Positions 1-39,455 of a stretch of 39,455 nucleotides of DNA are shown here, piece by piece. A model generated the notes under the pieces. The model made no database searches, was not told where the DNA came from, and saw only the letters and a program-made list of their open reading frames with translations. The DNA is taken from the NCBI GenBank assembly GCA_021793575.1, contig JAJYSM010000001.1, positions 67,371-106,825 on the forward strand, in the 5' to 3' direction. The translations under genes were made by a program, and so were the position numbers. The DNA comes from Pseudomonadota bacterium (GTDB lineage: Bacteria > Pseudomonadota > Gammaproteobacteria > Xanthomonadales > Rhodanobacteraceae). Positions within the stretch are counted from its first letter, which is position 1; the number at the start of each line of letters is the position of its first letter.

Positions 1-317
1 CGCAGCTGCGCCGACCAGGCCGGCAGCGGCTGCGCGTGCCAGCGCGGAAAATCGCGCGCGAGGCAGTGGTCGAACCACATGTCGAGCAGGATGCCGGCAT
101 AGCGCCGGTACGGCGGCGGCAGGCGCGCCTTGGCCGCCAGCACCTCGGGGTGGGTGTCGGTATGCACGTCGATGGCGCGGTGCAGGCGGATGCCGGTGAC
201 CACGCGCGGTGGCAGCGGCAGCGCCGCGGCGGCGCCGTGCACGAAATCGCCCAGCATGCCGCCCAGCCGCAGCGCGTCGTCGTCGCCGGCCAGCAGCGCG
301 TGCGCCAGGTGATTCAC
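1..317 (-). CDS. acpH: ACP phosphodiesterase (AcpH family), partial
   Basis: Only the first 105 codons are inside the window; the gene runs off the left edge. AcpH-type enzymes (DUF479) remove the 4'-phosphopantetheine arm from acyl carrier protein. The fragment starts with GTG at 317-315 and reads MNHLAHALLAG, then LGGMLGDFVHG, VVTGIRLHRAIDVHTD and LLDMWFDHCLARD. These match the AcpH pattern of an N-terminal NhLAH segment, a GdflaDFVrG segment, a GI.lHR.iD..TD segment and a D..wDH segment, with metal-ligand-type Asp and His residues. It is divergent from the hydrolase gene at 378 with about 60 bp between the starts. The product class is fairly certain; the GTG start is chosen because it places the family's usual N-terminus at residue 1. 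Confidence 0.8.
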   Translation of the reverse strand, partial: MNHLAHALLAGDDDALRLGGMLGDFVHGAAAALPLPPRVVTGIRLHRAIDVHTDTHPEVLAAKARLPPPYRRYAGILLDMWFDHCLARDFPRWHAQPLPAWSAQL

Positions 318-377
318 CGCGCCGGTCCGCGGCCGCGGCGCGGGCGGCAAGCCGGGCCGGCGGTTATCATCGTGCGC

Positions 378-1067
378 ATGAATCCCACCGTGCTATCCGA
401 CGACCCCGCCAGCTTTCCCGACCTGAGCGCCAGTTTCATGCTGCGCGGGCCGGCCGGCAAGCTCGAAGCCATCAGCGACATCGCCGAGCCCGCCGGCGCG
501 CGCGCCGGCGTGGTGGTGCTGTGCCACCCGCACCCACAGCAGGGCGGCACCATGCACAACAAGGTGGTGACGATGGCCGAGCGCGCGCTGCGCGAATCCG
601 GGTTGGATACCGTGCGCTTCAATTTCCGCGGCACCGGTGCCTCGACCGGCGGCTACGACGATGGCAACGGCGAGGGCGACGATCTGGCCGCAGTGGTCGC
701 CTGGGTACGCCGCGTGCGCCCGCACGATGCGCTGTGGCTGGCCGGCTTCTCGTTCGGCAGCTACGTGAGCATCCGCAACGCCGTGCGGCTGCACGCCGAC
801 GCGCTGGTCAGCATCGCGCCGCCGGTGCGGCGCTGGGCGTTCGAGACGATCGTGGCGCCCGCCTGTCCGTGGCTGATCGTGCAGGGCGAGGCCGACGAGG
901 TGGTCGAGCCGCAGGCGGTGTTCGACTGGATCGAGACGCTGGAACGCCAGCCCGAACTGGTGCGCATGCCGGATACCAGCCACTTCTTCCACCGCCGGCT
1001 GATGGATCTGCGCGGGGCGATCAAGCATGGCGTGCGCGGTTGGCTGCCACCCCTGCGCCGACCGTGA
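378..1067 (+). CDS. alpha/beta hydrolase (COG2945-like)
   Basis: Predicted cytoplasmic serine hydrolase of 229 residues. The ATG at 378 is chosen over longer upstream readings because the family's conserved core begins soon after it and the upstream part overlaps acpH. The sequence shows the early strand VVVLCHPHPQQGG with MHNKVV, the oxyanion region FNFRGTGASTG, the nucleophile elbow GFSFGS (Ser125), a likely acid in QGEADEVV (Asp173) and a likely base in DTSHFFH (His202). The HPHP..GG.m.Nkvv pattern is typical of the small COG2945 hydrolases, sometimes annotated as dienelactone-hydrolase-like. The substrate cannot be read from sequence. It lies 43 bp upstream of zapE on the same strand and may be co-transcribed with it. 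Confidence 0.85.
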   Translation: MNPTVLSDDPASFPDLSASFMLRGPAGKLEAISDIAEPAGARAGVVVLCHPHPQQGGTMHNKVVTMAERALRESGLDTVRFNFRGTGASTGGYDDGNGEGDDLAAVVAWVRRVRPHDALWLAGFSFGSYVSIRNAVRLHADALVSIAPPVRRWAFETIVAPACPWLIVQGEADEVVEPQAVFDWIETLERQPELVRMPDTSHFFHRRLMDLRGAIKHGVRGWLPPLRRP

Positions 1068-1110
1068 GCCGCGCCTTCAACCCGTCGCCCCTACCCAGAC
1101 CTTCCGCCCG

Positions 1111-2232
1111 ATGAGTGACACTCCGCCACTCGCGCCCAGTGCGCGCTACCAGGAAGGCATCGTCGCGCACCGCTGGGAATCGGACCCGGCGCAGCGGGCG
1201 TTGCTGGCCGAGTTCGACCGCCTGCATGCGGCGCTGTGCGCGGTCCCTGCCGCCAACGGCAGCCGCCTGTTCGGACGGCTGAAGTCGCTGCTTGCCGGTG
1301 AGCCCGCCGCGCCGCTGCAGGGGCTGTATCTGTGGGGCAGCGTGGGCCGCGGCAAGACCTTCCTGATGGATATGTTCGTCTCCAGCCTGCCGCACGGCAT
1401 CGCGCTGCGACGGCATTACCACCGCTTCATGGGCGAGGTACACGCCAGCCTGCGCGCGCTGGGCGAACGGCAGAGCCCGCTGCCGGAAGTGGCCGCCGGC
1501 CTCGCCGCGCGCTGCCGCGTGCTGTGCCTGGACGAGTTCCTGGTCAACGACATCGGCGACGCGATGATCCTCGCCGGTCTGCTCGACGCGCTGTTCGCGC
1601 GCGGCGTCACCCTGGTCACCACCGCCAACACCGCGCCGGCGGACCTGTACCGGGGCGGCCTGCAGCGCGCCCGCTTCCTGCCGGCGATCGCGCTGATCGA
1701 GCAGCGCTGCCGCGTGCGCGAGCTGGCCTCCAGCCACGACTGGCGGCTGCGCGCGCTGGCGCAGGCGCCGGTCTACCTCACGCCGCCCGGCGCCGAGGCG
1801 CACCGGGCGCTGGAGCGCATCTTCGCGCACCAGGCCAGCGGCACGATCGAGCTCGACGGCACGCTGCCGATCAACGGCCGCGCGATCGCCTTCCACAAGC
1901 GCGCCGAACACATTCTGTGGTTCGACTTCGCCGCGCTGTGCGAAGGTCCGCGCGCGGTCGCCGACTACATCGCGCTGGCCCAGGCCGGCCCCACGGTGAT
2001 CATTTCCAACGTGCCGCAGTTCAGCGTCTACAGCGACGACGCGGCCCGGCGATTCGTGCAGTTGGTCGATGAGTTCTACGACCACCGGGTCAAGCTGGTG
2101 CTCTCCGCCGCCGCGCCGATCACCGAGCTGTACGACGGCGAGCTCCTGCGCGCCGAATTCGGTCGCACCGAGTCGCGCCTGATCGAGATGCAGAGCGAGG
2201 ACTATCTGGCGCTGGCGCACCGGGCGGCGTGA
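1111..2232 (+). CDS. zapE: cell division protein ZapE (AFG1-like ATPase)
   Basis: AFG1/ZapE family ATPase, 373 residues, the usual length. In E. coli ZapE acts on the Z-ring; the mitochondrial homologue AFG1 handles respiratory-chain proteins. The Walker A motif GSVGRGKT spans residues 76-83 and is preceded by GLYLW, a family signature (G.Ylwg.vGrGKT). The Walker B stretch is VLCLDEFLVNDIGDAMIL. A DALFARGVTLVTTANTAP segment follows, typical of the sensor region. The ATG at 1111 gives the normal N-terminus (SARYQEGI); earlier in-frame codons run back into the hydrolase gene. The reading frame is intact. Confidence 0.92.
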   Translation: MSDTPPLAPSARYQEGIVAHRWESDPAQRALLAEFDRLHAALCAVPAANGSRLFGRLKSLLAGEPAAPLQGLYLWGSVGRGKTFLMDMFVSSLPHGIALRRHYHRFMGEVHASLRALGERQSPLPEVAAGLAARCRVLCLDEFLVNDIGDAMILAGLLDALFARGVTLVTTANTAPADLYRGGLQRARFLPAIALIEQRCRVRELASSHDWRLRALAQAPVYLTPPGAEAHRALERIFAHQASGTIELDGTLPINGRAIAFHKRAEHILWFDFAALCEGPRAVADYIALAQAGPTVIISNVPQFSVYSDDAARRFVQLVDEFYDHRVKLVLSAAAPITELYDGELLRAEFGRTESRLIEMQSEDYLALAHRAA

Positions 2233-2287
2233 GCGGGTGCATACGAACTGATACCGTGCGGCAGGTTAGCCGCTACCGGAGTTCCGC

Positions 2288-2680
2288 ATGTCGTTCATCC
2301 TCTCGCTTGCCCTGCTGCTGGGCGCACCATCCACCCGCCCGACCGACACCTTTGCCGCGCGCGTGCTGCGCGGCAAGCTGGTCGAAGTGGGGCCCACCGG
2401 CCCCGGCTATCAGAAGGTTCTGTGGCACCAACTCGATGGTCCCGTCACCGCGGCCCTGAAAACCTGCATCGCCAGCCATGCGCCGGCCGACAAGTCGCCG
2501 TTCACCGTGGTTGCCGACATCCGGCCCGATGGCGCGCCCAGCCGCGTCGTGGCGCAGCCGGCCACCCCGCTCGCCGACTGCTTCGCGCGCTGGCTGGCAA
2601 CGCAGACGTTGCCGCCACCACCCCGGCTGACCGACACGACCGACTACCCGATCGAGATCGACGTCAGCATCGTGCCCTGA
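2288..2680 (+). CDS. small exported protein, unknown function
   Basis: A 130-residue reading frame that I do not recognise. It begins with a short hydrophobic stretch (MSFILSLALLLG) consistent with a signal peptide, so the mature part is probably periplasmic. Two cysteines (in LKTCIAS and LADCFARWL) could form a disulfide. The middle segment KSPFTVVADIRPDG..SRVVAQPATPLADCFARWLAT resembles the TonB-C-like or AgmX-like pattern in which a parameter-by-parameter contribution ends in Cys and Trp, but this is a weak resemblance. Codon use matches the neighbours. It ends 12 bp from the stop of the convergent gpmA. A plausible Shine-Dalgarno is GGAG about 9 bases upstream of the ATG. Confidence 0.6.
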   Translation: MSFILSLALLLGAPSTRPTDTFAARVLRGKLVEVGPTGPGYQKVLWHQLDGPVTAALKTCIASHAPADKSPFTVVADIRPDGAPSRVVAQPATPLADCFARWLATQTLPPPPRLTDTTDYPIEIDVSIVP

Positions 2681-2692
2681 CTGGCACGGCCG

Positions 2693-3436
2693 CTACGGCG
2701 CCTTGCCCTGGTTCGCCACCGCGGCCATCTTCGCCGCGATCTCGGCGGCGTCGCCGAGGTAGCGGTGGCGCAGCGGCCTGAGCTGCTCGTCGAACTCGTA
2801 CACCAGCGGCACGCCGTTGGGGATGTTCATCTCGACGATCGCCTCGTCGGAAATGTCGTCCAGGTATTTCACCAGCGCGCGCAGCGAATTGCCGTGGGCG
2901 ACCACCAACACGCGCTGGCCGGAGCGGATCGCCGGCGCCAGCACCTCGTGCCAGTACGGCAGCACGCGCGCCACGGTGTCCTTCAGGCATTCGGTGTCGG
3001 GGATCTCGGCCGGATCGAGGCTGGCGTAGCGCGGGTCGTGCACCGACTCGTTGGCCTCGCGCGACAGCGGCGGCGGCGGAATGTCGTAGCTGCGGCGCCA
3101 GATCTTGACCTGCGCGTCGCCGTACTTCGCCGCCACCTCGGCCTTGTTGAGGCCGGTCAGCGCGCCGTAGTGACGCTCGTTGAGGCGCCAGTCGGTGAGC
3201 ACCGGCAGCCACATCTGCTCCAGCGCCTCCTGCACGCCCCACAGCGTGCGCACGGCACGCCGGAGCACCGAGGTGTGCGCCACGTCGAACGCGTGGCCCG
3301 CGGCCTTCAGCAGCGCACCGGCCTCGGTGGCCTCGACCTCGCCCTGCGGCGTGAGGTCGATATCGGCCCAGCCGCTGAAGCGGTTGTCGAGGTTCCACTG
3401 CGATTGGCCGTGGCGGATCAGTACGAGCTTGTGCAT
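2693..3436 (-). CDS. gpmA: 2,3-bisphosphoglycerate-dependent phosphoglycerate mutase
   Basis: Glycolytic enzyme that interconverts 3- and 2-phosphoglycerate in the cytoplasm; 247 residues, the family's length. The RHG motif (Arg8, His9, in [12 protein letters not shown]) carries the phospho-accepting histidine, Glu87 in [15 protein letters not shown] is the expected acid, and His181 in [11 protein letters not shown] is the second catalytic histidine. The start is placed at the ATG of [10 protein letters not shown]. Two in-frame ATGs lie 6 and 12 bases further upstream (MVMSM), and none has a clear Shine-Dalgarno, so the start may be off by up to four codons. It converges with the small exported-protein gene. 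Confidence 0.95.
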
Positions 3437-3579
3437 GGACATAACCATCAGGACGAGACAAGGCGGGCATGGTGAACGCCACCCCCGCCAGCGTCAAATG
3501 CGGCCCCTGCCACAGGTCATGGCAACCCTGCGCGGGCGCGGCGCATCCTAATCGACACCCACCACTCACGGAGATTGCC

Positions 3580-4242
3580 ATGCGCCGACTTTCGACAGTT
3601 CTGATCCTGGCCACGCTTGCGCTGGGACTGCCGCTGCTGGCGGCGGCGCGCGACGGCGATATCGACAAGGTCAACGGCTCGGTGCACGTGGCGGCCGGCC
3701 AGCAGGCGGGCGACGTCAGCACCGTCAATGGCGCCGTGCATATCGACGCCGGCGCGGTGGTGCACAAGGCCAGTACCGTCAACGGCGCGGTGACGCTGGG
3801 CGACAAGGCGCAGGCGAGCGAGCTGGGCACGGTCAACGGGGCGATCACGCTGGGCACTGGCGGCCGCGTGAGCGGCGCGGTGAACGCGGTCAACGGCAGC
3901 ATCCGGCTGGCGCGAGGCGCTGACGTCGGCGGCAAGCTGGACAACGTCAACGGCGCCATCGTGCTGAACGCCGCGCACGTCGGCGGCGGCATCAGCACGG
4001 TGGACGGCGACATCACCGTCGGCGCCGACTCGCGCGTCGAGGGCGGCATCGTGGTGGAAAAGCCCGGCGGCTGGTTCCACTGGGGCAGCGAGCGCAAGCC
4101 GCTGATCGTGATCGGCCCGCACGCGGTGGTGCAGGGCACGCTGGAGTTTCGCCGCGAGGTGGTGCTGAAGGTCAGCGACAGCGCGCAGATCGGTCCGGTG
4201 AAAGGCGCCACGGTGGTGAAGTTCGGCGGCGCGCAGCCGTAA
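3580..4242 (+). CDS. exported beta-solenoid repeat protein
   Basis: A 220-residue protein with a signal peptide (MRRLSTVLILATLALGLPLLAAA, cleavage near residue 22). The mature part holds about seven tandem repeats of roughly 18-20 residues centred on VNGxV/I (KVNGSVHV, TVNGAVHI, TVNGAVTL, TVNGAITL, AVNGSIRL, NVNGAIVL, TVDGDITV), the periodicity of a right- or left-handed beta-helix as in bactofilin/polymer-forming (DUF583-like) domains. Unlike bactofilins it is exported. A C-terminal segment (GGWFHWGSERKPLIVIGP to GATVVKFGG) ends the solenoid. The ATG at 3580 follows GGAG. Function is unknown; a structural role in the envelope is an inference. Confidence 0.75.
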   Translation: MRRLSTVLILATLALGLPLLAAARDGDIDKVNGSVHVAAGQQAGDVSTVNGAVHIDAGAVVHKASTVNGAVTLGDKAQASELGTVNGAITLGTGGRVSGAVNAVNGSIRLARGADVGGKLDNVNGAIVLNAAHVGGGISTVDGDITVGADSRVEGGIVVEKPGGWFHWGSERKPLIVIGPHAVVQGTLEFRREVVLKVSDSAQIGPVKGATVVKFGGAQP

Positions 4243-4275
4243 GCGCCGGGGCCGTGCCGGCCGCCGCCGCGCAAC

Positions 4276-5208
<933 letters not shown>

Positions 5209-5368
5209 TTAGCAAGAGCCGCCACACGGCTGCTGCATGCTGGCATCGCGCCGCCAGCGTGGATGACCGACCGGGTGATGCTCGCACTACCTTCATGCCA
5301 GCGCGAACACGATGGCAGCTGCCGGCCGCAGGCTAGGCAAGCCCCGAACCGACCGCTAGGCTCTCGCC

Positions 5369-6577
5369 ATGCCCGACCAGATGACGCCACTTGCGGTGAC
5401 CGCGTATACCGCCAGCTCCGCCATCGGCCATGGCCTGGCGGCGCAACTCGATGCGCTGCGCCAGGCCCGCAGCGGGCTGCGCCCGAACGACTTCAGCAGC
5501 GCGCCGCTGGCGTGCTGGATCGGCCGCGTGGCGGGGCTGGAGGATGCGCCGCTGCCGCCCGCCCACGCGGCGTGGGAATGCCGCAACAACCGCCTCGCCT
5601 GGCTCGGCCTGAACCAGGACGGTTTTCTCGACCGCGTGCGCGCGGCGCGCGCACGCTACGGCGCCGACCGCGTGGCACTGCTGCTGGGCACCTCCACCGC
5701 CAGCATCGGCGCCACCGAGGCGGCCTATCGCCGGCTCGATGCCGACGGCGGCTTCGCCGACGCCGACCTGCAGATGCCGGCACTGCATGCGCCGCATTCG
5801 CTGGCCGCCTTCGTCGCCGCCGCGCTGACGCTCACCGGCCCGTGCCTGACCGTGTCCACCGCCTGCTCGTCCGGCGCCAAGGTGTTCGCCAGCGCCGAGC
5901 GGATGATCCGGCTGGGGCTGGTGGACGCGGCGGTGGTGGGCGGTGTCGACACGCTGTGCGACAGCGTGCTGTTCGGCTTCAACGCGCTGGAGCTGGTCTC
6001 GGCCGCGCCGTGCCGCCCGTTCGATGCGGCGCGCGACGGCATCTCGATCGGCGAGGCGGCCGGCTTCGCGCTGCTCGAGCGCATCGAAACCGCGCCCGCG
6101 GCGCCGCGCCTGCTCGGTTACGGCGAGGCCAGCGACGCGCATCACATGTCCACCCCGCATCCGCACGGACTGGGCGCCGAGCTGGCGCTGCGCGATGCCC
6201 TGGCGCGCGCCGGCCTCGCGCCGGCGCAGGTCGATTACATCAACCTGCACGGCACCGCCAGCCTGAAGAACGACGAGGTGGAAGCGGCGCTGCTCGCGCG
6301 GATGTTTCCCGCCCGCACGCGAGCCAGCTCGACCAAGGGCTATACCGGCCACACGCTGGGCGCGGCCGGCATCATCGAGGCGGCCATCGCGCTGCAGGCG
6401 ATCGAGCACGGCTTCGTGCCGGGCAACCTCGGCGGCGACACGCCGGACCCGGGCTGCGGTCCGCAGTTTGCCTGGGCCAACGAGCAGCAGCGCGTCGAGG
6501 TGGCGCTGAGCAACTCGTTCGGCTTCGGCGGCAACAACGCCTGCCTCGCGTTTGCCCGCGCCGGGTTCGCCGCATGA
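5369..6577 (+). CDS. beta-ketoacyl-ACP synthase of aryl-polyene type
   Basis: Condensing enzyme (402 residues, FabF-like) expected to extend the polyene on ACP. The catalytic triad can be read: Cys166 in TVSTACSSGA, His294 in INLHGTASLKNDE, His328 in KGYTGHTLGAAG, with Lys323 nearby. Aryl-polyene clusters carry such a synthase (ApeO type) paired with a chain-length-factor-like partner, and here the next gene is exactly that partner. A second in-frame ATG lies four codons downstream (MTPLAVTAY). The gene is the first of a rightward run of four (KS, CLF-like, glycosyltransferase, halogenase) joined by 4-bp overlaps for the first three. KS identity is certain; the assignment to the pigment pathway rests on context. 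Confidence 0.92.
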   Translation: MPDQMTPLAVTAYTASSAIGHGLAAQLDALRQARSGLRPNDFSSAPLACWIGRVAGLEDAPLPPAHAAWECRNNRLAWLGLNQDGFLDRVRAARARYGADRVALLLGTSTASIGATEAAYRRLDADGGFADADLQMPALHAPHSLAAFVAAALTLTGPCLTVSTACSSGAKVFASAERMIRLGLVDAAVVGGVDTLCDSVLFGFNALELVSAAPCRPFDAARDGISIGEAAGFALLERIETAPAAPRLLGYGEASDAHHMSTPHPHGLGAELALRDALARAGLAPAQVDYINLHGTASLKNDEVEAALLARMFPARTRASSTKGYTGHTLGAAGIIEAAIALQAIEHGFVPGNLGGDTPDPGCGPQFAWANEQQRVEVALSNSFGFGGNNACLAFARAGFAA

Positions 6578-7368
6578 CGCCGCTGCAGGTCTACGTCGAG
6601 GGCATCGGCCTGTGGTCGCCGCAGCTGGCCGACTTCGCCGCGCTGCGGATGCTGCTAGATGGCGCCACACCGGCACCGCCGCCGGCGCGGCCGACTGCCA
6701 CCGCGCTGCCGCCGAACGAGCGCCGGCGCGCGCCGGAGAGCGTGCTGCTGGCGGTCGAGGTGGCCGGCCAGGCGGTGGCGATGAGCGGCCGCGATGCCGC
6801 CACGCTGGCCTGCGTGTTCGCCTCCTCGCACGGCGATCAGGCGATCACCGACTACATGTGCGCCACGCTGGCGCAAGCGCCCGCCGAGCTGTCGCCGATC
6901 CGCTTCCACAATTCGGTGCACAACGCGCCGGCCGGCTACTGGACGATCGCCACCGGCTGCCATGCGCCGTCCACCGCGGTGGCGGCACAGCGCGCCAGCT
7001 TCGGCGCCGGGCTGCTGGAGGCGGTCAGCCAGGCGCTGGCAGGGCAGCGCCCGGTGCTGCTGGTGTGCAGCGACAGCGGCGGCAGCGGGCCGCTGGCCGA
7101 AGTCACTGGCTGCGGCCAGTCCTTCGGCTGCGCGCTGGTGCTGGCGCCACAAGCCGGCCCCGCCAGCGTGGCGCGGCTGAGCCTGAGCACGCTGAGCGGC
7201 TACGGCGCCGCCGCCGCGCTGCCCGCGCCGCTGGACGCATGGCGCGACGCGAATGCCTCGGCCAGCGCGCTGGCGCTGCTGCAGCTGCTGGCCCGCGGCC
7301 ACGGCCGCTGCCAGCTGCCCGCCGCCGCCGCACTGGGCCTGGATCTCGGCGTGGAGGCCGTCGCGTGA
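6574..7368 (+). CDS. ketosynthase-like protein (chain-length-factor type, PF13723-like)
   Basis: A short 264-residue ketosynthase-N-domain protein. Its ATG overlaps the stop of the upstream ketosynthase (ATGA), indicating translational coupling and probably a heterodimer, as known for ApeO/ApeC in aryl-polyene synthesis. Family signs are FASSHGDQAITDYMC, SPIRFHNSVHNAPAGYW and TIATGCHAPSTAVAA. It lacks the C-terminal KS half with the two catalytic histidines, so it should not condense by itself. A cysteine (Cys129) sits where a KS nucleophile elbow would be (ATGCHAPSTAV) although the surrounding motif is not that of an active KS. Role in chain-length control is inferred from the family and the position. 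Confidence 0.82.
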   Translation: MTPLQVYVEGIGLWSPQLADFAALRMLLDGATPAPPPARPTATALPPNERRRAPESVLLAVEVAGQAVAMSGRDAATLACVFASSHGDQAITDYMCATLAQAPAELSPIRFHNSVHNAPAGYWTIATGCHAPSTAVAAQRASFGAGLLEAVSQALAGQRPVLLVCSDSGGSGPLAEVTGCGQSFGCALVLAPQAGPASVARLSLSTLSGYGAAAALPAPLDAWRDANASASALALLQLLARGHGRCQLPAAAALGLDLGVEAVA

Positions 7369-8123
7369 ACGCCGCCGTGCCGCGCTGGTGTGTGCTGATT
7401 CCCTGCCTCAACGAGGAGGTGGCGATCGGTGCGCTGCTGGCCTCGGTGCTGGCGCTGGGCGTACCGGTGATCGTGGTCGACGACGGCTCCGATGACCGCA
7501 CGCCGGCGATCGCGGCCGCGCTGCCGGTGACCCTGCTGCGCCACGGCGAGCGGCGCGGCAAGGGCGAGGCGCTGCGCGCAGGCTTTCGCGAGGCGCTGCG
7601 GCAGGGTTACGACGCCGTGCTGACGATGGACGGCGACGGCCAGCACCTGGCCAGCGACATCCCGCGGATCGTGGCGGCGGCCGCAAAATATCCGCAACAC
7701 ATCGTAATCGGTGCTCGCCTGCTGGAACGGGCGCAGCAGCCTAAGGGCCGCCGCCGCGCCAACGCGGTGGCCGACTGGGGCATCTCGTGGGCCTGCGGGC
7801 AGCCGGTGGCCGATACCCAGAGCGGCCAGCGCTGGTATCCACGCGCCGCGCTGGCGCTGGTCGAGCTGCCGGCGGAAAATTTCGTGTTCGAGGCGGCCCT
7901 GCTGATCGCCGCCTCGCGCGAGAAGCACCTTGGCGTGGTCTCGGTGCCGATCGCCTCGCGCTATCACGGCGAGTTCCGGCGCAGCCATTTCCGCCCGATG
8001 GGCGATGTCACCCGCATCACCCTGTACACCATCGGTCGGGTGTTGCATTACGGTGACATCGTGGCCAGCCACCGCCGTTCGCGCGGCGCACCGGTGATCG
8101 TCGACAACGTGCCGGCGGACTGA
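7365..8123 (+). CDS. family 2 glycosyltransferase
   Basis: GT2-family enzyme of 252 residues. The start is a GTG overlapping the previous stop (GTGA). The N-terminal domain is a GT-A fold: IPCLNEEVAIGALL, IVVDDGSDDRT (nucleotide binding), and the DxD-type TMDGDGQHLASDIP. SRYHGEFRRSHFRPMGD follows near the C-terminus. No transmembrane segment is evident, so it should act on the cytoplasmic face. Xanthomonadin and related aryl-polyene clusters often contain a glycosyltransferase; it probably modifies the polyene or its lipid anchor before export. The sugar and acceptor are not readable from the sequence. Confidence 0.85.
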   Translation: MNAAVPRWCVLIPCLNEEVAIGALLASVLALGVPVIVVDDGSDDRTPAIAAALPVTLLRHGERRGKGEALRAGFREALRQGYDAVLTMDGDGQHLASDIPRIVAAAAKYPQHIVIGARLLERAQQPKGRRRANAVADWGISWACGQPVADTQSGQRWYPRAALALVELPAENFVFEAALLIAASREKHLGVVSVPIASRYHGEFRRSHFRPMGDVTRITLYTIGRVLHYGDIVASHRRSRGAPVIVDNVPAD

Positions 8124-8228
8124 GCTTCCCGGCCACCGGCTTCACCCGGCACCGACCTGGCCGTCACCTGCGGCGCAGCAAGCTGGAACGGTGCACAATC
8201 GGTGCCTGAGCGGCGGCGCGGAGCCCCC

Positions 8229-9824
8229 ATGAGCGACACGACGCACGATGCGGTGATCCTCGGTGGCGGGCTGGCCGGACTCTGCCTGGCGCTGCAGCTG
8301 CGCGGCGAGTTTCCGCAGCTGGACATCGTGGTGCTGGAACGGCGCGCGCATCCGCTGCCGCCGGCCGCGCACAAGGTGGGCGAGTCGACGGTGGAGATCG
8401 CCGCGCACTATCTGGCTGACACGCTGGGCCTGCGCGAACACCTGGAAAGCGCGCACATCCGCAAGTTCGGCTTCCGCTTCTTCTTCTCCGACGGCTGCAG
8501 CGACCTGGCTGCGGTGACCGAGCTGGGCGTGAGCCAGGTGCTGCCCACGCCCAGCTACCAGCTCGACCGCGGCATCTTCGAGAACTTCCTCGGCGCCGAG
8601 GCGCGCCGGCGCGGCATTGACTTTCGCGACGGCGTGCGCGTGAACCGCTTCACGCTGGGCCAGCACGGCGCCGCGCACAGCGTGCAGTGCAGCGATGCCG
8701 ACGGCCGCGCGCACACGCTGGGCGCGCGCTGGCTGCTGGACGCCTCCGGCCGCGCCGGCATGCTGCGCCGCCGGCTCGAGCTCACCCGCGACAACGGCCA
8801 CCGCGCCAACGCCGTGTGGTTCCGCCTGGACGACCGCATCGCCATCGATGGCTGGTGCGACGACTCCGACTGGCAGGGCCGCTGCACGCCGCCGGAGCGC
8901 TGGCGCTCGACCAACCACCTGTGCGGGCCGGGCTACTGGGCGTGGCTGATCCCGCTGGCCTCGGGCGCGCACTCGGTGGGCATCGTGGCCGATGCCGGCA
9001 TGCATCCGATCGAGACGATGCACAGCTTCGAACACGCGCAGGCGTGGCTGGGCGTGCATCAACCGGCGCTGGCGCGCGCGGTGGCCGCGCGCCGGCACAC
9101 GCTGCTCGACTTCGCGTTTTTCCGCGACTATTCGTACAGCTGCGCGCGCATGTTCAGCGCCGACCGCTGGGCGCTTACCGGCGAGGCCGGCGCGTTCCTC
9201 GACCCGTTCTACTCGCCCGGCAGCGACTTCATCGCGATCGCCAATACCTACATCTGCCGGCTGGTCGGGCTCGATCTGGGCGGCCGCGCGCTGTCGGCGC
9301 CGGCGCGGCTGTTCGAGCGGCTGTTCTTCTCGTTCTACCGCAGCACGCTGGCGCTGTACCGCGGGCAATACCCGCTGTTCGGCAATGCCGAGGTGCTGCC
9401 GATCAAGGTGATCTGGGACTACGCCTACTACTGGGGCGTGCTGTGCCAGCTGATGTTCCAGCAACGGCTGGACGACGCCGCGCTGTTCGCTGACCTGGCG
9501 CCGGAACTTGAACTGGCGCAGGCGCTGAACCAGCGCATGCAGCCGTTCTTCCTGCGCTGGCACGCGCTGTCGCACGGGCGCAATCCGCGCGCGATGCTGG
9601 ATCAGCGCGAGCTGCCGTGGTTCGCCCGCATGAACGCCACCCTGCACGACGCGCTCGACGACGCCGCGCTGCGCGCGCGCCTGCGCGAGAACGTGGCGCT
9701 GCTGGAAGGACTGGCCGCCACCATCGTGGAGCGCGCGGTGGCCGACGGCGGCGGCGCGCTGCGCGGCGAGATGCATGACCTGGCCCGCGCGCGGCAGCGA
9801 CCGGTGCTGTTCGCGGCGGCCTGA
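8229..9824 (+). CDS. flavin-dependent halogenase (tryptophan-halogenase superfamily)
   Basis: FAD-dependent enzyme of 531 residues with the full halogenase signature. The dinucleotide-binding GxGxxG is at 12-17 (GGGLAG), HKVGEST at 48-54 is the conserved GES region, Lys79 in HIRKFGFRFFF is a good candidate for the catalytic lysine that forms the haloamine or guides HOX, WAWLIP at 237-242 matches WxWxIP, and FLDPFYSPG at 323-331 matches FxxPxxSxG. The last two motifs separate halogenases from related monooxygenases. In xanthomonadins the aryl polyene is brominated, so this gene is the likely halogenating step. It needs a separate flavin reductase, not seen here. It follows the glycosyltransferase after 105 bp and ends 18 bp before the convergent ketoreductase stop. 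Confidence 0.88.
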   Translation: MSDTTHDAVILGGGLAGLCLALQLRGEFPQLDIVVLERRAHPLPPAAHKVGESTVEIAAHYLADTLGLREHLESAHIRKFGFRFFFSDGCSDLAAVTELGVSQVLPTPSYQLDRGIFENFLGAEARRRGIDFRDGVRVNRFTLGQHGAAHSVQCSDADGRAHTLGARWLLDASGRAGMLRRRLELTRDNGHRANAVWFRLDDRIAIDGWCDDSDWQGRCTPPERWRSTNHLCGPGYWAWLIPLASGAHSVGIVADAGMHPIETMHSFEHAQAWLGVHQPALARAVAARRHTLLDFAFFRDYSYSCARMFSADRWALTGEAGAFLDPFYSPGSDFIAIANTYICRLVGLDLGGRALSAPARLFERLFFSFYRSTLALYRGQYPLFGNAEVLPIKVIWDYAYYWGVLCQLMFQQRLDDAALFADLAPELELAQALNQRMQPFFLRWHALSHGRNPRAMLDQRELPWFARMNATLHDALDDAALRARLRENVALLEGLAATIVERAVADGGGALRGEMHDLARARQRPVLFAAA

Positions 9825-9842
9825 TCGCCGCGGGCGTGGTGC

Positions 9843-10580
9843 TCAGCCCATGCCGCCGTTGACGCCGATCACCTGGCCATTGATGTAGCCGGCCAGGTCC
9901 GAGCACAGGAACGCCACCAGCGCGGCGACTTCCTCGGGCCGGCCGGCGCGCTGCGCGGGCACCAGTTCGCGCAGGCGCTCCGGCGGAAAATCCGTGCCGA
10001 TCATGCGGCCCTCGATCACCCCGGGCGCCACCACATTGACGGTGACCCCGCGCGAGGCCATCTCGCGCGCCAGCGATTTGGTGGCGCCGTGCAGCGCGGC
10101 CTTCGCCGCCGCGTAGTTGGTCTGGCCGCGATTGCCCAGCTGCGCCGCCGCCGAGCTCAGCGACACGATGCGGCCGAAGCGCGCGCGCGCCATCGGCAGC
10201 AACAGCGGCTGGGTGACGTGGAAAAAACCGTGCAGCGAGACGTCGATCACCCGATACCACTGTTCGGCGGTCATGCCGGCCATCGGCGCGTCGTCGTGGA
10301 TGCCGGCATTGTTGACCAGCGCGTGGATGGTGCCCTCGGCCAGCAGCGCATCCAGCGCGGCGCGCGTCACGCCGGCATCGGTGAGGTCGAACGCGATCGG
10401 CTGCGCGCTGCCGCCGCCGGCCACGATGCCGGCCGCCACCGCCTCGGCCCGGTGCAGGCCCTGATGCGCGTGCACGATGACGTGCCAGCCGGCGGCGGCC
10501 AGCGCCTGGCAGATCGCGCTGCCGATCTCGCCGCTGCCACCGGTGACCAGCGCGCGACGCAAGGGTGGAGTTGCAGACAT
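9843..10580 (-). CDS. 3-oxoacyl-ACP reductase (FabG-like)
   Basis: Short-chain dehydrogenase of 245 residues that should reduce the 3-keto group after each condensation (ApeQ role). Cofactor site TGGSGEIG at 13-20, NNAG at 90-93, catalytic Ser143 in VSLSSAAAQLG, Tyr156 and Lys160 in NYAAAK, and the C-terminal GQVIGVNGGMG typical of FabG. The start ATG at 10580 has a good Shine-Dalgarno (AGGTGA, 8 bases upstream). It is the last gene of the leftward arm and begins 5 bp after the stop of the dehydratase gene, so it is likely in one transcript with it. Confidence 0.92.
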   Translation of the reverse strand: MSATPPLRRALVTGGSGEIGSAICQALAAAGWHVIVHAHQGLHRAEAVAAGIVAGGGSAQPIAFDLTDAGVTRAALDALLAEGTIHALVNNAGIHDDAPMAGMTAEQWYRVIDVSLHGFFHVTQPLLLPMARARFGRIVSLSSAAAQLGNRGQTNYAAAKAALHGATKSLAREMASRGVTVNVVAPGVIEGRMIGTDFPPERLRELVPAQRAGRPEEVAALVAFLCSDLAGYINGQVIGVNGGMG

Positions 10581-10585
10581 GGCCG

Positions 10586-11059
10586 TCACCTGCTCTCGGG
10601 ATGGGTTGGGAATGTGTCGGATGCCGTGACGTCGGGATGGATCACCGCCGCCCGTCCGCTGGCCAGCAGCACGCCGCGGTGCTCGACGCGGAAGCCATAC
10701 TGCGCACCGCCGCCGTCGGCATACAGGCATTCGGCACGGACGTCCAGATGGCCAATCAGCTGATCGACGTATTCGATGCCGAACTGCACGTCGCGCAGGC
10801 TGACCAGCCGGCCCGGCCGCACCGTGGTGATGCCGCCGGCGCGCGCCAGCAGCGCGCCGTGCACCGCCATCGCCTGCGCGCCGTATTCGGCCAGATGCAC
10901 CGCATGCAGGCCCGATGCGCCGCGCAGCGGATGGTCCGCACGGGCGTGGCCGGCGCTGATCGCGTGGATCGTGCGCGCATCCCACGCCAGCACGGCGTCC
11001 AGCAGGCACATCGTGCCCGCGTGCGGAATCAGCGGCGCCCAGTCAGTCTTCGGCAGCAT
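10586..11059 (-). CDS. 3-hydroxyacyl-ACP dehydratase, ApeP-like hotdog protein
   Basis: A 157-residue single-hotdog dehydratase. The N-terminus WAPLIPHAGTMCLLDAVLAWD carries the PHxGxMxLLD pattern of the FabA-like ApeP family, and GLHAVHLAEYGAQAMAVHGAL contains the expected acidic residue in the central helix. It would remove water from the 3-hydroxyacyl chain to build the conjugated double bonds. The ATG overlaps the end of the exporter gene by 17 bp, so translation is probably coupled. This cluster has a second dehydratase as the C-terminal domain of the protein at 14930-15964, as in other aryl-polyene clusters (ApeI plus ApeP). Confidence 0.85.
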   Translation of the reverse strand: MLPKTDWAPLIPHAGTMCLLDAVLAWDARTIHAISAGHARADHPLRGASGLHAVHLAEYGAQAMAVHGALLARAGGITTVRPGRLVSLRDVQFGIEYVDQLIGHLDVRAECLYADGGGAQYGFRVEHRGVLLASGRAAVIHPDVTASDTFPTHPESR

Positions 11060-13367
11060 GCGGGTGCGGCGCCATCAGGATCGACAGGCAGAAGTGGAAC
11101 GCCACGCCGAGGCTCACCGTGAGTCCGATCGCGCGCAGCACCGGGATGGTCGCCCACGCCAGCATGCCGAACACCAGCAGCGCCGACAGCACGCACACGA
11201 GGGTGGCATGCAGGGTGCGCCGCTGCTCGGCCGGATCGCCGGTGTCGCGCTCGAAGAACAGCGCGTAGTGCAGCCCGAGGCCGCCGGCGAGGATCAGCGC
11301 GACCAGGTGGAACAGCGAGATCTCGATGCCCATCGCGCGCTCCACCGCCAGCACCAGGAACGTCGCCAGGGTCATCGGCGCCAGCACGTGCCAGGCGCGG
11401 CGCAGGCTGCGCAGGGCGAACGTGATGGTCAGCACCAGCAGCAGCGAGGCAACCCCCAGCGCCTGCAGGATGCGCGTGCGATAGGCGGCCACCAGCGATT
11501 CGGAGGCGGCCTTCAGGTCGAGCAGCCGCACCTTGCCGCCGCTGCCTTTGCCCAGCGCCTGCAGCGCGGCCACGTCGTGCACGCCGCTGACCGTGCCCAG
11601 GCCGAACCAATGGCCGTCGCGCTGCATAAGCATCGCCGCCAGCCGCTGGCCCAGCGGCGTCTGCGCGTAATGCTCGGGCGTCAACGGCGGCAGCGTGCGC
11701 GCGGCCTGCACGTCGTCGAGAAACGGCTGGAACAGGCCGGGCCGGAACGGCAGCCCCTGCAGCGCCTGCGCCAGCGCGTGCTGCAGGGTGGCGCGATCGG
11801 GCAGCTTCTGCTGGCGCGCGCGCTGCACGGCCACGCTGGGCAGGTAGCGTGACGGCAGCTCCAGCGCATCGGCCGCATGCCGCGCCAGCAGCGCGTCGAC
11901 CTGCGGCTGCAGCTTTTCGGACAGCGCCAGCACGCCCTGCTCGGTCGCGGCCTGCAGCACCAGCAGATAGCGCACGTCGGGCGCGCCCAGCGCCTCGCGC
12001 AGGCGCGCGTCGCGCAGCAGCATCGCCTGCGGCAGCGGCGTCAGCGCGGCCAGGTTGTTCTGCCAGAACGGGCCGGGCGCCAGCGCCAGCATCGCCACGA
12101 TCGCCAGCGCCACCAGCAGCGGAATCCAGCGCGGCCGCGGCAGCTGGTCCACCCAGTCGCGCGTGCGCTGCAGCCAGCGCATGTCGGCCACGTCGCGCAC
12201 TCGCCGCGGCAGCAGGTGCGGCAGCAGATAGCGCGTGCTGAAGCCGGCCACCAGCAGGCCGACGATGGTGAACACCGCCAGCTGCTGCAGTCCGTTCACG
12301 CCGGACGCATAGAAGGCCAGATACGCGATGCAGGCCGAGGCGATCGCGGTGAGCAGCAGCGGCCACAGTGCGCGCACGCTTTGCACGGCATCCTCGCCGG
12401 CGCGGCGATGGCTGAGCACGCGGATCGGGTATTCCTGCGCCACCCCGAGCAGGGTGAAGCCGAACGCCAGGGTGATCCCGTGCACCGCCGGAAACGCCAC
12501 GATCAGCGCCGCGATGCCGGCCAGCGCCGCGCTGGCGATCGGCAGCGAGCCGAGCAGCAGCGAGCTGACGCTGCGATAGGCCAGCAGCAGCAGCGCGATG
12601 AAGCCGACGGTGGAGATGCGCCCGATCCATTCCGCCTGGTGCCGCGTCTGCGCACCCACCACCACGCTGAAATAGCCCGGGCCGCTCAGTTCCAGCGTCG
12701 CGCCGGCGCTGCCGGGCAGCGCATGAAACGCCTGCCGGATGCCGTCGATGGCGCGCTGCTGGGCGTCCGGATCGAAGCCGGCGGCGACCGTCTGCACCAG
12801 CAGCAGCGCCTCGTGCCGCGGCGAAAACCACACGCCGTCGCGCAGCTCGGGCGCCCTCGCAGGCGCCCAGCGCTCGGCCAGCTTCAGCACTTCCAGGGTG
12901 GGATCGCGCGGCAGCAGGCCCTGCAGCAGACTGGCGGCCGGCGAGGACAGATCGTCCAGCCGCTGCTGCAGCTGAGCGGACAGGTACGCCGCGTCCAGCG
13001 GCTGCGTGTCCAGCGTGGGCGACAGCAGGTAGCGGTACGGCAGCAGCTGCGGGTCGAGCGCGCCGAGATCGAAGCTGCCGTTGAGCACCTGGCTGTAGCG
13101 CGGGTCATGCTTCAGTGCGGCCACCAGGCCCTGGCTCAGCGCCGCCAGCTGCGTGTCCGGTCTTCCACGGATCGCCAGCAGCAGCAGGCGCGAGCCCGGC
13201 CCGTCGCCGACCTGCTCCATCAGCAGGCGCTGGTCGGGCGTGGTCGGCGCCGGCATGAAGCTGCGCAGGTCGGTGCTGACCCGCAGCCGCTGGCTGACCA
13301 CCCAGCCCAGCCCGGCCAGCGCCAGCAGCCAGAGCAGCAGCAGCGTCGCCCGCCCGCCTGTGCGCAT
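11043..13367 (-). CDS. MMPL/RND-family exporter
   Basis: Inner-membrane transporter of 774 residues. It has the RND/MMPL layout: one transmembrane helix at the N-terminus (LLLLWLLALAGLGWVVSQRL), a periplasmic loop, five or so helices (for example WIGRISTVGFIALLLLAYRSV to ASACIAYLAFYASGV), then a second half with the same plan ending in ILAGGLGLHYALFFERDTGDPAEQRR and a last helix set. Aryl-polyene and xanthomonadin clusters always include such an exporter, thought to move the polyene lipid across or out of the inner membrane. The ATG at 13367 is chosen; a GTG seven codons upstream is possible but lies inside the LolA-like gene. It starts 2 bp after that gene's stop. Confidence 0.9.
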   Translation of the reverse strand: MRTGGRATLLLLWLLALAGLGWVVSQRLRVSTDLRSFMPAPTTPDQRLLMEQVGDGPGSRLLLLAIRGRPDTQLAALSQGLVAALKHDPRYSQVLNGSFDLGALDPQLLPYRYLLSPTLDTQPLDAAYLSAQLQQRLDDLSSPAASLLQGLLPRDPTLEVLKLAERWAPARAPELRDGVWFSPRHEALLLVQTVAAGFDPDAQQRAIDGIRQAFHALPGSAGATLELSGPGYFSVVVGAQTRHQAEWIGRISTVGFIALLLLAYRSVSSLLLGSLPIASAALAGIAALIVAFPAVHGITLAFGFTLLGVAQEYPIRVLSHRRAGEDAVQSVRALWPLLLTAIASACIAYLAFYASGVNGLQQLAVFTIVGLLVAGFSTRYLLPHLLPRRVRDVADMRWLQRTRDWVDQLPRPRWIPLLVALAIVAMLALAPGPFWQNNLAALTPLPQAMLLRDARLREALGAPDVRYLLVLQAATEQGVLALSEKLQPQVDALLARHAADALELPSRYLPSVAVQRARQQKLPDRATLQHALAQALQGLPFRPGLFQPFLDDVQAARTLPPLTPEHYAQTPLGQRLAAMLMQRDGHWFGLGTVSGVHDVAALQALGKGSGGKVRLLDLKAASESLVAAYRTRILQALGVASLLLVLTITFALRSLRRAWHVLAPMTLATFLVLAVERAMGIEISLFHLVALILAGGLGLHYALFFERDTGDPAEQRRTLHATLVCVLSALLVFGMLAWATIPVLRAIGLTVSLGVAFHFCLSILMAPHPHAAED

Positions 13368-13369
13368 GC

Positions 13370-14050
13370 TCAGGGCGCGCTCCGGCACAGCGCCTGCAGC
13401 GCCTCGCGCGTGGGTGCGGCCGGCATCTGCGCGGCCAGCGGGCCGAGCAGATCCACCGCCAGATCGCCGTCGGCGTCCTGCATGCGCATGCAGCGCGACT
13501 GCTTGCCGTAGCCGTCGATGGCGATGCTGGCGACGGTGCGGGCCACCTTCGCATCGCGCGGCACCAGCGTCAGCGTCCAGCCGGCGGCGGCGCTGCCGCT
13601 ATGGCGTATCTCGAACGCCTGCTGCAGCCGCCCGGCGTCGCCGCTGAGCAGCGCCACGAAACTCTCCAGCAGCACTTGCAGCTGCGGCGCATGGCCGAGC
13701 GAGAAGCGCCGCGCTGGCTTGCCCGCGCGCTGCAGGGTCACCTCGCCGTCGGCGATGGTGGCGGTTTCGGGCTGCGGCTGCTCGACCTGCCGCTGCAGCC
13801 GGTTGCCGCCCAGCCACGCCAGCTCGCCGGAGACCACCAGCGGCCGGTCCAGCACGTGCAGGAAACGCGCCTCGGCGAATGCGGTGCGCGCCGGCGCCGG
13901 CTGGCCGAGCGCCGCGATCAGGCGGGTCGCCGATGACGACGACGCTGCCGGCGCCGTGCCGGCGAGCGCCACATCAGACGCCCACGCGCTCGACCACAGC
14001 AGCAGCGTCGTGCCCAGCAGGAGCGCGCAGATCTTGCTGCCAGAAATCAT
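13370..14050 (-). CDS. LolA-like outer-membrane lipoprotein carrier protein
   Basis: Predicted periplasmic protein of 226 residues with a signal peptide (MISGSKICALLLGTTLLLWSSAWAS). The mature region resembles the LolA fold as found in aryl-polyene clusters: ARFLHVLDRPLVVSGELAWLGGNRLQRQVEQPQPETATI, DGEVTLQRAGKPARRFSL, and WTLTLVPRDAKVARTVASIAIDGYG. It probably carries the polyene lipid through the periplasm to the outer membrane rather than lipoproteins in general. The start is taken at MISGSK because it begins the signal peptide; a start 12 codons upstream is possible. The gene overlaps the end of the acyltransferase gene by 77 bp. Confidence 0.78.
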   Translation of the reverse strand: MISGSKICALLLGTTLLLWSSAWASDVALAGTAPAASSSSATRLIAALGQPAPARTAFAEARFLHVLDRPLVVSGELAWLGGNRLQRQVEQPQPETATIADGEVTLQRAGKPARRFSLGHAPQLQVLLESFVALLSGDAGRLQQAFEIRHSGSAAAGWTLTLVPRDAKVARTVASIAIDGYGKQSRCMRMQDADGDLAVDLLGPLAAQMPAAPTREALQALCRSAP

Positions 14051-14933
14051 AGAAGTTGAACCAGTTGTAGGGGGCGACGCGGACATAGTGTTCCAGACGT
14101 TGCGCGTAGCGGGCGATCAGCGCGTCCAGCGCCGGACCGCGATTGTGCCGCGGGATCTCCACCCGGTCGGCCAGCGGCTCGAAGATCAGGCGGTAGCGGT
14201 TGCCGCCCAGATACAGGCCGAAACACAGTACCACCGGCACCTTCAGCGTATGCGCCAGCAGCCACGGGCTGATCGGGAACGGCGCCGGCGAACCGAGGAA
14301 CAGCGCATGCCGCAGCACCTCGTGGCCGCGACCGCGATCGGCCAGCATCGCCACCACCGCGCCGCGCTGGCAGGCCTCGGCCATCGCCAGCGCAATCGAG
14401 GTGCCGTCCTGCGCCGCGTCGATCACGCCGGCGCCGACCTCGGGCGCCAGCGCTTCCAGCAGCTCGGTCAGCGCGGGAGTCTTCTGCTTGTCCAGCACCA
14501 CCCGCAGCGGCATCTGCGGGCGTCGCGCGCCGATCGTGCGCAAGGCCTCGAAACTGCCCTGATGCGAACCCAGCAACAGCACGCCGCAGCCCAGCGCGAT
14601 GCGCTCGTCGAGCAGCTCCAGCCCCTGCGTCTCGATCCGGAACGGCCGCTCGCCCTGCGCCAGTAGAAACACCCGGTCCATCGTGATGGCGGCGAAGCAG
14701 TGCAGATGGTGGAACACCTGCCAGGGCGTCGGCGGCCGGCCGAAGACCCGCTGCAGATACTGGCGCGAGGCGACCCGCTCCGGCCGGCGGCGCAGGTAGA
14801 AATACAGCGTGATCGGATACAGGCACAGTCGCCCCAGCCGTCGTCCGCCGCGCAGCGCGATGGTGCGGATCAACCACAGCGCGAAGCGGCCACCGCCCTC
14901 GGGCCGGCTCTGCCAGTGCTCCGGCGCGCTCAT
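13974..14933 (-). CDS. LpxL/HtrB-like acyltransferase
   Basis: Membrane-associated acyltransferase of 319 residues of the lipid A acyltransferase family. The HX4E catalytic motif is His124-Glu129 in LLGSHQGSFEALR, followed by MPLRVVLDKQKTP, VVAMLADRG, and FPISPWLLAHTLKVPVVLCF, all in the family order. In aryl-polyene clusters this enzyme class is thought to attach the polyene to a glycerophospholipid-type anchor. Its ATG overlaps the stop of the upstream dehydratase fusion by 4 bp (ATGA). The C-terminal 26 codons overlap the LolA-like gene. Lipid A itself is a less likely substrate given the context. Confidence 0.88.
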   Translation of the reverse strand: MSAPEHWQSRPEGGGRFALWLIRTIALRGGRRLGRLCLYPITLYFYLRRRPERVASRQYLQRVFGRPPTPWQVFHHLHCFAAITMDRVFLLAQGERPFRIETQGLELLDERIALGCGVLLLGSHQGSFEALRTIGARRPQMPLRVVLDKQKTPALTELLEALAPEVGAGVIDAAQDGTSIALAMAEACQRGAVVAMLADRGRGHEVLRHALFLGSPAPFPISPWLLAHTLKVPVVLCFGLYLGGNRYRLIFEPLADRVEIPRHNRGPALDALIARYAQRLEHYVRVAPYNWFNFYDFWQQDLRAPAGHDAAAVVERVGV

Positions 14934-15964
14934 GCCACCGCCTCGACCTGGCCGCGCGCCAGCACGCTGCCGTCCCGCACGATCTCGAAGCGCAGTCGCG
15001 TCGGGGACTGGGGCAGTTGCTCCGATGGCCCGATGCTGCTCAAGCGCAGCAGCGCGCGCTGCGCCGGCAGCAGCGGCTGCATGAACTTGGCCTCCAGCAC
15101 CCGCGTCAGCCGCTGACCGCGCCACCCACGCAGCGCCAGCGCCACCTGCTCCAGCAGAATCACCCCGGGCACCAGCGGCTGACCCGGGAAATGGCCCGCC
15201 AGCGACGGATGATCCGCCGCGATGCACAGCGCCTGCTCGAACGCGTGCGCGGTCATGACGCGGCCGCGCAGCAGACGCGGCCAGTGCAGCGCCAGCTGCA
15301 GCAGCATGGTGTGCAGGGCGGGATGGCTCAGGTGCCGCAGCCGCCAGCGGCGGTAGACGTATTCCAGCAGGAACACCGCGCCGAGCAGCAGGTAGCCGCC
15401 CGCGTGCAGCCACGCCGCCGCCCAGCGATCGGGCACCGCCAGCGGCGCGACGATGCCGAGGCGGGCCAGCAGGCCATCGTGCGCGGCGCACAGCAGCAGC
15501 ACGGCCAGCAGCAGCGCCTGCGCCGCCAGCAACAGCGTCCAGAACACCGTCAGCTGGCGGGCGTAGCGCGCCACCCCGGGCTGCGCCAGCCGCTCGGCGC
15601 CCTCGATGGCGAGGATGAAACGGGCCACCAGCGGTTCGGGCGTCCACAGCGTGCGGCCGAAGCCCCACGCCAGCAGCGCATTCACCAGCAGCGGCACCAG
15701 CTCCAGCAGCAGCGCAGCCCAGCCCGCCAGTGCCAGCAGCGGCAGCGCCAGCAGTGCGCCCAGCCACAGCAGCCACGGCCCGGGCTGGCCGCGACGCAGC
15801 TGCGGCAGCAGCAGGGCCGTGAGCAGAAGCAGCAGCGCGGCGAGCGGAAAAATCTGCCGCTGGGTGAGCGCGCCCATCACCGCCAGCAGTGGATAGGCAA
15901 CCAGCAGCGCCAGCTGCCAGCGCCGGGTCGAGCTTTCGATCATGGTCGTACGGCCAGCCGTCAT
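14930..15964 (-). CDS. fusion: membrane protein (COG4648-like) plus ApeI-like dehydratase
   Basis: A 344-residue two-domain protein. Residues 1 to about 215 form a hydrophobic domain with several helices (WQLALLVAYPLLAVMGAL, IFPLAALLLLLTALLLP, WLLWLGALLALPLLALAGWAALL) and the segment NALLAWGFGRTLWTPEPLVARFILAIEG, which resembles the uncharacterised membrane proteins of aryl-polyene clusters. The C-terminal 120 residues are a hotdog domain with LAGHFPGQPLVPGVILLEQ around residues 250-273, the FabZ/ApeI active-site pattern (HFPxxPxxPGV). In other clusters I recall these two parts as separate genes. The start is placed at MTAGRTT with GGAA upstream; MIESS (15943) and a longer start at 16021 are alternatives. 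Confidence 0.8.
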   Translation of the reverse strand: MTAGRTTMIESSTRRWQLALLVAYPLLAVMGALTQRQIFPLAALLLLLTALLLPQLRRGQPGPWLLWLGALLALPLLALAGWAALLLELVPLLVNALLAWGFGRTLWTPEPLVARFILAIEGAERLAQPGVARYARQLTVFWTLLLAAQALLLAVLLLCAAHDGLLARLGIVAPLAVPDRWAAAWLHAGGYLLLGAVFLLEYVYRRWRLRHLSHPALHTMLLQLALHWPRLLRGRVMTAHAFEQALCIAADHPSLAGHFPGQPLVPGVILLEQVALALRGWRGQRLTRVLEAKFMQPLLPAQRALLRLSSIGPSEQLPQSPTRLRFEIVRDGSVLARGQVEAVA

Positions 15965-16063
15965 GCCGGATTCCGCGCAGGCGTCGGGGAGATCACCAGA
16001 CTGCCACTTGTGCCGGAACATGGCGTGACGGCAACGGCGCCAAGGGGCATCGGACGGCCGCGC

Positions 16064-16333
16064 TCAGCCGACGCGGTGCTGCTCGATATGCGCCGAGAGG
16101 GTGCCCAGGCTGGTGAAGATCTGCCGGTTGTCCGGATTGTCCGAGCGCAGCTGGAAACCGTAGCGCTTGGACACGGCCAGCGCGATCTCCAGCGCGTCGA
16201 TGGAATCGAGCCCCAGCTCGCCGCCAAACAGCGGCGCATCGGCGTCGATCTGCGCCGGGGTGACCGCTTCGAGGTTCAGGCATTCCACGATCAACGTGGC
16301 CAATTCGTGCTGCGCCGTGGTCTGCTCTGCCAT
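16064..16333 (-). CDS. acyl carrier protein of the polyene cluster
   Basis: A small ACP of 89 residues. The phosphopantetheine attachment serine is Ser44 in ELGLDSIDALEIALAV, the classic GxDS(I/L) site, with surrounding acidic helix II. FTSLGTLSAHIEQH is the last helix. It probably carries the aryl starter and the growing polyene. The first leftward gene of the arm, it is separated by 99 bp from the next gene. The start is taken at MAEQTT; an in-frame ATG four codons upstream (MESSMAEQ, 16345) with AAGGG close by is equally possible. Confidence 0.9.
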   Translation of the reverse strand: MAEQTTAQHELATLIVECLNLEAVTPAQIDADAPLFGGELGLDSIDALEIALAVSKRYGFQLRSDNPDNRQIFTSLGTLSAHIEQHRVG

Positions 16334-16425
16334 GCTCGATTCCATGCCCTTGCTGCATTGCCTCCCCCGGGTGGCAGTGGCCGCGGAGTGTAACATAGCC
16401 CCTTGGTCGCCCCCGGTTGCACGCA
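16334..16425. promoter_or_regulatory. divergent ACP / xanB2 intergenic region
   Basis: The two outward-facing starts are only about 90 bp apart, so the two promoters must overlap or lie inside neighbouring coding sequence. The AT-rich core TGTAACATAG (16389-16398) offers TAACAT as a plus-strand -10 or TATGTT as a minus-strand -10. Neither has a good -35 at the right spacing, so this is only a candidate. The arrangement suggests joint control of starter supply and chain assembly. Confidence 0.3.
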
Positions 16426-17418
16426 ATGATTCACGGATGTGAAAGCCCGCAGACTGATTCGCTGGCGCGCCGCGCGCCGCAGGTCTCCTACCGGCTCGCC
16501 GAGCCCGCCGCCGTGCTGCAGGAAGCCGGCATCCTGGCCGCGTTCGGCTTCGGCGCCGGCGCGGCGCGACTCGACGATCCGCGCTGGCTGCGGGTCGCGC
16601 TGGAAGCGCTCGATGCGCCCACGCCGCTGGAGCTGTGGCAGGTCGACGCCGACGTTCGCTGCGGCCGCGACGGCGCGTTGCGCTGGTCCGCCGGCGGCGG
16701 CTGGCTGTTCGCCGCGATCGAGCTGGACGAACGCGCGCACGGCGGCCCGCGCGCCACCGCGCAGCTGGCCTACGGGCAGCTGCACCAATTCGTGACGGCG
16801 CACAGCGCGCACCACGTGCTGCGCGTGTGGAACTACCTCGGCATGATCAACCACGGCGAGGGCGACGAGGAGCACTACAAGCAATTCTGCGATGGCCGCG
16901 CCGCCGGCATGGGCCGCTTTTTTGCTGACGGTTTTCCTGCCGCCAGCGCGATCGGCCATCACGCCGACGGCGAGCCGCTGCAGGTCTATCTGCTGGCCTG
17001 CGACCAGCCCGGCCGCCGGGTGGAAAACCCGCGCCAGGTCAGCGCCTGGCGCTACCCGCGCCAGTACGGCCGCACGCCGCCCAGCTTTGCCCGCGCCATG
17101 AGCCTGCCGGCGCACGATGCGCTGGCGATCTCCGGCACCGCCGCGGTGGTCGGCCATGCCTCCGCCCATCATCACGATCTCGATGCGCAGCTGGAGGAAA
17201 CCCTGACCAACCTCGAAGCCCTGCTGGCCAGCGCCGGCATCGCCGCCGGCTTCGATACGCAGTCGCCGCTCAAGGCCTACGTGCGTCACCCCACCGACGC
17301 CGCGCGCGTGCGCGCCTTCCTGCGTCAGCGCCTGCCCGGCGTGCCGGTACTGCTGCTGCACGGCGACATCTGCCGCAGCGAGCTGCTGGTGGAGATTGAT
17401 GGATGGCGGTATGCGTGA
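16426..17418 (+). CDS. xanB2: XanB2-like chorismatase (3-/4-hydroxybenzoate synthase)
   Basis: FkbO/Hyg5/XanB2-family chorismate lyase-hydrolase, 330 residues. In Xanthomonas XanB2 splits chorismate to 3- and 4-hydroxybenzoate, the first being the xanthomonadin starter and the second a ubiquinone precursor. Family landmarks are VLRVWNYLGMINHGEG, EEHYKQFCDGRAAGM, RQYGRTPPSFARAM, LAISGTAAVVGHASAHH, and the C-terminal HGDICRSELLVEIDGWRY. The last contains Glu in LVEIDG and a cysteine (residue 316) at the place where, as I recall, Hyg5-type enzymes have an active-site Cys. It is divergent from the ACP gene, which fits starter supply for this cluster. The ATG at 16426 lacks a strong Shine-Dalgarno; a TTG three codons upstream is possible. 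Confidence 0.9.
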   Translation: MIHGCESPQTDSLARRAPQVSYRLAEPAAVLQEAGILAAFGFGAGAARLDDPRWLRVALEALDAPTPLELWQVDADVRCGRDGALRWSAGGGWLFAAIELDERAHGGPRATAQLAYGQLHQFVTAHSAHHVLRVWNYLGMINHGEGDEEHYKQFCDGRAAGMGRFFADGFPAASAIGHHADGEPLQVYLLACDQPGRRVENPRQVSAWRYPRQYGRTPPSFARAMSLPAHDALAISGTAAVVGHASAHHHDLDAQLEETLTNLEALLASAGIAAGFDTQSPLKAYVRHPTDAARVRAFLRQRLPGVPVLLLHGDICRSELLVEIDGWRYA

Positions 17419-17613
17419 GGCGGCGCGTGCGATCCTTGCATTGACGGGCGTGCATTGATTGGCGGGAAACGTCCCCATTGTTGCCGGTCGCGAACGGCCG
17501 CTTTGCAACGGAAAGCACGGTCGGCGTCACGACGATTCCTTGCAGTGGATTGCGGTCGCCGCCAGGCTCCCCGAGAATAATCACTGTTCAGTTCCGCGAT
17601 AGCCCCATTCCCC

Positions 17614-20475
17614 ATGCGATTGCTTACCTACGCTGGCCTCGACCCGGGCCGTCTGCGCGCGGCCTTCGAGAAAGTGCGCGCGGCAATCGAACGCGATGAC
17701 CTGCGTAGCGCGGACGTCAAGAAATTGCAGGCGGCGCCTTACTACCGCGCCAAGCTTGACGGGGCCAGCCGGTTGTTGCTGACCTTCGTGCGTCATCGCG
17801 ACGAGACCGTCTGCCTGGCGCTGGAGATCATCGCTCAGCACGCTTACGACCACTCGCGCTTCCTGCGCGGCGCGCGCATCGACCCCGCGCGCATCGGCGA
17901 GGCCACGGCGGACGCGATCGCCCAGGACGCCACGCCGGTGCGCTACCTGCATCCGGGCCGCAGCGAATTCCACCTGCTCGACAAGCCCATCTCGTTCGAC
18001 GACGCCCAGAATGCGGTGTACCAGCGGCAGGCGCCGCTGATCCTGGTCGGTTCGGCTGGCTCAGGCAAAACCGCACTGACCCTGGAGAAGCTGCGGCACG
18101 CCGAGGGCAGCGTACTGTACGTCACCCAGTCGCCGTGGCTGGCGCGGAGCGCACGCGACCTCTACTTCGCAAATCACTACGAGAATTCGGCGCAGGAGCC
18201 GCAGTTCTTGTCGTGGCGCGAGTTCCTGGAAAGTCTGCAGGTGCTTCCGGGTCAAGAGGTCGACTTTGCGGCGTTCCGCGATTGGTTCGTGCGCCATCGC
18301 CAGCACTATCGCTACACCGACGCGCACCAGTGCTTCGAGGAATTTCGAGGTGTGATCGGCAGCCAGCCCGAGGGCGCGCTCACGCAAGAGGCCTACCTCG
18401 CGCTCGGGCCGCGGCAGTCGATCTTCGCGAGCGGGCAGCGCGGCGCGATCCACCAGCTGTTTGACAAGTACCGTGAGTGGCTAGCCGACAGCGGCCTGTA
18501 CGACAACAACCTGATCGCCCACGCCTGGCAGGCGCTGGCTGCGCCGCGCCACGATTTCGTCGTGATCGATGAGGTGCAGGACTTCACCAACGCCCAGCTC
18601 GCGCTGGTGCTGCGCACGCTGCGCAAGCCAGGCCATTTTCTGCTGTGCGGCGATTCCAACCAGATCGTGCACCCGAACTTCTTCGCGTGGTCGTCGGTGA
18701 AAAGTCTGTTCTGGCGCGACCCGGCGCTTGCCGAGCGGCAGCAGCTGTCGGTGCTCGGGGTCAACTACCGCAACGCGCGCGCGGTCACGCAAGTGGCCAA
18801 CGACCTGCTGAGGATCAAGCACGCGCGCTTCGGCTCGATCGACCGCGAGAGCAACCATCTGGTCGAACCGGCGTCCACACTCGACGGCGAGGTGCGGCTG
18901 CTGGCCGATACCGAGGCGGTCCGTCGCGACATCGACGCGCGCACGCGCGGTTCGACCCAGTACGCGGTGCTGGTGCTGCGTGACGAGGATAAGCCGGCCG
19001 CGCGCGCGTGCTTCCGCACGCCGCTGGTGTTTTCGGTACACGAGGCCAAGGGTCTGGAATACCCGAACATCGTCCTATACAGCTTCGTGTCCGGGCAGCA
19101 CCAGGCTTACGCCGAAGTCTGCGCGGGCGTCGACGCGGCCGACCTCGCGGTCGATTCGCTCGATTACCGGCGCGCGAAGGACAAGCAGGACAAGTCGCTC
19201 GAAATCTGGAAGTTCTACGTCAATGCGTTGTACGTCGCGCTCACACGCGCGGTCGAGCGGGTCTGGATGATCGAGAGCAACACCGCGCACCCGCTGCTGG
19301 CGTTGCTCGGCATCCGCGACAGCCCGGCGGCGCTCGGCGTGCCGGCGAAGGCATCGAGCCGCGAGGAATGGGAGCGCGAGGCACACCGGCTCGAACTCCA
19401 GGGCAAGCAGGAGCAGGCCGAGGCGATCCGGCAGACTGTCTTGCGCACGCGCCAGGTGCCGTGGTTGGTGTGGAACGAAGCGACGATCGCGCCGGCGATC
19501 GGGCGCGCGCTCGACCCGAAGGAGGTGTCTAACAAGCTGCGTCAGCAGGTGCTCGACTTCGCGCTGTGGCACCACCAGGAGCGTTATCTGGTACGCATGG
19601 CGCAGGAAGCGCGGTGGAACACTGCAGTCGATCTGGTCAAGCACGCGCCCGAGGGCCGCGTGCAGCGTACGGCCGCCGCCATCGCCGAACGGCAGCTCGC
19701 GCCATGGACGAAGAAAGCGTTCAAGGAGGTTCTCGCACTGTGCGACCAGTACGGTGTCGACCATCGCAGTGCGTTCGATGCGACGCCGCTGATGATGGCC
19801 GCGCACGCCGGCAACCTTCTCTTGGTTGAGGCCTTGCTGCAGCGCGGCGCCGATATCGAGGCGCGCGATCTGTTCGGGCAGACGCCGGTGATGCATGCGC
19901 TTGAGCGCGCCGCGCTGCACGTCGACTATGCGGCCGGTCCGTTCGCAGCGGTGTACGAGCGCGTTGCGCCGGCAGCGCTGGATGTGGAGGCGGACGGCCG
20001 TCTGATCCGCCTGTACCCGCACCAGGGAGAGTATTTCGTGCTGCTGACGATGCTCGCCGGGATCAAGACCCTGGGCTCGCAACTGGTGCCGGGGCGGGCC
20101 TGCTCGCTGGACCGGCGCTCGGGCTTCAACACGGCCTGGTTGATGCGCCATGTCGAGCATTTTCCGATCAGCGTGCTGCGTGAAGAGCGGCGCAAGCGCA
20201 CCTGGTTCAACGCGGTCCTCGCGCGCGCCGAAGTCGATAGCAGCTATGAACCAGCACGCCGACTATGGATGCGCTGGCGTAATGGCTACTACGTGCCGAA
20301 TCCGACGATGCGCCTGCGCGTGCGCGGCGCTAATGGGCAGGAAGAATGGCAGCCCGTGCACGCGGCGATGGCCGTGCGTCGGGTTCTCGCGGGAAGCGGC
20401 TATGGCGCTACCAGGACCGCACTCGAGGGTCTGTTGCCACAGTCGGAACGCGAGGCTGCGGCCACGCCGTTTTGA
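17614..20475 (+). CDS. UvrD-like SF1 helicase with RelE-like N-terminus and ankyrin repeats
   Basis: A 953-residue protein. Residues 1-90 (RSADVKKLQAAPYYRAKL, SRLLLTFVRHRDETVCLALEIIAQHAYDHSRFL) resemble a RelE/ParE-type toxin fold; this is a pattern-level guess. From about 130 to 560 all superfamily 1 helicase motifs are present: Walker A GSAGSGKT 146-153, DEVQD 319-323, CGDSNQ 345-350, NYRN 384-387, VHEAKGLEYPNIVL 475-488 and VALTR 541-545. Around 720-762 there is at least one good ankyrin pair (ATPLMMAAHAGNLLLVEALLQRGADIEARD, FGQTPVMHAL). The C-terminal 170 residues are unassigned. It stands alone between xanB2 and hipBA, and its GC content is slightly lower than the neighbours. Function unknown; DNA or RNA metabolism or phage defence is possible. 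Confidence 0.8.
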   Translation: MRLLTYAGLDPGRLRAAFEKVRAAIERDDLRSADVKKLQAAPYYRAKLDGASRLLLTFVRHRDETVCLALEIIAQHAYDHSRFLRGARIDPARIGEATADAIAQDATPVRYLHPGRSEFHLLDKPISFDDAQNAVYQRQAPLILVGSAGSGKTALTLEKLRHAEGSVLYVTQSPWLARSARDLYFANHYENSAQEPQFLSWREFLESLQVLPGQEVDFAAFRDWFVRHRQHYRYTDAHQCFEEFRGVIGSQPEGALTQEAYLALGPRQSIFASGQRGAIHQLFDKYREWLADSGLYDNNLIAHAWQALAAPRHDFVVIDEVQDFTNAQLALVLRTLRKPGHFLLCGDSNQIVHPNFFAWSSVKSLFWRDPALAERQQLSVLGVNYRNARAVTQVANDLLRIKHARFGSIDRESNHLVEPASTLDGEVRLLADTEAVRRDIDARTRGSTQYAVLVLRDEDKPAARACFRTPLVFSVHEAKGLEYPNIVLYSFVSGQHQAYAEVCAGVDAADLAVDSLDYRRAKDKQDKSLEIWKFYVNALYVALTRAVERVWMIESNTAHPLLALLGIRDSPAALGVPAKASSREEWEREAHRLELQGKQEQAEAIRQTVLRTRQVPWLVWNEATIAPAIGRALDPKEVSNKLRQQVLDFALWHHQERYLVRMAQEARWNTAVDLVKHAPEGRVQRTAAAIAERQLAPWTKKAFKEVLALCDQYGVDHRSAFDATPLMMAAHAGNLLLVEALLQRGADIEARDLFGQTPVMHALERAALHVDYAAGPFAAVYERVAPAALDVEADGRLIRLYPHQGEYFVLLTMLAGIKTLGSQLVPGRACSLDRRSGFNTAWLMRHVEHFPISVLREERRKRTWFNAVLARAEVDSSYEPARRLWMRWRNGYYVPNPTMRLRVRGANGQEEWQPVHAAMAVRRVLAGSGYGATRTALEGLLPQSEREAAATPF

Positions 20476-20479
20476 AAGA

Positions 20480-20497
20480 CCGCCAGCAGGCTGGCGG
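20480..20497. other. stem-loop after the helicase gene
   Basis: CCGCCAG and CTGGCGG form a perfect 7-bp stem with a 4-base loop (CAGG), just after the helicase stop codon. No T-run follows on either strand, so it is not a clear intrinsic terminator. Confidence 0.4.
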
Positions 20498-20853
20498 CAG
20501 GACGGTGATCACAGGATGAAGGGCCAAGCGCCCTCTTCGCGCGCAACCCTGCTCGAGCATCGACCGACCGCTCCCGGCCCGAAAGCGCCATGGCCATGGG
20601 CGGGCAGTGCCTGCGATTCCCAAGGTTGCCCCATACGTGTTTTTTCGCTATGGCCGCGCGGGTCGCAGATGCCGCGAGAGCACTTCCCTGCCGCAAAGAC
20701 CCCCGGCGGCGCTCAGGTCGAGACGCGTATGGCGAGTACTCCGCCGGCGCGTCATCGGCTTCGTTCACGAACGACGCGTCGCTTGCCAAGCGTGAGGAAA
20801 GACCGCCACGCACTCACCGTCGCTCTTTAGTTGACGGACGCATATTCCAGACG

Positions 20854-20911
20854 AAACCGGCCACCCCTAATGATCCAAACCGGCCACTGGAAATGCTCTC
20901 AAACCGGCCAC
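20854..20911 (+). repeat. three spaced AAACCGGCCAC repeats (IS-end-like)
   Basis: AAACCGGCCAC occurs at 20854-20864, 20877-20887 and 20901-20911, a period of 23-24 bp. The middle copy extends to AAACCGGCCACTGGAAATG (20877-20895). Multiple short repeats at about two helical turns are typical of transposase-binding ends such as those of IS21-family elements; this assignment is an inference. A related pair in inverted orientation is at 22693-22735, on the other side of hipBA. Confidence 0.6.
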
Positions 20912-21027
20912 CCGAGACGGCCTGAAAGAGGTGCCCTTGCAAACGCGCAGCTCCGTCCGCTCTGGCGCTGGCACTCGCGTCGATCGGACTGACGACGACT
21001 GGGAAATGACCTTCAGCAGCGTGTTTG

Positions 21028-22251
21028 CTAACTGCCCATCAGCTTGCGGCAGGATTCCACCGATCGCACAAGGCTGGTCACCGTTTGCGCGCGGATCGGC
21101 CATGACAACGCCCGCTGCGCCAGGGTGCCGGCCGCCTCGGCTACCTCATCGATCACCTGGTTGGCCAGTGCCACCCTTATGCCGGCGTCGATTGCCAACG
21201 CATTCAAGTCGGCGCGCGTGATCGCCTTGCCCTTCCCGCCCACATCCAAGCTGTGCTCTCCGCTCGGCCCCTCATCGAACGTCAGGTCATAGGCCGGCGC
21301 CACGCGCCAGCGCGAGTCGGCACCCAGACGCCAGGCGAAGTTCTTGGCGTGATCGTCGCGGTTGTGCATGACCACGTTGAACACCGCCCGGCGATAGGCT
21401 TTGACCACCTCCCGCTCGTCCTTGGTCACGAACCGTGTCGCCCGCAGGAATCCGTTGTAGTCGATCGATCCAGGCGCGCTGTAGTCGATGCTCAGCAGGC
21501 CCGCAAGGCTGTGGATCGGTACCCGGGCGCCGCGCTCCCGGTCGAAGCGGGCGACGCCAAAGGCCGCCAAAGTGTCGCTCAGGCTGAAGTACCGCGTGTC
21601 CGGAATGTCGATCCCGCTCGCGCGCGCCAGCTCGGCGTACAGCATCTCGATCGCGCAGACTTCCTTGTGCTCATTTGACGCCTGGAACTTGACCAGCCAC
21701 GGTTCTCCCGGCGCATCGGGCAACGTGCTGACCTGGTCGCTGCGCGCGTCGTACTGCACCAACGCCTTGGGGCGGGCTCCCTGTGGCGAACCGCCGGCCA
21801 GGATCAGCGCCTGCAGGTCGCGCACTGGCGCCTCCGACAACGCCCGTTCGCTTTCCTGAGCCAACGCCAACAACGACCAATGCACTTCCTGCCCTGCCAG
21901 CTCACCAGCAGGCTTGTAGCGCAACGCACCCATCGCCCGGTCGCCCACGAACGCAAGCCGTTCCAACGGCCCTGCCGCCGCGACCCCGCGCTGGCGGAAC
22001 ATCCGATCCATCAGCATCAGACCCCAGCCGTCAGGCAGGCTGTCGGCGAACAAGCCGGGCAACCGGTGCTGGAACGAAGGAAAGTCGCCGAAACTGGCCG
22101 CACTCAGCTTGAGCTTCACCGGCGACAGCTCCAGCTTGCGATCAAGTGCCGCCTGGCTGTACTCGAAGAGCAACTGCCGGCCATTGTCCGCCAGCGTGCC
22201 CAGTGGGAAATCCTCTCCCCAACCCGTATACCAAACCTGTAGCTGGTTCAT
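21028..22251 (-). CDS. hipA: HipA-family serine/threonine kinase toxin
   Basis: Toxin kinase of a type II toxin-antitoxin pair, 407 residues. E. coli HipA phosphorylates glutamyl-tRNA synthetase and causes growth arrest; the target here is unknown. The glycine-rich loop GGSPQGARPK (153-162) contains Ser155, at the position of the E. coli autophosphorylation serine. The catalytic and metal-binding motifs are VVMHNRDDHAKNFAW and VAPAYDLTFDEG. The N-terminal DFPSFQHRLPGLFADSLPDGWG segment is the family's N-domain. Its ATG overlaps the hipB stop by 4 bp (ATGA), a tightly coupled hipB-hipA operon. All the motifs look intact, so it is probably active. Confidence 0.93.
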   Translation of the reverse strand: MNQLQVWYTGWGEDFPLGTLADNGRQLLFEYSQAALDRKLELSPVKLKLSAASFGDFPSFQHRLPGLFADSLPDGWGLMLMDRMFRQRGVAAAGPLERLAFVGDRAMGALRYKPAGELAGQEVHWSLLALAQESERALSEAPVRDLQALILAGGSPQGARPKALVQYDARSDQVSTLPDAPGEPWLVKFQASNEHKEVCAIEMLYAELARASGIDIPDTRYFSLSDTLAAFGVARFDRERGARVPIHSLAGLLSIDYSAPGSIDYNGFLRATRFVTKDEREVVKAYRRAVFNVVMHNRDDHAKNFAWRLGADSRWRVAPAYDLTFDEGPSGEHSLDVGGKGKAITRADLNALAIDAGIRVALANQVIDEVAEAAGTLAQRALSWPIRAQTVTSLVRSVESCRKLMGS

Positions 22252-22562
22252 GCCGTCCACGTCCCCGACGCCCGCTGGCGCCGAGACGCTTGTGCGGCCT
22301 CCTCCATCTCGGCAATCGACCGCTGCTTGAGCTCAAACAGGTGCGCCAGCTCCGATCCAAGCCCAAGGGCCTGAACGGCGCGGATCAACGAATACAGCGT
22401 GGTCTTGCCCTCGATCTCCATTTTCCTGAGCGCGCCCACAGACAAGCCGCTCCTCTTGGCCAGCTCTCTCAACGTCACGTTTTGCGCAAGGCGCTGGTCT
22501 CGCAATCGCCGCCCGATCGCCAACGTCAACTCACCCGTTGTCGCGAACTCTGGTATCAACAT
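22248..22562 (-). CDS. hipB: HipB-like Xre-family antitoxin
   Basis: A 104-residue helix-turn-helix protein. The DNA-binding part is RLRDQRLAQNVTLRELAKRSGLSVGALRKMEIEGKTTLYSLIRAVQALGL (residues about 19-68), a Cro/CI-type HTH. It should neutralise HipA and repress its own operon. It starts at 22562 with ATG, inside a copy of the 13-bp operator repeat, and ends overlapping hipA. The C-terminal tail (EMEEAAQASRRQRASG) would wrap the toxin or dimer interface, as is usual for HipB. Confidence 0.9.
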   Translation of the reverse strand: MLIPEFATTGELTLAIGRRLRDQRLAQNVTLRELAKRSGLSVGALRKMEIEGKTTLYSLIRAVQALGLGSELAHLFELKQRSIAEMEEAAQASRRQRASGTWTA

Positions 22563-22614
22563 AGTGTGTCTTAGACCTACAATTCAAGCATAGGACGCAT
22601 TATAGTGTGTCTTA
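22561..22614 (-). promoter_or_regulatory. hipBA operator: two direct repeats
   Basis: The 13-mer ATAGTGTGTCTTA occurs at 22561-22573 and 22602-22614 (TAAGACACACTAT in the direction of transcription), 41 bp apart (about four helical turns). One copy overlaps the -10 box and the other overlaps the hipB start codon. This is the layout expected of autorepression by the HipB or HipBA complex with DNA looping or cooperative binding. Confidence 0.7.
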
Positions 22615-22627
22615 TTGGCGCGAACAA
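22599..22627 (-). promoter_or_regulatory. hipBA promoter
   Basis: Read on the minus strand: -35 TTGTTC at 22627-22622, a 17-bp spacer and a perfect -10 TATAAT at 22604-22599. It would give a leader of about 30 bases before the hipB ATG. It is one of the strongest sigma-70 promoters in the window. Confidence 0.7.
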
Positions 22628-22692
22628 GCCGAGTGTGACCCCTGAACATCGTTCGACCCGGGACGCTGCTTGCCGGCGGCCACGCCCTTGGG

Positions 22693-22735
22693 CATTTCCG
22701 GTGGCCGGCTTGAGAGTGGAATCGGAGGCGGGTTT
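22693..22735 (-). repeat. inverted copy of the IS-end-like repeats
   Basis: On the minus strand AAGCCGGCCACCGGAAATG (22711-22693) matches 17 of 19 bases of AAACCGGCCACTGGAAATG at 20877. Twenty-four bases before it, CTCAAACCCGCCTCC (ending near 22724) is a weaker copy. Orientation is opposite to the 20854-20911 set, so the two sets bracket hipBA as an inverted pair about 1.8 kb apart. Confidence 0.55.
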
Positions 22736-22750
22736 GAGCGGCATATGCAA

Positions 22751-23116
22751 CGGGTAGCGAATCGCCTCGTAGCCAGCGTCGCTGATCAAGTCGGCCAGGA
22801 TCTGGCTGGCGGTGGGAATCCCGAACTGGGCGGGCATGGCGCGCCAATTCACGACCAAGACCTCCCTGATCAAGCGAGCCGCTGATCGAATCATGCTGGC
22901 GGGAGCGCCGGGGACCTGCAGGCGCTTTTGCAGTCTGCGCGCCTCCGCGGGCTGCGTGATCTTGATCCGCGCCGAGATTGAACCGTCCGCCAAAGTTTTC
23001 CAGGCTGCCGAAAGTCGCGCGTCCGCGTGACGCCACGGAACCATGCGAACCCAACCGGCGAAATCCATCGGCGTGCATGACACCGAATCAAGCCACCCCC
23101 ACTTCTGCTTCGGCAA
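22751..23116 (-). pseudogene. RES-domain toxin gene, decayed
   Basis: A reading frame opening just after the glmU stop encodes KWGWLDSVSCTPMDFAGWVRMVPWRHADARL and, further on, VVNWRAMPAQFGIPTASQILADLISDAGYEAIRYP. The second segment matches the C-terminal part of RES-family proteins (nWRalPmQFdIP..SQI..rLv.DAGfegilYPs), which are NAD-degrading toxins. The GGRFN motif of the RES core appears only in another frame (ENFGGRFNLGAD, about 22965-23010), so there appear to be two frame changes or a deleted core. The similarity stops at 22751, next to the IS-end-like repeats, so the 3' end is lost. No upright start or ribosome site is seen. The RES assignment rests on remembered family patterns. Confidence 0.55.
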
Positions 23117-23134
23117 GCCGGACGCCGGCTGCCG

Positions 23135-24508
23135 CTATTGCGGCTTCTTCTCCGGCCGCTTCCAGCCGTGCAGCGTGTGCTGTCTTCCGCGCGCCACGGT
23201 CAGCTCGCCGTCGGGGGCATCGCGGGTGATCACCGAGCCGGCGCCGATGGTGGCCTGGGCGCCTACCGTCACCGGCGCCACCAGGGCGCTGTTGGAGCCG
23301 ATGAAGGCGCCGTCGCCGATGCGGGTGACGAACTTGTTGCTGCCGTCGTAGTTGCAGGTGATGGTGCCGGCGCCGACGTTGACGCCGCAGCCGATCTCGC
23401 TGTCGCCGAGGTAGCTGAGGTGGTTGGCCTTGCTGTTTTCGCCGATGCGGGTTTTCTTGGTTTCGACGAAATTGCCCACGTGCACGCCGCCGGCCAGCTC
23501 GGTGCCGGGGCGCAGGCGCGCGAACGGGCCGATCGTGCACGGGCCGCGGGTGATCACGCCGTCGAGGTCGCAGTGCGGGTGCACCACGGTGCCGGCGGCC
23601 AGCTGCACGTCCTTCAGCCGCGTAAACGCGCCGATGCGCACGTCGTCACCGAGCTGCACATGGCCTTCCAGGATCACGTCGATATCGAGCTCGACATCGC
23701 GCCCGGCCTGCACCGTGCCGCGCACGTCGAGGCGCGCCGGGTCGGCCAGCCGCACGCCGTCCAGCGCCAGCGCGCGGGCGGCGCGCAGGCGGTGATGCGC
23801 CTCCAGCTCGGCCAGCTGCCAGGCGTCGTTGGCGCCGGCCGCCTCGACCGGATCGGCGCATTCGACGTTCTGCGCGGGGCGGTTTTCCCGCGCGGCCATG
23901 CCGAAGATGTCGGTGAGGTAGTACTCGCCCTGCGCGTTGTTGCGGTCGAGCCGGTCGATCCAGCCGCGCAGCGCGGACGCTTCGGCGGCGAGCAGGCCGG
24001 TGTTGACCAGGGTGACCGCGCGCTGGCTGGCATCGGCGTCCTTCTCCTCGACCACGGCGCGAATGTGCCCGCGGTCGTCGCACAGCACGCGGCCGTAGCC
24101 GCGCGGATCGGTCAGCCGGGTGCTGAGCAGGCGCAGCGCGCCGGTGGTCTGCACCAGCTGGCGCAGCGTGGCGGGGCGGGTCAGCGGCACGTCGCCGTAC
24201 AGCACCAGCACCTGCACGCCGTCGGGCACCTCGCGCAGCGCCTGCTGCACGGCATGGCCGGTGCCCAGCCGCTCGGCCTGCAGCACCCAGCGCAGGTCGT
24301 CCTGCGCGCGGAACGCCGCCTGCACCTGCTCGCCGCCGTGGCCATGCACGATGTGGATCGCCGCCGGCTGCAGCGCGCGCGCCGCGGCCAGCACATGCGC
24401 CAGCAGCGGCTGCCCGGCCAGCGGCATCAGCACCTTGGGGCGATTCGATTTCATCCGCGTGCCGGCGCCGGCGGCGAGGATGATGACGTGCAGGGGAGCG
24501 TTTTCCAT
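23135..24508 (-). CDS. glmU: bifunctional UDP-GlcNAc pyrophosphorylase / GlcN-1-P acetyltransferase
   Basis: Makes UDP-N-acetylglucosamine for peptidoglycan and LPS; cytoplasmic trimer; 457 residues. The N-terminal domain has [20 protein letters not shown] (uridyltransferase signature, Lys25), [11 protein letters not shown] and LYGDVPLT. The C-terminal left-handed beta-helix has [52 protein letters not shown] and [15 protein letters not shown], the acetyltransferase active-site residues. The ATG at 24508 is normal. It lies downstream of the atp operon in the same direction, beyond a terminator, as in many Xanthomonadales. About 400 bp separate it from atpC. It ends 18 bp before the RES remnant. 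Confidence 0.97.
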
Positions 24509-24913
24509 CGGCGTCGGCCTTGACCCGGATCAGTGCGAAAGCATAGCAGCGGCCGCAGGCCTCAAGCCCGCGTGGGCGACCGCGCGGCTGGACGCCGCCG
24601 GCCAGCGACAGAAGCTCATCCGTCACGCGCACTGTGCTGCAGCCATGCGCCGCATGCTGCGTGCCGCCTGGCGTGCCTTGTCATCGACATCATCCGATTC
24701 TGAAGTGACCATCGCGCCGACGCGAAAATGCCGGCGCGAAGCCGGCATCTGCATGGTTTGCGGGGGGTTGCCCGACGATGACTGCGGGGCGGCAACGACG
24801 AGGGCATGTGCGCTTCGACGAGCCGCTCCGCCACGCTCGGGACGAACGCTGCGTGTAATGCGATTGCGGTTCGGCGCGGACGCAGGTCGTCCGTCGACGG
24901 CGTGCCCGCCGCC
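24509..24913. other. glmU-atpC intergenic region
   Basis: About 400 bp with no credible gene. It holds the atp terminator (24725-24748) and a small 6-bp stem (CGGACG/CGTCCG, 24877-24893) just after atpC. A promoter for glmU should be here, but I cannot identify convincing -35/-10 boxes. Confidence 0.5.
24725..24748 (-). terminator. intrinsic terminator of the atp operon
   Basis: On the minus strand ATGCCGGC and GCCGGCAT form a perfect 8-bp stem with a 5-base loop (TTCGC), followed by TTTTCG (the AAAA at 24725-24728 on the plus strand). It lies about 165 bp beyond the atpC stop. Confidence 0.75.
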
Positions 24914-25336
24914 TTAGTGCTTGAGGTTCTTGCGCAGCCGCTCCAGCGCCTGCAGCTGGGCCATCGCCTGGGCAAGCCTGGCCTGGGCTTCGGCGATTTC
25001 CAGCGCCTCGGTGCGGTTGGCCAGCGCGTCCTCGGCCTCCTTGCGGGCACGCAGCGCGGCGGCCTCGTCCAGATCGGCGGCGCGCGCGGCCGTGTCGGCC
25101 AGCACGGTGATCACCTGCGGCTGCACCTCCAGGATGCCGCCGGAGACGTAGAACTGCTGCCGCTCGCCGCCGGCCAGCAGCACGTCTACATGACCCGGCT
25201 TGAGGCGGGTGATCAGCGGCGCGTGGCGCGGCGTGATGCCCAGCTCACCCAGCTCGCCGGTGGCCACGACCAGCGTCGCGTCGCCGGAGAAAATCTCGGC
25301 TTCGGCACTGACGATGTCGACGCGGATGGTAGTCAT
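24914..25336 (-). CDS. atpC: F1 ATP synthase subunit epsilon
   Basis: Regulatory epsilon subunit of the F1 central stalk, 140 residues. The N-terminal beta-sandwich reads [48 protein letters not shown], the family signature, and the C-terminal half is the helical hairpin ([42 protein letters not shown]). It is the last gene of the operon, about 100 bp after atpD, and is followed by the terminator at 24725-24748. Confidence 0.96.
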
Positions 25337-25429
25337 GGTGGGTTACTCGTCACGTTCGCAGGAACCGATGGGGTGCTGAAAAGCCGGCTTGGATCGCTGT
25401 GCTGCCGCCAGCTTGCCGGTGTCTATGCG

Positions 25430-26907
<1,478 letters not shown>

Positions 26908-26916
26908 TTATTGAGA

Positions 26917-26972
26917 GTGCGGCCACGGGTGGCCACTTTTTGATCTTGTTCTGCGATCACGGACGATCGCAC
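26917..26972. repeat. two-hairpin repeat, diverged copy, between atpG and atpD
   Basis: Read on the plus strand, hairpin 1 is GGCCAC-GG-GTGGCC, then ACTTTTTGATCTTG, then hairpin 2 TGCGATC-ACGGAC-GATCGCA. The plan, the GG and ACGGAC loops and the T-rich linker match the two units at 29583-29692, although the stems have different bases. The element starts about 55 bases before the atpG stop and abuts it. Confidence 0.6.
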
Positions 26973-27866
26973 TTATACCGCTGCGGCGCCGCCCACGATT
27001 TCCGAAATTTCCTGGGTGATCGCCGCCTGCCGCGCCTTGTTGTAGACGAGGGTGAGCTCACCGATCACCTTGTTCGCGTTGTCCGAGGCGCTCTTCATCG
27101 CGACCATGCGGGCCGCGTGTTCGCTGGCCAGATTCTCCAGCGCGGCCTGGTACACCACCGACTCAATGTAGCGGCCGAGCACATGCTCCAGCACGGTCTG
27201 CGCGTCGGGCTCGTAAATGTAGTCCCAGTCGTGCGACTGCTCCAGTTTGACGCCGACGGTGCCTTCCATTTCCACCGCCACGGCCGGTAACGGCAACAAC
27301 GTGTCAATGGTCGGCTTCTGCGTCATGGTGTTGACGAAGTCGTTGTAGGCGAGGAACACGCGGTCGAGTCCGTTGGACGCGTACACGTCCATCATCACCT
27401 TGATCACGCCGACCAGTTGCTCCAGCTTGGGCTTCTCGCCCAAGTGGCTGACGCTGCCGATCAGGTTGACGCCCTTGATGCGACGGAAGAACGAAATTGC
27501 CTTCTGGCCGATCGCCACCACATCCACCTGCACGCCCTGCTGCTGCCACTCGGCCACGGCCGGCAACAGGCGACGGAACAGATTGGAATTGAGGCCGCCG
27601 CACAGCCCGCGATCGGTCGACACCACGATGTAGCCAACCCGTACAACCTTGTCGCGCTGGATCAGGAACGGATGGCTGAAGTCGGTGCTGGCCTGGGCCA
27701 CGTGCGCGATGACCTTGCGCATCGAGCGCGCATACGGGCGCGAGGCCTTCATCAGATCCTGCGCGCGGCGGATCTTCGCCGCCGAAACCATCTCAAGCGC
27801 GCGCGTAACCTTGCGCATGTTCTGCGTGCTCTTGATCTTGGTCTTGATTTCGCGTCCGCTGGCCAT
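26973..27866 (-). CDS. atpG: F1 ATP synthase subunit gamma
   Basis: Central rotor shaft of F1, 297 residues. The N-terminal helix [36 protein letters not shown] and the C-terminal [43 protein letters not shown] are the two long coiled helices of the shaft and are highly conserved. The middle part is the Rossmann-like domain ([20 protein letters not shown]). It is separated from atpA by 122 bp containing an inverted repeat. Confidence 0.97.
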
Positions 27867-27891
27867 CTTTTATCGCTCGCTATGCTCGCTC

Positions 27892-27981
27892 GGGGAACGG
27901 GGACTGGGGAACGGGGAATGTGTAGCTCGGGCCGGGGATGCAAGAACCTGCATGTTCCCTGTTCCCCGTTCCCTGTTCCCC
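27892..27981. repeat. G-rich/C-rich inverted repeat between atpA and atpG
   Basis: The 31-bp left arm at 27892-27922 starts GGGGAACGGGGACTGGGG. The right arm at 27951-27981 is its imperfect reverse complement (about six differences, several compatible with G-U pairs). Each arm is itself built of GGGAAC-like units (GGGGAACGGGGA...). The 28-base loop is between them. Such GGGAAC/GGGAAT repeats are, as I recall, scattered between genes in Xanthomonadales. It would form a long stem in the atpA-atpG mRNA. Confidence 0.65.
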
Positions 27982-27988
27982 CTTCTTC

Positions 27989-29539
<1,551 letters not shown>

Positions 29540-29582
29540 GGTGTTTATCCCGAAATTTTAGAATCGAAGCTCTTTCCCAGAG

Positions 29583-29632
29583 TCCGGTCATGGATGGCCG
29601 GTTTTTGCTCTTCGCGAAATGGACTTCGCGTG
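29583..29632. repeat. two-hairpin repeat, unit 1 (atpH-atpA spacer)
   Basis: Plus strand: hairpin 1 CCGGTCAT-GG-ATGGCCGG (one T:G pair), linker TTTTTGCTCTT, hairpin 2 CGCGAA-ATGGAC-TTCGCG, then TG. It is about 46 of 50 positions identical to unit 2. Confidence 0.7.
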
Positions 29633-29643
29633 TAACCAATCTG

Positions 29644-29692
29644 TCCGGCCATGGATGGCCGGTTTTGCTCTCCGCGAAACGGACTTCGCGTG
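29644..29692. repeat. two-hairpin repeat, unit 2 (atpH-atpA spacer)
   Basis: Plus strand: CCGGCCAT-GG-ATGGCCGG, linker TTTTGCTCT, then CGCGAA-ACGGAC-TTCGCG. It lies 11 bases after unit 1 as a tandem copy. Differences from unit 1 are in the loop (ATGGAC to ACGGAC), one stem position and the linker. Confidence 0.7.
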
Positions 29693-29698
29693 AAAAAC

Positions 29699-30232
29699 TC
29701 AGTGCGCCAAGGCGCTGGCCAGCTGGGCCAGGCGACCGCGCGCGGAACCGTCGATCACCTGTGCGCCGGTATCAATCACCGCGCCGGCCAGCAGGGTCGC
29801 GTCAACCCGGGTTTCCAGCTCGATTTCACGCTTGAAGCGGCGCTTCAGCGACACCTTGAGCTGTTCGGCCTGGGCGACATCCAGCGCCATCGCACTGGTC
29901 ACCTTGACCAGCAGCTGCGACTCGGACTCGCGCTTGAACGCCTCGTACAGCTCGGCCACTTCGGGCAACAGCGCCAGCCGCCGCTGCTCGGCCATTTCGC
30001 CGAGGAACTGCGCAAACGGCGTGTCCGCCGCCATGCCGGACGGCAGATGCAGCGCCACCAGCTGCGCCGGCAGCACGCGCGGATCGCTGCCCAGCCGGGC
30101 CACGCGCGCATCGCTTGCCACGCTTGCGGCAAACGCCAGCGCCTGCGACCACGCATCCAGCGAGCCGGCCGCGTGCGCCAGCTCGAAGGCGGCGCGCGCA
30201 TAGGGTCGGGCGAGGGTGATTGCCTGGGCCAT
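29699..30232 (-). CDS. atpH: F1 ATP synthase subunit delta
   Basis: Peripheral-stalk subunit joining F1 to the b subunits, 177 residues. The N-terminus MAQAITLARPYARAAFELAHAAGSLDAWSQAL is the delta signature (arPYArAaFe.A), and the C-terminal VDATLLAGAVIDTGAQVIDGSARGRLAQLASAL ends with the usual segment (lGG..i..g..viDgSvrgrL). The start is the ATG at 30232 with GGGGAGG 5 bases upstream. That Shine-Dalgarno is part of the arm of a large inverted repeat (30233-30501), so it could be sequestered by pairing. Confidence 0.96.
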   Translation of the reverse strand: MAQAITLARPYARAAFELAHAAGSLDAWSQALAFAASVASDARVARLGSDPRVLPAQLVALHLPSGMAADTPFAQFLGEMAEQRRLALLPEVAELYEAFKRESESQLLVKVTSAMALDVAQAEQLKVSLKRRFKREIELETRVDATLLAGAVIDTGAQVIDGSARGRLAQLASALAH

Positions 30233-30501
30233 CAGAGCCTCCCCATGGCCTTCCAGCCATTCGCGCCGGGAGCTGTTTGCCCGCAGGCCAAGAAAGAACG
30301 AAGGAGTGGACGTCCGTCCACGACTGAGTGATGACGCAAGCGTGCGGGCAAACAGACCCGGCCCGAAGGGTTGTCCCTTCGTGGCCGCCATGCGGTAGCG
30401 CACGGCTTGTCCATGCGGCCTGCATGGCCTGTGCCACGCACTACCACCTGACGACCACGAAGGGACAACGCGGATGACTGGAAGACCATGGGGAGGCTCT
30501 C
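30233..30501. repeat. nested inverted-repeat element between atpF and atpH
   Basis: The outer arms are 30233-30260 and 30474-30501, 28 bases each, matching at 25 of 27 positions after the first base. Inside are a 12-bp pair TGTTTGCCCGCA (30274-30285) with TGCGGGCAAACA (30343-30354) enclosing a GTGGACG/CGTCCAC hairpin (30306-30321), and a 15-bp pair GTTGTCCCTTCGTGG (30370-30384) with CCACGAAGGGACAAC (30455-30469), enclosing more pairing. Together they can fold into a three-way junction. No coding potential. It looks like a MITE-like or structured repeat inserted in the spacer. Other atp operons usually have only a short gap here. Confidence 0.7.
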
Positions 30502-30972
30502 CTAGATCTCGGCCGCGAGCTGGTCGAGCAGCAGCTTGTGCGTCGAGGCATCGACCTCGCGCTGCACGATCTTGCTGGCGCCCTGCAATGCCAACGCGCC
30601 GACCTGATCGCGCAGCTGGTCGCGGGCACGCTGCGCCATGCTGGCAATGTCGTCCTGCGCGGCGGCCTTCAGCCGGTTGATCTCGGTCACCGCCTCCGCA
30701 CGCGCCTTCTCGATGATCTGATTGCCCTGCTGCTGGGCGCGATCGATGATCTCGCCGGCCTGCTGCCGGGCCACCTTGATCTCGGCGGCCACCTTGGTGT
30801 CCGCCTCGCGCAGCTCGGCGTGCGCGCGCTCGGCCGCGTTGAGACCCTCGGCGATCTTCACCTGGCGGTCTTCGATGGCCTTGTTGAGATGCGGCCAAAT
30901 GAAGTGGACGCAGAACCAGATCAGGATGGCGAACGAAAGCATTTCGCCAATCAAGGTCGCGTTGAAATCCAT
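30502..30972 (-). CDS. atpF: F0 ATP synthase subunit b
   Basis: Peripheral stalk subunit, 156 residues, the usual length. One N-terminal transmembrane helix ([26 protein letters not shown]) is followed by a long charged helix ([56 protein letters not shown]), a coiled coil that dimerises and contacts delta. Family residues are as expected. It lies 93 bp after atpE and ends at the inverted-repeat element. Confidence 0.96.
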
Positions 30973-31065
30973 CGCTGCGTTACCTGTAGATACGGAATGA
31001 CACAGACAGGGGCGTCAATCGATGCGCCTGCCGACAAAGACGGCGCCGAAGCGCCGCCAGCGGAC

Positions 31066-32218
<1,153 letters not shown>

Positions 32219-32584
32219 TCAACCCTTGAATCTGAACGCCAGCAGATATACCGCGTAGGCAGCCACCAGCCCCATGACAGCGGCCAGCGGCGGCAATTTG
32301 AATTGGAACATGATCATGATCAGCCCTGCGACGATCACGATCCATTTCAGCAACATGCCGGTCAGCCAGCGACCCAGCACAAAGCCCGCTCCGCCCAGGC
32401 TGCTGAAAAACCGCGCCGATGACAGTGCGGTACCCAGCGCCACGATCGCCGCACCCGCAGCGGCGGCGATGGCTTCACGGCGACCCAGCGCCAGAAAAAC
32501 CACACCCGTCAGGGCTGCCACGGCGAACTGCAGCAGCACGATGCACAAGGCGAGGCGTCGACCCGAGGCAAGACTGTTGATCAC
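32219..32584 (-). CDS. atpI: ATP synthase protein I
   Basis: Small membrane protein (121 residues) that assists assembly of the c-ring and, in some species, Mg2+ supply. It has four hydrophobic segments (LALCIVLLQFAVAALTGVVFLAL, AIAAAAGAAIVALGTAL, WLTGMLLKWIVIVAGLIMIMF, LAAVMGLVAAYAVYLLAF). The start is the GTG at 32584 (VINSLASGRRLAL), which follows GGGGG and matches the family N-terminus; earlier codons run into the leader. It is the first gene of the operon. Confidence 0.88.
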   Translation of the reverse strand: MINSLASGRRLALCIVLLQFAVAALTGVVFLALGRREAIAAAAGAAIVALGTALSSARFFSSLGGAGFVLGRWLTGMLLKWIVIVAGLIMIMFQFKLPPLAAVMGLVAAYAVYLLAFRFKG

Positions 32585-32651
32585 GTAGCCCCCGCGCGGC
32601 TTACACCATGCGGCACCGAAACAGCCACGGGCCACTTTGCGAATCCGCAAA

Positions 32652-32681
32652 AGTATATCAGCGCCCTCGTCGTGGCGACAA
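32652..32681 (-). promoter_or_regulatory. atp operon promoter
   Basis: Minus strand: -35 TTGTCG (32681-32676), an 18-bp spacer and -10 TATACT (32657-32652). Expected start near 32645 gives a leader of about 60 bases before the atpI GTG. The leader begins with TTTGCG-GATT-CGCAAA, a 6-bp hairpin near the 5' end that could stabilise the transcript. Confidence 0.65.
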
Positions 32682-32750
32682 GCTGCGAACAGCCTGCGGC
32701 ATCACGTCCCGCGGGTCGCGCCTGGGTGACGAAGACCCCCGCCACACAGT

Positions 32751-32779
32751 AAAAGGGCCGGACACGAAGTCCGGCCCTT
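32751..32779 (-). terminator. intrinsic terminator after the phasin gene
   Basis: AAGGGCCGGAC (32753-32763) and GTCCGGCCCTT (32769-32779) form a perfect 11-bp stem with the 5-base loop ACGAA, followed on the minus strand by TTTT. It insulates the atp operon promoter from upstream transcription. Confidence 0.85.
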
Positions 32780-32814
32780 CGATCATGCGGCGCTGCCGCG
32801 ACGATCCGACTTGC

Positions 32815-33204
32815 TTACTTGGCAGCTGCCTTCCTAGCGGCAGCGATCGGCGCGGTCACGGCGTCGTTCGCGGCCTGGCGCTGTTCCTGCGCCAGTGCAT
32901 TCATCGACTCGGCGGTCTTCTGCGTGATCGCGATGATCTCCTGCGAGATTGCCACCGAGCGCTCGGCGTTCTCGCGGCTCAGGCTGGTGCCCTTTTCCCA
33001 CAGGCTGCGCAGGCCATTCGCATCGCGCGTCTCCATCGCTTCGGCGACAAACTCGGCCGAAACCTTGGCCTGCTGCTCCAACGCCTTGAGCTGCAGATCC
33101 GCGACCGTCTCCAGGCCCTTCAGCGCCAGCGAATGCGCCTTGAACGCGCTATCGCTGAACTGCTTGGCGAAAGCGAAAAGCTGATTGTTGATTTGCTGTG
33201 TCAT
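32815..33204 (-). CDS. phasin family protein
   Basis: Granule-associated protein (PF09361/phasin_2 type), 129 residues. Almost wholly helical and amphipathic: MTQQINNQLFAFAKQFSDSAFKAHSLALKGLETVADLQLKALEQQAKVSAEFVAEAME, with the family NqlfafakqfsdsAfka and LeTvadLqlKaLeqq segments. A Lys/Ala-rich tail (APIAAARKAAAK) ends the protein. Phasins coat polyhydroxyalkanoate granules. It follows GAGGA at 9 bases, is monocistronic, and has a terminator. No PHA synthase is in the window. Confidence 0.88.
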   Translation of the reverse strand: MTQQINNQLFAFAKQFSDSAFKAHSLALKGLETVADLQLKALEQQAKVSAEFVAEAMETRDANGLRSLWEKGTSLSRENAERSVAISQEIIAITQKTAESMNALAQEQRQAANDAVTAPIAAARKAAAK

Positions 33205-33224
33205 GGTGCTGTCCTCACTGAGGA

Positions 33225-33341
33225 TGGGGTAGTGGGATGCACTCTAGCACTACTTTTGGTGCAGTGCAATATATTTTGCGACTGATAACACGTTCTCACA
33301 TGAATATTCATGTAAAACATGTGCTTGCCGAATGAAAAAAT
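33225..33341 (-). promoter_or_regulatory. phasin promoter region with 16-bp palindrome
   Basis: An AT-rich stretch between queD and the phasin gene. On the minus strand TTGCAC, 17 bases and TAGAGT form a weak candidate -35/-10 pair (about 33235-33272), and TGCA/GTGC motifs are repeated around it (TGCACTGCAC, GTAGTGC, GAGTGCA), as is described for PhaR-type operators. A perfect palindrome ACATGAATATTCATGT lies at 33298-33313. Confidence 0.45.
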
Positions 33342-33716
33342 TTATGGCGTCGCGTCAAAACTGTTGCGGTCGCAGCTGGCTCCCGACGTGCAGGTTTCAT
33401 GCACCACCACCTTGTCCAGCGCCGGCAGGCGCGGCAGCAGCTCGCGCCAGATCCAGCGCGCCAGCACCTCGCTGGTCGGGTTTTCCAGCCCCTCGACCTC
33501 GTTGAGATAGTGATGATCGAGTCGATCATACAACGGCTGGAATGCCATCTTGAGGTCCGCAAAATCCATCAGCCAACCCAACTGCGGATCGGGCTCGCCT
33601 GCCACGTGGATCTCGATGCGGAACGAATGTCCGTGCAACCGCGCGCACTTGTGCCCGAGCGGCACATTCGGCAAGCGATGCGCCGCTTCGATCTGGAATA
33701 TTTTGAAAATGTGCAT
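33342..33716 (-). CDS. queD: 6-carboxy-5,6,7,8-tetrahydropterin synthase
   Basis: Queuosine/preQ0 pathway enzyme, 124 residues, turning 7,8-dihydroneopterin triphosphate into 6-carboxytetrahydropterin. Zinc ligands are His13 (AAHRLP) and His28/His30 (LHGHSF), the catalytic Cys24 is in [10 protein letters not shown], and [25 protein letters not shown] and [10 protein letters not shown] (catalytic Glu) are in the right order. The ATG at 33716 gives the usual N-terminus [13 protein letters not shown]. Other queuosine genes are not adjacent. Confidence 0.95.
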
Positions 33717-34125
33717 CGCGAGCGCCTGCGTGCATGTGAGAAACGCGCGGAAATGCGCACGCCATGGAAGAATCGTGGTTAAGGGTGCATCCGGATAGGT
33801 GCTGCCCTGCTGTATGGATGATACGGCTCGCTTGCAGCGCCTCGAAAACCATCCGAGTAGTACCTTGCTGTCCTGCAGCGTCCGGTCAGTGTAACCGATG
33901 CCTGTTCGTTCTCGCGCCAAGTTGACCATCGGTCGCGCTTTCGACGGCCCCCTTCACTACCGGCGCACGTTCAGCCCACACTGGGTTTGGTTAGCGCCTA
34001 CCGTGGTCACTCAATTTTCGGCCGCCTGGTCAAATCCAGGTACGCACCAACAGACGATCACATTTTCCCTGCCAACATACTTCGGCGAGTGCCGGTGCCA
34101 CGGGGCGCCGGCATCGTACTGCTGC
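33717..34125. other. queD-bglX intergenic region
   Basis: About 400 bp in which I see no credible gene. A 148-codon plus-strand frame (33898-34344) lacks a ribosome site, runs antisense into the GH3 gene and resembles nothing. No tRNA or clear riboswitch is visible ahead of queD. Confidence 0.5.
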
Positions 34126-36396
34126 CTAATCCCGACTGGCGAGACAGGGTTGCGAAGCACCCACTGGTGGTGCATCCGAAGGCCACTCGGCCTGCGCCAG
34201 CGTGACGGCGCCCTGGCCCTGGAAGGCCGTGGCGGAGTGGCCCAGTTGCAGCAGATAGCTGCCGGCCGGGCGCAGCCAGCGCTGATGGGCGTCGTCGAAG
34301 TTCGTCAGCAGGCGCGGATCGGCAACCACTTCCAGATGCGCTGACTGGCCCGGCTTCAGGCTGACCCGGCACCATCCCGCCAGCCGCCGCACGCTGCCGC
34401 TGCCGCTGCCGGGCAGCGTCGCGTACAACTGCGGTACGTCGATGCCTTTGCGCGGGCCGCGATTGGTCACCGTGAACGTGGCGACCACACGGCCATGGTC
34501 GAGGCTCGGCTTGAAGTTGCTGTAGGCGAAATGCGTGTAGCCCAGGCCGTAGCCAAACGGAAACAGCGGTTCGATGCCCTTGCGCTGGTACCAGCGGTAG
34601 CCGACATCAGCGCCTTCGATGTTGTAGTCCACATGCTCGGCTGGCTGGCCCTGCGGCGGCAGGCCGATGCTGGCCAAGCCGGCGCCCGGGATTTGCGGGC
34701 GTGGCAGTTGCGCTTCGTTGCGAGGCCAGCTCACCGGCAGGCGTCCGGCCGGGTCTGCTTCGCCGTACAGCAGCCGCGCGATCGCCTCGCCACCGGCCGC
34801 GCCGGGATACCACGCCTCCAGCACAGCACCGACCTGATCCAGCCACGGCATCGCGACCGGACCGTTGTTTTCCAGCACGACGATGGTGTGTGGATTGGCC
34901 CTGGCCACGGCAGCGACCAGCGCGTCCTGGTCGTCGGGCAGGGTCATGTGCGGCAAGTCGAAGCTTTCCGCCGCCCATTGCTCAACGAACACCACCGCGA
35001 CAGTCGAATGTGCTGCCAGCCGGGCGGCGGCGGCCACATCCTTGCCATCGGCGTAGCTCACCTTGCCGTGCGCACGTTGCATGATCGCCGCCAACGGCGC
35101 CGAGGGCTGGTAGATGCGCGGCCCCGGCCAAGCCGCGGGCGGCAGGCCCGGCACGGCGTTGCCTTCGGGTGACTGCACCGCCGAGGAGCCGCCCCCGGTC
35201 AGCACGCCCTTGTCGGCGTGGCCGCCGATGACGGCGACCGACTGCGCTGCCGACAGCGGCAGCAGCGCATCCTTGTTGCGCAGCAGGACCGCACCCGCTT
35301 CCTCGGCCCGTTGCGCCACTTTGCGGTCGGCAGCGAAATCGATGGGTGCCTGTTGTGCGGGATGGTCGATGACGCCGTCGGCGAACAGGCTGCGCAGGAT
35401 GCGTCGCACCATGTCATCGATGCGCGCCTGCGGTACCTGGCCGGCGGCCACGGCCGCACGCAGCGGCTGGTCGAAGTAGACCTCCTTGTCGAAGGTCTCG
35501 CCGGCGGATTCCTGGTCGAGCCCGGCCAGCGCCGACTTGGCCGCGCTGTGCACGGCGCCCCAGTCCGACATCACGAAGCCGGGGTAGTGCCAGTCATGCT
35601 TCAGCACCGTGTTGAGCAGCCAGTCGTTCTCGCAGGTATAGACCGAGTTGAGGCGGTTGTAGGAGCACATCACCGCGCCGGGGTGTCCGGTGTCGATGGC
35701 GATCTCAAAGGCCAGCAGGTCCGACTCGCGCGCCGCCGCCGGGGCGATGTCCGCACTCAGCGTGGTGCGCGCGGTTTCCAGACTGTTGAGTGCGAAGTGC
35801 TTGATGGTCGAGACGAGGTGCTGGCTCTGGATACCGGCGATCGCGTTACCGACGATCAGGCCGGCGAGCAGCGGGTCCTCGCCCGCGTATTCGAAGTTGC
35901 GTCCGTTGCGCGGGTCGCGCACCAGATCCACGCCGCCGGCCAGCATCACGTTGAAACCGCGGCGGTGCGCCTCGCCGCCGATCATTGCGCCACCGGCGTA
36001 GGCCAGCGCGGGATCGAAGCTGGCCGCGGTCGCCAAACCTGACGGCAGGGCGGTAGCGCCCAGCTTGAGCGGCTTGGCGACACCAAGGCCGGCATCGCTT
36101 TCCTGTATGGCAGGCAGGCCCAGCCGCTGGATCGCCGGACCGTAACCCGCCGAACCCAGCGCGCCTGGCGACATGGTGTGGCCGTTTTCGGTGTCGCCAA
36201 ACTGGATGCTGATCAGCTGGAACTTTTCATCCTGGGTCATCGCCTTCAGCGCCAGCGTCGCGCGCTGGTCGGGCGACAGTTTGGGATTCAGCCATGGTCG
36301 CGTCATGTTGCTCGCAGCGCCAGCGGCGCTGACTCCGAAGCATGCCAGCATCGCCATGCTGATGAAGAAGGCAGTGGAAGTCTTGTGGACTGTCAT
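34126..36396 (-). CDS. bglX: family 3 glycoside hydrolase (beta-glucosidase)
   Basis: Secreted or periplasmic beta-glucosidase of 756 residues with a signal peptide (FFISMAMLACFGVSAAGA). The GH3 N-domain has RLGLPAIQESDAGLGV, DPRNGRNFEYAGEDPLLAG, STIKHFALNSLE (Lys199-His200) and the nucleophile Asp278 in GFVMSDWGAVHSA. The C-domain (GAVLLRNKDALLPLS, ENNGPVAMPWLDQVGAVLEAWYPGAAGGEAIARLLYGEADPAGRLPVSWP) and the final fibronectin-III-like domain (VATFTVTNRGPRKGIDVPQLYATLP) are complete. It is 370 bp downstream of a GH16 gene and would cleave the oligosaccharides released from beta-glucan. The symbol is for the family; the exact linkage is not known. Confidence 0.93.
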   Translation of the reverse strand: MTVHKTSTAFFISMAMLACFGVSAAGAASNMTRPWLNPKLSPDQRATLALKAMTQDEKFQLISIQFGDTENGHTMSPGALGSAGYGPAIQRLGLPAIQESDAGLGVAKPLKLGATALPSGLATAASFDPALAYAGGAMIGGEAHRRGFNVMLAGGVDLVRDPRNGRNFEYAGEDPLLAGLIVGNAIAGIQSQHLVSTIKHFALNSLETARTTLSADIAPAAARESDLLAFEIAIDTGHPGAVMCSYNRLNSVYTCENDWLLNTVLKHDWHYPGFVMSDWGAVHSAAKSALAGLDQESAGETFDKEVYFDQPLRAAVAAGQVPQARIDDMVRRILRSLFADGVIDHPAQQAPIDFAADRKVAQRAEEAGAVLLRNKDALLPLSAAQSVAVIGGHADKGVLTGGGSSAVQSPEGNAVPGLPPAAWPGPRIYQPSAPLAAIMQRAHGKVSYADGKDVAAAARLAAHSTVAVVFVEQWAAESFDLPHMTLPDDQDALVAAVARANPHTIVVLENNGPVAMPWLDQVGAVLEAWYPGAAGGEAIARLLYGEADPAGRLPVSWPRNEAQLPRPQIPGAGLASIGLPPQGQPAEHVDYNIEGADVGYRWYQRKGIEPLFPFGYGLGYTHFAYSNFKPSLDHGRVVATFTVTNRGPRKGIDVPQLYATLPGSGSGSVRRLAGWCRVSLKPGQSAHLEVVADPRLLTNFDDAHQRWLRPAGSYLLQLGHSATAFQGQGAVTLAQAEWPSDAPPVGASQPCLASRD

Positions 36397-36766
36397 GATT
36401 TTCTCGCTTGTGTTGCCAGATGGAGTGCAGACAGGTTCAACGCTGAGTCGGGATGGATGGCACCCGTCTGCATGATTTTAAGAAAGCACCTCGAGCAGGC
36501 CGGATGGGGCGGCCCATAGCCCGGCGGCTGCGCTTGAGTGCAAGGGCTCTGCATGGAAATGCTCATCATGCGGCCCGCCAGAGGTTGCGACTCAACGCGG
36601 CCTGCTCGCCCCAGTCGCCCCCGTTCTTGCAAGAAGCGGGCGCCGCTCTCGTCACCGGGCACTTCCACCTATCTCATCTCGATCCGCGAGCTCAGTTCAT
36701 CGCAAGCTGGCTCGGACAATCGCTCCATCTGCGCCGCCGCTCTGCCACTGCTCCACTCGATCATCA
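36397..36766. other. bglX-GH16 intergenic region
   Basis: A 370-bp spacer with no credible gene. TGCAGAC (36426-36432) and GTCTGCA (36466-36472) form an inverted repeat of 7 bp with a wide loop in the bglX leader. A promoter for bglX is likely here, but no clear boxes are seen. Confidence 0.4.
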
Positions 36767-37726
36767 CTACGACCGCGTCCAGACAGCCACGTAGTCCACC
36801 AACATGGCGTGCCCCGGTCCGGTCGCGGCAACTGGCGTATACCCGGACCTGCTGACACGGTCGGGAAAATCGCCGCCGATCGCCACATTCAAGATCAGAA
36901 ACATGCCTTCGCGCGTGCTCATGCGCTGCCACGTCGAAGGCGGCACGTCACTCTCGCGCAGCGTGTGGTACAGCCTGCCGTCGACATACCAGCGCAACAC
37001 CTGCGGACGCACGCGCCGGTCCCACTCGACGGTATAGACGTGGAAGGCCGCCTGGCAGGTCGAGCCCGGGCAAGGCGCATCCGCCGACAGACCGTGTTTC
37101 TCGTTGCATGCCCCCCCGGGTGACACGCCGCAGTGAAGCGTGCCCCAGACGCGATCAACACCATTGACGTTTTCCGCCACGTCCACCTCGCCGCTCGCCG
37201 GCCAGTCGAGCTGCTTTCGAAAGCTGCGCCCCAGTGCCCAGAACGCGGGCCAGTAACCCAGCGCGCGAGTGCCGTGCACATCCGGCATGCGAATGCGTGC
37301 TTCGATACGCAGCAGTCCACCGGCCGTGGCTTGAAAGTCGTCGCGGCGGGTCTCGATGCGAGCCGATGTCCAGGCGCCTTGCGCGTTGCGCTGCGGAACG
37401 ATGCGCAAGTGGCCTTGGCCGTCGAGACTCACGTTTTCCGGTCGCGCAGTATTCGCCTCGACCTCGTGGGTACCCCAGTTTGCAGCCGCCCCCGGATACC
37501 CATGGCCCAGGTCGAACTGCCAAAGCGCCGACGACGGTAACTCCCCTTGCGGCCCATTGAAGTCGTCCGAGAACTGCAGGATCCAGCCGGGCATAGTCGG
37601 TACGTCTGCCCACGCTTCCGGACCCTTCATGCTCATCAGCAGCAAGGCCAGCATCCCCAGGCATCGAGCCGCTGCACGTCGCTGTGACTGGCTCACTCCG
37701 GATGTCCCCGGACCAGACCGCTTCAT
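36767..37726 (-). CDS. family 16 glycoside hydrolase (beta-1,3-glucanase type)
   Basis: Secreted endo-glucanase of 319 residues. A twin-basic N-region and hydrophobic core (RRAAARCLGMLALLLMSMKGPEAWA) give a signal peptide ending near residue 40. The catalytic motif is Glu180-Val-Asp182-Val-Ala-Glu185 in DWPASGEVDVAENVNG, the ExDxxE form of laminarinase-like GH16. Flanks LGYWPAFWALG and FHVYTVEWDRRVRPQVLRWYVDG are family typical. The ATG at 37726 has AAGGAAC 9 bases upstream. It lies between the receptor and bglX, consistent with a laminarin or beta-glucan locus. Confidence 0.92.
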   Translation of the reverse strand: MKRSGPGTSGVSQSQRRAAARCLGMLALLLMSMKGPEAWADVPTMPGWILQFSDDFNGPQGELPSSALWQFDLGHGYPGAAANWGTHEVEANTARPENVSLDGQGHLRIVPQRNAQGAWTSARIETRRDDFQATAGGLLRIEARIRMPDVHGTRALGYWPAFWALGRSFRKQLDWPASGEVDVAENVNGVDRVWGTLHCGVSPGGACNEKHGLSADAPCPGSTCQAAFHVYTVEWDRRVRPQVLRWYVDGRLYHTLRESDVPPSTWQRMSTREGMFLILNVAIGGDFPDRVSRSGYTPVAATGPGHAMLVDYVAVWTRS

Positions 37727-37986
37727 AAGATGTTCCTTGGAGGCAAAGGGCTGGATGCCGCGGGATCGTGAAGCCGCGGTTTCAGACCCTGATGGATCGT
37801 GCACATTCCCGAATGGCTTTAACGAGGTCGGCAAAACAGGATGCCAGCGCGAACTCGCTCAACCAGATCCCACTTGGCCTTCTTGAAGCGGCTCAGTGCA
37901 TGGCCTTTTGTGCGCCATGCAGCGAGCCATCCTCAGGTAACAAGAGTTTCTGGTTGACGTCGATGGCTAATCAGACGAGGCAGTCG

Positions 37987-39328
37987 TCACAGGTCCATAC
38001 TCAAGGTGAGATCGTAGCGAGTGTCGAAGCGGAAGAATCCCTTGGGAACTTGTAGTCCGCTGGTATTGACGATCTCATGTGTTTTGTATGTCGAATTCAA
38101 GATATTGGCTGCCTGCAAAGAAATCTTCACGTGTTTGTTGAATGCATAGCTCAGCGACGCATCCATCTGCCCCTGACCAGTGGCCATCACCGGCAGGAAA
38201 GGATAATCCGCCTCTGTGGCCGTTATCAGGAACGCCGAGCGCCAGTTCCAGACAACCTTGGCATTGAACGGACCCTTGCCATAGTAGAGCCCAAGATTGA
38301 GGCTGTCGCGAGAGAGTTCCTGTGGCGGCAGTTTGGTTTGATTGACGCACTGCGTAGCGGCGGCATAGCCATAGGCACAGTAATTGACTGAACCGAAATT
38401 CATCCCGATCGGTTTGATGTAGGTATAGTTGGCATTGGCTCCAAGGCCAGACAGCCAGCCGGGCAAAAACGAGAAGGTTTGCTGATAAGCCAACTCCGCG
38501 CCATGGACACTGGCCTTGTGGTTGAGGTTAGCCAAGCCCGCGGTATATATCTCGGGATAAGTAACGCCATTATTAGTGACTGCGACGTTGGTCACGCTGG
38601 TATCGTACTGAATGATGTTGTTCAATTTTTTCCAGAACAACGTCGCAGACAGCTGGCCGACATTGGCAAAATACCACTCGGTGGTGAGGTCGAAGTTTTG
38701 TGCCGTGATGGGCTTCAGGTAGGGATTGGTTCCCGATTGATAATTACCGACGGTCGGTGTGGTAAGGCCGTTCGAGGGAGTGTAGGGCAGCAAGCCAGAC
38801 ACACCTTGCCCCGCCGCCAGCGACTGCAGGCTCGGGCGATAGATCGCCCCGGAGTACGCGAAGCGCGAGATGAGATTGTGGGTCCAGCCGATGGCCAGGT
38901 TGAAGCTTGGCAGCACGTTGTTGTACGAGTTTGGCGCGGTGATCGGAGTGTACGTACCGTTGGCAAAGGTGGTGTATTGCTGTTGCTGAGCGGGAGTCAG
39001 CGCGCAGAACGTGCCTGGTGCGGCGGTCCCACCGGACGTTTGAATTGCACAATACGTCGCGATACTCGCGCCATTTTGAGCCAGCGGCTGGTTGGGAAGG
39101 ATCAAGTACCCCGTAGCATCATTTTGGGTATGCACGACGCGAACGCCGACATTGCCGCTGATCTCCAGGTTGCTGAGGAAATCGGTACTGTCGTTGCCAA
39201 AATTCAGCTGCATATAGGCAGCTTTGGTTTCTGTGGCGTTGGAAGAAATCTCCTGCGGTATGTAGTTTGTTCCCGGAACGAGCCCGATACGCTGGTAGTT
39301 GGTGTAGTAGGCGCCGCCGAGACTGCCG
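37987..39328 (-). pseudogene. TonB-dependent receptor, C-terminal part, cut by an IS
   Basis: About 447 codons of an outer-membrane receptor barrel, reading in frame from at least GGAYYTNYQRIGLVPGTNY (39318) to the end (FRFDTRYDLTLSMDL). Signs of a barrel are alternating strands such as VLPSFNLAIGWTHNLISRFAYSGAIYRPS, FDLTTEWYFANVGQLSATLFWKKLNN, VHGAELAYQQTFSFL and SRDSLNLGLYYGKGPFNAKVVWNWRS. The plug domain and TonB box are missing from the window: at about 39328 the frame runs into insertion-sequence DNA and a stop codon (TGA at 39352). The composition is clearly more AT-rich than the neighbours. It would have taken up beta-glucan oligosaccharides for the GH16 and GH3 enzymes. Confidence 0.75.
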
Positions 39329-39455
39329 GGGCAATGCTCTCAACTTAAGCCTCAGCACGCCAGCTTGTACGCGAGGTGGAGATGGGGTTTGGGTCGAGGT
39401 GGTCTGGGGTAGAGGCGGTTCGGTTGCACGCGGCAGCGTGCTTGGGCGATGGCGG
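39328..39455 (-). mobile_element. end of an insertion sequence
   Basis: The receptor frame stops abruptly at GGGGCAATGCTCTCAAC (from about 39328), which looks like a terminal repeat and is followed by non-receptor DNA to the window edge. It contains the C-terminus of a transposase-like frame. The element continues beyond the right edge, so its family, length and target duplication cannot be told. Confidence 0.6.
39352..39455 (-). CDS. transposase, C-terminal fragment
   Basis: A minus-strand frame open from the window edge to TGA at 39354-39352. It reads AIAQARCRVQPNRLYPRPPR and ends PKPHLHLAYKLAC, a basic proline-rich tail. Such tails are, as I recall, usual in IS4-type transposases of Xanthomonadales. 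The assignment is from this short fragment and its position about 20 bases inside the element's end. Confidence 0.45.
   Translation of the reverse strand, partial: AIAQARCRVQPNRLYPRPPRPKPHLHLAYKLAC

What the first reader, a model, noticed from the sequence alone, without database searches (positions are those of the whole stretch)
5369..17418. Aryl-polyene cluster with a motif-complete halogenase and its own XanB2
The cluster contains KS, CLF-like protein, two dehydratases, KR, ACP, acyltransferase, LolA-like carrier and MMPL exporter, plus a flavin-dependent halogenase with both WxWxIP and FxxPxxSxG and a divergent xanB2. This predicts a halogenated xanthomonadin-like pigment made from 3-hydroxybenzoate. 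The two arms converge at 9.83 kb instead of forming one operon. I see no acyl-ACP ligase, second ACP or thioesterase here, so the route from hydroxybenzoate to ACP must be coded elsewhere or be different.
Basis: partly seen in the sequence, partly recalled or inferred. Interest (0 to 1): 0.7.

Follow-up and report, generated by a model that had tools for sequence, protein, structure and literature searches.

The report
Xanthomonadin-type pigment cluster with halogenase
This is a yellow-pigment (xanthomonadin-type) gene cluster of a Rhodanobacter-like bacterium, laid out as in many of its relatives; a ligase gene that the pathway needs lies elsewhere on the same contig, and its probable halogenase gene is one that related strains exchange or lack.

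Summary
In detail: 5369-17418 encodes a xanthomonadin-type aryl-polyene set in two convergent arms plus a divergent XanB2. The layout is not unusual: 23 of 80 halogenase-anchored relatives show the same pattern. One ACP and no assigned thioesterase also describe the published Lysobacter cluster. The flavin enzyme (HAL1) groups with flavin-dependent halogenases by profile and fold. It is not XanB1, the second halogenase-like enzyme beside XanB2 in Xanthomonas; this genome lacks XanB1. Of 151 genomes of the order, HAL1 is in 36 of 51 with the cluster marker and 0 of 100 others. Three of five sampled genomes of the genus lack it, and its tree rejects one Rhodanobacter clade, whereas the KS tree keeps them together: an exchangeable tailoring gene. 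XanB2 probably also supplies ubiquinone's 4-hydroxybenzoate, as UbiC is absent. A halogenated, perhaps monobrominated, pigment is a fair but untested prediction. New member of a known kind.

The parts
5369..6577 (+). ketosynthase (KS, Lysobacter ORF17-like, 402 aa)
   Evidence: Pfam ketoacyl-synt N and C over cut-off; NCBIfam NF006618 504 bits over cut-off 407
6574..7368 (+). CLF-like half ketosynthase (Lysobacter ORF16-like, 264 aa)
   Evidence: Pfam Ketoacyl-synt_2 96.7 bits; best PDB match 6qsp_B, E 8.4e-9
7365..8123 (+). GT2 family glycosyltransferase (position of Lysobacter ORF15)
   Evidence: Pfam Glycos_transf_2 85 bits
8229..9824 (+). HAL1: flavin-dependent halogenase homologue, 531 aa, with GGGLAG, K79, WAWLIP, FLDPFYSPG
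   Evidence: Pfam Trp_halogenase 58 bits over cut-off 21; K79 and motif core residues invariant in 29 aligned sequences; profile and fold matches to halogenases
9843..10580 (-). 3-oxoacyl-ACP reductase (KR, FabG-like, 245 aa)
   Evidence: NCBIfam NF004200 322 bits over cut-off 273
10586..11059 (-). small dehydratase-like protein (157 aa)
   Evidence: homologous and co-located in relatives; no Pfam match and no meaningful PDB match, name inferred
11043..13388 (-). MMPL-type exporter
   Evidence: Pfam MMPL 37 bits over cut-off 20.5
13370..14086 (-). LolA-like periplasmic carrier
   Evidence: Pfam LolA_3 128 bits; the start may be 14050
13974..14933 (-). lipid A-type acyltransferase (319 aa)
   Evidence: Pfam Lip_A_acyltrans 39.6 bits over cut-off 22.3
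14930..16021 (-). membrane protein with a C-terminal FabZ-like dehydratase
   Evidence: FabZ-like matches in residues ~240-328, below the curated cut-offs; homologous parts are separate genes in G157
16064..16333 (-). acyl carrier protein (89 aa)
   Evidence: NCBIfam NF006617 134 bits over cut-off 70
16426..17418 (+). XanB2-type chorismatase (330 aa)
   Evidence: Pfam FkbO_Hyg5-like_N 116 bits over cut-off 27; best PDB match 5ag3, E 1.8e-40, CRS motif shared
4276..5178 (-). hemF, neighbour of the cluster (not part of the pathway)
   Evidence: Pfam Coprogen_oxidas 443 bits; upstream of the cluster in 27 of 80 relatives' loci

Best explanation
A xanthomonadin-type aryl-polyene pathway whose product carries halogen. 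XanB2 turns chorismate into 3-hydroxybenzoate (and probably 4-hydroxybenzoate for ubiquinone). An AMP ligase coded 66 kb away (C29:5482-6942) activates it and loads it on the ACP. KS/CLF-like, KR and the two dehydratases extend it to a polyene. The GT2, acyltransferase, LolA and MMPL proteins attach it to a lipid and move it to the outer membrane. HAL1, an accessory FADH2-dependent halogenase, adds one halogen (most likely Br) to the aryl or aryl-proximal part, with flavin reduced by an enzyme coded elsewhere. Shown here: gene content, arrangement, conservation, the ligase's place, HAL1's nearest families and its tie to the cluster. Inferred: every catalytic step, the halogen and its position.
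Confidence: 0.7

Rival explanations
1. HAL1 is a halogenase-like flavoprotein that does not halogenate: it hydroxylates or otherwise oxidises the aryl ring or polyene end, and the pigment is halogen-free.
For: Halogenase motifs do not prove activity; 3nix, an uncharacterised flavoprotein, is the best Foldseek match; NCBIfam's best model for HAL1 is the halogenase CmlS, but it is far below its cut-off (75.7 against 900) and is followed by geranylgeranyl reductase, LodB and monooxygenase QhpG models, also below cut-off; Azoarcus case; brominated lineages have another candidate enzyme.
Against: PDB profile hits are halogenases apart from 3nix; Lys79 and WxWxIP core invariant in 29 sequences; halogenase-free L. 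enzymogenes is non-brominated.
Confidence: 0.22
2. The cluster is silent or incomplete in this organism, so no aryl polyene is made.
For: No thioesterase, second ACP or methyltransferase among the cluster genes scanned; nothing known on expression.
Against: The reading frames of the cluster are intact; the same arrangement recurs in relatives; the Lysobacter cluster, with an unassigned thioesterase and methyltransferase, makes pigment.
Confidence: 0.08

Closest known systems
Xanthomonadin (pig) cluster of Xanthomonas, as described in PMC3838355 (passages)
   Different: Window has no XanB1 (second halogenase-like enzyme beside XanB2) and no ligase in the cluster; only 18 bases separate the two arms (about 1.9 kb with another ORF in G157); membrane protein and dehydratase in one frame
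Lysobacter enzymogenes OH11 yellow pigment cluster (PMC3691225, passages)
   Same: KS plus CLF-like half-KS, ORF15 (dolichyl-phosphate-mannose-synthase-like), ACP, KR, two dehydratases, acyltransferase, LolA-like carrier, exporters; pteridine-dioxygenase-like ORF5, a name also given to XanB2 in PMC3838355
   Different: No halogenase there, pigment without bromine
Azoarcus sp. BH72 arcuflavin clusters (PMC3949708, passages)
   Same: XanB2-type chorismatase, AMP ligase ArcT active on 3-hydroxybenzoate in vitro, halogenase-annotated arcA, pathway split over two loci
   Different: Dialkylresorcinol hybrid; halogenase gene next to xanB2; methyltransferase present
Rhodanobacter sp. ANJX3, Dyella and Luteibacter loci (L009, L012, L014 and others); in-silico xanthomonadin clusters reported for Luteibacter (PMC9965599, PMC11165876, passages)
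   Same: gpmA-hemF-[KS CLF GT2 HAL1> <... ACP] XanB2>
   Different: A sodium/proton exchanger gene lies between GT2 and HAL1 in four of six loci inspected (L014, L022, L027, L028), none in the window

Membership tests
Xanthomonadin-type aryl-polyene cluster | KS paired with CLF-like half ketosynthase | tested here: met
Xanthomonadin-type aryl-polyene cluster | ACP, KR, acyltransferase, LolA-like carrier and MMPL exporter in the cluster | tested here: met
Xanthomonadin-type aryl-polyene cluster | two dehydratases | tested here: inconclusive
   one FabZ-like match below cut-off; the other named only from position and homologues
Xanthomonadin-type aryl-polyene cluster | XanB2-type chorismatase | tested here: met
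   the NCBIfam chorismatase model scores 184 bits, below its cut-off of 325
Xanthomonadin-type aryl-polyene cluster | AMP ligase for the hydroxybenzoate starter | tested here: met
   in the genome, 66 kb from the cluster; homologous to ligases inside other clusters; substrate not tested
Xanthomonadin-type aryl-polyene cluster | aryl-polyene product | not testable with these tools
   needs chemistry
Flavin-dependent halogenase | GxGxxG, WxWxIP, FxxPxxSxG and active-site Lys (list of motifs recalled) | tested here: met
   Lys79 aligned with a lysine of CndH (3e1t)
Flavin-dependent halogenase | nearest characterised relatives are halogenases | tested here: met
Flavin-dependent halogenase | halogenating activity | not testable with these tools
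   needs assay
XanB1-type enzyme (HAL2) | orthology to the enzyme beside XanB2 in the Xanthomonas-type cluster of G157 | tested here: not met
   HAL1 is about 29% identical to it, and the own genome has no match to it at E<=1e-60

The most novel reading that the evidence does not exclude
Aryl-polyene clusters use separate halogenase families, HAL1 (KS side) and XanB1/HAL2 (XanB2 side), each adding one halogen at its own position. Gain, loss and exchange of these genes sets the number of halogens (0, 1 or 2) while the polyene machinery is inherited vertically. The window, with HAL1 alone, would then make a monohalogenated xanthomonadin.
Probability: 0.3. Interest if true: 0.55.

Novelty: new member of a known kind. 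Interest (0 to 1): 0.35.

Why it matters
The cluster itself is ordinary. Three points add something. The starter-unit ligase has a recurrent place away from the cluster, beside tsaC, in 12 of the 16 relatives tested, which explains its seeming absence here. HAL1 is a separate family of halogenase-like enzymes found only together with the aryl-polyene marker in the sample, and I saw no test of its function. Related Rhodanobacter with and without HAL1 in an otherwise similar cluster give a natural test of what the halogen does in these light-protecting pigments and of which enzyme places which bromine.

Tried and rejected
Monooxygenase instead of halogenase: judged less likely from profile and fold, kept as a rival. 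Layout as a novelty: rejected. 'Ligase missing or a different route': rejected; the gene is the weakest of 7 AMP-binding matches in the genome and was recognised by its homologues near pigment genes elsewhere. HAL1 and HAL2 as replacements for one another: in the window's genus sample they exclude each other in 5 of 5 genomes (own and G146 HAL1; G121, G131, G161 HAL2), but over the 51 marker genomes there is no such trend (19 both, 17 HAL1 only, 6 HAL2 only, 9 neither; Fisher p 0.54). Four weak CLF matches (43-52 bits: G049, G063, G076, G137) of the 55 were dropped from the 51 and count among the 100 others. I made no genome search for a thioesterase, second ACP, methyltransferase or flavin reductase. 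The primary paper on the X. oryzae locus (PMC135150) is not held. Paper searches on xanthomonadin/aryl polyene with halogenase, bromination, related genera, 3-hydroxybenzoate and xanB1: in these listings and in the passages read I saw no test of HAL1, but most subscription papers are not held. An error of mine: the acyltransferase query and protein 7 was translated in a wrong frame, so those LPLAT results are meaningless; redone. G157 and G117 are called Xanthomonas-like only from gene order (read in full in G157). Change on checking: confidence of the main reading 0.72 to 0.70 and of the no-halogenation rival 0.20 to 0.22, because the brominated lineages also carry a second candidate enzyme.
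Full report
What is there. The window is the last 39,455 bases of contig C29 of a 3.2 Mb, 123-contig genome. The + arm encodes KS (5369-6577), a CLF-like half ketosynthase (6574-7368), a GT2 glycosyltransferase (7365-8123) and a 531-aa flavin enzyme, HAL1 (8229-9824). The - arm encodes KR, a small dehydratase-like protein, MMPL exporter, LolA-like carrier, lipid A-type acyltransferase, a membrane protein with a FabZ-like C-terminus, and one ACP (9843-16333). XanB2 (16426-17418, +) diverges from the ACP gene. The two dehydratase names are the weakest.

Is the layout unusual? No. One search found 392 stretches encoding relatives of HAL1 in named genomes and kept the best 80. Of these 80 loci, 69 have KS and CLF upstream on the same strand; 32 of these also have at least four of the seven convergent-arm genes on the other strand; and 23 meet all of: KS, CLF and GT2 upstream, four or more convergent genes, XanB2 downstream on the + strand. 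Two of the 23 (L027, L042) have an extra halogenase-like gene before XanB2. Several loci are cut by contig ends and the Variovorax-type loci show only KS, CLF and HAL1, so 23 of 80 is not a rate. hemF lies upstream in 27 of 80, as in the window. Two Luteibacter papers report xanthomonadin-like clusters from genome annotation (PMC9965599, PMC11165876, passages).

The missing ligase. An AMP-binding search of the own genome gave 7 matches; the weakest lies on the same contig, in a 487-aa gene at C29:5482-6942 between purD and tsaC-topA, 65.8 kb from the first cluster gene. Each of 16 named genomes tested has one match at E<=1e-20. In 12 of the 16 it lies beside tsaC (11 of these with topA and 9 with purD inside the short stretch fetched). 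In the other four (Alkalisalibacterium, Lysobacter sp. CAU 1642, Peristeroidobacter, Variovorax; 44-58% identity) it lies near pigment genes. In the order sample it occurs in 51 of 51 genomes with the CLF marker and in 2 of 100 others. Azoarcus ArcT, the published homologue of the Xanthomonas ligase, activates 3-hydroxybenzoate in vitro (PMC3949708, passages). That the window's ligase does so is inferred. One ACP and an unassigned thioesterase are also what the Lysobacter paper describes (PMC3691225, passages), so they need no special route.

More than one halogenase-like family. PMC3838355 (passages) describes the same two in Xanthomonas: a halogenase, and XanB1, 'putative reductase/halogenase', next to XanB2. 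As a single sequence HAL2 matches known halogenases much better than HAL1 does (best about 195 against 61 bits). Steroidobacter-type clusters have HAL1 plus a third kind, about 32% identical to HAL2. 13 of the 14 second- or third-kind enzymes in my loci carry both motifs, so motif completeness does not tell which enzyme does what. The window's genome has HAL1 only. Of 151 genomes of the order, 51 have the CLF-like marker at 97 bits or more (55 at the looser cut-off; four weaker ones dropped). HAL1 is in 36 of the 51 and 0 of 100 others, HAL2 in 25 of 51 and 0 of 100; both in 19, HAL1 only 17, HAL2 only 6, neither 9. Both are tied to the cluster but optional, which fits tailoring enzymes.

An exchangeable gene. 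In the window's genus sample (5 genomes), own and G146 have HAL1; G121, G131 and G161 lack it and carry HAL2 away from the cluster. The clusters of G131 and G161 otherwise show the same genes; that of G121 was read only to the contig end, inside MMPL. The distance between the matched ends of GT2 and KR is 22 bases in G121, 626 in G131 and 1,292 in G161, without a HAL1 match. The HAL1 tree puts R. glycinis and two others with Oleiagrimonas (support 99/97); the window with ANJX3 and A1T4 (81/77) and T12-5 and Root480 beside Dyella (89/91) are less firm. Holding the eight Rhodanobacter rows together is rejected (p-AU 3.0e-5; the group is the NCBI genus plus the window, tested after the tree was seen). 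The KS tree keeps 11 Rhodanobacter rows together at 93/94, just below the starred level. A sodium/proton exchanger gene sits between GT2 and HAL1 in four of six loci inspected, and the Azoarcus cluster lists one too.

XanB2. Its best PDB match is 5ag3 (Hyg5, as I recall), E 1.8e-40; it shares the CRS motif of 5ag3, where FkbO (4bps) has ARE. That this cysteine marks 3-hydroxybenzoate formers is recalled, and the Azoarcus paper warns that sequence alone does not predict the product. At E<=1e-20 XanB2-like genes occur in 51 of 51 marker genomes and in 64 of the other 100, more widely than the pigment genes. UbiC (PF04345) has no match in the own genome; it is over its cut-off in 5 of 151, of which 1 also has XanB2 (Fisher p 0.012), and a sixth match, below cut-off, is in a genome with XanB2. 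UbiA is present in the own genome. As reported for Xanthomonas (cited in PMC3949708, passages), XanB2 probably supplies both 3-hydroxybenzoate for pigment and 4-hydroxybenzoate for ubiquinone; deleting it would not be a clean pigment knock-out.

Does the pigment carry halogen? Some lineages point that way: Xanthomonas pigments carry 0-2 Br and L. enzymogenes, without a halogenase gene, none; Steroidobacter cummioxidans 35Y makes a dibrominated pigment, although its own genome was not in my set. Against this, these brominated lineages have a second candidate enzyme, and the Azoarcus cluster has a halogenase-annotated gene beside xanB2 while the passages I saw on its pigment (m/z 608.4) mention no halogen. 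I give about 0.7 to the reading that HAL1 halogenates the pigment and 0.3 to the bolder one that HAL1 and XanB1 each add one halogen.

Verdict. A real, apparently complete, conserved xanthomonadin-type cluster, a new member of a known kind. The interesting remainder is HAL1 as an untested, exchangeable halogenase-family gene and the recurrent off-cluster place of the ligase.

Noticed in passing
window 17614-20475 (+): Large SF1/UvrD-like helicase with ankyrin repeats just past XanB2; weak GajB- and DRT-helicase-like matches in the defence library only.
   Followed up: partly
window 21028-22562 (-): HipA-like kinase (HipA_C 147 bits) preceded by a 104-aa helix-turn-helix protein (HTH_3 26.7 bits): looks like a HipBA-type toxin-antitoxin pair.
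   Followed up: partly
window 23135-32215 (-): F-type ATP synthase genes with a GlmU-like gene (23135-24508) beside them, ordinary housekeeping.
   Followed up: no
L014, L022, L027, L028 between GT2 and HAL1: A sodium/proton exchanger gene (Pfam Na_H_Exchanger, 178-190 bits) lies inside the aryl-polyene cluster next to HAL1; the Azoarcus cluster lists one too (arcG). Its role in pigment making is unclear.
   Followed up: partly
window 34126-36396 and 37987-39213 (-): GH3 glycosidase and a TonB-dependent-receptor barrel ORF near the contig end.
   Followed up: no
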